From Mermis nigrescens (lineage: Eukaryota; Nematoda; Enoplea; Mermithida; Mermithidae): DNA of 64,000 nt. The position numbers and the translations under genes are program-made. The notes beneath the pieces were generated by a model, which was not told where the DNA came from, searched no databases, and saw only the letters and a list, made by a program, of their open reading frames with translations. Positions within the stretch are counted from its first letter, which is position 1. Each line of letters begins with the position of its first letter. The stretch is from the NCBI GenBank assembly GCA_036768485.1, contig JAVLUZ010000510.1, positions 372,001-436,000 of the forward strand, written 5' to 3'. Shown in pieces: positions 1 to 64,000 of the stretch.

Positions 1-1877
1 TTTCCTAATTTACTAATGATTTAAGTTTGCTCCTCATGTTCTTTACTATAAAAACCATGAAAGCAGCGAATTTTTCACACAAAAAACACTTGAGTTGCGT
101 GTACTGAACCATTATACAGAACACTGGGAGTTAAGGGAATAGAAGACGAAAATTAGCAAGGCAAGGAATATAAAGCAATTTTAATACCCCAAAGGTTTAC
201 TTCAATTTTCGCCTATTCTATCTTATTTATGCTTTAAAGCAATGTAAACGGTTTAGTAAATTTTTACATCTTCTTTCAATTTTTTCCTTTGACATGAACT
301 CTAGTCGTGCGCAATATATAGATCAGTTGAGACATTTTAATGCGAATGAATTCTTCACAATAACAAGTAACAACTTTTTCAGTTTTCAGGACGTCTGATC
401 TAGATAAACTGACAAGAATAGAAAGACTTATCATGAAACCTCAACCATGCTCCTGGAGTAAGTAAAAATTAAGATGACAAAAATTTTGCAATCAACATAC
501 TACGGTATACAATTTTCTGAGAACCTTAAAAAAAGGTCAAAACAGAACTGCTCATCTACACATATTTTTCAAAACGTCTATACAATCTAGCAAAAAAACA
601 CGTAAGTTAGCACTAATGCAGAAAGCTTCTTATGACATAAATGAAAAATGGAGAGATTATTTCCAATATGTTGTTTAGGTTGAAACCTGAAATATCATAA
701 AATAGTATCGTGATCAACTAAGAGCTAAATATTAATACCGATTCCTTCAATGCTTGGATAAATACTATATACTTTTACATCTGCCTGCCTATATATACAT
801 ATAACTAATTACCATGTTCTTAAACATTTGCACACATCTACTATCATTTCCATATACTTGTGTACTGGTTCCTATACTTAGTACATATACGGCCCGGGAT
901 CGGTGAAAAATTTTAAGCCCGGGTCTAGGCCCGGTCATTCGCTGGTCCAGACCCCCGTACCTTTCACACCCATGTATGATCATAATCATACAAGTGTGTA
1001 ATAGCAGGAAATAAGATTTTTAAATTTCAATTCATTTTATACGACCGTTATGCGCAGTGCGCATCCTTACAGAATTGTTTAGTTCACATTTGAATTTTTC
1101 AGTATTCCTTTAAGTCCTATCGAATTTTGTGTATATTTTTTGGCTAAGATTATCATTAATGACCGCTATCCCCATCCTAGATTTCGAGCTGTAACAGGGC
1201 CAAATGAACATTTCTTGAGTATCAAAGATATTTACATATGTACATTACACATAGCATTGACCGTTTTCCGACGGCGATCTTTTAAATAGTTAAAATTTGA
1301 GAAAATTTTTGTATTATATACATAACTAAAGATAAAAGACGTAAAAAGTTCAATTAAAAAGGCAATCTAAAACAACCTAATTCAGCGCGCATCTCGTTAC
1401 CTTTGGCGGCACTAAAAACATTTTAAATTATGATCCATTTTTGACTAGCAGCTGGAAAATTTTTACAAATCAAAAACAAGACAGCCAAAATTTTTTAGTA
1501 CAAAAATTAAGTTCATTCCGGAAAAAGGAGTCAAAACGCACTAAATAAATTTAAGTAAAAGTAAAAGCCTGAATTTAGAAATTGTTGGCTTAAAAAAGAT
1601 AAAAAACGATTAAATTAACAAGACGGTCACGTTTAGTCATGTCTATTTTTAGTCGCCACAATTTTATTCCAGAAGAACACAAATTTTTAAAGTCATTATA
1701 ACAAGAATGCTTGAAATTTAGGCAAAAATAATGATATCTTGAAAAGCTTTTCAATGAGCTCATGTGCTATATGAAACGAAAAGCAAAATTAATCGTATTA
1801 AACGAGGCTTTGCGTAGTAAATTATACTTTGAATATTATAACTCCCTAAATCGTGCCTAATCTTTGGATGCTTCTGC
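1..1877. other. AT-rich stretch, no gene recognised
   Basis: No convincing exon, RNA gene or complete transposon is visible here. A short GC-rich patch near 885-960 carries CCCGGG-type motifs like transposon termini elsewhere in the window. A fragment of the ACATGTAACGGCTCGA repeat family lies near 1170-1200. On the minus strand an AATAAA lies at 1663-1668, about 210 bases past the stop codon of the last recovered exon, and could be its polyadenylation signal. Confidence 0.5.
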
Positions 1878-1947
1878 TCAATCTAATTCTAATTTGGCTT
1901 TTTTCAACTCCTCTTTCAATTCATCTGACCTTAACATATTAATTTCC
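1878..1947 (-). CDS. Probable terminal exon, coiled-coil C-terminus
   Basis: On the minus strand an acceptor (TCTCATATTCAG) is followed by one base completing a codon and 22 codons, then TGA at 1878-1880. The peptide EINMLRSDELKEELKKAKLE is charged, with a heptad-like Leu/Lys/Glu pattern typical of a short coiled coil. It contrasts sharply with the AT-rich noise around it. The acceptor needs a phase-2 donor upstream, which I did not find with certainty. It is probably the end of the large minus-strand gene, but could be the end of a separate small gene. Confidence 0.5.
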
Positions 1948-2044
1948 CTGAATATGAGAGGAAACATAACCTACGAATTGATCTTGATTTGTTTTATTAT
2001 TCTTCAGCAATAGCCGCTTAGACGGATATTATTTATATCACCGA

Positions 2045-2395
2045 TGCAGACATGCACATCATAAGAATTCTGGGGGAGGGCTGAAATTTTATAGTTTGCT
2101 TTCTTTGAATAAAAAACGTTGAATATGCGTCAAAAACATAATTTTTCGGCGTTTCTGACGATATTCTATCTATATAGAGCGTAAAATCATTTTTGAAAAT
2201 TCAAAAATGTAGAAAAAATTAAAATATGGTAAAAAAGTGAATATATGGTGCGAAGCTGCGAAAAACGCTTACATATTTTTTTTGACTTTTCTCGGAAAAT
2301 CGCTAATTCTAGGAGGTGAAAAAACTGGGAGAAAATAAAAAATTAAAAATTTTCCAAGGGTCATAAGTCGAAATCCCCCAAATGTATGCTCCCAT
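2045..2395. repeat. Dispersed repeat, GAATTCTGGGGG family
   Basis: Shares an ordered set of motifs with copies near 12505-12790 and 34265-34745: GACATGCA, GAATTCTGGGGG, CGTCAAAAACA, GCGTTTCTGACGAT, then a hairpin-type GCGAAG patch. No coding capacity; a short non-autonomous element or fragment. Confidence 0.6.
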
Positions 2396-2616
2396 GCCCA
2401 ATAAGATAGTACTGGTGCACAGATTGATCATTTATCAGAAATCAAATCTATTAATCAACTCATTACTTTATTTATTGAATGAAAACATGAAATTCCAGAA
2501 GAACAACAAAAATGATTCACTCGTATTCTAAAAACCTACATCGAGTGACTAATTCCTCAATATCTAGTGCATTCAGACCAGAGATGCAAGTATGTAGGTT
2601 GTTCGAGGGTCTGGAC

Positions 2617-2845
2617 TAGACCATACATGTGACAGCTCCAAATTAAGATGACCATTTTTGAAGGGGGCGGGAGATGACCTCAAATTCTTGGCGAAAAATG
2701 GCAAAAAAAGCGCATTAAGATGGCTAACAAAAGCCGAGTTTTCGCCAAAATTTTGGGAGGGGACAAAAATTTGTTGACTTTGGGGGATGGAGGACGATCG
2801 AGTTTGAGTGGGAAGATTTTCCCATTCCCGTTACATGTCTGGTCT
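2617..2845. repeat. Dispersed repeat, ACATGTAACGGCTCGA family
   Basis: About 230 bp bounded by ACATGT-type ends with internal GATGACC, TTTTTGGCGAAAA and GGGGGAT blocks. Related copies lie near 14240-14465, 15700-15935, 17300-17500, 18295-18520 and 36985-37245. The ends are imperfect inverted repeats (TACATGTAACGG against CCCTGTTACATGTA in the best copy at 18.3 kb), which suggests a MITE. Confidence 0.6.
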
Positions 2846-3046
2846 GAACTCTGGACTCCCAGAAGAAAAAAGGCAATTCTTCAGGAAAACGAGGTAAAAG
2901 TTAGGCCAACGGACAAGAAACATAAACGATCAATTCTGGTAGTTACGCTACTATAATGTTTATTTAAGTTTTGAGACCATTTTGCCAAAAAAACTCGGTA
3001 GACCTTCCAGACTATGCTAACTCCCTAAACCGACCATGCTGAGCAT

Positions 3047-3112
3047 CTATTGTTCAGTCAGACTAGATTCCCGAAAATATGCGGCTTTTATCTTTTCAAC
3101 TGGTTTCTGGTC
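3047..3112 (-). CDS. Probable short exon
   Basis: A strong minus-strand acceptor (TTTTTCCTCTGTGCAG) opens a phase-0 frame of 21 codons, DQKPVEKIKAAYFRESSLTE followed by Q and TAG. Both other frames close at once. The charged, low-AT peptide looks coding. It may end at the TAG or at a weak donor (TCTA/GTCTGA) before it. Links to its neighbours are not fixed. Confidence 0.4.
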   Translation of the reverse strand, partial: DQKPVEKIKAAYFRESSLTEQ

Positions 3113-3468
3113 CTGCACAGAGGAAAAATCTAAAAACTTATTAAATCAGCGCAAGGCGACATGAGATTATGACAATGTTAAGCGCGTATAATTGAAGTCA
3201 GTACTTTTTTAAGAAAAAAACAATACGATTGTTATATTGAATATTAATATTTTAAGTTATCGGAAAACGAAAAACTACGAGATGGGATGAAAAATTTTTG
3301 ATTTACTTGATCAAAAATGCCCAGAAAACTTATGCATATCCATACTTTGAGAATATAGAATTAAGAAGTTATAATTTTCGTCTGATTTTTTTCATTTCAC
3401 AGAGGTACCAAATATTTTATCACTCGGTGGATACGAGCTAGTGTGAAATAAGTCATTAATTTCTACGC

Positions 3469-3591
3469 TCACATGTTGACCACAGCTTTTTCCCACACAT
3501 TTGTGCATGCTTTTTCCGTAAGTAAATTTTTCAATAAGGCGCGAGACGCGATGTGCAAAGCATGGTCCGCGGGAAAGTATGACATCAATGC
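3469..3591 (-). CDS. Probable exon, helical segment
   Basis: Minus-strand acceptor CATTCCGCAG is followed by 40 open codons beginning ALMSYFPADHALHIASRALL, then TGA at 3469-3471. The peptide is amphipathic and helical, in keeping with the other exons. Its codons are much more GC-rich than the flanks (CCCGCGGACCATGC). Possible donors before the stop are GCT/GTGGTC and GTG/GTCAAC, so the exon may end about 12-20 bases before the TGA. Part of the large minus-strand gene by position and character. Confidence 0.55.
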   Translation of the reverse strand, partial: ALMSYFPADHALHIASRALLKNLLTEKACTNVWEKAVVNM

Positions 3592-5836
3592 CTGCGGAAT
3601 GGCTATTCCTAAAAAATTATCATTATGATAACAATATTATTAATGTAATTCTAACAATCATGATCATCGTACGCGCTAACGCGCTATCTTTGATTAGTAT
3701 AGTTCATAAATATTTTTATTTACTAATAATACTGTTAAATTGGAAAAGTCATTTTCTGAAAAAAGCATAATCATTTGTGAGAAAAACAGAAATTAAAAAG
3801 GGGAATAGTCAAATAGGTTGGTAATTTCCCAAATTATTATTCATTATTACTTTTCTTAATGCTATATCTAAACTTATTTTAATTCCGAGATTTATCCCAA
3901 TTACCCCTTTAATTAAATATCCAACTAAGTGTACTCCACACATGCACATAGGGGGGGGGTGAGAGAGGGTATTACCCCCTGAGGGGTCAGCTAGACCGGT
4001 ACTGTCCGGCGATTTTGAGCAAACAGGTCTTGTTCTGCATCATTTTTGACATCAAAATCAGTAAAAATGTCAAAATTTTTCCGGCGCTTCGCGCCAGATT
4101 AGTACTTTTAAGTACTTTTTACACAAAAAGCGCCCAGAATTGATAAATTTTTGCATTTTTTAGTGTTAAAAGTGATATAATGCAGTCAAAATGGACTAAA
4201 AATGCTTTTAAAATGTGTTATTAACACGAAAAAATGTTTTATAGGCTATTTTGACCATTTTGATCATTGAAACAGCAAAAACATCGTGAACGTTAAATTT
4301 ACTGTTTTAGATTTTTGGCATTTCACCCCCGCTGCCGACCCTGACCTTGTGCACCTATGGTGTACTCGTATGTATGTACATGTACGTGGGTTCAGTATCA
4401 TACAAGCACAAGGTCAAAAGCTCTGGGAGGAGGGTAAATCGAATTTGCCTGTACAAAAGGGTAAATGGATAACTTTTTAGCTTTTCAATGTAAAAATTTC
4501 ATATTTAATTAGGATTTTTCATTAATGTTTATGGTTAAATTCGCTTGAAAACAATTATAATACGGACAATGGAATGACCTGTAAAATCAGATATATACAA
4601 GATAATAATAGAAAAGTGTCTATATGCGTCAATTGAATAGTATGATGCTTGGAAAGTAATTATATGTAATTAGAATTGCACCGTTAGGCTTCATTTGACG
4701 CTTTTCATGGTTCAAGCAATCGGTCTTGGTCCAAAATGGCCTAAGGGGGTATCAAAATTTTTCCATCAGCACGGGATAGGTTACATTAGCACGCCATTTT
4801 TCTAACTGTATAATACCTACATAGTGTCAGTAATGCATGTCCGTTTGTTTTTATTTAGCTGTTTAAGAATGCCATGATATTCTGAAGATAAATCTTTTTT
4901 CTCAATCAATGTCTTTTCTAGATTTTAATAAATCAAAAAATTCTTTTCAAATCACAAGTATTGACTTCCTAACACATAACAGACATCAGAAATGATGATG
5001 CGGTTGCCATATACTGATTTGATATGAAAAATGACGTCACTGCGCTTTTGTATTGAACGATAAATGCACATAAAGAAGCCAATTTCGTCTTCAAACAACA
5101 TAAAACAGTGCAAGGTAGACACAAAAAGTAATTATTATGTGCTAGAAATCGGTAAACAAATGAGCGAGATGGTGCTAAATCATTTATTGCACGTAGATTT
5201 GTGATGGAGTAATTATATCGCGCGCTTGAGATAAACAGTACGTATGACACTCGGCGGAAGCACCGAAAATTTTTGGAATTTTCGCTAAAAAATACGTTAG
5301 AAAGCGTTAAAATTACTACACTTTTCCCAAAAAACGTCTTCGTATCCGTTAGCACGTCGTACTAACGGCCGAAATTATCATTAGCACGAGGCAACTTTCA
5401 TTAGCGTGGTGCTAAAAACTGTGCCCCCATACTCCCCCCAGTGTACACGTGTGTTCAGTATGATGACTAGGCCGTATTTAAGGGTAGCCGGAATTTTCGA
5501 AAGGTAGGATAATGCAAGGAAAGATGAAAAAATCGACTGTCCCTGACGTAAGATCTTTAAATTTTAGGAGCTTCGCGCCGGATGTGTAGTATTTGCTATT
5601 ATTTTGGACCACGTGCGACCAAAAAATGACATTTTTATGACCTTTCGCGTAATTTTTTTCTAAAGGTTCGAATTATATTATCTTAATGGATGCATGTCGA
5701 AAAACGTCAAAAAATGTGGTTTTTGCGAGCTAACCTGACAAATTTCCCGATATATAGACTAATTTATTTTGGGTACCCCTTTGCCGAATCCTGGATACGG
5801 ACCTGATAATGACTACACGATATAATAACTTTTTTA
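3592..5836. other. Intron-like stretch with repeat fragments
   Basis: Contains a GGGGGTGAG..GTATTACCCCC family repeat (about 3945-4270), a CGGCGCTTCGCGCC hairpin at about 4080 and another near 5570. A 128-codon minus-strand ORF at 4969-5355 has no protein-like composition. No exon recognised. Confidence 0.45.
3945..4270. repeat. Dispersed repeat, GTATTACCCCC family
   Basis: Begins CATGCACATAGGGGG..GTGAG..GGTATTACCCCC and continues to GTCCGGCGATTTTGAGC and a GGCGCTTCGCGCC hairpin. The same order occurs at about 10840-10930, 22676-22830 and, inverted, 37400-37490. A non-coding element fragment. Confidence 0.55.
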
Positions 5837-5929
5837 TCAAATGTGTTCGAGATAATGCTCAAGCGAAAATGAGGAAAAATTTTGGAAATAATTTGCTACA
5901 GACAGTACAAAAATTTTTGCAATTGCTAA
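5837..5929 (-). CDS. Probable exon or gene end
   Basis: After the excellent acceptor ACTCTTTTCTTCAG a phase-0 frame of 30 codons (LAIAKIFVLSVANYFQNFSS...) runs to TGA at 5837-5839. The hydrophobic pattern fits the helical protein. The best donor of the preceding exon (CGTG/GTATGT) is phase 1, so the junction is off by one base. Either an exon is missing or there is an indel in the sequence. A GTAGCA inside the frame is a possible donor. Confidence 0.45.
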   Translation of the reverse strand, partial: LAIAKIFVLSVANYFQNFSSFSLEHYLEHI

Positions 5930-6025
5930 CTGAAGAAAAGAGTAAAATAATGTACAATGCAATAAAGATAAGTACTAAATGAAAAATTTACTACTTAGCC
6001 TTCACATCGACCTATAAGAACATAC

Positions 6026-6157
6026 CACGAGACTTTTCAACTATTCGTCTAGCGGATATATTCGAGTCGCACAAATTCGAAAGACATTGCAAACAATGCA
6101 AAATAAACTCGCCGAACATTGGCTGCTCCAGAAACTCAAGCGATTCTAGCAAGATCT
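6026..6157 (-). CDS. Exon of the large minus-strand gene
   Basis: Acceptor GACTAATTTCCAG and donor CGTG/GTATGT enclose 132 nt: two bases, 43 codons, one base. The frame begins ILLESLEFLEQPMFGEF and continues through a Cys/Leu helix (HCLQCLSNLCD) to ARRIVEKSR. The first two bases AG join the final G of the upstream exon (6727-6944) to make a Glu codon, so that junction keeps phase exactly. Two successive amphipathic helices, armadillo/HEAT-like. The FVELLIE...CLSNLCD stretch is one of two places that weakly resemble VIRMA. Confidence 0.75.
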
Positions 6158-6204
6158 CTGGAAATTAGTCAAACATAATTAAAAAGACACGCTAGAATCG
6201 CATT

Positions 6205-6262
6205 TAAATATAAATAATAAATAAAATAATAAATAATAATAAATTGTATATATATAATAAAT
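6205..6262. repeat. AAATAAT-type microsatellite
   Basis: A run of AAATAATAAATAAT and TATATATA in the intron between exons 6026-6157 and 6727-6944. Confidence 0.7.
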
Positions 6263-6726
6263 TAATGGATCAATAAATGAAATAAATCGCCAATAAGCAA
6301 ATATAGCTTGGCACCCTATTACTCCAATTAGAAAAATATTATCATCGCCATATTTCCGTAAATATGTATGTATTTACATTTTTTAGCCATTTCGATTTAT
6401 TATGCTATTTATCAGTTTTAATCTAATAATCATTCTACGTAGGTACTTATGAATAAAGAATATCGGCGCTTCTTTTGATTTTTGGTGAAAAATAATACGA
6501 AAAAATGCGTAAAATAAAAAAACAATCAGTCTGTACTTAAAAATAAAGTTGACATTTTCGAAATTTTAAGGTAAAATAAGAGCATAAACTGATGAGTAGC
6601 ACAAAAATACACATTAGATAAGAATGATAAAATAAGAATTTGTCTTTCAAAGCTGACAATTTTTGATTAGTCACTTAAAGTTGTATAAGAAAAATTTATC
6701 ATCGAAACACGTGCGAAACCCCTTAC

Positions 6727-6944
6727 CAATAAGTAGTTCCACAAATTGAGTCTCAACCATAATTGACTTCACACGACTATTATACGATAAGGTCAACGAT
6801 AGCAAAGCGATTTTGTCGGCAAGTTCTAATTTCGACCGCCAAAATTTCAAATATTTCGACAAACATGAGATAAAGTGGGCTTCCTTAGCAAATTTTTCGG
6901 CTAAATGGAAAAAGCCAATAGCATTCGACAAACAAAGCATGTCA
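6727..6944 (-). CDS. Exon of the large minus-strand gene
   Basis: The donor TTATTG/GTAAGG is clear and joins 6026-6157 in phase 1. The frame reads through SNAIGFFHLAEKFAKEAHF and KLELADKIALLSLTLSYN to VETQFVELLI, mostly amphipathic helix. The acceptor is either GTGCAG at 6945 (phase 2) or TTAGCATAG just upstream (phase 0, adding CSD); an in-frame TAG rules out an earlier start. The opposite strand carries a 72-codon ORF that is only a shadow of this exon. Confidence 0.7.
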
Positions 6945-7748
6945 CTGCACTATGCTAAATTAATCGTATTTTGCCTAGAAAGTATTTCCTATACAATAAA
7001 ATGCTTTTTCCATTTAGTAAATATTAAATGAACAGGAAGAATGAGTAGTAAGCAAATGTACATGTAAAGGCTAAAAATATTGGTTGCGATAGTTGCTAGT
7101 TTCTGACGAGATTAATAGTCTTATATTTTTGGTTTAAAAAGAGCTAAGAAATACGGACAAATTAAGCCAAAACGCAAATTGTTCTTTAAAACGTAGAGCA
7201 GGGACGGGCTTTGGGATAGAAAAAGGTCAAAAATTTACAACTTCTGATGAATTGAAGACAGCTAAACCTATGTACATATATGGAGATCATACATGGGGTG
7301 CGAGGTGGGTTTAATTCCCCCTCAAGTTTAAAAAATTGATAGCTACATATATATGTAGCGGTTATAGCCGAAAAACATTGCTGTAGAGCCTTTCTAGGCT
7401 CATGAATTAGCTATAGCCTTTTTGTGGCTCAAAAAACATACTGCGTGAATTCAGAAATGCTATAGTTGTTTTTTCCAGAGTTCCAAAAGGATTTATAGCT
7501 ATTTCCTTGAGTTTAGCTATTTTTACTTCAAAAAGGCTACATGGATATGTTTGTGGGCTCAAAAAGGCTATATATTAGTTGCCATGAATGCTCGAAAACA
7601 ATGGTTTAAAGGGATACCATCGTTTTTGGTCGTGAATCGCTTTTTACTGAGCACATAGTTATCTCCCAGTTTTTAATTTTCACTTCGCACCTATGGTGGA
7701 GATGCCTGAATCTCCTGTAGTATGACATAAGGTATTTCTTAAACTTAC

Positions 7749-7813
7749 AAAGCTAAAACACATCGAGGCGATAAGGAAGACCATCAATTCTCAAGTTAAC
7801 TATGTACGTTCTG
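7749..7813 (-). CDS. Possible small exon
   Basis: A good acceptor (AACTTTCAG) and a good donor (GCTTT/GTAAGT) enclose 65 nt. One frame reads RTYIVNLRIDGLPYRLDVF and then hits TAG nine bases before the donor. Either the exon ends the gene here, or the TTTTAG run has lost a base. Listed with caution. Confidence 0.35.
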
Positions 7814-7925
7814 CTGAAAGTTTGCAAGCCCATCTACGATAACCATATAACATACAAATTGGTTTTTTCATGCTTTACGAGTATAATAGCGCTTTTTATT
7901 CATTATTCAGAAGTTTGAAGTGAAC

Positions 7926-8080
7926 AGTATCCACAGTATCTATTGCAAATGACTGGATTGCATAAATAAGTGCATCCGATGGAGGTGAAGGCTATCGATC
8001 CGTCTTCTAATTTTTCAATAGTGTTGGATAAAAAATTAAAAATCGAAGCTTGAAAGAATTCATCATTCAGCGCATCACGT
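7926..8080 (-). CDS. Probable exon of the large minus-strand gene
   Basis: Acceptor GCATTTTTTAG leads into RDALNDEFFQASIFNFLSNT and on through EKLEDGSIAFTSIGCTYLCN to a Cys-rich end (CNRYCGYC), with an in-frame stop at 7903-7905. The donor is probably T/GTTCAC or T/GTGGAT. The frame stays open upstream of the acceptor as far as 8120. Joining to 8195-8263 is off by one base unless the internal acceptor TTCTTTCAAG is used. It reads as a well-formed amphipathic helical segment and is clearly protein-like. Confidence 0.6.
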
Positions 8081-8194
8081 CTAAAAAATGCTTGGCTTGA
8101 TTCACAACAATCAAATCTTTAGCTAGGCTAATTCGCACTATTTTTTACAAAATTTCGGCAGTCGTACACTAAACAAGCATTTAAGGTCCCCAAC

Positions 8195-8263
8195 TGATAA
8201 ACAAAGCATCAATGGCAATAGAGCGCTTGTAATCAAAAGCAGTTTTAAAAATAATGGCGATCA
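8195..8263 (-). CDS. Exon of the large minus-strand gene
   Basis: Acceptor TACTTATGCTTAG; 69 nt made of two bases, 22 codons (IAIIFKTAFDYKRSIAIDAL..) and one base; then donor ATCA/GTTGGG. The leading TG completes a Val codon with the last G of exon 9518-9598, so phase is kept. Helical peptide in line with its neighbours. Confidence 0.6.
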
Positions 8264-9517
8264 CTAAGCATAAGTAAGCTTTAGCTAGGTAATTATTTCA
8301 TATATAAAAGCAAGTCACTGAGTAGCTGATCACAAAATTATGCATTATGCAATAATGCCACAGAAATCAATCGTGCAATTTCATGTTAAATACAGGGTGC
8401 TTCAGACTTCAGGAGCGCGCTTTCATTTCGTAGAGCATACATGCACACTGGTGGTTGGGGGTATCCCCCTACCAAGACTTTTGGAAAGCATAGCCCCTCG
8501 GGCCATAAATGAACAAGGTCAAGGTGGCCAGGAAGGGATGATTTCTGCGATATATAATACAGTAGTAATGTTAATCAAGTGAATTAAGTCGAAATTCCTG
8601 AAAATATACAATTTTGGGCCAAAATTACCCGACAGTCATACATGTATTTAACAGAGGAGGTGGGGGGATACCCCACCTGAAGTTGTTCATCCCCACCCAG
8701 CCCCATAGCCAGAAATTTTTCGACCCCCGAAAAATTAAATTTTTTAGCCAGAAATTGGAGGCCAGTTAAATCACCCCTAGAAATGGCCGGGGACCTCCCA
8801 TTTAAAATTTCAAGCCTTTACTTGTATGCCAACAGTACCTAACTTTCGGACCTTTCTGCGGGGAGGGGGGAATACCTCCCTCTCACCCCATCCTATGTGC
8901 ATGTATGCCTCAGGCCATTTTGGACCAAAACCTATTGCTAAAGCCATGAAAAAGCGTCAAACAACGTCTAACAGTATAATTGCAAGTAAATATACTGATT
9001 TTTTCAGCAGTAGACTGTGGAATGTATTCATCTAGCTAGACACGTTTCTTCCGTTAATTCGTATAAATTTGATGTGACAGGTCATTTCTTCAACCTCATT
9101 GTCATTCATTTTCATGCAAATTTAAGCATAAATATTCAAGAAGAATAAAATACAACGAATTAAGTATCAAAATTTGACATTAAATAACAAAAATAATTAT
9201 TCATTTACCCCCTGCCCCTAAGAAAACTCGGTTTATCCCTCCAAGAACGTTTGACCTTGTGAATATATATGTCTCTTCATCATGAAAAAAAATCCGGTCT
9301 CCAGTTGTGTTTTAACAGTGGCCGAGCAAAGACAAATTTCAGCAAAATTCCTGGATGAAGAGTCGAAATTTTGCGGCCAGAACTTTACATCGATGTACAC
9401 AAATAAATTGAGCTTTAAAAATCGCTCAATTATTTAACACTTTCTATTCCTATGTTTTGCTAGTTGGAGCCGTAAGTTTCTGTTTCTTTGTTTTGTTTAT
9501 TAAATTATACAACTAAC
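8264..9517. other. Intron-like stretch with repeat fragments
   Basis: Contains GC-rich repeat pieces near 8450-8510 and 8640-8890 (blocks such as GGGGGATACCCC and GGGGAATACCTCCC) related to the other dispersed repeats. ORFs here are shadows of these. No exon recognised. Confidence 0.45.
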
Positions 9518-9598
9518 CGAGTAAGGCATAGCCGCAACATCTCTTGATAACATTGACCAACAGAAGAAAATTAGATTCATCAAAGGCAGGCACAGAAT
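9518..9598 (-). CDS. Exon of the large minus-strand gene
   Basis: An 81-nt exon between acceptor CAGTCATTTTAG and donor CTCG/GTTAGT, made of two bases, 26 codons and one base. The peptide SVPAFDESNFLLLVNVIKRC continues to CGYALL. The leading AT pairs with the last A of exon 10615-10737 to give Asn, and the trailing G pairs with TG of 8195-8263 to give Val. Two phase-1 junctions in a row support the model. Confidence 0.7.
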
Positions 9599-10614
9599 CT
9601 AAAATGACTGTTAAGCTGCATAAAAGTATAGGGATGTCCCGAAATGGACTTTTTTGTCAGACACAGCTTCTCTTGCAAAGTGCAAATTAAAGGATGACGC
9701 TCATTTGCACGGCGTGCATAAAAGACTTCGGAGATATTCCAAAACAAACAATTTATATGTTTCTCAAATTATTTGCACGATTTTTATTTTTATACGAAAT
9801 TTTCAGATTAAAAGATTCTAGTCAAGGCCCGGGACGAGCTTCGTAGACATCATTACATAAAGGTAGAAAAATTTATGTAAATCAGCTATATGTAGGTAAT
9901 AGGTAGGCTAAGTAAGAAAGTGCTTTAAACTACATATCAAGTACGGCATTTACCAAAAAATCTTTTTGACAAGTTCTTAGTATCATTCCTTAAAAACACA
10001 TTTTTTATACATTTCCGCTTACTTTAGGATGTATATATTATCAACCCTGTTTATACTTAACAGTTGAGTGAAAGTAGTAGATGACCTAGGTAAATCGATT
10101 TTAAAAGTAGTTAAAACTGATGCGAAAATCACACTGCTAGAATTACGTGCATAAGATCTATTAAATTTCTACCTTTCTCAAATATCAGCTAATGTTTCAT
10201 TAAGTATTTCTGTTTTATATTATTTAAATGAAGCAACGAGCGTGGTGATTTAGGTACGAGTATGTGCAGCGAAGTAACTTCTCTGTTATCTTTAATCAAT
10301 CTCTTATACTAATAAATCTGATTAATTCAAAAATTAAATATTAAGTTTTAAATTTTGATATCTAAAAAATTTCAGTCCTGGAAGATTCTATAATAAAGCG
10401 TTTTTTAGAGAAAAAATTTTCTCTTAACGTCCAAACTCATTACAACTCTCTTTTTGCTATATTATCGTATACGCAAAATACGCTAGTCAAAACAATCGCG
10501 AAATCTGGGTACTCGGGGCTTAAAGCGGGCCAAAATACGGGCTGGATTACTACAGGCCATTTCTATGTTAGTTGCTTAGAGACCATGCCTACAAATAATG
10601 AAATTATTAATCAC

Positions 10615-10737
10615 TTTTAGCAACGCAAAGAAAAGCAGCCGCTTCTATTGGTTGAAAACAATAAGGCAATTTTCTTAAATGCTTCCAAGCGGTCTTGTAA
10701 TAAACTCCATAATCGACCGCAAACAGAAGCGCATGAC
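10615..10737 (-). CDS. Exon of the large minus-strand gene
   Basis: Strong acceptor CTTTTTTTGCTCAG, then two bases and 40 codons (HALLFAVDYGVYYKTAWKHL, then RKLPYCFQPIEAAAFLCVAK) and one base before the donor AAAA/GTGATT. The leading GT joins the final G of 13719-14199 to make Gly. In-frame TAA at 10607-10609 lies just past the donor; if the donor is not used, the gene would end here. The plus strand is also open by chance (QRKEKQPLLL...), but lacks the matching phase. Confidence 0.75.
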
Positions 10738-12504
10738 CTGAGCAAAAAAAGAGGAGCTTTTACTCAATGATCCGCATAATTCTATTTTACAAATTCGTGT
10801 ACATAACTGGCAATTTTTAAGGCTAAGGAGGCATAAATGCATATAGGGAGGGGTGAGAGGGGTATTACCTCCGTTGAAGTGTCCTCTTGTTATGTACTGT
10901 CGGGTAAATTAGGCCTAAAATGGCGTATTTTGAAGTGAATTTAACCAGACTTACCTAATAAATTTAACTACTGCCTTATAAATCCCGAATTTCACCTCTC
11001 CCTGGCCACCCTAAACTTGTGCATCTAAGTAGGGAAGTCATTAATGTGAGACAATAACCATGATACAATGCATGGTGATCAATAGTGGCAAAGTTATACC
11101 ACATTGAATTAAATTATGTTACTGTAGTGTTCTCGGAAATCATAATATCATACATAGTATATACATGATCTTGGGGTTGGGGGTTTTCACCCCAAAATTT
11201 TTTGAACCCCCTCTTTGAATATATTTTGTTAAACTCCAACAAAAATTTTGTCACCCCTTTTTGGCATTATTTTGTCCAACGTAATCGAATGTTTCTGATA
11301 TATTTCCGTAATTTTTCTAATGTTTTTATGCTCTGGAAAGATAGAGCATCATCAGATACGCCGGAACCTTTTTGAACCCAAAAAAGCATTGCAAATTCCT
11401 CCCTCCGAATTTCCACACCGCGCACGTCTAAAAGCCAATTTTATTGTATTTGAGAGAAAACATTAACCGCAGGGCAGCAGAAGACAGCATGAAATGGACT
11501 ATGTGCATAATATTTGTATGAGCAAGGTTAAATATTTGATATGCTGAGCAAAGTTCGGAAGAGTCCGAAAGGGCTCGATTTTATTAATGCTTCAGGGATA
11601 CATATGTACCAACATAAATTGTACGATTCGAAGGTTTCAGCTAAGCACAAGCACTTCATGACAATTTAGCATAAAAGCTGGCATTGAGCATTTTTTCTAT
11701 TAAAAAATGCATTTAGATTCACATGTTCACTGCACTTTTTATGTCTATTTGCACAATTGCATACATTTAGGTGCAACCCTCTCTACTTACCTCTGCTGCA
11801 CCATCTCGGGTCGGGGTTCGTACGTTTTCAAAATATAAATGTACATATGTGTGGCTTTTTTGAATGTTTGGCAAGAATAAGATATAGCCTAAATTTTCCT
11901 TTAGAATGGACTGAAAAGAGTAAACTCTTGAGTTCAAAGTCAAAACTAATGTAGTTATTAAATATAGATGCACACATATGACATACAGTACGGTATCTCT
12001 ACTAAGTAACAAGAACCAGGATATATATCGAGGAAGCAACAAATATTGCACAAATTATGTGCCTACATTGAGCCGCAATAGTCATTTTAATTAAGTTTTA
12101 TCAAGAGTTTTAATAAATTATGTGTATATATTTTAGTTTAAATAAATTTCTGCGAGAAAACATCGTTTTTCTGCATTAAACAAGTATTAAAACAGATAAT
12201 TATAGTAAGGAACAAACACAATCAAATAAACATTGCCCTACACAACGCTAGAGCATATTTCGAGAAAATTTATAACCCGATTAAAATTGAAGCAGTTGGT
12301 TCTGAATTAAAAATTAGATAATTGCTTGCAAAAGGTAGTTGATAGATGGAAATACTGAGGCAGAACAGTCTTGAGATTCTGAAAGACTGACAACTAAGAA
12401 ATATCCTGTAGTTTTTATACCCCTATGCGTTAATCCTCCTAAATATAAACGTTGTTGTTCCCCGAAAAACTCAGTGATCTCTTTGACAAAACTGGATGAT
12501 CAAC

Positions 12505-12790
12505 GTCATACATGTAAAGCATGGGAATTCTGGGGGGGTTGAGGCCCAAAAAATTTTTAAAAAGTGCCTTTTTGGGCTAAAAAACGAAGGGTACACGTCA
12601 AAAACACTGTTTTTGACGTTTCAGCAATTCTCGTTCTTTCTAGAACATAAAAACGTACATACAATTTCGAAAAAATTTAAAAAAATTGAGTTAATTGAAC
12701 AAAATACAGTAAAAAAATGTGTACATGGCGCGAGCGTCGAACATTTAAGATTTTTTAGTCAAAAATGAGCTAAAAACACTTAAAAGAGCA
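12505..12790. repeat. Dispersed repeat, GAATTCTGGGGG family
   Basis: Same order of motifs as 2045-2395 and 34265-34745: CATGTAAAGCATGGGAATTC, GTGCCTTTTTGGGC, CGTCAAAAACACTG, GACGTTTC. Long ORFs here are accidental. Confidence 0.6.
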
Positions 12791-12867
12791 CACTTACCAA
12801 CTTTTACAAAAAAACGACAATCGACAATGCTGGGGGGTCGCAATCATTTTGCGGGGGGTCAGTTGCC

Positions 12868-13476
12868 ATCAGGCCCGTATTCAGGGGGTGGGGGCCGGAC
12901 CCCGCCCGGAAATGAAAAACATTTTTTGAAACACACAAGGGTCCCCCAAAGGAAAAAATGAAAAATTCTCGAAGTAGGTCTAAAACATAACCAAAACATG
13001 TTTTAGCGTACTTTTGAGCTAATAAACTCAAAATTTTCCTGGCGCTTCACGCCGGATTAATCGTTTATCTATAGTTTTTGTCTTCTTGCCCGCCCAAAAC
13101 CGCTCAAATTTGAGTTAGACGTGTAGAACATGTAAAATTTTTTCGGCGCTTCGCGCCGAATCATTCATTTTCTGTATTGTATTACTTTTTAAATCACAAC
13201 GATTAACTACAAAGACAGAAGTTAGGAAATCATTAGTCGATTGAATGATGAGAAGTCAGTTGGAGAAGTCAGTTGTGTAGATTGTTTAAACCATAGATTT
13301 GTGTAATATAAGTATGGAAATAAAGTAAAATTCTTGAAATTTTTTCTTCACCATTGCATAGAGCTCGTTGAGAAACGATCAAAAAATGCCTTTATTTTTG
13401 CCCATCTCCTAATGCTTCTCGAGATATCTGACCTCAAAATTTTTGGCCCCCATCCTGAAATAAAATCCTGGACACG
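12868..13476. mobile_element. Remnant of CAGGCCCGTAT-type TIR element
   Basis: Starts ATCAGGCCCGTATTCAGGGG and ends near CAAAATCCTGGACACGGAT-like sequence (AAAATCCTGGACACGG at about 13460), the two ends being imperfect inverted repeats. Two GGCGCTTCRCGCC hairpins lie inside. No clear target duplication. Related intact copy at 16822-17278. Confidence 0.4.
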
Positions 13477-13718
13477 GATTTTATTTCAAGAAAGTAAGTT
13501 CCAAGAACAAGTCCGATCAACATTCCAGACAGCATAAATTACCAGAGTTAAAAGTCCAATATCACTAAAACTGCGATAAAATTTGACATTCATGTTTTTA
13601 CAGCCCTTATTCAATTATTAATCAGAAAATTTTATATTACAGTTTTAATCAAAATAGTCCTTTTATCTCTTTTTGAGAAAAACACGTGCCAGGGTAAAAT
13701 AAAATGTCACAAACGTAC

Positions 13719-14199
13719 CAGGTTCGGTGAACGCGATGATAAGAGCTCTGCATACACTAAGACCTAGACCTTCGGTGCCTCTTCGCATAGCAGTGATCAA
13801 CGGAGATAGGACTAATGCACCCAATCGCGGTAGTTCCACGTAAAACTCAATTTCTGACAACTTAACTCGCTTTAGCAACAATGCGAGTTCCTTCAATATT
13901 TCCGATTGCTGCTGCGCTTCAATCGCCCAGAAAATCTGATCATCTACAACGTATGTAAGTTTTACATTTTTAGTACACGACACCTTCAAAGCATTTTGCT
14001 CGATCGTTTGCTCCTTCGAGAGAAAACGTTTTGGTTCATCGCAATTTGCTTGTCCATCAGTAATTTTTAAAATATCATCGGCCGCAGGTGAATTCCATTC
14101 GTAGACATTTAACGGACAGCCTATCATCGAATTGGGAAGAACGCGTTTTGTAAACAGATAATTCTCGTCGCGATTTATTTTTGTGAGTGATAGCGCCAT
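13719..14199 (-). CDS. Large exon of the minus-strand gene
   Basis: The longest exon: acceptor GCGCTTTTTAG, 160 codons, one base, donor CCTG/GTACGT. It starts MALSLTKINRDENYLFTKRV at phase 0, and the Met is internal to the protein. The C-terminal half is a run of helices (ILKELALLLKRVKLSEIEF, then TAMRRGTEGLGLSVCRALII). Joined to 16175-16600 at phase 0 and to 10615-10737 at phase 1. The EGLGLSVCRAL block with a preceding helix pair is where I see a weak likeness to VIRMA. No enzyme motif seen. Soluble, probably a scaffold or repeat protein. Confidence 0.85.
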
Positions 14200-14239
14200 C
14201 TAAAAAGCGCTTAGTGTGAATTTAAGAATAAGCATATAG

Positions 14240-14465
14240 CTTAGATGTAAGAGGGGGACGGGGGATCCTCCCACCTGAAGCCGGTCGTCCGGTCCCCCCC
14301 CTCGTCCCTCCAAAGCCAGAAAATTTTTGACACCCCCAATTCTTGGAAAAGTCGAATTTTTCGCCCGTTTTAGGCGTTTTTAGACAAAAATTTGAGGTCA
14401 AACATATACCATCTAAAATTAGCCTGGGACCCCCAACCTAAATTTCGAGCCGTTACATGTATGGC
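14240..14465. repeat. Dispersed repeat, ACATGTAACGGCTCGA family
   Basis: Inverted relative to the copy at 18295: begins with a GGGGGATCCTCCC block and ends ATTTCGAGCCGTTACATGTA. Within the intron just upstream of exon 13719-14199. Confidence 0.6.
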
Positions 14466-16174
14466 ATGTTCAAAATGAGCTGAAACAAAATATGCTTAGA
14501 ATAGATTCACCGCAATTATGGGAACATTTGCAGATTACAATTCAATGTTATAGAAAATAGTGTATTTAGCCAAAATGATACATAAAAAGAACTGGAAAAC
14601 GCCTAGCTCGCTTGAGTAAGCTATGTAAAAAAGGCAACAAAAGCTTATCATAACTTTACGAGGAAAATCAACATTATCTCCATTATGCGTTTCAATAAAT
14701 CGAAAATAAGATTAATTTTACACTTTTGCTTGCATTTATAATTAATGGTATTAGAGAAATTTATAACAACAACTTCAAAACTAAAGGATATGTACAAGGG
14801 TGTATCAGGGTATTTTATTGTAATTAAAATCTCTTTTATCCAATTTTTATGCGAATGACTTAAAATTGACTTTGACTTTCCTTCCCATTATGAATTTCTG
14901 AACCCTCAAATCATAGATAGACAGGGTAGGAGTGGTCAGAGGGGGAGCAGGGGGGTGAAATTCAAAAACAGTCAGATAGTAAACATATGTCATCATAACA
15001 TTTATTTTTACCTGGTAGTTATTGATATTTATATCTACTCAAGCTTATTAAAATGTCATTCTTGAGTTCTGAAGGTAGAATTCAATTCTTATACGTATTT
15101 TTCAAAAAAATGCCATTTTTAAGAATGCATTAAGCGGATAATTCACTATTATGTGACAAACAATTGAAAAAAGTGTAAGACTATGAAAAAATTAATACTT
15201 TTGCAGTAAACTGACCAAATTGACTCAACATTTGCTTAAGAGAGGTGCATATTTTCACAATAAAATCCAAATTTTCCCAGCAGCAACTTACGTTCCAACA
15301 AATCGTCTGACAGTACCCGGTTTTTCAAAATTTTAGGGAGGAGTAATACCTCCTCACACCTCCCTATGCCCTTGTCTGCCTCAAATATTTTAGTGTCATC
15401 TTCGCTATCTGATCAGAAATAGATAGTAATAAAGTAAGCCAACGAATATAAAAGTGACCCAGAGTAGCACTGCATCAAAGCTATAGCTAAGCGCAAAGAG
15501 AAGGAATCATTATAATCCATTTCATTTTTTATAAAGCCATAAAATAAAGGCAAATGATCTGCACTGCATACGTGGAATCAGCCCCTTTGCAACGAAGACA
15601 TTTGACTGAATATTGCAGGAAAGACTGTGCCAGAGAATATAATCTTTCATCCTTGTTCAAATCTGAATTGCTCAATTCTCACTTCTAAATGCACATATAT
15701 TGCAAGCAAAGGGGGATGGTGGGATCCCCTACCAGAAGTTGATCGTCCTACATCCCCCAAACTGAGAATTTTGTCAGCTCCTCTTCATTTTTGAGAAAAA
15801 CGTACGTTTTAAGCTAATTCTTGGTGCTTTTTTGTTATTTATGGCCGAAAAATGAAAACTGCTCGTTTAATCTCCGAAAATGACGGAATAATATTCTCTC
15901 AAAGTTTTGAACTGCTACATGTCTGGCAACGACGGTAACATTTCTCGCATATGGATACATGATACTAATACGATTAATTTATAATGCATTAAACGTCAAT
16001 CCATATCACTGCCAAACACGCTGCTCAGCAGACTATTTGTCAAAAGAAAAACAAAGTTCTTCTTTTTTGAAATTTTCCTTTTGCGATCATCAGGTTCGAG
16101 CGACAAAGCTAGCAAATGCTAGGAAGCGTAAAATATTAAATATTTTAAAAATTCGAGAAATAATTCCAGCTCAC
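14466..16174. other. Intron with one repeat
   Basis: AT-rich intron; a GTAATACCTCC fragment near 15335-15390 and one ACATGT family copy at 15700-15935. No exon seen. Confidence 0.5.
15700..15935. repeat. Dispersed repeat, ACATGTAACGGCTCGA family
   Basis: A diverged copy (GGGGGATGGTGGGATCCCC, GAAGTTGATCGTCC, then AACTGCTACATGTCTGG at the far end). Non-coding. Confidence 0.5.
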
Positions 16175-16600
16175 CTCCTTGTCACTGCCGCAATAATCGC
16201 CTAGTTTAATACTCAAATATCCATCGCTAAGATTAAAAATCCTAATCAAAACTCTCTGCAGCTGAGCCTCTTCAGCAGCTTTTCCGAACTGCTCAAATGA
16301 GGATAAACGGTCCAACAACTTCAGCATAGCCGAAATAGGCGAATCATCACAATCGCTCGCATTAACAGCGACCAGAGCCTTGTCTACCATTTCATTATCG
16401 ATTATGTAAAACTGCCTGTAGAACAAATCTGATAAATAAAGCTCAGCAGCTTCGTGTAAAATAACCACTCCATTTGACTGCACGAATTGCCTAAAGGCGT
16501 GCTCCTCGTCACAATATTTGTAGAGCTTAGAAAGCAGATCGATTGGAAGAATGCCAGAATTAACGGATTTCGTCAATTGAGCGATTAAATCGCGTATTAG
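16175..16600 (-). CDS. Large exon of the minus-strand gene
   Basis: Acceptor CAATGATTGTTTCAG, exactly 142 codons, donor AAGGAG/GTGAGC; phase 0 at both sides. The peptide runs LIRDLIAQLTKSVNSGILPI, continues through HAFRQFVQSNGVVILHEAAE and SAMLKLLDRLSSFEQFGKAA to DYCGSDKE. Regular amphipathic helices of armadillo/HEAT size (about 40 residues each). No catalytic or membrane signature. An apparent Met just inside the intron (TTTCAATGATT) is not the start, because the acceptor lies after it. Confidence 0.85.
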
Positions 16601-16821
16601 CTGAAACAATCATTGAAATGCAGGGATAAACTAAAGCCGATTATTTATTTTATTTATTAGACAGTAAGTTGAATTAAATTATGCGAAATCTGATAAAAAT
16701 CTTATAGTTTAACAAAAAACACTTTATGCGCTTGCCGCTTGATATATTAGTGTCTGCATGCATCATTAGTTCATTCCCAGTATAGATGAAGCGTTTAGGA
16801 AGACACATAAGTATACATGTA

Positions 16822-17278
16822 CAGGCCAGTGTCCAGGGGGATAGGGGGGGCGCGTGCCCGCACCCGAAACGAAATATGAGAATGATTTTTTCCTGTACTC
16901 CCCCTTTTCTTTTTTGGCCAAAAATCGCAACAAAAAATTTCGGCGCTTCAAAGTATAATTGAAGTCTATTTAGTCCCAAGCGCTGCGGTTCAAACACTCC
17001 ATTTTTAGCCTTTATACAACCTAAAGCACATTTTGCATCATGTCTTCTTTTTTGCACAGGTTTTATGCAGAGAATGAGAGTTGTTCAAGAGGGTGTCCAT
17101 TGGATTCACACCATATTTAGGGCATCTGGGTATCCGAATTTACAAAATGTACAGTTCTAGTGGTCGCAAAACTCCTTTTTTAATTCATCCTCTGGATGAA
17201 TTAAATTTTCACCCTTCCTCACTTTTTAAAAAACTTTGGTCGTGCCCCCCCCCCAACAAAATCCTGGCTACAGGCCTG
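16822..17278. mobile_element. Non-autonomous hAT-like element, 8-bp TSD
   Basis: Ends CAGGCCAGTGTCCAGGGGG and, inverted, CAGGCCTGTAGCCAGGATTT, with identical flanking octamers TACATGTA at 16814-16821 and 17279-17286. CAG...CTG ends plus an 8-bp duplication fit the hAT superfamily. Because the duplicated octamer is a palindrome common in this window, chance flanking identity is possible. Interior non-coding (457 bp), inside an intron. Confidence 0.6.
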
Positions 17279-17299
17279 TACATGTATTACAGGTGGTGG

Positions 17300-17500
17300 A
17301 GGGCATCCCTGCCTACGGTCGCCTCGCCTTCCAGATCTTCAAAAATTAGAAATTTCGGGAACCTCAATTTTTGACAAAACCTTGTCTTTGTGGCCATTTT
17401 TAGGTGTTTTTTGCCACTTTTAACCAGAAATTGAAGATCTTACCCTTCCTAAAACTGGATGACCAGTGACCAACCCTCCCAAAATTTTGAGTTTTCTGTC
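17300..17500. repeat. Dispersed repeat, ACATGT family
   Basis: Follows CATGTATTACAGGTGGTGGAG with TTTTTGACAAAACC, AGGTGTTTTTTGCCA and GATGACCAG blocks shared with the 36985-37245 copy. Non-coding. Confidence 0.4.
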
Positions 17501-17588
17501 TGAGTGTAGGATACTAAAAGTAGGACTAGGATTGCACAGTCAGTAGCATTCCTCGCAAGATGCACATGGAAATACAATACAAGATCAA

Positions 17589-18932
17589 TAGGGATGCAGC
17601 GGATACCCGCGCCCGCTATTACCCGATTCTTTTTTTGGTACCCGCATTCGCTATCGAAAATTTTTTAGACCCACACCCGCTAAATTCATTCTTATAAAAC
17701 AGCGCGTGGCGGATCTGAAAGATTTTTATTTAATCTAAAGTGAAAAATAAACAAATATTTTAAAACAAAATCGAAAAGATAATCAATTGAATCTTCGTAA
17801 GCAATAAGTTGCAATTTAAAAAAGACAATTTTTCGAACAAAATCTACTACTGATAATTCTTTCGCACTTTGCAAGGAATTATGTTACAATACAATGTCAC
17901 TTCCACTTTACGCCGCACTTCTTTAACTAGAAAGCTCGATTCGGTACAACTTCTAATTCAAATTTAGTTTCAACGAGCAGAAAGGTAAATCAGTGAATTC
18001 CATTAAAGAGAGATGTAATGTTCTGGCTGATTCAAGCGTTTGACTTTGTGAATAGAAATAACAGCGGTTGACTGAATCGACGCTAAGCACTGAAAAAATT
18101 TTACGTTTCTGTCCTGATGGGGGCATTATAAACGCAAGCAATACATAAAACAATGACTTAATTCAAACGTCAACAATGTTAAACATTTAAACTCTTTTTC
18201 GCCTCCAAAAAATCTGTGCAGCTGCTACTTGTACAATGAAGATATCAGCAATTTTAAGTAAGGCCGAATTTCTGACTGAAAAATGCAAAGATTTAAAGTC
18301 ATACATGTAACGGCTCGAGATTGGAGAGTCCTGGCCATTTTTAGGCGGGGAGGGGGTAAATGACCTCTAATTTTTGGCCAAAAATATATAAAAAATGCCT
18401 AAAAACTATTTTTTTGAAGGGGGTCAAAAATTTTCTGGGTTGGGAGAAAGATGGGGAGACGTCCGACTTTGGGTTAGGGGATCCCCCATCCCCCTGTTAC
18501 ATGTATGTTTAAAGTCCTTCGATTTCGCTATGAATTCCGGATCGTTCTAGACTGAAAGTGCAAAAAACTCTGAGCTGAGGTGACTTGGTCTCCGAGCATC
18601 CTTTCCCAAGGTCCTGAGTTGAGGGAGGGGTGAAATCCCTTAATAGGGGAGGGCGCTGAACACTTAAGTAGTAACGTATGCCAACAGCACACATTTGACC
18701 AGAAGGAATTTCAAAATTAGCAGAAAATTAAAACAAAACCAATTTTACCTTTACTGTGCCTGAAAGCTTTATCAAGGAAGCAATGTCGATTACAAAGCAG
18801 AAAACGTGCAGCTTTTAAACACATCTTAATGAGAGTTATGCTAAATCTTATTTCCATTGTGAGTCAATCGCACTTTAGGAACCCACACCCGCACCCGCTA
18901 TTACGAAATATGTGAACCCGCTGCATTCCTGA
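17589..18932. mobile_element. hAT-like element, no coding capacity seen
   Basis: Left end TAGGGATGCAGCGGATACCC and right end (inverted) TCAGGAATGCAGCGGGTTCA match over AGG(G/A)ATGCAGCGG. Both sides carry CCCGC..CCGCTATTA subterminal repeats. TAGGGATGCA-type termini are typical of hAT elements. I found no target duplication, and an ACATGT family repeat (18295-18520) is nested inside. Confidence 0.5.
18295..18520. repeat. Dispersed repeat, ACATGTAACGGCTCGA family (best copy)
   Basis: TACATGTAACGGCTCGAGAT at one end and CCCCCTGTTACATGTATG at the other make short inverted termini. Internally GGTAAATGACCTC, TTTTTGGCCAAAAA and GGGGATCCCCC. Best preserved of at least six copies. Confidence 0.6.
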
Positions 18933-19009
18933 ACATTAACATGGGTAATCTCCATTTGAAGAAATAAATTGTTAACTTTGGTAATGTATTAAATGTTAAT
19001 TGTGGAGAG

Positions 19010-19830
19010 AAAATTCAGATGGAGAAAAAAACGCCTGAAGTATGTCTGCTTCCTCGCAATCTGTTTTTTTTGTACTCGGCAAAGATTTTTCCCGATGTAC
19101 AAAGACTTTTCGGGACCGTCTTTGCACATGTACAAAGATTTTTGGGAAGACAAAAATTGCAAAAAAGGTCTGAAATTCGCAAACATTTTCGGCGCTTCGA
19201 GCCGAAATGAGTAATTGTGTGTTCTATATATCTTTATATTGGCAGAAATTGCATTTCAAAAAGAAAAATGTCAACTTTTTTGGCGCTTCGCGCCGTTCTT
19301 AGACGGTTCTTAGTGATTTTTGTCCTTAGACACCCAGACATTAGCTAAAATATACTACCAAGAGTCGAACAACTCTGTTTTTACCACACTAAAATCGCTA
19401 CTGTACCATATTATAGTACCCAAAAATGTGTGTGTACAAAATAAACAAAGATTTTTGGGAAGACAAAAACTGTAAAAAGGTGTATAATTCCGAGAAATTT
19501 TCGGCGCTTTGCGCCGGAGTGAGTAATTGTTTGTCCTATAAATCTTTAAAATATCAGGATTTGCATTTAGTTTGGAAAAATGTCAATTTTCCGGCGCTTC
19601 GCGCCGTTTTGAGACAATTTTCAGTAATTTTTGGCGTCAGAAACCCAAAAATTCGCTAAAATACACTACCAAAGATCGAAAACCCTGTTTTACCACACTA
19701 AAATCGCTACTCTACTATATTATAGTACATAAAAATTTGCATGTACAAAATGTACAGACTTTTGGAGACTATCTTTGTACATGTACAAACGGACCTTGTA
19801 CAAAAAACTGCTTCCTCGTTTAATTGACCT
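19010..19830. repeat. Dispersed palindromic repeat module (CTTTGTACATGTACAAAG)
   Basis: Two successive copies of a module with ordered blocks: GGCGC hairpin, ATTATAGTAC, GGTAGTGTATTT-like sequence, CTTTGCACATGTACAAAG-type palindromes, CGGGACCGTC. The same module recurs at about 22480-22850, 28690-29180, 32575-33390, 36150-36790, 40170-41400, 44890-45450 and 48570-49400. Many short ORFs here are spurious. Confidence 0.65.
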
Positions 19831-20016
19831 ATTATTTATTCCAAACAAAATTTAATTTTCCCTATCGCCAAAGATTTCTCCTCATCCATCCATATACGTT
19901 AATATATATGATATGCATAAACACTTAAATCAAAAACTACGTCAGAGGTTGCAAACTATTCTACATAAGTGCAATTCGGAATTATATATCGGTTATATGC
20001 ATAAGCAAGTACTTAC

Positions 20017-20260
20017 AATGTCCTTCTTCAAACCAGGCTCGGCATTCAGCACCACATTGTCGCTGCTAAATTTCATTGCTCTTTCAACAGTTTTAACCAA
20101 TTGAACGAGTGTAGAAAAACGTTTTTCTTTGTCCGTGTCCAATCGATCATCATAAAATATCGGCTGTACACTTGATAGCTGAACACACGTGCTATTATCA
20201 AAGTCATCTATGTCAAATCCACCAGGAACGGCGAATGAGGCACCTTCCAACATTCCTTCA
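20017..20260 (-). CDS. Exon of the minus-strand gene, acidic segment
   Basis: The donor GACATT/GTAAGT is excellent and joins 16175-16600 at phase 0. The peptide MLEGASFAVPGGFDIDDFDN leads into VQPIFYDDRLDTDKEKRFST, then a helix (LVQLVKTVERAMKFSSD) and KKDI. The upstream edge is unclear: a TAA lies four codons before the Met, the nearest acceptor is TTGTAAG, and a neighbouring frame (EVNKLKSTSCKLKE..) behind acceptor TTTGCTAAG also looks coding. An indel near 20255 or an alternative start Met here would both explain this. Confidence 0.7.
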
Positions 20261-20335
20261 GCTTACAAGACGTCGATTTCAGCTTGTTTACTTCCTTAGC
20301 AAATAAAACAATATCTAATGAGATGAAATAAGTAC

Positions 20336-20508
20336 GGTCAGGTAATGTGCTAGAAAACATAGCCTATCACTTAATTTAAGGGGGATGCATAGCTGGGCAA
20401 TAATCAGACTTTCACTTTGCTCAGGTAGCAGATTTTCGAATTGGTTGACAAGTTTATCAAATAGGTTGTACCATAAATGATAAAAATACATAGATCGCCT
20501 GATTCTAA
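20336..20508 (-). CDS. Probable upstream exon
   Basis: Acceptor CCTCCTTAG or AATCAG; frame RRSMYFYHLWYNLFDKLVNQ, then FENLLPEQSESLIIAQLCIP and LKLSDRLCFLAHYLT; candidate donor ACC/GTACTT (phase 0). Helical and protein-like. Only about 75 nt separate it from the next exon, so a very short intron is implied. I saw no exon further upstream before the repeats begin. Confidence 0.5.
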
Positions 20509-20689
20509 GGAGGGGTTGAGTCGACTTTGCCTGATTCCGAATACAAGTCGATCGGTGTTGAGGCCAGATTGATATGGCAATCATACATGCACAAAGCCGC
20601 ATTGTTTAAAGCATTTTTTTAGTTCAGTTTGACTGCATTATATCACTTTTAGGACTAAAAAATACAGAAATTGATAAATTTGGCGAAAA

Positions 20690-20885
20690 ATTCTCAAAAG
20701 AACACATTTTTCGACGTTTCTCATCGAGCACTATCCAATGGCATCAAAAAATCGCTAAAACGAAAAAAATTTCAAAATTTGAATTCTGGGGTAGGGGTAT
20801 TCCAACTTCTGGAGGGTGCATACCCTCAACCCCCACGCGCACATGTGGCAGCGACCAAATTCAGGGGTCAGCCAATTTCGGCCCA
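20690..20885. repeat. Dispersed repeat, TTTTTCGACGTTTCTCATCGA family
   Basis: Order of blocks: TTTTTCGACGTTTCTCATCG, AGCACTATCCAATGGCAT, a GAATTCTGGGG block, GGGTGCATACCC, then ACGCGCACATGTG. The same order, inverted, is found at 26165-26435 and 51780-52035. Overlapping ORFs on both strands are accidental. Confidence 0.6.
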
Positions 20886-22207
20886 AGAGCGTCCTCTGAG
20901 TGAACAGAACAGCATATAAAATTAAATCCGGCTCGAAGTGCCGGAAAAATTTTGACATTATTATATACCTACGCTTTGGTCCCCGTAGGAGCTTCCTTAA
21001 TCCTGAACTGTGCGGGACAAATTTATCTTACACTTCTTACTTCTACACTACATTCCTTGCTGTTTGTGCAAACAGGCCGATAAGCAGGGTTGCCAATGCC
21101 AATGATGAGGTTTTACATTCAAATTTTACGGTTTTCCGCGTTTGAGTTTTTTTGTGGCTTTTATATACTTGTTGAGGTTTTTTTAGATATTTAACGACTT
21201 AAGAAAATGATTGACGTAGGGCGAAGGTAGTTTTACCCTCTTTAAGGGTCAGAGAGACAGAACAGAATGTAGAAGTATATTTAGGAGCAAAAGAGATTGA
21301 TTAGCAAGTAACTTCAGAAATCAATTTTTCGGACGGAATAGAGAATACTTGAATAAGTCAAAACTTCTAAAAAAATCGTCTTTTACAATTTTCAAGCAAA
21401 AATCTTGAATATAGAAGCCAAAAAAGAGACGGGAGAGAAACTTTTTAAAATTATTTAAAAGTTTTTAAGAATACTTTTTATATATTTTAAACATTTTTAA
21501 TTATATTCATTTTTTCGCCATTTTCATAATTTTAACGTTGCTTGAGGATTCAGATTGGTGCCAGACATGAACTAAGCCTAAGTAGAGATGGGGAAAAATT
21601 GCTCCGCTCGCGACCAGTACCTCATTTGAAAATTGAGCAAATGATGAAAAAGAATGACGATTATTAAAAATTATAAAGAAATCGGTATGAAAAATTTTAG
21701 GAATATAAAATTTTTTCTCTTCAGCGCAGTTTTTTTAGCGCAGCGCAAACAAAAGTGGCCGCGCGCAAAGGAGAATTTTCGGACATTTCCGCAGTGCGCA
21801 AAGGAAAAATTTTGACCAACAAAAATAAGAAAATGAAGAGAAATGAATGAGAAAATGATTGAAGGAGTTGAAGTGAAGTGAAACTTTCTTTCTCAAACAA
21901 ATAAGTGTTGTTCCGTAGTCATTTAACATTTTATTACTATCATCACAGCAAAGCACTGGCACATTCTTTATTAAACCATCGCAAAGGACATCGCAAACGA
22001 CCTTAAATGAATCATTTCAAATTATTATAAATTTATCTTAGAATTAGAAGGCAAAAAATATCAGCTACTATTTAACAAATTCGCAATATATAGCTGCATG
22101 GTCAGTAAAACTGTACTATGCTCGTAGCATGAAACGGCAAGTCGGATTCAGATTCAAGGATCGTTGTTTCACTCAACAATGTACAATGTTAAACCTCGTT
22201 TACTCGT
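20886..22207. other. No gene recognised; transposon-end fragment near 21082
   Basis: CAGGGTTGCCAATGCC at 21082 followed by GAGGTTTTACATT is a diverged terminus of the element family at 39719 and 44424 (CAG(T/G)GTTGCCAACC). No partner end was found. The rest is AT-rich. Confidence 0.4.
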
Positions 22208-22675
22208 CAGGGTGGCCACTACTTTCCCAAAATAAAATTCCCGAGTTTTTCCCGGGTTTCCCGGGTGATTTACGGACTATTTCCCGATTTTAAATCAAGC
22301 TTTAAACGCACACTATGTATATACGAAGAAGTGTCATAATAAGAACATGAAAAAGGATAACGCACAAGCAACTTTTAATCAAACAAATGCAAATACTACA
22401 CGAAACGTTTTGGAACAATCATAATTTCTTTTTCAATGATGCTAACGAGTTGTCCATAGCAGTTCTCACAGCCTATAATATAGTACAGTAGCGATTTTCG
22501 TGTGGCAAAACAGGGTTTTCGATCTTTGGTAGTGTATTTCAGCTAATTTCTGGGTTTCTACACTAAAAATTACTAAAAATTGACTCTAAAACAGAGCGAA
22601 GCGCCGAAAAATTTGGCATTTTCCATTCTAAATGCAAATTCTGCCATTTTAAAGATATATAGGATCAGTGCATAC

Positions 22676-22830
22676 ATTCCCATAGGGGGGTGAGGGGGTA
22701 TTACCCCCACCTCAGGATACTGAGGACTTGAATCACTGTCGGACGATTTTGAGCTATCAAACATTTCTGCAGACTTCAGGGATATCGCGGCAGAAGATAC
22801 TAAAATTTTCTCGGCGCTTCGCGCCAACTA
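22676..22830. repeat. Dispersed repeat, GTATTACCCCC family
   Basis: CATTCCCATAGGGGGGTGAG then GGGGGTATTACCCCC, GTCGGACGATTTTGAGC and a TCGGCGCTTCGCGCC hairpin, the order also seen at 3945-4270. Confidence 0.55.
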
Positions 22831-23173
22831 ATACATTTCTGTTTTACGTTTGTCCACATAAAATGCCTAGAATGAACTTAAAATGATCTGAAAAGTCTAA
22901 ATTTTTGATGAATTCTTATATTTTTACTTACAAAAAGCAGAAAACTAGTCAGAATGGTACAAAAGGCAGTTAAAAATGCAGTTTTTACATTAAAACATGA
23001 TATATAGGATGGTTAAGTCATAGGTGGGCAATGCCACGCCACCCGCGCACCGGGTGGCGCCAGAAGAACACTTCGGTACCTTCAGAACCCCAGCTGGGTG
23101 GCGCCAGAAAAACAGTTTTTGATTGGGGGGGTAGAATTTTTGACTCAAAAATAAAAAAGTGAGAAAATGATAC

Positions 23174-25587
23174 AGCCAACCAACTAATCAGCCAACCAAC
23201 CAACTAACCGGCCAACCAACCAACCAACTAGCCAACCAAACAACCAACCAACCAGCCAAACAGCCAACCAACTAGCCAACCAACCAACCAACCGACAAAA
23301 AACAACCAATAGCCAACCAACCAACCAACCGACAAAAAACAACCAATAGCCAACCAACCAACCAATTAGCCAACCAAACAACCAACCGACCAACTAGCCA
23401 ACCAAACAACCAACTAACCGGCCAACCAACCAATCAATTAGCTACCCAACCAACCAAGTAGCCAACCAACCAACCAACCAACTAGTCAACCAAACAACCA
23501 ACTAACCGGCCAACCAACCAACCAACCAGCTAACCGGCCAACCAACCAACCAACTAGCCAACCAAACAACCAACCAACCGGCCAAACAACCAACCAACTA
23601 GCCAACCAACCAACCAACTAGCCAACCAAATAACCAACCAACCAGCTAAACAGCCAACCAACCAACCAACCAACCAACCAACTATCCAACCAACCAACTA
23701 ATCCAATCCAACCAACCAACCAACTAGCCAACCAAACAACCAACTAACCGGCCAACCAACCAATCAATTAGCTACCCAACCAACCAAGTAGCCAACCAAC
23801 CAACCAACTAGCCAACCAAACCAACCAACTAGCCAGCCAAACACAACCAACCAGCAACAACCAACCAACTAACTAGCCAACCAACCAACCAACTAGCCAA
23901 CCAAACAACCAACCAACCGGCCAAACAACCAACCAACTGGCCAACCAACCAACCAACTAGCCAACCAACCAACCAACCAGCCAACCAACCAACCAACTAG
24001 CCAACCAAACAACCAACTAATCGCCAAACAACCAACCAACTAGCCAACCAACCAACCGGCCAACCAACCAACCAACTAGCCAACCGAACCAACCAACCAA
24101 GCCAAACAACCAACCAACCAGCTAAAAGCCAACCAAACCAACCAACCAACCAACCAACTATCCAACCAACCAACCAACTAGCCAACCAAACAACCAACTA
24201 ACCGGCCAACCAACCAATCAATCAGCTACCCAACCAACCAAGTAGCCAACCAACCAACCAACTAGCCAACCAAACAACCAACTAGCCAACCAACCAACCA
24301 ACCAACCAACTAACCGGCCAACCAACCAACCAACTAGCCAACCAAACAACCAACCAACCGGCCAAACAACCAACCAACTAGCCAACCAACCAAGCAACTA
24401 GCCAACCAATGACAACCAACTAGCCAACCGGCCAAACAACCAACCAACTAGCCAACCAAACAACCAACCAACTAGCCAACCAACCAACCAACTAGCCAAC
24501 CAAACAACCAACTAGCCAACCAAACCAACCAACCAAACAACCAACCAACCAACCAAGCAACCAACCAGCCAACCAACCAACCAATCAACCAACCAACCGG
24601 CCAAACAACCAACCAACCAGCCAACCAACCAACCAACCAACCAACCAACCAACCGGCCAAACCAACCAACCAACCAACTAGCCAACCAACTAAGCCAACT
24701 AACCAACCAACCAACTAACCACAGCCAACCAACCAACTAGCCAACCAAACCAACCAACCATTAACCAACCAAAGCCAACCAACCAACCAACTATTCAACC
24801 AACCAACCAACTAGCCAACCAAACAACCAACTAACCGGCCAACCAACCAATCAATCAGCTACCCAACCAACCAAGTAGCCAACCAACCAACCAACTAGCC
24901 AACCAAACAACCAACTAACCGGCCAACCAACCAACCAATTAACCAACTAACTGGCCAACCAACCAACCAACTAGCCAACCAAACAACCAACCAACCGGCC
25001 AAACAACCAACCAACTAGCACAACCAACCAACTGCAACCAGCCACCAACTGCAACAACAACCAACTAGCCGGACCAACAACAACTAGCAACCAACCAACC
25101 AACTAGCCAACCAACCAACCAACTAGCCAACCAACCAACCAACTAGCCAACCAAACAACCAACTAATCAGCCAACCAACCAACCAACCAACTAACCGACC
25201 AACCAACCAACCAACTAGCCAACCAAACAGCCAACCAACCTGGCCAAACAACCAACCAACTAGCCAACCAACCAACCAACTAGCCAACCAACCAACCAAC
25301 TAGCCAACCAAACAACCAACCAACCAGCCAACCAACCAACCAACCAACTAGCCAACCAACCAACCAACTAGCCAACCAAACAACCAACCAACCAGCCAAA
25401 CAACCAACCAACCGGCCAAACAACCAACCAACTAGCCAACCAACCAACCAACTAGCCAACCAACCAACCAACTAGCCAACCAACCAACCAACTAACCGGC
25501 CAACCACAACCAACCAACCAGCCAACCAGACCAACCAACTAGCCAACCAACCAACCAACTAGCCAACCGCTCAACCAACCAACCACA
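23174..25587. repeat. CCAA-based minisatellite (2.4 kb)
   Basis: Almost pure CCAACCAA repeats interrupted at regular intervals by CTAGCCAA, AACAACCAA, CCGGCCAA and ATCAGCTACC variants, giving a higher-order pattern of roughly 30-60 bp and occasional longer repeats of whole blocks (for example around 23420, 23740, 24200 and 24840). On the minus strand a 4-base unit reads as LVGW in every frame, which creates several stop-free ORFs of 63-80 codons (GWLVGWLV). They are a by-product of the repeat, not genes. Confidence 0.95.
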
Positions 25588-25734
25588 CCTGGGCAAGGAG
25601 TTCAACCAGGTTCAACCGGGTATCAGCCAAAGCAGGTCCGGTACCAGCCGGAGGGTCCACCAGTTACACCCTATGTTTTGTACAAAAACTTTTTTAGGCA
25701 TTTTACAAGATGAGATGCCGCCAAAAGTGCAGCC

Positions 25735-26940
25735 AAAATCGGTTGCTGGGGTCCAAAAATAGGTTGCTGAGATCCAAAAATCAGTTACTGGGCTCGAATA
25801 ACGATTGCTGAAGGCTGAAAATCGATTGCCAGGGTCCAAAAATCAGTTGCTGGGCTTCAAAAATCGGTTGCTTGGGTCTAAAAATCGGTTGCTCGGGTCT
25901 GAAAATCGGTTGCTGGGGTCTACAAATCAGTTGCTATGGTCTAAAAATCAGTTGGTGGGATCCAAAATCGGTTGATGGGGTCCTAATTCGGTTACTGGGC
26001 TACAAAATCGGTTGCTCGGGGTCTAAAATTGTTTGCTGGAGTCCAGAAATCGGTTGCTGGGGTCAACCAATTTTTGGAACCTACCAACTGATTTTTAGAC
26101 CCCAGCAACCGACATTTAGACACCAGCAACCGATTTTGGAGCCCCCATCCGATTTTAGACCCTACCAAACACACGTGTGCGTGGGGTGGTGGGGTTTGGG
26201 GTATGCATCCCCAGAAGGCCGAATTCCCCCAGAAACCAAAACAACCCCCCAGAATTCGAAATTTGTTGTTGTTTTTTTCCGCAATTTTTGATGCTAATGG
26301 ATAGCGCTCGATGGGAAACGTTGAAAAATGGTGTTTTTCGCCATACCACCACTTTTAAGACCATTTTTGACCTTTAAAAAATCTTGCACACACTCAACCC
26401 CCTCCTCCCCAGAATTTTGTTGCTGCCCACCTATGCCAGCAACCGATTTTTGGACCCCAGCAACCCATTATTGGAGCCTACCAACTGATTTAGAACCCCA
26501 GCAACCAATTTTTAGACCCCAGCGACCAATTTTTGGAGCCCATTAACCGATTTAGGACCACATCAACCGATTTTTGGAGCCCACCAACCGGTTTTAAGAC
26601 CCCAGCAATCGATTTTAGGACCACTTTAACTGAGTTTTGGAGCTTAACTGATTTAGGACCTCAGCAACAAATTTTTATACCCCACAAACAGAATTTTTGA
26701 GCCCACCAACAGATTTAGGACCCCCAGCAACCGATTTTCGAGCCAAGAACTGATTTTAAGATCCCACCAACTGATTTTTTGACCCTAGCAATCGATTTTT
26801 AAACCTCAGCAACCGATTTTTGGAATCTAGCAACCGATTTTTGGAATCCAGCAACCGATTTTTGGAGCTCAGCAATCATTTTTCAGATCCCGACAACCGA
26901 TTTTTAAATCCCGGCAACCAAATCGGTTACTGGGCTCTCT
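25735..26940. repeat. About 21-bp minisatellite in two opposed arrays
   Basis: From about 25735 to 26060 the unit is GGTTGCTGGGGTCCAAAAATC-like; from about 26065 to 26930 the same unit appears inverted (GCAACCGATTTTTGGACCCC), interrupted by a TTTTTCGACGTTTCTCATCGA family repeat at 26165-26435. The arrays therefore face each other as a large imperfect inverted repeat. The 139-codon plus ORF at 25872-26291 and others are translations of the units. Confidence 0.85.
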
Positions 26941-27149
26941 AAAAATCGGTACGTAAGTAATGCATAATTCAGAGATTATATTCAAGTAAGTAAAGACTAA
27001 TTTAGAGAAAATAATAATTCGTCAGATCGAAATAAAACACGTGATGTATTTTTGTGATCTTCTACACATCGGTGTATTAAAAATACATACTTGTCTGTCC
27101 ACCTGTTTTATGTAGTAAATAAGCGCTTAGTCTTTTATACATACATTAC

Positions 27150-27815
27150 TTGTTATTGATGTTTAGGCCGCGCTGAATTCTGCCAATTTTTGTAATGCAG
27201 AATTGCGTTTCAAAAAGGTGAAATCTCAAATTTTTCTCGACGCTTCGCGCCGAATTCATTTAATGTTATCTATTTGTTATTGATGCTTAACCCGCGCCAA
27301 ATTTGGACAATTTTTGTAATGCAAAATTGCGTTTCATAAAGTTTAAATTTAAAAATTTTCCGGCGCTTCGCGCTGAATACAGACAATTTTTGTAATGCTA
27401 AATTGCGTTTCAAAACTCAAAATTTTCGGTGCTTCGCGCCGAATTGATTTAATTTTATTACTCGCGATTGATGCTTGAGCCGCGCCAAATTTGGGCAATT
27501 TTTATAATGCAAAATTGCGTTTCACAAAAGTTAGATTTCAAAATTTTCCGGCGCTCTGCGCCGAATTGATTTAATTTTATTACTTGTTATTGATGCTTAA
27601 GCCGCACCAAATTTGGACAATTTTTGTGATGCAAAATTGCGTTTCACAAAGATTAAATTTCAAAATTTTCCTACATTTCGCGCCGAATTCGAACAATTTT
27701 TGTAATGCGAAATCGTGTTTCAGAAAGGTAAAATGTCTGAATTTTTCCGGCGCTTCGCGCCGAATTGATTTAATTTTATTATTTGTTATTGATGTTTAGG
27801 CTGCGCTGAATTTTG
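27150..27815. repeat. Tandem array, about 120-bp unit with GGCGCTTCGCGCC hairpin
   Basis: Five to six partial units, each with TTATTGATGCTTAAGCCGCG, CAATTTTTGTAATGCAAAAT, TGCGTTTCA and a CGGCGCTTCGCGCCGAAT hairpin. GATGTTTAGG/GATGCTTAAG landmarks fall about 119 bp apart where units are complete. A related but longer unit forms the array at 38800-39330. Confidence 0.85.
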
Positions 27816-28473
27816 ACTAGTTTCGTGCATTTCAAGCAGGACTTATATTTGAAATGAAATGTACTATTTTACGACATGAAAATGAGGAACTCTGTAAAAG
27901 TTTTATTTTTACACAATAAATTGCATAAAAAATAAGCATATTGAAGGCGGTGAATGTCTCTTCAAGATTAAACGTCTATTGTTACTAAAATAATTAGGTT
28001 TTGAACATAATTGCTATGCAAATTATCGATTGCACTATTTTTTTACACCATACTAATTTTGACACACTATTTTTGATTAAAAAATTATGTCGGAGAAATA
28101 GTGCGACTTCTCGCATGAAATTATGAATGGACTTTGCATGAAAGCAAGACTACCATCTTAAAAATTTGATGCATAAATTTTTACAAGCAGGAGTTATGTA
28201 GCAACCACTTTTCTGACTTAAGCAACCAACCAAAAAATTGGGCTCCGGTACCAGCCGAGACTTTAAGGCTTGCCCAGCTATGCAACCAACCAACCAACCA
28301 ACATCAACAAAAGGGACCCCGGTACCTTCAGAACCAAAATCCATTGCCCAGGTATGGTTTTAGCCATTTTTCATATTTGACCTGCAAAAAAGGCTAGACT
28401 CTGAATTAAGTGGCCCTAAATTTTGGGATTTCACCCCCTGGATCTTTGCTGGACCTTGGGAAACTATGGATCA

Positions 28474-29180
28474 GTGGCGGATCTAGAATTTTCTTAAGGA
28501 GGGGGGCGGTATCCCAGCTTTTCCATGAAAGTCAAAAATAGGTCCGAAAATTTGCTCTCAATGCGCAAGATGGCGTTTTTTTCGGTGTTTTACATTGTAT
28601 ACTTTTACATAAAATCACCTGACGCAATATTTTTTCTAAAAATTTTAAAATGTTAGACAATTTTGTGCGAGAAAATCATTAAATTTCTTTGACTTTACCA
28701 AAAATCTGGCGCGAAGCGCCGAAAAATTTGTGAAATCAAGGCGGATAGACGTCTAGAAGCATGATTTACTGCTTGATTTCCTTTATTTATAGCATTTGAT
28801 GCGAAACATCGAAATTTTTAATTGAAAATATAAGAAAACTATGCAAAAATAGATGTTAAAATTGTTTTGAAACCTACATGAACAGAAAATGGCTTCCAGG
28901 CAGTGTTTTCTGTACAAGGTCCGTTTGTACATATACAAAGGTGGTCCCTACAAGTCTTTGTACATTTTGTACACACAAATTTTTGGATACTATGATATAG
29001 TACGCTAGCGACTTTAGTGTGGTAAAAACAGAGTTGTTCGATCTTTGGTAGTGTATTTTGGCCAATTCCTGGTTTTATGAGGGCAAAAATCATTAAGAAT
29101 CGTCTTAAAACGGCGCGAAGCGCCGAAAAATTCGACATTTTTCCTTTCGAAATGCGATTTCTGCTATTATAAAGATATAT
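28474..29180. repeat. Dispersed module with CAGTGGCGGATCTAG start
   Basis: Starts CAGTGGCGGATCTAGAATTT and runs through GGGCGGTATCCCAGCTTTTC, TGGCGCGAAGCGCCG, CCGTTTGTACATATACAAAG and GGTAGTGTATTTTGGC, matching 40378-41090 and the split copy 45088-45452 plus 48570-48915 closely. Non-coding. Contains the uninterrupted target site (AAACTATGCAAAAATAG, about 28836) of the foldback element at 45453. Confidence 0.7.
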
Positions 29181-29181
29181 A

Positions 29182-32100
29182 GTGCTGGCCTCTAAAAAAA
29201 CCATTTTCATCTTTTTTGGCTTATAACTTCAAAACAAATAGCATTGAAGAAGTCAACAAACACTCTATTTTTGACAGCTGCCCTAGGCCTATAACTTGCT
29301 GCATGGAAGAATTTTACAGCGCCATATTTCATAGCAAGCTTGCATGAAATACGAAATATTGAATAAAAACCACTTTTTCCTAAAAAACCACGGAACTAAA
29401 AAACCACCCCTAAAATGTTATGTGAAGTGCATGGTTGGCAGCGTAAAACAGTTAGTTGACCTCAAATGATCACAATTTTGAAAAAAAATTCATTTTTCAC
29501 GATATTTCCGTTCATTTTATCACATTTATATAAAAATCAATAATTTTTTCTGAATTTCATTAAAAGTTGTATAAATTTCACAAATAAAGTCTTCAAGTGA
29601 TAAAAACGACTTTAGGTAAGTCTCTTCCACATCCTCTGCAAGAAATCAATGCAAAATTGTGCAACTTGATGAAAAGCAATTTCGTTGCCATGGCAACGTA
29701 TACTTAGCATTGGTCTTTTTTTAGGTTACAGTGGTTTTTTTAGGTTACAATTAGAGCTGCACACTTTGCAAATTTTACTACCCGGCGTACCCGGCTATTT
29801 CATTACCGGGTACCCGAGCAGTTGGGTACTCGGGTATACCCGGGTATACCCGGGTAGGACCTTAGATAAAAGAGAATGCAGTGAACATCGTTTATTTACG
29901 GTTGACAGTGAGGTCTAGGCAAAGTGATATTTAAGCAGTAAAATTATTGAAAAATTTGTGCAAGATTGAATAAAATCAAGGCTTCAATCTGAAAAATTCG
30001 TATGCATTTAATGAAATTTAAGTCATTTTCATAATTCAAAGCCAAAAATTGTGAAGCAGGTTTTGTATCTTCATAGCGTCATTAAAACATTTGAAGCAGG
30101 AAAACACATTGACGAAAAGCAATTTTGAAATCAATCGGAAATAAAAAATTTATTCAAAAACAAGTCTAAGTCTATCTGGAGCTGACTGCAGAGACGTAGT
30201 CAGAATTTTGGTTCGGGGGCATAAACGTTTTCGTGTAGAATTTACGGCCTTTCTATTGACAAACAGTTCGGAATTCATAAAAGGCGCAAATTGTTAAGAA
30301 ATTTAGTCATTTTTTCCACCCTTAACAGTTTGTAGCTCTGTGAATACTAATATGTAATCTGATAGAGCAGAAAATTATCAAATTTGTACAAAACAGTTTT
30401 GACAATTCAAGCTTCTAACAAGAAAACTGCGAATTACTAGCTTTGACTGAAGATATTTTGAGTGATTCAGGCTTTTAAACGCAATGCTGGATCTTTACAA
30501 AGAGAAAGAACAGTAAATGGCGGCGCTATGCGCAGGGAAAATTTTGACGATTTTGCACTTTAAACTCAATTTATAACGCTTAAATCATTAAAGCAGACAA
30601 ATAGATGCCGGCGCGAAACGCCGGAAATTTTTAGAAATTCCGAACCCTTTTACATGGCTTGTTCTCCCTAAAATCTCGTTGCACATGTACAACGAGATTT
30701 TGTGGCTGCTGGACGTCTGAGGTGGCGAGCGGGATCTGGGGCAGAATCCCGGAAAATTTTGTAAAAAACATTTGAATGTTAAATAGTAAGGTTAAAATTT
30801 TCGAAAAATCGGCCAAATCTCGGTTCGGTAGCAAGCCCAGAAACACTTAAAATTGATGAACTCCTTCATTGCACAAACTGATCTGAAATGCGTTTTTCGA
30901 CCTCTGCTAGGTACGTAGCGCAGCAACGGGTCGCTGCCAATAAGATTTAGAAAGATGTATCCATGAAAATTCTGTCCTTACCGTTTTCATGCCCATTTGT
31001 GACCTTCTAATTTACAAAATGCAGTTCATAGAACAAGAAATGCGCAAAAACATAAGAAAATTTGGCCATTCCTTCCAATTAAAATAGGATTATGTGTCCT
31101 TGTAAAGAAAGATAAACGAACCAAAGAATAGACAAACTGGTACACAAAAGACAAACAAAGCAGAGAATAGACAAACTGGCTCACAATCATTTTCGCACTT
31201 TTACTATCATGCTCAACAAGCATGCGCAGTTTCATTAAACGAACAAATAGTGCATTAAATTAATAAAGTGATGTGGAGGGCTGGATTATTTCAGCTGATT
31301 CAATCTTTTAAATTTGTTGGATCTATATAGCAATAAATAATTATGACTCGGCGCAGAAAATTCTGACGTTTTTGCCTTTTTGAACTCAGTTTTCTGGACA
31401 TACATTATTGCAACAAAAAAATCAACAAAATTTTCCCTGAAAAATTTCGGGGGCAGGTACTCCCCATGCCCCCTGACTACGCCTATGGCTGACTGCATTT
31501 GGAACATCGATAGGCTTTGAACCAGGTCTAACTAAAACAGTTGCGCGCACGATGTGAATAAAAGTTGCAGTTTAAATTTATATAATGGTCACAGAAGTGA
31601 ATGCATTATAAAAAAGCGTCACTAACAGATGATTTCTTGTTTAAATTTGTTTACAATGAAGAATAAGAAGAATTCGGTACAAATAAAATGATGTAGCTAA
31701 AGAGCTGAATAATGGAATATGCCTAGACGGGATGCACGATATATTGTGATAATAGGAAATATTAACAGACTCGCTATTTAACATTTTAGCGGTCGATTAT
31801 ATCAAATCACATTTACATTGTGATTCAGTCGCACTTTAGAAGCAATATGTTTCTAGGTTTCTAATTCAATTCTTAGCACATATTGCATAACTGCAGTGCT
31901 AATTTTAAAGTTTATATTAGGGGATTCGGTACCCGGGTATACCCGGTACTCGTAGGCTAAGAATCCGGGTAGTAAACTTATTTCTACCCGGCAGTACCCG
32001 GGTATACCGGTACCAGGTACTCGGGTACCCGTTCGGGTACCCGCGTGCAGCTCTAGTTACAATCGAACTTTTTGGCAGTTTTTGGGGTGATTTTTCTTTA

Positions 32101-32574
32101 TTGTGAAAAATAAATATCATGCATCATGAAAGGTGCTACGAGGCACATTCCTGCTAAGTTTTGTAAAAATTGACGTTGGTTTTTTTAAGGTTACAACTGG
32201 TTTTTTTTAGGTTTGGCTTTGAGGGTATACTGTAGCTATGTGGATGACATAGGTGAAGTAAATTTTTTCTGACATTAGTCTGCAAGGGAGCCTAACGTGA
32301 AAACATAAAAGATATCACCAAATATGAATACGGGTAGAAATACTGAGTCTCAAAAATGCTTTAAAAATCATAAAAATGGCAATTTTTAGGAACTTTTCGA
32401 CAAATTTACATCTCAAGTTTCTGAATGATCCGGAAAGCGACCAGGGGTCAGTTGTAATCCTCACGGCATAGCTTGGTCGCCAGTATAATATCATCAGTCA
32501 TCTCCTTTTGGTTATGGAAAAAAGGGGTGGTTTTTTTAGGTTACAAATCGACTGGTTTTTTTAGAGGCCAGCAC
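29182..32574. mobile_element. TIR element GTGCTGGCCTCTAAAAAAACC, containing a nested hAT
   Basis: The two ends are inverted copies of GTGCTGGCCTCTAAAAAAACC. It interrupts the module whose empty form (AAGATATATAGGACACACAA) is seen at 48900 and, with one change, at 33180. The flanks AAGATATATA and TAAATGTATA match at 7 of 10 positions, an old 9-10 bp target duplication such as MULE elements make. The hAT element 29752-32055 sits inside. No transposase recognised. Confidence 0.65.
29752..32055. mobile_element. hAT-type element with perfect 11-bp TIRs and 8-bp TSD
   Basis: Starts and ends with exact inverted TAGAGCTGCAC, flanked by identical octamers GTTACAAT at 29744-29751 and 32056-32063. TAGRGCTG-type termini with an 8-bp duplication are diagnostic of the hAT superfamily. 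Both subterminal zones are dense in GGGTACCCGGGTATACCC palindromes (29779-29860, 31930-32044), probable transposase-binding sites. The 2.3-kb interior shows no intact transposase, so it is non-autonomous or decayed. A fragment like the 17589 element's right side (TCAGTCGCACTTTAG) lies near 31825. Confidence 0.85.
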
Positions 32575-33390
32575 TAAATGTATAGGACACACAATTCCTC
32601 ATTACGGCGCGAAGCGCCGAAACTTTTTGCGAATTTCAGACCTTTTTGTGGTTTTTGTCTTCCCGAAAATCTTTGTACATCTACAAAGACGGTCCCGAAA
32701 AGTCTTTGTACATCGGGAAAAATCTTTGCCGGATACAAAAAAACTTGCTTCCATGTCGCCAAGAAAGTAAATAAATGTCATTAATAGGTATCATCCAGCG
32801 CGTAGCGCCGGAAAAATTTGAGAAGTTATGGTCACTGACGGCCAAACATCATTGCAAATTGCTTATCCATTCTTTATCTCGCCAAATATTTTTGGTCAAT
32901 GGGAGGGGAGGCGGCCGCACCCCCACCGCCTCCACTTAAATCCGCCCCTACATAGGACAAACAATTACTCATATCGGCGCAAAGCGCCGAAAATTTTTGG
33001 GAATTATACATCTTTTTACAGTTTTTGTCTTCCCAAAAACAGAGTTGTTCGACTTTTGATAGGGTATTTTGGCTAATTTCTGAGTCTCTAAGGGCAAAAA
33101 TCACTAAGAATCGTCGTAAAACGGCGCGAAGCGCCGAAAAATTTGACATTTTTCCCTTTGAAATGCAATCTCTGCCATTATAAAGATATATAGAACACAC
33201 AATTATTCATTTCGGCGCTAAGCGCCGAAAATTTTTGCGAATTTCAGGCCTTTTTTGCAATTTTAGTTTTCCCAAAAATCTTTGTACATGTACAAAGACG
33301 GTCCAGAAAAGTCTTTGTACATCGGGAAAAATCTTTGCCGAGTACAAAAAAACACTGTTTCAAAAACGTCTTAGCGAACAATAGTACAAA
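32575..33390. repeat. Dispersed palindromic repeat modules
   Basis: Two to three partial copies of the CTTTGTACATGTACAAAG module with GGCGCGAAGCGCCG hairpins near 32606, 32977, 33123 and 33213. Also GGCGGCCGCACCCCC..AAATCCGCCCC near 32910-32950, an end resembling the right end of the MITE at 49108. Confidence 0.65.
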
Positions 33391-33694
33391 TAGCTACTAG
33401 CTATATCAAACAAAGAGAATACACAAATAGCAATCAACAATGAGACAATGGGCGAGAAGAAAAACGGAAATAAATGCTACATGATAAAATATAAAAACAC
33501 GTAAACTAGTATGATACTAAAAGCAATAAAAAATGTAGCATTGTACTATTAATTCAATATTTTTGGCCTCCAAAAACTGAGTTCAATTAAATTTCTGACG
33601 AAAATCCGGTTTTCACCGATTTCCGGGTGCCAAAAAATTTCCGGACTTTTCCCGGGTTTCCCGAATTCCCGGGTGAGTGGCCATACTGACTCGT

Positions 33695-35460
33695 CGCTTG
33701 AAAGTTGTACGAAATGAAGCTCATTAAATATTCATTCCGGAAATAGAATGCATGAGCGCATAAAAAATACGCGTAGTAGTCAGTTTTGCATCACCTGTAT
33801 AGTGAACGCTACAGCATCTAACAAAAGTGAGCAGGTAAAAACTTATAGTCTCACGCTTAGTGTATTGATATTGCATTTTAGTTTCTAAGCATAAAACATT
33901 TTATTGCGCAAATATGAACTTCTCTGCGCAAACGTCCGACGCTCTCCATTAGCGGCTGCGCGAATGGGGGTGGCGCTAAAAAAGCCTGATTCAGCGCCTC
34001 TTTTCACGTTTTTATCGTATTCACCAACTTCAAGTTTGCTTTAACGTTTAAATTTTCAATTTTTCAGTTACCTTTTCAACTATTCTTCAGTTTATCAAAA
34101 TGTTCTTCCTTTTGCAGACTGGTGTGGTTAGTGCAGGCCCGTATCCAGGATTTTGTTTCGAGGCGGGGGGGGCGACGAACAGAATTTTTCAAAAACATAA
34201 GGAAGGATTAAAGGATGAATTAAGAAAGACGTTTTACGATCAGTAAAGCTGTTCACTTTCCAGACATGCACAGCATTGGAATTCTGGGGGGTTTTGAAAT
34301 CATAAAGTGCCTTTTTTGGGCCTAAAATGGTAGGTTCGCGTCAAAAACATCATTTTTAAGCGTTTCTGACGATGCCTATTTTTCTAAAGCATGAAAACAA
34401 AAATTTCAAAAAATTTTTTAAAAAGTCGAACAAATTTAGCAAAATAGTCAAAAGCGTTTCTGACAATGCCATTTTTGTAGGGCATAAAAACAAAATTTTG
34501 AAAAAGTCGAACAAATTTAGCAAAATAGTTAAAACATGAGTATAATGGCGCGAAGCGCAGAAAATTGGACACTTTTGAGCAAATAGATATAGCTAAACAC
34601 GCCTAAAAAGCACCTTTTCTACGAATTTTCAGAAACTTTTTGAAAACTCGAAAAATCGCGAATTCTGGGAGGCAAATAAAAAAATTTCTGCGTGGGTGAA
34701 AATTTTTCTGGAGAGATGTGAACTCCTCAAGATCATACATGACACTTTGTAAATTTTGCTACCCAGATGCCTTAAATATGACGATTTTCTGCATAAAACC
34801 TGTGCAACACAGAAGACTAGAAGCAAAATACGCTTTAGGTTGTATAAGGACTGAAATGGAGTGTATGAACCGCGCGCTTAGGACTTAATAGATTCTAATC
34901 ATGATTCGTGAATTTCGACGCGTAGCGCCAAAATTTTTTTTGCAATTCTTGGCTAAAAAAGCAAAGGGGAGTAAAGGAAAAATCGTCCTCATATTTCGTT
35001 TCGGGGGGCTCGTGCCCCCTATCCCCCCTGGATATGAGTCTGATTGCTTCGCTCTTACAGGTGCATACAAAATGTAGGAGCGTCTGCTTTAGCCTATGCT
35101 TTATTTTTCATTATTGTATTTATCTTCATCTTCAAGGGTTATAAATGGAGCGCTGTACCTATACCTCTAGGAAGGTACCTATTAATTGAGGGGACGTGGG
35201 TGAACGGTGAGTGCCAGGGTCGAGGCCAGCGTCAGCGCCACATTATACCCGCAACAATAGCCAGGACCATGGTCAGCAACAGCGCCACCTTTTACCCATG
35301 TGTGCCAGCTGTATTTTACCCACGCCCTCTTTGGTCCACTGAATTGTGGCTTTATCGAATGCATGCATACACATTTGAGGAGAATCAGAGAGTAGAATTC
35401 AAAACTAGCCACCCTCTATCTCCTAAAAATGTTTACGTTGGCAAGTTAATTACTACCTAC
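33695..35460. other. Repeat fragments; no secure gene
   Basis: CAGGCCCGTATCCAGGATTT at 34134 and CCCCTGGATATGAGTCTG near 35042 look like opposite ends of a CAGGCCCGTAT-type element, but flanking octamers do not match. A GAATTCTGGGGG family repeat fills 34265-34745. From 35060 to 35460 the sequence is unlike any repeat here and holds a 139-codon plus-strand ORF (35044-35463) with one hydrophobic stretch (ALFFIIVFIFIF). No splice support or family resemblance, so I leave it uncalled. Confidence 0.45.
34265..34745. repeat. Dispersed repeat, GAATTCTGGGGG family
   Basis: CAGACATGCACAGCATTGGA, GAATTCTGGGG, GCGTCAAAAACATC and GCGTTTCTGACGATGCC blocks, the last block duplicated at about 34455. Third and longest copy in the window. 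Confidence 0.6.
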
Positions 35461-36149
35461 TAGTGATCGACTGGGGCCCCGGCCCCGGCCGGGGCAAGGT
35501 CAAAAATGGCCGGGGCGGGGGAAAAATTAAGTGTAATTCGTATTTTGTACAGGCTGTGATACTGGCACTTATTTATCAATGAGCAAGTGTTAATTTTGAG
35601 AACTGTACTGATTAGACCATTTGTATACTTACTTAGTCCTTCTTATAACTTTGCTACTGCGTATAAATGAGCTTTTACTGAGTAAATGTTCAGGAAAATC
35701 TGCATGTTTTCGATTCCTCCACTTAACTTATTTAAACTAAATGCAACTTTTAACTCATTCATTCATAGCTATGGCTAAAAGATTTAGAAGTTGACAAATA
35801 CGTTCTATTTCTAGTTGGAAATTGTACGTATACGTTCTATTTCTAGTTGGAAATTGTACGTTTTCAACAAACTATTTTTACAAAAAACACTTTTACATTT
35901 AATTGAATGGGAACCGCGTGCTTTAAAACGCGTTTCTTGTGTAGTAGTTATTAGAACGGAAGTTAATTATAGGCGAATGCAAACTATGCTGCAGAATTGC
36001 GTCCAATCCGATAAACTAAATATGTCTCAAATAGTTTCCTAAGGTCCAGAGTTGAGGGAGGGGTGAAATCCCAAATTGGAGGACCAGAAAATTAGGTGGT
36101 GGACTATTATTAGTCGACTCTATTTTGTTGTACCAGCTTCTTGTGCTTG

Positions 36150-36790
36150 TACAAAGATCTCCGAAAAGGTTCTATGTATGAGCTAACAAATTTTTGTAGC
36201 TATATTTTGACTTTTGATTGTATATTTTAGCTAATTTCTGGGTTTCTAACGCCAAAAATTACTAAAATTGGCTAAAACGGCGCGAAGCGCCTAAAAATTT
36301 GACATTTTTCCATTCTAAATACAAATTCTGCTATTTTAAAATATATAGGACAGACAATTTTTCATATCAAAGCGAAACGCCGGAAAATTTTTGGAATTTT
36401 ACACCTTTTAACAGTTTTTATCTTCCCAAAAATCTTTGTACATGTACAAAGATAGTCCTGAAAAGTCTTTGTACATCGGAAAATCTTTGGCGAATACAAA
36501 AAAGACTGTTTTGTACATGCAAATTTTTGTATACTTCAATATGGTACAGTAACGATTTCAGTGTGGTAGAACATAGTTTTTCGACCTTTAGTAGTGTATT
36601 TGGCTAATTTTTGGGTTTCTGAATATTTGACATTTTTCCATTTTCCCATTCTAAGCGCAGTGTTGCTTATTACAAGATTAATTCGCATATTACAATTTTT
36701 GTAATGCTTTCTCAGTCGAGTTTTATGTGTGAATTCCATCGAAATCATAAAAATGTCTGGCACTTCGCGCCGAACTAATATTATCAACTA
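36150..36790. repeat. Dispersed palindromic repeat module
   Basis: CTTTGTACATGTACAAAGAT, AAGTCTTTGTACATCGG and AAACGGCGCGAAGCGCC blocks in the usual order, nested in the hAT element 35461-38640. Confidence 0.65.
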
Positions 36791-36984
36791 ATTTCGAGCC
36801 GAATTATCACATTTAAAAGCACGGTCTTTTTGTATTCGACGAAGATTTTTGCGGATGTACAAAGACGTTTCAGGACCGTTTTTGTACATGTACAAAGATT
36901 TTTGAAGAACAAAAACTGTAAAAAGGTGTAGAATTCCTTATTGCAAATTCAACCATTTTAAAGATTTTCAGGGGGTGAGCAGCT

Positions 36985-37245
36985 GCAAAATGGAGCTGCT
37001 TACCTCTTTCCCGAAAATGGCTGAGAAATGTGACAGGGGATTTGGGCCATCCCCAAACCACGCTTTGAAGCCCCGAACTTCCTTGAAAGTCAGAAAATAT
37101 TTGACCACCCTCCCCATTTTTTGGCGAAAACCTGCACTTTATTGGCTATTTTTATGTTTTTACCATTTTTGATCTAGTCGCTAACCCCTCCTTCTAAAAA
37201 TGGCGAGGACCCCTACCCTAGATTTCCAGCCGTTACATGTATTCT
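36985..37245. repeat. Dispersed repeat, ACATGTAACGG family
   Basis: Ends AGATTTCCAGCCGTTACATGTA; internal TTTTTTGGCGAAAACC and GGGGATTTGGGCCATCCCC. Same orientation as the 14240 copy. Confidence 0.55.
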
Positions 37246-38799
37246 GAGGGACCCTCATAAAGTTTTAAGCGATTACATGCATTTTTATAGTGATAGTTTA
37301 TCTATTCACTCTAGCTCACATTCTAAAATAATGTATCACTTCGTGAAATTCTAATAGTTAGGTACACTTTTGCCATACTAAAAAATAAGTTCAAAAAATT
37401 CAAAAGGTTTTCACGAAAAATCGTCTGACAATGACTTGTGTCTTGGACCCTGAGGGGGTTATACCCCTCCCCCTTATGGGAATGTGTAATGTCTCATTTA
37501 TTAGATCCAATACCTATTGCATCCAATCGCTACAGCAGCAGTAGCAGTAGCGAAGATTCAAATGATATAGTGTGCTAACTGCTACTAGCAGCGACATAGA
37601 CTTTATTGATGATTCAGGCAAATGAAACACTGGACTAAATTTGTTTCTTGTGACATAAATAGTAAATAAAACTTGATATGAAATGCACCTAACTTTGCGC
37701 TTGCCATTTACTACTGAATGGAGCAGTCGCGGGCGGAGTAGAGAATACTGAAAGTCTCAAATTTTCAAAATAACATGCTTTTATGCCTTTTCAAGCAACA
37801 ATCCTTAACATAGAAGTCGAAAACATTAGCGGAAAACCATGTGAGTGAAAAAATCTTCAAAAAATTTCTTTACATCACATTTTACCGCTGTTTCGATTTT
37901 TACATTGCCGATTACTGCTCGAATCAGCTATCGAATTTTTTACATCTTTTTTAACATTAGGGTATATACCGGGTGAATTTTTTCCATCTTTTTTAACACC
38001 AGGGTTCTCACCTAAGCATCTATACATCGACCTAAGCATCTATACATTGACCTAAGCGGGAGCGACCTTCGACCTAAGCAGCTTAAAACACATTTTCAGA
38101 TATACTAAGCCTAAGTTCCTAAGTATATTGGAAACAAAAACTTACGTTTTTTATCTTATCAAGTAAATTATTGCAAAAGTTGATTATGAAAATGAAGAAA
38201 AACTGAATAAAATCAAGAATTATATCATATGATAGATATATCATAATGCTGTATATACCCTAATGTTAAAAAAGATAGAAAAATTCGATAGGGGTTAAAA
38301 TGGATAAGTGCCCTTTTTTCGCCTATCCTTAAACACATGAATTTCAACAGCCTGTAACTCGGTCAATAATGCTGACCGTCGCATTATTCTTTAAAATATG
38401 AACTCCCCAGCCCGAACTCAATCAGAAAATGTCCTTGTCATAACTTTCTGGAACTTTCCAATCTCCTCTACTTTAGCCGCAGTCGCTCATTATTTCTTTT
38501 CCTATGCCCACCCAAGTATGTGTCATGCCCTAATATTTTCCTTGTCTGACCTAGGCAAGCCCCGGCCCCGGCCGGGGATTTTTTCAGCCCCGGTACTGCC
38601 CCGGCCCCGGCCAAAAAAGTCGCCCCGGTCGATCACGCTACTACCTACACACAATCACCGTTTTTTCCACTTTTTGGTCTATTTGTCAACCAAAATTTTG
38701 GGAAATGGAAAAATTTTGGGTTCGGTTGGCATTTGTAGAAAATTTTTGTAATCTTAAAAATGCGTTTTAGAGAGTTAAAACCTCAAAAATTTTTTGATT

Positions 38800-39330
38800 T
38801 AATTTTACTTATTATTAATCTTTAAGCCACGCCGCGCCAATTGCAGCATTTTTATCGACAATCTGGTCTGGAACTTCACTACGATTGAAAATCCTAATAT
38901 TCTGCACGGATTCAGTTAGTTTTTGTAATGCAAAAATGCGTTTTAGAGAGGCGAAACTACAAAAATTTTTCGGCGCTTCGCGCCGAATTGATTTAATTCT
39001 TACTTGTTATAAATCTTTAAGCCGCGCCGCGTCAACTGTAGCATTTAAATCGACAATTTGATCTAGAACTTTACTACGATTGAAAATCCTTATCTTCTGC
39101 ACGGATTCGGTTAGTTTTTGTAATGCAAAAATGCGTTTTAGAGAGGTGAAACTACAAAAGTTTTGGCGCTTCGCGCCGAATTGATTTAATTCTTACTTAT
39201 TATTAATGTTTAAGCCGCGCGGCGCCAATTGCAGCATTTTTATTGATAATCTGGTCCTAGAACTCCATAACGATTGAAAATCCTTACCTTCTGCACAGTT
39301 TTTGTAATGCAAAAATGATTTAGAGAGCTT
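38800..39330. repeat. Tandem array, about 194-bp unit, three copies
   Basis: Landmark TTAAGCCRCGCC falls at about 38822, 39016 and 39210, a period of 194 bp. Each unit has CAGCATTTTTAT-like, GATTGAAAATCCT, TTCTGCACGGATTC and TTTTGTAATGCAAAAATGCG blocks; the first two also carry CGGCGCTTCGCGCCGAATTG. A longer relative of the 27150 array. Confidence 0.85.
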
Positions 39331-40169
39331 TGGATAAATTATAGTTTTAATTGTCAAAAACGACTTCAGAATTCGCTAAAATGCTTTACTGAAGGAAGGA
39401 AATTCAAGTTTTAACATGAATAACGTATACTGATCGTGATATTTCTTGTAGAGCGCGAAATTTTTATACAAAAAGTGCATCAAACACCGCTATTGCATGT
39501 GTACATAAAATTTTCTACTTAAAAAACACTAATTTTTCGACACAGGCGCTCATATTTTTAACGTTTTAAGACCTCCCAAAAAACATGGAAAAAGGTCGGA
39601 AAAAGTGGAAAAAAATTTTGGGTTTGGTTTGTAATGTCAACCAAATCGCTGGGGAAAAAACGGTGCACACAATAGGTACTCAAAAGATAACTGCTATCGC
39701 CCGCATATCACACATCGCCAGTGTTGCCAACCCAAATTTTCAAAAACCTCAAATCACTGGCCAAAAAAACCTCAAAAATTAGGGTAAAACCTCAAAATTC
39801 AGAAATGAATTCTATCCAGTGTACAATAAGGTTTACAGGCTTTGTAGCTATTTTCATTTAAGCTTAGCCCAAATTTATGTGGTTCTGCTTAAGTGGATCT
39901 AATTTTATAGCTTTCAGTTCAGGCCACTGGTTTCCTAAAATAAAATTCCCGGGTTTTTCCCGGGGTTTCTCGGGTGATTTATGGGCAATTTCCCGGTTTT
40001 AAATCATGCTTTAAACGCACACCATACATGCAGAAGTGTCATGATAAGAACATGAAAAAGGGTGAGGCACAAGCAACTTTTAATCAAACAAATGCAAATA
40101 CTACCCGAAACGTTTTGGAACAATCATAATTTCCTTTTCAATGATGCTAACGAGTTGTTGATAGCAGTT

Positions 40170-41400
40170 CTCGCAGCCTATAATATAGTAAATTAGCGAT
40201 ATTTAGTGTGGTAAAAGAGGGTTTTCGATCTTTAGTAGTGTATTTCAGCTAACTTCTGGGTTTCTCACGCCAAAAATTACTAAGAATTGACTCAAAACGG
40301 CGCCAAGCGCACGAAAAATTTGGCATTTTTCCATTCTAAATGCAAATTCTGCCATTTTAAAGATATACAGGACCAGTGGCGAATCTAGGATTTTCCTAAG
40401 GGGGCGGTATCCCAGCTTTTCCAAAAACAGACAAAAATAGATCAAGAAATTTGTCATTAATGCGCAAAATAGCGTTTTTTTGGTGCTTTACATTGTATAC
40501 TTTTACATAAAATCACTTGACGCAATATATTTTCTGAAAATTTTAAAATGTTAGACAATTTTGTGCGAAAAAATCATTAAATTTCTTTGACTTTAACAAA
40601 AATCTGGGGCGAAGCGCCGGAACATTTGTGGAATTAAGGCGGATAAACGTCTAGAAGCATAATTTACTGCTTGATTTCCTATATTTATATCACTTGATGC
40701 GAAACATCGAAATTTTTGGATTGAAAATAGAAGAGAACTATGCAAAAATAGCTGTTAAAATTGTTTTGAAATCTACATGAACAGAAAATGGCTTCAAGAC
40801 AGTCTTTTTTTGTACAAGGTCCGTTTGTACATATACAAAGATGGTCCCTAAAAGTCTTTGTACATTTTGTACACACAAATTTTTGGGTACTATGATATAG
40901 TACGGTAGCGACTTTAGTGTCGTAAAAACAGAGTTGTTCGACCTTTGGTAGTGTATTTTGGCAAATTGCTGGTTTTATGAGGGCAGAAATCATTAAGAAT
41001 CGTCTTAAAACTGCGCGAAGCGCCGAAACATTTGACATGTTCCCTTTCGAAATGCGATTTCTGCTATTAAAAAAATATAAATAGGACACACAATTACTCA
41101 TTTTGGCGCAAAGCGCCGAAAATTTTTGCGAATTTCATACCTTTTTCTGCAGATTTTGTCTTCCTAAAAATCTTTGTACATCTACAAAGACGGTCCCAAA
41201 AAGTCTTTGTACATCAGAGAAAATGTTTGCCAAATACAAAAAACGTGCTTCCATGTCGCCAAGAAAGTAAATAAATGTCATTAATAGGTATCAAAGGGAG
41301 CGTAGCGCCGGAAAAATTAGAGAAGTAATAATCACTGACGGCCAAAAATCATTGCAAATTGCTTATCCATTCTTTATCTTGCCAAAGATTTTTGGCCAAC
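40170..41400. repeat. Dispersed palindromic modules within element copy 1
   Basis: Two successive modules with hairpins near 40300, 40610, 41014, 41104 and 41309 and CTTTGTACATCTACAAAG-type palindromes. Includes the uninterrupted site GAACTATGCAAAAATAG (about 40737-40750) that is split by the foldback element in copy 2. Confidence 0.65.
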
Positions 41401-42191
41401 AGGGGGTGTCAATATGACCACTAGAGCTGTTCAATTTGTAAATTTTGCTACCCATGTCTAAAACATGGTGAGAATCAAATAGACAACCTCTTAAATAAAG
41501 GCCATTTTCTGCATAAAACCTGTGCAGAACAGAAGAAATAGATGCAAAATACGCTTTAGGTTGTATCAAGACTAAAAATCGAGCGTTTAAACCGCGCGCT
41601 TGGGAATAAGTAGACTCTAATCATAATTTTGAAATTTTTAGCGATTTTGGCTACAAAAAAGCGAGGGAGGAGTAAAGGGAAAAATCATTCTTATATTTCA
41701 TTTTGGGGGTCACGTGTTCCCCCTATCCTTCGAGATACGGGTACCCCTGTTAGATTATTGGACAAACAGGTCTATACCTACCTAGTCCATGCAAACAATA
41801 CTCCAGTGAAAGCAATTTATAGATTCTAAGCTGCGTACAATAAATGCTTTGTATGATTAGAAAATCGAAGATAAATTTGTTATTCATAATTAATTATAAT
41901 TACGTTTGGCACACCGTTCCGTAGTCAGGTCAAGTGTTTTACCAAATGGGACAACGCAAAAAAGAAATCCATCTTACTTAAGTATAGGCAGATGCAGTTG
42001 TATTTATTTATTTATTTTTCAAATCAAGTTTTACATTGCGAACATGGGCCTGACTAAAAAAAGCGCAACACATGTTTAGTAGATATAGATATGCGACGTA
42101 GGTAAGTATGCGGAATCAGAACGCATGCGTGTATGAACATTATTCAATTGGAAATAAAGGCTAATATTGACATTAAAACAAATGACTAAAT

Positions 42192-42286
42192 TAGAGCTGT
42201 GCCGGGGCCAGGCCCCAGCCCCGAGCCGAGGCCAGGCTGGCCCCGGCTCCGGCCCCGGCAAAAAAGGCGGCCCCGGCACAGCTCTA
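42192..42286. mobile_element. 95-bp hAT MITE, perfect 18-bp TIRs
   Basis: TAGAGCTGTGCCGGGGCC at the left and its exact inverse at the right, with GACTAAAT duplicated at 42184-42191 and 42287-42294. The unoccupied site is present once in copy 2 of the host element (GACTAAAT at 50792-50799). Almost the whole element is GC-rich inverted repeat. Confidence 0.9.
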
Positions 42287-42664
42287 GACTAAATCCTACT
42301 CTGTGCACCTGCACAAGGGGTATGGGTAAAATCCGGAACCAGGACCAGGACCAGGACCAGGACAAAATGGGTAAAATCCGGACAATCAATCAGGACCAGG
42401 ACCAGGACCGGACTCAGGACAAATGGGTAAAATCCGGACAAACAATCAGGACAATGAAAAGATCAGGACAATGTATTAGATATGTAGGGTCGGACTGGCC
42501 AGGACCTGACAAATTAGGTAAAATCCGGACAATCAATCAGGACAATGTATAAGATATGTAGGGTCGGACTAGCCAGCAGGCACATAGCTGTGGGGGACTG
42601 GGGTTGGGACCCCCAAAATTCAGGAAAAACCGGAAAAATAGGACTTTTTACACGTTATTTTGTG

Positions 42665-42835
42665 TGTCCCAGTGGCACTTGTGAACCTCAGTGGCGCTTA
42701 TGGACATTGGTGGCGGTTGTGAACCCCAGTGGCGCTTGTGAACCCCGGTGGCGCTTGTGAAGCTTGGTGGCGCTCATGGACCTTGGTGGCGGTTGTGAAC
42801 CCCAGTGGCGCTTGTGAACCCCATCAGGCCCCCAT
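42665..42835. repeat. About 18-bp minisatellite GTGGCGCTTGTGAACCCC
   Basis: Eight or so units with variants GTGGCGGTTGTGAACCCC and GTGGCGCTCATGGACCTT, in the central part of the MULE-like element. Confidence 0.85.
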
Positions 42836-43104
42836 TTGGGCACCCTCGCCTAGTTCTGGAACTACCCCACTCCAATTGTCCTGATTAATTGTCCGGATTT
42901 TACCCATTTTGTCCGGTTCTGGCTAGCAGGCACATAGCTGGCCCTCCTATTTTGGGGGGACCAACACCAATTTTGGGGGGTCCAAGCCAAAAATAGCACA
43001 AAATAACGTGTAAAAAGTCCTATTTTTCCGGTTTTTTCTGAATTTGGGGGGTCCGGACCCCCCTAGTCCCCCCACAGCTACGTGCCTGCTGGCTAGTCCG
43101 ACCC

Positions 43105-43655
43105 GGCATTGGTGTAGCTGGTTCACATATGTATTAAGATAGCCACGTTATAGGTACGTATGCAGCAAGTAGTATCCGGTGAAAGCTGCCACCTAACTGG
43201 TTTGATTTGAGTCAAGTCGAAAACAAATAAGGCAGTCATCAGTTTTTTCCCGCAGATTCATGTGACTGACCAAAATGTTGGTGCCAGCATTTAAAATAAG
43301 ACTAAGTAATGGGATGTAACTCGCGCCGCTTCCGCTGCGCTCGCTCCGGTCGTTGCATCCCATTACTCAGGCTTATTTTAAACGCTGGCACCAATATTTT
43401 GGTCAGTCCATGATACTAAGCCTAAGCCTAATCAGCTGGTAAACCAGCAAAACATCACGAATACCTTGCAATCTTTATTGAAATTAACCAGCATTAGTCG
43501 ATTGGTTATGGTTCTGGACTCTAGAGCAAGGAGTCCACGTTTCGAATCCGACTGCCAGCAACTTTCTCTTGTTTCCTCAGATGCTATCGACTGCACACAT
43601 ATGCCCTTATAATATGACTATGTTAATACATATGTGAACCAGCTACACGAATGCC
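43105..43655. mobile_element. GGCATT element copy A, with inner hairpin and tRNA-like segment
   Basis: Ends are inverted copies of GGCATTGGTGTAGCTGGTTC (one mismatch, extending to about 31 bp). The nonamer GTCCGACCC flanks both sides (43096-43104, 43656-43664). Inside, 43265-43425 forms a long hairpin (TTGGTGCCAGC...GCTGGCACCAA with CTAAGTAATGGGATG arms), and a tRNA-like segment follows at 43489-43560. Same family as 50197-50745. Confidence 0.8.
43489..43560 (+). ncRNA. tRNA-like segment with pol III A and B boxes
   Basis: TAGTCGATTGGTTATGG resembles an A box and D arm, TGGACT..AGTCCA forms an anticodon-type stem, and GTTTCGAATCC at 43539-43549 differs from the B-box consensus by one base. 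No matching acceptor stem was found, so this is a tRNA-derived promoter segment rather than a functional tRNA. The GTTCTGGACTCT portion is reminiscent of tRNA-Gln. Confidence 0.45.
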
Positions 43656-46600
43656 GTCCGACCCTACATATCTAATACATTGTCCTGATCTTTTCATTGT
43701 CCTGATTGATCGTCCGGATTTTACCCAATTTGTCTGGTCCTGGCCAGTCCGACCCTACATATCTAATACATTGTCCAGATCATTTCATTGTCCTGATTGT
43801 TTGTCCGGATTTTACCCATTTGTCCTGAGTCCGGTCCTGGTCCTGGTCCTGATTGATTGTCCGGATTTTACCCATTTGTCCTGGTCCTGGTCCTGGTCCT
43901 GGTTCCGGATTTTACCTTTTCCCCTGCACAAGCCACAAAGTAAGCAAAAAAGTTAATTCGAACTTCTCCAGTTTGGGGTTAGTGATGAAATTTCTTGTTG
44001 TTGTTGTTGTGCTTTTCATAGGTTTTATGCATGTGGTAGCACTTCTGCTTAGCTTATTTACTCCCATGTTGGTTGATTATTAAGTACTCCAGCTTACTTT
44101 GAGATTATAGGCGTTACCATGGAACTCACTAGCACGTTTTAGGCGATTCACTTCAGTGTCAGTTCCTCCAATTTTATCAATTGCGTCACGAGCAAAGCGA
44201 AGTTAAAATTAGCTACAGCAGATAACACAATATTTTAACTGTAATCGATATCTAGCTCGCTTATTTCAGAAAACCTCGAATTTTCACCAAAACCCCAAAA
44301 AAAACCTCAAAATTTTCAAAAACCTCAACAAAAACCCCAAAAAATAAAAACCTCAAATGTAAAATAAAACCTCAAAATTTGAGGTAAACTCCACAGTTGG
44401 CAACCCTGCACATCGCTCTGCTACAGTGTTGCCAACCCAAATTTTCAAAAACCTCAAATCACTGGCCAAAAAAATCTCAAAAAATTAGGTAAAACCTCAA
44501 AATTTAGAAATGAATTCTATCCAGTAAACAATAAGGTTTACAGACTTTGTAGCTATTTTCATTTAAGCTTAGCCCAAATTTATGTGGTTCTGCTTAAATG
44601 GATCTAATTTTATAGCTTTTACTGCAGTCCAGGGTGGCCACTGGTTTCCTAAAATAAAATTCCCGGGTTTTTCCTGGGGTTTCTCAGGTGATTTATGGAC
44701 AATTTCCCGCTTTTAAATCATGCTTCAAACGCACACGATACACGCAGAAGTGTCATGATAAGAACATGAAAAAGGGTAAGGCACAAGCAACTTTTAATCA
44801 AACAAATGCAAATACTACACTAAACGTTTTGGAACAATCATAATTTCTTTTTCAATGATGCTAACGAATTGTCAATAGCAGTTCTCGCAGCCTATAATAT
44901 AGTACAGTAGCGATTTTAGTGTGGTAAAACAGAGTTTTCGATCTTTGGTAGTGTATTTCAGCTAATTTCTGAGTCTCTCAAGCCAAAAATTACTAAGAAT
45001 TGACTCAAAACGGCGCAATGCGCCGAAAAATTTGGCATTTTTCCATTCTAAATGCAAATTCTGCCATTTTAAAGATATATAGGAGCAGTGGCGAATCTAG
45101 GATTTGCCTAAGGGGGGCGTGTGTCCCAGCTTTTCCAAAACAGTCAGAATTAAACCAAAAAAATTTGTCCTTAACGCGCAAAATAGCGTTTTTTTGGTGT
45201 TTTACATCGTATACTTTGACATAAAATCACTTGACGCAACATTTTTTGAAAATTTTGAAATGTTAGACAATTTTGTGCGAAAAAATCATTAAATTTCTTT
45301 GACTTTAACAAAAATCTGGCGCGAAGCTGCCGAAACATTTGTGAAATTAAGGCGGATAGACGTCTAGAAGCATGATTTACTGCTTGATTTCCTGTATTTA
45401 TATCATTTGATGCACAACATCAAAATTTTTGATTGAAAATAGAAGAAAACTACAGTACACGCCTGGAATTTTGCATGCGCAGTCTCCATTAACTTTTGTT
45501 GCAGTCGGATTTTAGCGAGCGGACCTCAGTGGCCATTAGTGGGCCGCTGTTAAGCACTTGCAGCCGATTGACGGACTGCTTTCGAACTACTGCGGCCGTT
45601 CGTCGACTGCAGTGGCCGTTGGATGCTGACTGCAGTTACTTTACTGTAAGTACGGAAACATGTATGGTATCGCTGCTAGCATATTGCGTTATTTGTCGCA
45701 CCGCATGCGTGCGTTTCAAAAGTGTGTGAGTGCAGCAGGTCCAGTCCGAGAAAAAAAGGTAAAAATAGATTAGAATTTTCGTGCATATCATTATAATTCT
45801 CGTTTCCTCCATTGGAATCTCATCTAAGAGATTATGGGCATAAAAATTAAAGAGAATAGTGTTTCCTGTGTGCGATCGATTGCATATTGCTCTCCAGCAA
45901 AAGAGCATTTAGGCTGAGAGCGTTCCGCGTTTTAAAACACATTCATGAACAATAAAGAGTAAAAGATTTAAAAATCATAAGCACGAAATTTCTTTTGCCA
46001 TTAGTTATATGATTTTAGAAAGCGCATCTTTTCGACTAAATCAAAATTAGCAATAAAATCAAAGCAAATTGCTCTTTGGAGGAAAAGGTTTTTCGGTTTT
46101 TCAAAAGGGTATTTTCCTTCTTCTAAAAAACCATATTTTTCATTCTCATATTGCAAAATTGGGAAGACAGAATGAATAGTTGATGTAAGGTCTAAGCTAA
46201 ATATAACATTTAACAAAATAGCAAAATACAGATGACAAATAGTTTCGCAAATTAATTGTACATCATAAAATTTTTGTTAAAATAAACTATACAATAAATA
46301 TCGTAATGCCTTTAAAATGCAAAATTGATAAAAAGTTCCTGATTATCCGCTTTCCAAGATATTTTGTATTTTCGATTTTTTCATTTATTCAGATACAATA
46401 TGTACATCAATAATATATTCAGTTCAGAAGCGAAATGCAAGCATATAGTTAAAAAAATATTGCCCGTTCTATTATCTCGCGCAAATTTTATTCCGACCAC
46501 CCAACTTCCTTCGCAATTTTTCTTGTTCAATTAAAGTACTTTATATGCGTATCTACCATTTTGTATTTATTTTAATCAGCGAACATGCACCTGCAAAGCT

Positions 46601-46939
46601 TGAAAATACGACAACAAATTTTTACCTCCTGATATTTTAATACACAAGCTCAGAAAGATTTTGCTCGCGTTCCCTGCTCTCTGTTTGACTGAGGACGCAT
46701 AAATTTTGCTGATCAGATAGCGAATTGACTGGCGTTTGCAACAGGCTGTGCCTAAAACTTGAATCTCCTGCGCAAAAAGTATAGTAACCGAGCGTTGAAT
46801 TTCGACTTAACTTAAGTGGGAATAAATCGAAATATTGCAACCAAAATAACTCAGCGCACTATGCATGATGTACAATTAATTTGCAAAACTATTTGTCATC
46901 TTTATTTCACTTTTTTTAAATTTTATATTCAGCCTAGAC

Positions 46940-47828
46940 CAGGGGCGTAACCAGGATTTTATTTCGAGGGGGAAGGGCCAAAATTTTTGGAGTCCTATAT
47001 CTCGGGAATCATTAGAAGATACGCGAAAATAATGGCATTTTTGAGCGTTTGTCGACAAGATCTATTCCATGGTGAAGTGAAAAATTTTAAAAATTTAAAA
47101 TTTTCGTGCTTGATTTCAAATTTGGATATCAAAAATCTATCTTTTAACCTATCGGTATGACTAATTTCTCAATATCAAATTAAAGCTTGACTCCAAAACA
47201 TTTCGAAATTCTTTTCTTTGCATTTAATTTTGCAGTTTTGTAAAGAAAACTAATACATAAAATAATAAATCGGCGCGAGGCGCCGAAAATTTTCGACAAA
47301 TTCGCTATTTTTAAGTAAAATCTGGGCGTCTAAGGTAAGAAAAAAGATAGAGCATTAGAAATCTGTGCGAGCGCCGAAATTTTTTTTGACAAATTCGCTA
47401 TTTTAAGGTAAAATCTGGGCGTCTAAGGTAAGAAAAAAGATAGAGCAAAAGAAATCCGGCGCGAAGCGCTGAAAAGTTTTGACAAATTTGCTAGTTTTAA
47501 GTAAAATCTGGGCGTCTACGCTAAGAAAAAAGATAGAGCATAAGAAATCCGACGCGAAGCGCCGAAAATTTTTGACAAATTCGCTATTTTTAAGTAAAAT
47601 CTGGGGTTATAAGGTAAGAAAAAAGATAGAACATAAGAAATCCGGCGCGAAGCGCCGGAAAATTTTGAGTTTAGAAGCTAAAAAGTGTGCTGAAAACGCA
47701 AACGCATTATGGCTGTCCACAATCCGTTTCCACTTCACCTGAAGAAAAAATCAAAGGGTCCCCCTTTGCTTTTAAAAAATTATCTTTCTATTTCGAGGGC
47801 CCCCGCCCCCCTCCTGGTTACGCCCCTG
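46940..47828. mobile_element. hAT-like element CAGGGGCGTAACCAGGA nested in foldback arm
   Basis: Exact 17-bp inverted ends CAGGGGCGTAACCAGGA, with GCCTAGAC / GCTTAGAC at 46932-46939 and 47829-47836 (7 of 8). The undisturbed counterpart is in the opposite arm (GTCTAAGC, about 46190). Interior is mostly a tandem array, without transposase. Confidence 0.85.
47256..47680. repeat. Tandem array, about 93-bp unit with hairpin
   Basis: Four to five units of GGCGCGAAGCGCCGAAAATT, GACAAATTCGCTATTTT, AAAATCTGGGCGTCTAAGGT and AAAAAAGATAGAGCA; the CTGGGCGTC landmark repeats about every 93 bp. Inside the hAT-like element 46940-47828. Confidence 0.85.
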
Positions 47829-48569
47829 GCTTAGACCTTACAGTCACTATTCATTCTCTCTTCCCAATTTCGCAATATAAGAGTGAAAAATATGGTTTGT
47901 ATAAGATGGAAAATACCCTCTTGAAAAAACTTTTCCTCCAAAAAATTAGAGCATTTCCTTTGATTTTACTGCTAATTTTGATTTAGTCGAAAAGATGAGC
48001 TTTTTAAAATCATATAACTAATGGCGAAAGAAATTTCGGGCTTATGATTTTTAAATCTTTTACTATTTATTGGCCATGAATGTGTTTTAAAATGCGGAAC
48101 GCTCTCAGCCTAAATGCTCTTTTGCTGCAGAGCAATATGCAATCGATCGCACACAGGAAATACTATTCTCTTTAATTTTTATGCCCATAATCTCTAAGAT
48201 GAGATTCCAATGGATGAAACGACAATTATAATGATATGTACGAAAATTCCAATCTATTTTTACCTTTTTTTCGGACTAGACCTGCTGCACGCACACACTT
48301 TTGAAACGCACGCATGCGGTGCGACAAATAACGCAATATGCTAGCAGCGATACTATACATGTTTCCGTACTTACAGTAAAGTAACTGCAGTCAGCATCCA
48401 ACGGCCACTGCAGTCGACGAACGGCCGCAGTAGTTCGAAAGCAGTCCGTCAATCGGCTGCAAGTGCTTAACAGCGGCCCACTAATGGCCACTGAGGTCCG
48501 CTCGCTAAAATCCGACTGCAACAAAAGTTAATGGAGACTGCGCATGCAAAATTCCAGGCGCGTACTGTA

Positions 48570-49420
48570 TGCTAAAATAGCTCTTAAAATTGTTTTGAAA
48601 CCTACATGAACAGAAAATGGCTTCAAGGCAGTATTTTTTGGTACAAGGTCCGTTTGTACATATACAAAGATGGTCCCTAAAAGTCTTTGTACATTTTGTA
48701 CACACAAATTTTTGGGTACTATGGTATAGTACGGTAGCGACTTTAGTGTCGTACAAAAAGAGTTGTTCGACCTTTGGTAGAGTATTTTGGCTAATTCCTG
48801 ATTTTATGAGGGCAAAAATCATTAAGAATTGTCTTAAACGGCTGCGAAGCGCCAAAAAATTTGACATGTTTCCTTTTGAAATGCGATTTCTGCTATTATA
48901 AAGATATATAGGACACACAATTACTCATTACGGCGCGGAGCGCCTAAATTTTTGCGAATTTCATACCTTTTTGCAGATTTTGTCTTCCCGAAAATCTTTG
49001 TACATCTACAAAGACGGTCCCGAAAAGTCTTTGTACATCATGAAAGATCTTTGCCAAATACAAAAACGTGCTTCCATGTCGCCAAGAAAGTAAATAAATG
49101 TCATTAACAGTGGCGGATCTAGGATTTTCCTAAAAGGGGGGCGGTACCCCTAAGGGGGCGGAACCCCGACTTAGGCGGAAAAATTAGCCGTTTTAACCCG
49201 AAAATCGGTAAAAATCGCTCAAAAATGCTTAATTTTGCGCACTATTTTGGGCCAATGGGGGAGGGGGACGGCCGCCCCCTAAATCCGCCCTTGGTCATTA
49301 ATAGGTATCATCCAGCGCGTAGCGCCGGAAAAATTTAATAAGTTATGGTCACTGACGGCCAAATATCATTGCACATTGCTTATCCATTCTTTATCTCGCC
49401 AAATATTTTTGGCCAATGGG
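48570..49420. repeat. Dispersed palindromic module, right half of the copy split by the foldback
   Basis: Continues the module interrupted at 45452: CCGTTTGTACATATACAAAG, hairpins near 48842, 48931 and 49315, CTTTGTACATCTACAAAG. Colinear with 40741-41400, apart from the MITE at 49108-49293. Confidence 0.7.
49108..49293. mobile_element. 186-bp CAGTGGCGG MITE, exact 8-bp TSD
   Basis: Ends CAGTGGCGGATCTAGG and (inverted) CAAGGGCGGATTTAGG; GTCATTAA at 49100-49107 and 49294-49301. The empty site ATGTCATTAATAGGTATC occurs at about 41275 and 32776. GC-rich inner blocks GGGGGCGGTACCCC and GGCCGCCCCC. hAT-like by ends and duplication size. Confidence 0.85.
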
Positions 49421-50196
49421 GGAAGGGTGTCAAAATGACCACTAAAGCTGTGCGATTCATAAATTTTGCTACCCAGATGCCTAAAACATGGTGAGAATTA
49501 AATAGACACCCTCTTAAATAAAGGCCATTTTCTGCATAAAACCTGTACAGGACAGAAGAAATAGATGCAAAATACGCTTTAGGCTGTATAAAGACTAAAA
49601 ATCGAACGCCTAAACCGCGCGCTTGAGGAATAAGTAGACTCTAATCATAATTTTGAAATTTTTTGCGATTTTGGCTAAAAAAACGAGGGGGAGTAAAGGG
49701 ATAAAACATTCTTATATTTCATTTCGGGGGTCACGTGTTCCCTCCGCCCTATCCCCTGGGATACGGGCCTGATTACCTCTGTTAGATTAAGATTATTGGA
49801 CAAATAGTTCTATACCCACCTAGTCAATACAAACAATCAAACAGATTTTACTCCAGTGAAAGGAATTTAGAGATTCTAAGCTAAGTACAATAAAATGCTT
49901 TGTATGATTAGAAAATCGAAGATAAATTTGTTATTCATAATTAATTATAATTACATTTGGCACACCGTTCCGTAGTCAGGTCAAGTGTTTTACCAATTTG
50001 GACAACGCAAAAGAAATCCATTCACTTATAGAAAGATGAAATTCACAAAACAGTTTTATTTATTTTTTCAAATCAAGTTCTACATTGCGAACATGGGCCT
50101 GACTAAAAAAGAGCGCAACACTATGTTTAGTAGATATAGATATGCGACGTAGGTAGGTATGCGGAATCAGAACGCATGCGTGTATGAACATTATTC

Positions 50197-50745
50197 GGCA
50201 TTGGTGTAGCTGGTTCACATATGTATTGAGATAGCCACGTTATAGGTATGTATACACAGCAACTAGTATCCGGTGAAAGCTGCCACCTAACTGGTTTGAT
50301 TTGAGTCAAGACGAAAACAAATAAGGCAGTCATCAGATTTTTCCAGTAGATTCATGTGACTGACCAAATGTTGGTGCCAGCGTTGAAATAAGCCTAAGTA
50401 ATGGGATGCAGCTCGCGTCGCTCGCTTCGCTCGCTCCGCTCGTCGCATCCCATTACTCAGGCTTATTTTAAACGCTGGCACCACCATATTGATCAGTCAT
50501 TGATACTAAGTCTAAGCCTAATCAGCTGGTAAACCAGCAAAACATCACGAATACCTTGCAATCTTTATCGAAATTAACCAGCGTTAGTCAATTGGTTATG
50601 GTTCTGGACTTTAGAGCAAGCGGTCCACGTTTCGAATCCAACTGCCAGCAACTTTCTCTCGTTTCCTCAGATGCTATCGACCGTACACATACGCCCTTAT
50701 AATATGACTATATTAATACACATGTGAACCAGCTACACGAATGCC
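50197..50745. mobile_element. GGCATT element copy B, 8-bp TSD
   Basis: GGCATTGGTGTAGCTGGTTC and its near-exact inverse, flanked by CATTATTC at 50189-50196 and 50746-50753. The empty site is at 42138-42145 in the other host copy. Contains the same inner hairpin and tRNA-like segment as copy A. Confidence 0.85.
50579..50650 (+). ncRNA. tRNA-like segment, second copy
   Basis: As at 43489-43560. The anticodon-type stem is TGGACT..GGTCCA, so the A-T pair of copy A is replaced by a T-G wobble, and the B box GTTTCGAATCC (50629-50639) is unchanged. Function not shown. Confidence 0.45.
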
Positions 50746-51308
50746 CATTATTCAATTGGAAATAAAAGCTAATATTGACGTTAAAACAAATGACTAAATC
50801 CAACTCCTGCACAAGCCACAAAGTGAGCAGAAAAGGTTAATTCGAACTTCTTCAGTTTGGGGTTAGTAATAAAATTTCTTGTTGTTGTTGTGCTTTTCAT
50901 ACGTTTTATGTACGTGGTAGCACTCCTGCTTAGGTTATTACTCCCATGTTGGTCGATTATTAAGTACTCCAGCTTACTTTGAGATTATAGGCGTTACCAT
51001 GAAACTCACTAGCAGGTTTTAGGCAGTTCACTTCAATGTCAGTTCCTCCAATTCAATTAATTGCGGCACGAGCAAAGCGACGTTAAAATTAGCTACAGTA
51101 TTTAACACAATATTTTAACTGTAATCGATATCTAGCTCGCTTATTTTAGAAAACCTCGAATTTTCACCAAAACCCCAAAAAAAACCTCAAAAATTTCCGA
51201 AAACCTCAACGAAAACCCCAAAAAATAAAAACCTCAAAAAAACCTCAAACGTAAAAAAAACCTCAAAATTTGAGGTAAAACCCCACGGTTGGCAACCCTG
51301 CTCTGCTA

Positions 51309-52485
51309 TTGCAAAACTAAATACAGTCACTATAAAGTGACTAATATTGTACAAAATATGAAACCTTATATTAAAAAACATATCAACAATGAAAAAACCG
51401 CCTCAAAACCTCACAAAAAACTAACCTAATAAATCTAAAATATGAAAAACACCCAATTTTAAGGAAATCCGTCACATTAGCAATACAATCAGCCTATTCT
51501 AGTCTTGTGCAACGAGCCCAAGCAGGTGCGGTAACGCACTCATTTCTTCGATATCAATCAGAGCTGAAATGTGCCTCTGAATACAAAAATCTGTGCGCCT
51601 ATAAAATCCAAAACTTTGTATTTTTTTGTCGAGTTTAATGAAAACCATAAAAATGCATAGGTATGTATATAATGCATTATGTACATAAGCGTGGGTGAAA
51701 TTAACTACAAACGATTGATTGGAGAAAGGTTCCGCTCATCAGGACGGGGCACTTACACATATATATATGTCTATTCCATGTAGCCACACCTGGGCGTGAG
51801 GGGTTTGGGGGTATGCACCCCTCAGAAATAAAAATACCCATCCAGAATTCAATTTTTGAGAATGTTTTTAGTTTTTTTTCGCAATTTTTTGATGCCAACG
51901 GATAGTGTTCGATGAGAAACATCGAAAAATTGTGTTTTTTCCGCCATACCACCATTTCAAAGGCCATTTTTTGACCTTTGAAAAATCTTGCACGCCCATC
52001 CCCAGAATTTTTTGCTGCCCACGTATGCATGTAACCCTTTGCATGGCGATCAGTTTTAAGCGCTGGATATATGTAGCTACAAAAATGTTTTATGAACCGC
52101 CTACACAGTAAAGCAACTTCGTACCTATAATAAAACTACAATGCTTATTCATCGTTCAATGTAAATATCGTTATTGTCATTGAGTTTAAACCCCCTTTGT
52201 TATCGATTTAAATTAAATTAATTGCAAGTCATGCATTAGGTTTCAGGAAGTACGTAGACTATAAAATGTTTTTTTTAAATCTAGTGTATGATTCATTCGT
52301 AGAACCAATTTTTTTGCACTGTAGCACTTGATTTTTTCCCTGCTCGGCAAGTCGGTAGCGAATTTTTTTATACGTCGCGGATAAAGCGATGAAGAAATCG
52401 AATGTTACAGTGATAAGGAATTTGCTTTGCCGAGCGAATTCCATGCACTAGCTTCAAAAAAGGGACTATAGGTACCTACTTATAT
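51309..52485. other. No gene recognised; one dispersed repeat
   Basis: A TTTTTCGACGTTTCTCATCGA family repeat occupies about 51780-52035. The rest is AT-rich without a splice-supported exon. Confidence 0.5.
51780..52035. repeat. Dispersed repeat, third copy of the 20690/26165 family
   Basis: CACACCTGGGCGTGAGGGG, GGGTATGCACCCC, TTTTTTCGCAATTTTTTGAT, GATAGTGTTCGATGAGAAAC and CCGCCATACCACC in the same order as 26165-26435. Ends CCCACGTATGC. ORFs on both strands are accidental. Confidence 0.65.
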
Positions 52486-54179
52486 GTGTAGATAGTGTAT
52501 CTACACGCCAGGTTATCAAGCATCGAGCGAACGCCGTTGACCGCATCGTTTTTGGCCCAATATTCGCCTAATTATCTTTCCAGGCGTTTCCAGCCGAAGG
52601 AGGCGAACTTTCGCTATTTAACCAGCCACCTTTAGCCATGGCGCTCGGGCGCGAAAGTCCCTACGCGCCCATTGGTCCATTGGCAAATCACGTACATACC
52701 CCGTGGAGGTATGCTATGTGAGCCATCTTGTGGATATTACTATACGCCCCCTTCTTTTATCATTAAAAACATAGGCGACATGACCGCTAATCAGGTTAAG
52801 CCTGTGTTGAGATCGGAACGCCCCTTGACTCCGCCTACGTGTGAATCTTTTTGTTATAAGCATATTATTGATTTGAAGATATACTGTAATTAATTTAGAA
52901 AAAAGAAATCATTCTCTTGGCCGTTTTTGACGCTTGTATAGCAGCGCTCGTCTTTCTCGTTTTATTCATTTCTTTTCGCCGTATCCAGCCGTTCAATTTT
53001 GTTGTTTTTTCTTGTACATAAACGTAGCATTATTACCTGCCTTGAAGTGCATTATACTGCAGGCAGAAGGAACGGTTTGGACGGCCCGGCCTTCGACGAT
53101 TTCATAAAATATTTTATTTCGTCGTAAAATTCAAGGTGATCACATTTTACTATTTTTCGTCTTTTCTAGAAAGAATCCATTCAAGTTTCGGAACCAAAAA
53201 TCATAAAAATTATTACATATTTTTTACGTTAAAATGACTGCCCGGGCTAGAGCTCTTAGTTGTTGTATTCAATATGTATTGTGCTATTGGAACCAAAATT
53301 GAAAGTTAAAAGAAAACGCCATAAGTTCACTGGCGATAATATCATTTCAGGCTTTCGCGAATTTAATATTTTAGGTCCTGAATAGGTCAACTGACCTAAG
53401 GGTTAATTTCCGGGGTTGCTTACGTACTGCTGTGTAGGATTGCTAGGGCGTAGGTACCTAATTCTCCCTAGGTACGGACAAATCTAGGTCCGAGGAGTTT
53501 TAGGTATTAAGTACTTTGAGGGTCAACGGGTGACACCGGGCGTACTGCCTTAACATCCTGACCAGCGCTAAGAGTAGCTAGGTACTTAAGTAATTCCCGA
53601 AGGTAATTATTTGGGTTGTTTGGGTTTGTGTTTGTGGGTTTGGTAACTATAGGGGCGGCATGCTGCCCGTTTAGCTATCGGTACCTACCTTCACAACTCT
53701 CATCAACCCACTTAATTTACATTGGTTAGTCCCACTTCAAGGTTGCTCGCGACAACCGACCCGGCGCAGTCATTATTATTAACTACCTATCTTTTTTCTT
53801 TCCAAAAATAAATTATTTTTGGCCATCTAATGATGTGTATTATTTCGCCCGTGTTTTTTTGTCGTCTCGTCCAGCGTCGAGGCAGTGCGCAATTAAGTTA
53901 AGCGTTCGATGGCAAATCCTTTGTGTATTTGTGGTAACGTCGCTGGTATTTTTCTATACCTAAAGGTGACTAATCCTCATTTTTCGCCACACTTATACGC
54001 CTTTCGCCCCGCTTATACTCGTAACTCTTGCTCGCTTGGCAGGTCGAATTACGTTTTCATATTACGTTTCTCGAAAAACCTCTTTCCTAAGGGGTCAGAT
54101 TCGAAAAAATTTTTTTGGCTCCAAACGATAGCTGATTTTTGCCAAAATTTTCTTTTACCTCACGTTCCATTTTTGAAAA
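52486..54179 (+). other. Probable 5' LTR and leader of a Ty3/gypsy-type element
   Basis: Sequence becomes richer in GC and loses all the dispersed repeats from about 52.5 kb. A TGTGTAGATAGTGTATCTAC start at 52486 and a TTTACA/TTGGTTAG transition near 53722 would fit TG...CA LTR ends followed by a primer site beginning TGG, but the 3' LTR lies outside the window, so the limits are guesses. The gag ORF starts at 54180. Confidence 0.35.
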
Positions 54180-56760
54180 ATGGGTGGTAAGAAAATTCTT
54201 CGCACTCCCCCGGCTAAAAAATTGCCCACATCATCCCATTCGACGCGCCAAACGCAGAATCCACAAACCAGTTCTGCGACGAACGATAATAATAAGTCAC
54301 CTTCCCCGGCGAATAATACCTCCGTCATTCCTTCTGATGATGAACTCGACAACGAATAGCGTTCCTATGGGAACCGGCAATTCAGTCGATACATCAGACG
54401 AAATGCTTCTGACGAAACGATCGTAAATACTGATCCTAATCTTCGCACAGATAATAATAAACCCGAAGACGAAGCCGTTTTACCCACCCATACTCTTGAT
54501 ATGGAAAGTAACGCTTCTGAAAGACTAAATGAGGACGAAAATCAGTCCAAATTCGGTCAATTCTGATCGAATTCTTTCGGCTATTCTCGAGAATATTCAG
54601 AAAATGAACTCCCAACATACGCAAGAGATGCGTCAAATTCGTGAGGAAATGAATACCCTTACGTCTTACGGCTACGTTTTCTCGGTCGCCCGGAGGCTAC
54701 TCAGTCTCTGCGATCCCACCCTGATGAAAACGTAAGTACTAATGTTCCTATTGAATTCCCTAAACGACGTATCGAACCATCGGATAATATCCATATAAAT
54801 TCCGACACTCCCTCACCTATTTTGCGTCATCATCTTAATAAGCCTAAACCTAGAGTCGAACTCGCGTCCGAAAGGACTTTTGCGCCCATATTACCCATGA
54901 GTGAGCGCCATTCTAATGACTCCGCGCCTACCTCACGCATTTGCGAGCAGCGCCCAAAAAACCCATACCTATGGAAACTTTACCCAATTCTGCGCATATT
55001 TCGCAGTGGGTCGTTAAACCAGCAATCTGCTGAAATCGCTCCTAATGTATCGCATTTTCTCGCAGACGGCAATTAAATCAGTTAGCTCCTGAGTTTGTGC
55101 CTAACTCTGCGAGTAATGTGTCTCATTCATCCCTGAAACCGCCACCCTTGCATTATTTTCCTCCTAATGCGGAATGCGCGCCTATGCAACACGCTTCGCA
55201 GCAAGTGAGTGATGAATTTTTCGGCGCCAAGATAATTTATTAAATCCTAATAACGAACCCATACCTATCGACGACACCGTAAATTCCCAACCCCCGAGCC
55301 AGCGTCGTGTTACGTTCTCGGATGAGGATTCTAATCATTCGCATCATGAATCTTCAGCATCGCGAACATTCGCATCGCTCGCATCGTCACTGCAGCTCGC
55401 GTCGTCCTTCGCCATAATTCTGATTCATCATCATCGTCAAATGAAGTTTCATCTTTTGCTGATGCAGTAAATCGTGCACCGTTTTTACAGCAAATGCAAA
55501 TCGCAGTCGCTAGTCGAAAAAACCTTTCAAGGCGAAAAAACTGACATACGAAAATTTTTTTGCATTATTTGAACAACTGGCAAAAGTGTACAAAATTGAC
55601 AAAGCGGAAAGAGCTGAATTTGTCTCTTCATTTTTTGACGACTATGCCCTAAACTTATACGAATCCCTACCCTCGGATATTCGAACCTCCTATACCAAAA
55701 CTAAGTATGCTATGATCGCTGAGTTTCGTCCCCTCGATCAAGATACTTTAATGGACCGCTTCATTGAGCGCAAGCAACAGCCTAATGAGTCTGTCCAAGC
55801 ATATTTTCTTGCGATTCATCGGAGAGCTAAAGCGCGCAGAACCTGATCTTGAGGTGGATTCCCCACGTTTTAATAAGATGCTTAGGTATCAATTAAAACG
55901 CGGCCTGTTTCCCGAAATTTCAGCAGCAGCCTATCAGCAAGGCGCCTGAAGCCCTTTTGCATGAATTTTTGCATAATGCTAAGTGTGCCGAGTATGCTAA
56001 TCGTCAACTCACAGAGCAAAAAGCTCCAACTCCTTATGTATCGGCGATAGCTACCCCTACTGGCGGCCCATTGTCTAAGGACCCTGCATTTCACGTGAGT
56101 AATGTCGAATCTGATCGCTCGCGCACTAAAACTTTCAGTCGCTCAAAACGCCCTGCAAATGAAGAAGCAGTGCAAAAATTTTGCACGTTTTGTAAACGCT
56201 GCGGGTCACACGCATGAAGAATGTTTCCAGCGATTAAGGGCAACGCAAAGCAGAGCAGAATGCGCAACTACAGAGAAGCGATTCCACCATGCGTCAGCGT
56301 AGTCAGTCGCTGTTCCTGCAATAATCGTAATCGCTCATCGCCGCGTCATAATCATAATAATCGCCAATCATCTAAGACTAGATACAGCGATCAAAGCCAA
56401 AATCGCCAATCTACTTCCCAAAACTCGGACGACGTTTTGATTCGAGACGTTCGCGCCCAATGTTTCGGCAAAATTATAATGATTCACGCGCCACATTATC
56501 GTCAAAATTTTCAAAATCAGCGCTACGATAATCGTACCCCACGTTCTGACTATCGCCAATCTTACCCATCGATGACTTACCCGCCAGAACCACGTAATAC
56601 GTTTTATAACTCATCGTATCGTTCTGCGCCACAACAGTATCCCCCTAACGTCACGCGCATAGCGGATTACCATCCCAATGGAGCCTTACCCCTCCACAAC
56701 CGCCCTTTTTGTCCAAAAATGGCGTAAACACGGTTACCTCAAACGTACCTGAGGCTAAAA
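54180..56760 (+). pseudogene. gag region of Ty3/gypsy-type retroelement, frameshifted
   Basis: An ATG at 54180 opens a 59-codon frame beginning MGGKKILRTPPAKKL, rich in Ser/Thr/Asn, that stops at 54359; the reading then continues in other frames in short open pieces. The capsid-like core is at about 55540-55960 (ERAEFVSSFFDDYALNLYES, then YAMIAEFRPLDQ and VQAYFLAIH), typical of the retrotransposon gag family. A zinc knuckle (CTFC..GHTHEEC, CX2CX4HX4C pattern) is at about 56175-56225 but is split by a one-base shift. Its job would be to form the particle and bind element RNA. Many single-base shifts separate otherwise clean coding pieces, so it is either a dead copy or the sequence has indel errors. 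Confidence 0.8.
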
Positions 56761-56869
56761 AGCGTGAAGAAAGTTTTGCGTCCCAAGATTTTTTGGAAGA
56801 GTACGAAAGATTGCGGCGAAGACTTGCAGTCTATGAAAAATTGGCAACATCCCCTACCCTAAATAAGGA

Positions 56870-57400
56870 TTTTGAAACTCCGATTGTCAGTCATGCAGGT
56901 ACCAATTTACCCACCATCTTGGCTGAAATCCATGGTGTTAAACTCCCGGCACTAATTGATACTGGCTGCTTGAGGTCACTATGATGACTACGGCCGCATT
57001 TTTGAGACTTGGTTTCAAACTACCCCCGAAACAGACTTCTAACATAGTGCACGGTGTAGGTAACATGACAGCAGTCGTTCGTTTCAAATTCAATATGACC
57101 ATAACTATCAGCTGATTATACTACCTCCGCGTTAGTTTCCATAATTGATGACTTGCCAGAAGACTTGCTTCTTGGCTTTGATTTTTGCCGTTCTGCATTG
57201 CTCTGGGTGAATCCCATTGAGGATTGTGCTTTCATTAACGGTATAAAATTAAACCTTTTATTGCCCAGCGAAAAATTGCAATTTCGCACTAACCCTAATG
57301 CTAAAATCCGTGCCCCATCTGTGTTCATGTTTCAATTTCTGAAACAATCACTATTTTGCCGCGTCACGAAATAATTACCCCTGCTTATATAAGTCACGGT
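56870..57400 (+). pseudogene. Retroelement aspartic protease region
   Basis: The active-site motif LIDTGCLRSL lies at about 56945-56980 after PTILAEIHGVKLPA. A frameshift follows, and the C-terminal motif LPEDLLLGFDFCRSALLWVN appears at about 57153-57215, matching the LLG.DF strand of retropepsins. This protease would mature Gag and Pol. Gag, protease and RT are in the usual Ty3/gypsy order. Confidence 0.8.
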
Positions 57401-57589
57401 TCCTATGATGCCCCTGTCGCACTTTTCGAACCCGATCCTAATTTTATGAAGAAAAGTTCACTTTTCGTCGCCCCTGCTATTGTTGACACTTCACTTTCTG
57501 TTTTTCCCTTGCGATTTTGTAATATCTCTAAATCGCCTGTTAAAATCGACACAGGAGAGCTGATTGGTTCCTTAACGCCAGACGTTGAT

Positions 57590-58420
57590 GTAAGTGTCCC
57601 ATATCCCAGTCTCTGACGATAGGTCACCTGAACTTTTCGCTTCCATAAATAAGGCTTTGCAAGGTTGCATCGTTAACTCTAAAGAACAGCAACAAATTCG
57701 CGACTTATGCCATAAATATAACTCCATCTTTGCGTTAAAAGGCGAACCACTTGGTCGCACTCCGCTCGTTAAGCATCATATTGACACAGGTGATAACTCC
57801 CCTGTTGTAGGTAAAACTTACCGCGTTGAGCATGCACGAAGCACAAGCTATGCAACGCGTAATAAACGAAATGCTCAAGCGGAAAACGTTATACGACCAA
57901 CCACTAGTCCCTGGGCCAGCCCTCTTTTCTAATCGGAAAAAAGGACGGTTCCCTCCGCCCAGTTGTGGATTACCGCCGTTTAAATGATGTAACCAAAACT
58001 CAAATTTATCCCCTACCCCAAATTGATGACTATTTTGATGCCCTCGGGTCTGCAGCATACTTTAGTACGCTAGATCTAAGAATCTGGTTATTGGCAGATC
58101 CCCCTTGACGATAAATCGCGTGAAAACCGCTTTTATCTGTCCCGTAGGCCACTATGAATTTGGAGGTCTTACCTTTTGGCTTAAAACATGCCCCCGCCGA
58201 TTTCCAACGGCTCATGGAGCTCGTTCCTTTCTGGTTTAAACTGGAAAACCTCGTCTCGTTTATATCGACGATATAATCGTGAAGCTTTTCGCGAAACGTT
58301 TTCCGAACATCTAACAGATCGAAAACGTCTTTTCTGCACTACGAAACGCGAACTTAAGGGCTAAACCGTGGAAAATGCCATTTAGCACACGCGAAGTCCA
58401 GTTTCTGGGCCATCGCATAA
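57590..58420 (+). pseudogene. Retroelement reverse transcriptase region
   Basis: Recognisable RT landmarks in order across several frames: KHHIDTGD at about 57775, SPWASPLF at about 57910, KDGSLRPVVDYRRLND then PLPQIDDY (about 57945-58035), YFSTLDLR (about 58060), SGYWQIPLDD (about 58085), FGLKHAPADFQRLM-type sequence (about 58180-58220) and catalytic YIDD (about 58262-58273). The PVVDYR and FGL..AP blocks are characteristic of Ty3/gypsy. At least four frame changes break it, so it cannot give a full-length enzyme as written. Confidence 0.9.
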
Positions 58421-58619
58421 GCTCGTTAGGTTGCCCCTGACCTATCCAAATTGAAGCGACGAATAAATTTTCCTGTCCTAAAAACGGTAAAAGCTCTGCA
58501 AAAATTTCGGTCTTGTCCAATGGTCAAGAAATTTCAGAAAGATCTCTCGCTAAATCGCTAAACCAATTCTTCGCTTGTTACTAAAAGATACCTAATTTAA
58601 ATGGTTCCATGAACAGCAG

Positions 58620-59000
58620 ACTGCTTCTTCAATCGTTAAAGATGCTTTTACTTCGCCCCCTAATTTTGGTAATTGCCAAAATTTGATGGAGCATCACTTC
58701 TATTTTGACTACCCATAAGTAATTACGCCGTTAGTGCCATTTGACCCAAAAACACTCGGCCAAAAAGTCGATTTTATCCTTGGCTATGCCAGTCGGTAGG
58801 TTTTAAACTCGGCTAGCTGTGCAACCATGCCACTCCTGAAAAGGAGGCTTTGGCTGTTGTATGGGCACAAAGCATTATCGCCATTATCTCGCGGGAAAAA
58901 ATTCATCGGAACAGACCATTTGTAATCACGGCTCGTGAACGAAAAGATCCTTCCAAATGCTACGACGCTGGGGTCTAAAGTTACATGAGTACGAGGTTGT
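58620..59000 (+). pseudogene. Retroelement RNase H region
   Basis: FDY then ASNYAVSA-like pieces (about 58700-58735), EKEALAVVWA split by a shift (about 58835-58865), and a GTDH..L block followed by LRRWGLKLHEYE (about 58905-58995), as in Ty3/gypsy RNase H. Frameshifted as elsewhere. Confidence 0.7.
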
Positions 59001-59399
59001 ATAATGCCCAGGCGCATACAACTGTGCCTACAGACTTATTATCCGTCACACCCCAAATACGGATCGCGGACGAGCAACGCTTAGCGCTTGAACGTGAAAC
59101 CCTGCAAACGCTAAGCAATCCTAATCTGAATGGCCTGAGTCTGTCTTATGAAAACAACCTCCCCAATATACGATAAACACCCATTTTAAGCAAACCAAGA
59201 AATGACTCAAAACGATCACCCCCGATTTTTCATCCAATCACTCTTTTCACAAGAGGCTTTGAAAAGCTTGAAATCTTGTCGCCTCTGCAAGACTTTGCTG
59301 AACAGCGTCACAAGACGAATGAGTTAAATAAAATTCAAGTAATCGCTGAACGATCTGACAACACGAAAATGTCGCGATGAATTTTTCATCCTAAACGAT

Positions 59400-60300
59400 A
59401 TCTTATATCGCAGATTTCAGCCTAAGTGCGAGTTACATAATTCACCAACTCGTTATCCCTAAATCCCTGCGTCGCTTCATCCTAACCGAATTCCATGATT
59501 CCATTTTTGAGCCCACTTTTCCGCGCGGAAAAATCCTCCCCATTCAGCTCCGTTACCAGGCTTTGCAAATGGAGAATGATGCCTAGCCAAAAGGTGTCCG
59601 TGGTGTGCTTGCAGCGGCAGAAGCCACAATCCCACCCCGGTACCTCTGCAACCCACGGGTTACTCACCCTTCAGTTAATCGCGTGATGAATTTCCATATG
59701 CCGCAGCCTGACGTCCGGCAACGATCAAATCGTTGTCTTTATGGACTACCACAAGTGCATACCAAGGTTTGCTGTGTCTGATATAAAAGCATCAACCATC
59801 GCAAATCTCCTCTTGCGTGAAGTGATCCCCAGACATGGAGTCCCTAAATGATTTTTGACCGACCAAGGTTCAAATTCTTCCCTTGTTTCTGAAATTTCTG
59901 CAAACTTTTGAACGTCCAAAAGTCTTCACTACCCCTACCACCCCCAGTGTGATGGGCTAGTTGAACGCTATAACTGCACTCTACTACACTTCAAAATCCA
60001 CAGAAATCAGTATGACTGGGAGCAGTTCTTGCCGGCTCGCATTTATTCGCTTATCGCGCAACACCGCAGTCATCTACGAATATTTCACCCTTCGAGATGC
60101 TGTACGGCCGTGAGCCATCGTTTCCGCTTGATATTCAAGCTACTAAACGACCTCACATTAAATCCTCTAATCTGCCTCATGCTCGCTGTTACCTCAAAGG
60201 CTGACTTTACTAACGTTTTTGATTTGCTGATATTTCAGCAAAAAATCCTGCCCAAGCGTTGCAGCAGCAAAAAGAAGCAATACGATAACCACCAATGAAA
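59400..60300 (+). pseudogene. Retroelement integrase region
   Basis: An HDSIFG..FSARK-like HHCC-domain piece lies at about 59490-59540. The core reads FMDYHKCIPRFAVSDIKAST (first Asp, about 59740), then REVIPRHGVP, a stop, FLTDQGSNS (second Asp, about 59855) and YHPQCDGLVERYN with the catalytic Glu (about 59935-59975). After the core, YGREPSFPLDIQ-like sequence is typical of the region following the Ty3/gypsy integrase core. The D-D-E set is visible, though in shifted frames and with a TGA in place of a codon before FLTDQG. Confidence 0.9.
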
Positions 60301-60681
60301 GTAACGTCTTAAATGATATTCTGTATATCTGAATAATAAGGCTGTAATTCAACCCTTTAGGGAAACTGAAAGCTTTCACAAAACAAGGGGTCTGCCATCG
60401 TATTGTCGTTACCCAATTCCCTGAAACAGCGCGAATCATTTATCTGCATAATTCCCTAATTGAACATCTTGTGCACCGCAATCGTCTCTTACCTGCCCCT
60501 AAGTTGCCTTATTCCTGATCTCATTGCCGAAAAGCATGCCTATGTACCTGCGATGGTGTTAGTGAAACTACCCCGTCGACCCCTGTGTCCTGCCAGGCTA
60601 TAAGTTTCTAAATTAGCGGGCCGGGAAAGGAATTGAGGGATTGCGCGCCTGTACGTTTGTTAACTGGTTCTAAATCAGCAC

Positions 60682-63600
60682 ATGCCGGCTCCGTTAACTA
60701 ATGTTTCCCCCTTTAAAGATCCAAGGTTACTGGCCAACGACTCCCCACGAAAGAGATCTTGGACCCAGACTGCTTTCACAAGGCCGTACCCACTCACGGG
60801 AACCCCACAACGCCAGCGAATTCGTTTACAAGCTTTCATGAAAGCGGCGGCTGCAGCTAAGCAGTATTTCCTGCTTATGAGCTGTCCCTCCAACTCCATT
60901 ATCGCTGAAATTGCGGATTCCCTCATTGCAAATTTTCCTATCCCTCCATTGACGATTTTCCCAATCATGACGTATCTCCGCCTTCTAGAAACGTTGGTGG
61001 GTTACGAACCTGAATCGTTGTTCCTCGTTGTCCTCACGTTCCCAAAACGCCATCCCATGTGTCACGACAAACCCATGAACAGCTCTTCAACGTGCGCTTA
61101 CCCCCTTTTCCAACCCCAAAATGTTGAATGCATACTTATTTGCCTCGACAGTGAGCATGGAATCCATCGTTCGTTCATGGAATTTCGCTATGGAACGATA
61201 TTGGCAACAATTCCATCCCACCTACTATGAATCCAATGGCCCATTCGTGTTTAGTATCCAGCTTGGTGAGGTAAAGGTCATGTCTTTTGTTTTAGACATT
61301 TCTCATTTCCCAAACCCCTGCTCCGGGTTGGCTGAACTGCTAGAGGCATCGCTCCTAGATGTCTCCTAGCCTCCTACATAACTCACAACGACAAAATCGC
61401 CTATTTTCACGTCTATGGCCCGCGAACTCGGTGGAACGCACGTTATTTGCGATCTCGTGGATACTTCGGCCACCCTCGCGTTCCGTTTTTCGAATCACCA
61501 TTCAAGATACCCACAGAGCCCCAATTTTTCATGATCGAAACCGCATTAGCGCTGAAACCATCGCTTAAAGACGCTTGCGTCATTCTTTTTCGACATGGAA
61601 ACCGATCCCTGGCAGTCACGCGGAATTCGCCAAAGAAAGCTTGGAATATGCCGTTGACCAAATCAAATGTTGCGATATCTGGCATTGATCCCATCATATC
61701 CCTGAGGTTTACATACTCATCGACCTGTATTCGCCAAACTTGGGAAAAAATTTCCCTAAAGTGTGCCTGCAGGTTTCACCTTCGTAGGCGATGAGTTGGT
61801 TATCCAAACAGCGCCAACGAAGGAACCGCTGTACATCAAACTTTCCAAAATCCTGCCAAACTTCTGCACACAATGCAAGCGTGCCAAGCGATAGAAATAC
61901 CGCCGTACTCGAACCTGGGAGTCGGACGTGAAAAGATCCGCCATATCAGGTTGGATGCCGGATGATCCTGACCTGCCCGGTCCCAACCACCAGAGATGAC
62001 CAGATCTTGCAACGTTACCCCGGCGGCCACCCCACTGCCTGATGTGGAAAGTTGCAAGCCCCAGCTGTCAAAACTGCAGAAGCATGGCTGTGACCAGCAT
62101 ACCGCTGGATCAGCCTATGGATACCCAAAGTGCGCCTCTCATCACAAAGCCGCTTACAACGCCTAGGATCCAATGAATTCTCAAAGCCTCAGATGAAACT
62201 GCAAAGCCACAACATTAGTTTGGCCCCGCAGACCAAGTCTCTTCGAGCATTATGGCATCCATGGCTTTCCCATTCTCGGTAGCTAAACCTTAACACTAGT
62301 CGAATTCGCAATCGCGAACTCACTTTACCACGCGAGCTAACCATCAAGCCAAGTCCAACAAGCACCGGCCGTAACAGGCGCTGCCTACCCAAAGAGATGA
62401 AGAACAGGCCGTTCTGTTGAAAATTCACAGCATCACTTTCATGAGTTCAATGGATGAATTGCGTCGAATGCGCCGAATTTAGTCACCCCTGAAAATTTGC
62501 ACAATTTTCGTGAATGTTTGGCACCAACGACAGCACGGATCTTCAGTGATTGGTCACGACAAAATTTACTTCAACTCGCCTCTACGCCATATATCGCTTT
62601 GCCAAACTTCCAAATACCCCTGATCGCCCGATGATTTCAGCCACGCCTCATCGAAGAAGAAGAGCAGGAACGCTAACTAAACCATATTCCCCTATAGCCT
62701 TTATTATGCGACAACCATGTTTTTCACAGGTTGTTTCACCCGGACCTTGTTCAACTGAAATCGCCTTGTTCATAACGACGGTTATATGCTATACAGCTTT
62801 AGTACCTTTTTGCTGAATCATCCCCATCTCCATAACCCTGGCTGAAATGGTGGAACGTAGCGGATACATGTTACCCATCGAACTTTTCCCATCAACGCAT
62901 TATCTCGGAGCCTGATCACACGGCCCCCCTTGCATCACCCTTCGCCAAAATGATCGACGAGTTCGAAGCGTTCAAAGCACTTTGAACGCGGGACGACAAC
63001 CTCGACATTGACATTCGCAGAACCCATTTTGTAAGCCACCCCGCAAAGTGATGTTTCGCGCCACTTCGGCCCATAAGCGACGTGCGGATCACCGATCTTT
63101 CACCTTTGTATACTGGTACGGCGATCCCGGAATCGCCTGGCGTGGCGTGTGAACAAATCCGGACGCTTAATGCTTGGCGGCATTCCGAGGCCTCACCTCC
63201 ATATCGGAATTTCCGACAGAGGCATTTCCGGGAATTTCCGGAGTTAGCTGAGGAAATTACCGAATCTCCGTCAGCCTCTACATCGCGACATCAAGCGACT
63301 CCGTGAAGCGACGGACCCGGAACTAACTGTCCCAGCCCAGTTCGGCCGTGCCACAAATCCCGCCAGCATTCCTCTTATTATTTGCGCAAAATACGATGCC
63401 CCACGAACTGCAACGAATAGCCGCTCGACAAGCCCAACACAGCCAATCCCAGAAACGTCTTGCTCCCTTCGCAAGGCCCGATCGGACCTCGTGCGAAGAT
63501 GAGGCGCAAGCGCTTCGTGACCTATCTCTGCAATCCCAATGCAACACCCGCGCCGAGATCGCACGACTCACTGAAGAGCCCACCTGCGAACCCGGACCTC

Positions 63601-64000
63601 GAGGCTCCCCACCCCCCGCTGCGTCACACGGCCGTGCGTCGTCCCGGCTCACTGGTCTGTTTCATCTGACGCACGTCGGTCGCACGACCAAACCTTTATC
63701 TTGAACGCTTGCGCGCCTCACCATGAGGCCATCCCCCGCCTACGAGCAAGTCGTCGAGCACCGAAAAAGCTTGAGCATACCCAAAGAGCCTACCTGGCAA
63801 ATGATCGCAGAAATGGAAAGACGGAGACCCAGGCGATGGCCAACCGATCGACCGTCGGAGTCATCAAGGGCTCATCCGAAACCCCATACCTCTCCTTCCC
63901 ATCCTAGGCGCCCCTGAGTTCCCCAGAGACCCTAAAGCACAAGCCTTCATCGAGCAAACCGGTCGCATACGCAGGCAACTCCATCGCCCGCATCAGCTCC
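60682..64000 (+). pseudogene. Third coding region downstream of integrase, function unknown
   Basis: A run of overlapping open pieces in shifting frames continues past pol to the window edge: MPAPLTNVSPFKDPRLLAND (60682-61230), VRSWNFAMERYWQQFHPTYY (61121-61369), GYFGHPRVPFFESPF and LKDACVILFRHGNRSL (61447-61794), then VGDELVIQTAPTKEPLYIKL and a CTQCKRAK Cys pair (about 61785-61890). From about 63350 it turns to Ala/Arg/Pro-rich, GC-rich sequence. I see no signal peptide, membrane anchor or glycoprotein pattern, so it is not an obvious envelope gene. It is more than 3.3 kb, unusual for a Ty3/gypsy element, and might be an accessory ORF, a captured gene or a neighbouring host gene. The end is not in the window. 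Confidence 0.5.

Follow-up and report, generated by a model that had tools for sequence, protein, structure and literature searches.

Adjacent insertions of a non-autonomous hAT-like element in Mermis nigrescens and the side-by-side placement of similar ends in its genome

Background

The Ac/Ds system of maize, as described in PMC3260210, shares with the nematode elements analyzed here 8-bp target-site duplications, short terminal inverted repeats (11 bp in Ac/Ds, 13-14 bp in our family), a hexamer repeated near both ends, and non-autonomous members containing filler DNA and foreign inserts. Nested Ds elements are termed rare in that description, whereas the genome studied here has 176 places at which ends of the class found in our family abut. 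Duplications of 8 bp are also made by Hermes, hobo, and Tol2, and Hermes is described as working as an octamer, in which the BED domains attach to subterminal repeats (PMC10368747). The local hopping reported for Tol2 and Ac covers hundreds of kilobases (PMC2753552), whereas the bias in this genome covers about 50 bp and occurs between different families.

Head-to-tail series of DNA transposons have been described for KolobokP (PMC9587614). In those multimers the abutted elements share long terminal repeats, the duplications flank the series as a whole, and the arrangement is ascribed to unequal crossover; the copies described below are also arranged in series, but each has a duplication of its own. 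They have in addition the geometry known from transposition of reversed Ac ends, in which nearby elements have facing ends able to cooperate, although the rearrangement reported in that system (PMC4270019) is not seen at our pair.

We analyzed a stretch of 64,000 nucleotides from Mermis nigrescens (assembly GCA_036768485.1, contig JAVLUZ010000510.1, positions 372,001 to 436,000), referred to below as the window, and relatives of its elements in the same 524-Mb genome. An earlier interpretation of the window made from its letters alone is called the sequence-only reading.

Results

Copy 1 of the element (39719..44408, forward strand) has the ends CAGTGTTGCCAACC ... GTTGGCAACCCTG and consists of a core of 2972 bp with two inserts, I4 and I5. 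It is flanked by CACATCGC on the left (39711..39718) and on the right (44409..44416). Copy 2 (44424..51300), of the same family and in the same orientation, has a core of 3009 bp with three inserts, I1, I2, and I3, and is flanked by CTCTGCTA at 44416..44423 and 51301..51308. The copies are 15 bp apart, and base 44416 is common to the two octamer duplications, whose target sites happen to overlap there. The coordinates and duplications that the sequence-only reading had given, with the one-base overlap, are all present in the sequence.

That reading had also explained what resembles a tandem duplication as two insertions made independently by a roughly 3.0-kb element, and our results bear this out. 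When the five inserts are removed and the cores aligned, as it had proposed, identity is 92.1% over 2944 aligned columns (K2P 0.084). Colinearity past the termini, which it had named as the mark of a true segmental duplication, is absent: the flanks agree at only 24 of 60 and 14 of 60 bases, and similarity ends at the termini. Other members of the family, for which it had suggested a search, occur elsewhere in the genome with the same ends and 8-bp duplications. Because the duplications differ, the flanks are unrelated, the two copies are not each other's nearest relatives in a set of 22 sequences, and the copies elsewhere share their ends, we conclude that copies 1 and 2 are independent cut-and-paste insertions from different lineages of one non-autonomous hAT-like family. 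Nor did the pair arrive as a single compound unit, since the octamers at its two outer edges, CACATCGC and CTCTGCTA, differ. Either order of insertion reproduces the junction letters exactly, so that the letters fit either copy as the first arrival. Copy 1 had been suspected of being the younger from its terminal branch of 0.001, compared with 0.038 for copy 2, but this was dropped because the relatives had been chosen for their likeness to copy 1. The core divergence was likewise dropped as a measure of the age of the pair because the copies belong to different lineages.

Over the first kilobase of 22 sequences, the identity of copy 1 is 99.4% with a relative on another contig (L021) and 93.3% with copy 2, whose own best identity is 95.5%, with L026. 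Among 20 fetched genome stretches, seven have a perfect 8-bp duplication at the ends and three have one with a single mismatch; no pair was found in the other ten. L042, alone among 14 slices in containing the 3' end, has the duplication GCCCTGAT on both sides, adjoining TTGGCAACGCCCTG. True tandem copies exist as well: contig C51 has three family members about 5.1 kb apart, two of them with identical 60-bp left flanks. The set of left flanks used below comprises 35 of 40, omitting L032, L040b, L051, and L057, whose flanks are repeated, and L058, which lacks a 5' end where one was expected. Another count omitted L001-L018 and L020, whose places are repeated by later stretches, as well as L032, L051, and L057.

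The family was filed as hAT-like and non-autonomous, a putative assignment made on features of the DNA. Terminal inverted repeats of hAT elements start with CAG or TAG, and those of this family, CAGTGTTGCCAACC and CAGGGTTGCCAACC, match over 13-14 bp with one mismatch. The 8-bp target duplication is found in both window copies, in L042, and in a relative at C81. The hexamer AACCTC is present three times at the 5' end of copy 1 (39745..39793, starting at 39745, 39768, and 39788) and five times at its 3' end (44272..44373), and twice and six times at the corresponding ends of copy 2 (44450..44498 and 51152..51264), all on the forward strand. Each copy thus has eight in its outer 150 + 150 bp, a number reached in 0 of 2000 shuffles for either copy (maximum three). 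All of those in the outer 150 bp point in one direction, a difference from Ac/Ds. The 8-bp length would also fit the P superfamily, though the CAG ends look unlike those of P elements.

No hAT transposase family or remnant was detected at E 0.05 or better in the 72 open frames of at least 50 amino acids between 39719 and 51300, as is expected if the element is non-autonomous. The best domain match, to a herpes glycoprotein model (2.3e-5, in one frame), was taken as chance. Two gene-like frames had no relative at E 0.001, Rfam gave no match, and no tRNA was found. In the genome, where the sequence-only reading had suggested a search for an autonomous relative, the hAT dimerization domain (Dimer_Tnp_hAT) gave 150 scored matches among 3147 candidates, in open frames of up to 613 amino acids, with intact hAT genes at C403:208382 and C51:21608985, for example, and none of these many transposase domains was tied to the CAG(T/G) ends of the family. 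The first 32 bases of the 5' end are absent from the genome_contigs and viral_contigs collections, both of which are chiefly not eukaryotic. The 14-base end was not found in the literature searched, and a shorter form occurred only in four papers with seemingly unrelated titles.

All of the inserts are given on the forward strand. In copy 1, I4 (42192..42286, 95 bp) has TAGAGCTGTGCC ends and the duplication GACTAAAT, and I5 (42318..43924, 1607 bp) runs from GGGTATGGG to CCCC with the duplication TGCACAAG, whose length can be taken as 8 to 10 bp. Nested within I5 is I5b (43105..43655, 551 bp), with GGCATTGGTGTAGC ends and a 9-bp duplication, GTCCGACCC. In copy 2, I1 (45453..48567, 3115 bp) has inverted arms of about 740 bp and a TA duplication, and nested within it is I1b (46940..47828, 889 bp), with CAGGGGCGTAACC ends and a duplication, GCCTAGAC/GCTTAGAC, containing one mismatch. 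Copy 2 also has I2 (49108..49293, 186 bp, CAGTGGCGGATC ... CCGCCCTTG, duplication GTCATTAA) and I3 (50197..50745, 549 bp, duplication CATTATTC), the latter of the I5b family. I1b and I5b are additional to the five inserts of the sequence-only reading, for each of which the opposite copy has the empty site that it had described; each of the five also has a target duplication.

From these empty sites the same reading had placed all five inserts after the arrival of their hosts and had ordered the events at the locus. For I4 and I5 we reached the opposite view. The junctions of I4, I5, and I5b are also present in L021, which lies at a different site, with its own duplication (ACTGCATC) and flanks unlike those of copy 1. 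Because L021 shares these junctions elsewhere, the three inserts predate the landing of copy 1: provided that shared junctions mean shared descent, copy 1 was already about 4.7 kb long when it arrived, with I4, I5, and the nested I5b aboard. An empty site in the neighboring copy thus need not make an insert later than the arrival of its host, and layering alone cannot date events at a locus, since the host may have carried the insert in. The junctions of I1, I2, and I3 occur in none of the 20 fetched stretches, a small sample chosen for likeness to copy 1, and their absence is compatible with later insertion.

The arms of I1 are 95.9% identical over 732 columns, with TA on both sides and CAGTACACGCC ends. 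Tc1/mariner elements have a TA duplication and ends beginning with CAGT, and on these features I1 is Tc1/mariner-like. I3, I5, and I5b, with duplications of 8 bp, 8 to 10 bp, and 9 bp, respectively, were compared with Mutator-like elements, whose duplication is about 9 bp; these three inserts are without coding sequence. Arm divergence (0.042 for I1, and 0.039 over 236 columns for I5) was rejected as a measure of insert age at the locus because it presumes arms identical at insertion and because I5 came with copy 1.

The side-by-side placement of the two copies is a recurrent pattern of the genome and not a peculiarity of this locus. A degenerate pattern for outward-facing CAGNGTTGCCA ends found pairs 0-30 bp apart at 176 places, 31-61 bp apart at 17 (the actual gaps being 31-50), and 100-130 bp apart at one, whereas the reversed pattern, used as a control, gave none at any of these distances; chance was judged from the control distances only, and the counts may be inflated by duplicated contigs, since L031 and L032 have identical flanks. 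A strict pattern gave nine places with gaps of 0-30 bp and none at 31-61 bp, and seven of the nine right-hand elements start like the window family. Elements with CAGNGTTGCCA ends therefore sit just beyond one another's ends, at distances of 0 to about 50 bp, far more often than farther off. A looser 6-base motif gave more noise; among the 35 left flanks, seven had it at 1-50 bp and five at 151-200 bp.

The spacers of all 50 pairs listed among the 176 places differ when compared by eye, which suggests that the partners at most places are separate insertions. Many abutting pairs are members of different families. Gap lengths show a smooth spread between 1 and about 50 bp and then end; the commonest is exactly 8 bp (6 of the 50), a value that could also come from tandem multimers sharing a duplication. 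Orientation is direct in 33 of the 50, inverted in 15, and unassigned in two (p 0.013), although end types vary between families. At C81, the relative has the duplication ACCCTGTC on both sides, composed first of the six-base tip of the neighboring element and then of two flanking bases. Outer ends with duplications were recovered within 1.5 kb for none of eight fetched pairs, in four of which both sides carry the same MITE.

Discussion

The best reading of these pairs is that insertion is biased toward DNA directly outside resident ends of the inserting element's own class. We consider it very probable that the two insertions, the cargo of copy 1, and this genome-wide bias all hold together, whatever the mechanism. 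As for the cause, the likeliest, which we put forward tentatively at a little under an even chance, is that a transposase complex at a resident end directs insertion beside it. A hAT transposase complex holding an excised element would bind the end or the subterminal repeats of a resident element and would then insert the excised element into the DNA protruding just past that end. More specifically, and with the same reserve, the hAT-like group with CAG(T/G)GTTGCCA ends may steer insertions into roughly the first 50 bp beyond its resident ends through capture by end-bound transposase. No account of hAT elements inserting next to resident ends turned up in the literature searched, available in part, which is not proof of absence.

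The main rival, somewhat less likely, is a narrow hotspot of sequence or chromatin that draws this class of transposase, so that two elements use it independently and the resident end is irrelevant. The 13 duplications collected do lean toward a palindrome, with T, G, C, and A most frequent at positions 3-6 (reverse complements added), and a palindromic target motif, GTNCGNAC, is described for the hAT element hobo (PMC3276498). However, gaps from 1 to about 50 bp that then stop exceed the width of a motif of 8 to 14 bp, the duplication at C81 includes the final six bases of the neighbor itself, and the excess of direct over inverted orientation also argues against a hotspot, with the same caution about end types.

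Descent of one window copy from the other by local hopping is very unlikely, even though more than half of Ac reinsertions are reported to lie within 1.7 Mb, and about 15% of those of Tol2 on the donor chromosome (PMC2753552): copy 1 is closer to L021 than to copy 2, its cargo is present in L021 and absent from copy 2, and abutting pairs often come from different families. Slighter still is the chance that tandem or segmental duplication or unequal crossover doubled one copy. The common orientation, the 15-bp spacing, and the true tandem members on C51 would suit such an event, but each 8-bp duplication matches only at its own copy, the flanks are unrelated, and the lineages differ. We give equally little credence to a fusion of two unrelated copies by assembly error. 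The region is rich in repeats, but a false join would not produce matching duplications for each copy together with one 15-bp spacer that explains both, and the side-by-side pattern recurs at many places in the genome.

If insertion is steered by resident ends, head-to-tail clusters of unrelated elements would form without duplication or recombination, and an element could bring with it, as cargo, the older insertions nested inside it. In a large genome, a cluster of DNA transposons would then be no sign in itself of duplication or selection and would follow from the targeting of the transposase. Such guidance would be a target rule for a eukaryotic DNA transposon, open to a cell assay that combines a single resident end with a single donor.

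Independent insertion of copies 1 and 2

Copy 1 (39719 to 44408) and copy 2 (44424 to 51300), neighbouring elements of one family of about 3.0 kb, are flanked on both sides by the duplications CACATCGC and CTCTGCTA, respectively, which have base 44416 in common. The sequence-only reading had taken them for two separate insertions, and its coordinates, ends and duplications for both copies proved correct when checked in the sequence. With the inserts removed, the cores (2972 and 3009 bp) align with 92.1% identity over 2944 columns and 32 indels, and comparison of the flanks showed that the similarity stops at the element termini, with none of the colinearity past them by which a segmental duplication was to be recognized. 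The copies are independent insertions. Scripted insertion of both elements into the joined flanks rebuilt the observed letters exactly in each order, so the overlap of the duplications is uninformative as to which copy landed first.

Inserts and the cargo of copy 1

Copy 2 contains the first-level inserts I1 (45453-48567, duplication TA), I2 (49108-49293, GTCATTAA) and I3 (50197-50745, CATTATTC), and copy 1 contains I4 (42192-42286, GACTAAAT) and I5 (42318-43924, TGCACAAG, up to CCTGCACAAG). As had been claimed, all five have an empty site in the opposite copy. I1b (46940-47828) is nested within I1, and I5b (43105-43655), with the 9-bp duplication GTCCGACCC, within I5; I3 and I5b belong to one family, at separate sites, with 93.2% identity over 547 columns.

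Probes spanning each insert boundary were compared with 20 fetched stretches. Both junctions of I4, I5 and I5b were present in L021, a family member that lies on a different contig, between copies of a duplication of its own (ACTGCATC), and has flanks unlike those of copy 1, and the junctions of I1, I1b, I2 and I3 were absent from all 20. The I4 region is longer in L021 than the 95 bp of copy 1. The shared junctions are most simply explained if I4, I5 and I5b were already present in the source from which copy 1 and L021 both derive, in which case copy 1 would have been about 4.7 kb long on arrival. The earlier order of events, in which all five inserts came later, is thereby overturned in part, for I4 and I5.

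Family members in the genome

The window corresponds to G000:C456:372001-436000 in the assembly searched (524 Mb, 860 contigs). There the first kb of copy 1 had at least 48 matches listed, scoring having covered 40 of the 6710 first-look candidates. Further members with 8-bp duplications, a search for which the sequence-only reading had proposed, were found: the duplication is perfect in 7 of 20 fetched stretches and has one mismatch in 3, with no pair in the remaining 10. Several members without large inserts measure 2.94 to 3.00 kb. Among 22 sequences compared over the first kb, copy 1 shares 99.4% identity with L021, with which it groups at a support of 0.895, and 93.3% with copy 2. The nearest sampled relative of copy 2 is the member L026 (95.5%), although closer kin may be missing, since relatives were sampled by similarity to copy 1.

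Three members at G000:C51:23948641-23959891 (L039, L040) are spaced about 5.1 kb apart, two of them with left flanks identical over 60 bp; this trio looks like a true tandem duplication, in contrast to the window pair. In each of the pairs L031/L032, L050/L051 and L034/L057, the two members have separate addresses but near-identical flanks, agreeing at 55 to 60 of 60 bases; these are either duplicated segments or unmerged haplotypes.

Other features of the window

A third 3'-type end of the CAG class, diverged and in reverse orientation, lies at 21085-21181. Its local score is 68, whereas 300 shuffles reached no more than 33; its partner end was not found. The stretches 22208-22670 and 28472-29182 have 90-91% identity to portions of the family core and start exactly at other CAG-type ends (CAGGGTGGCCAC and CAGTGGCGGATC), an indication that older elements are nested in the core. 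Dispersed and tandem repeat units common to different elements occur at 19065-19811, 27382-27766, 32578-33353, 36206-36622 and 47262-47666, several of them bearing GGCGC..GCGCC-like palindromes. A 2.4-kb array at 23176-25585, strongly skewed between the strands, was scored as about 600 CCAA units with a match of 73%. A frame at 55514-55843 matches Retrotrans_gag (E 2.5e-6), and its surroundings towards the window's end are retroelement-like and broken.

Element ends close to other ends

Reading of the fetched flanks revealed further hAT-like ends near several family members, and an adjacency test was fixed before the next flanks were read. Of 15 new left flanks, 2 (L042 and L053; 0.08 expected) had a 7-base end motif no more than 30 bp away, as did 4 of all 35, including the window (0.16 expected), the expected numbers being derived from DNA 100-400 bp away. 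The right flanks had it in 5 of 18, including the window, versus 1 match in 5100 bp farther out. A looser 6-base motif was noisier, with 7 of 35 left flanks at 1-50 bp and 1, 1, 5, 2, 0, 0 and 3 in the following seven bins. Across 37 stretches (225,834 bases, at most one mismatch per end), outward-facing end pairs numbered 8 at up to 30 bp, 0 at 31-120 and 4 at 121-300.

Genome-wide, the strict pattern GGCAACCCTG followed by CAGTGTTGCCAACC occurred at 9 places with gaps of 0-30 (2, 2, 2, 8, 11, 15, 16, 20 and 25, the window pair being 15) and at none with gaps of 31-61. The degenerate pattern TGGCAACNCTG followed by CAGNGTTGCCA occurred at 176, 17 and 1 places at 0-30, 31-61 and 100-130, respectively, and gave no match in any of these ranges when read backwards. 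The 17 longer gaps run from 31 to 50, eleven within 31-35, and two of these pairs have their left end in common with a shorter pair. End pairs are thus in steep excess below about 50 bp. Among 50 listed of the 176 places, gaps range from 1 to 30 (most commonly 8, at 6 places), 33 are direct, 15 inverted and 2 unassigned, and the spacers are all different. Eight fetched pairs had the same MITE on both sides in four cases and different families in four; no outer duplications were recovered within their 1.5-kb slices.

Some insertions lie in or beside a neighbour's tip. On contig C81 a family member begins 2 bp beyond the end of a MITE. The sequence ACCCTGTC, made up of the MITE's terminal six bases followed by TC, is repeated directly after the member's 3' end. 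L042 has GCCCTGAT on each side, adjoining TTGGCAACGCCCTG, and L035 has CCTGGCAA on each side, within a terminus-like stretch. On C61 the spacing is also 2 bp, yet the expected letters are not repeated in the right flank.

Classification and possible mechanism

The element is classified as non-autonomous and hAT-like on the length of its duplications, its ends and its subterminal motifs, which include eight AACCTC motifs near the ends of each window copy; as expected for such an element, the window locus has no hAT transposase frame. Elsewhere, hAT dimerisation domains at G000:C63:418714, C403:208382, C721:76647 and C51:21608985 lie in stop-free open frames of 580-613 aa, possibly active transposases.

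Hermes and similar hAT transposases form octamers, in which several BED domains recognize subterminal repeats (PMC10368747). By analogy, a transposase complex with spare binding domains could grip a resident end and attack the adjacent DNA, and we infer that a resident end may in this way cause the close placement of its neighbours. Insertions might instead be drawn to a narrow hotspot whose centre is palindromic, and the 13 target sites collected tend towards such a centre. The window pair in itself is ordinary transposon nesting; the unusual aspect is the placement next to ends across families.
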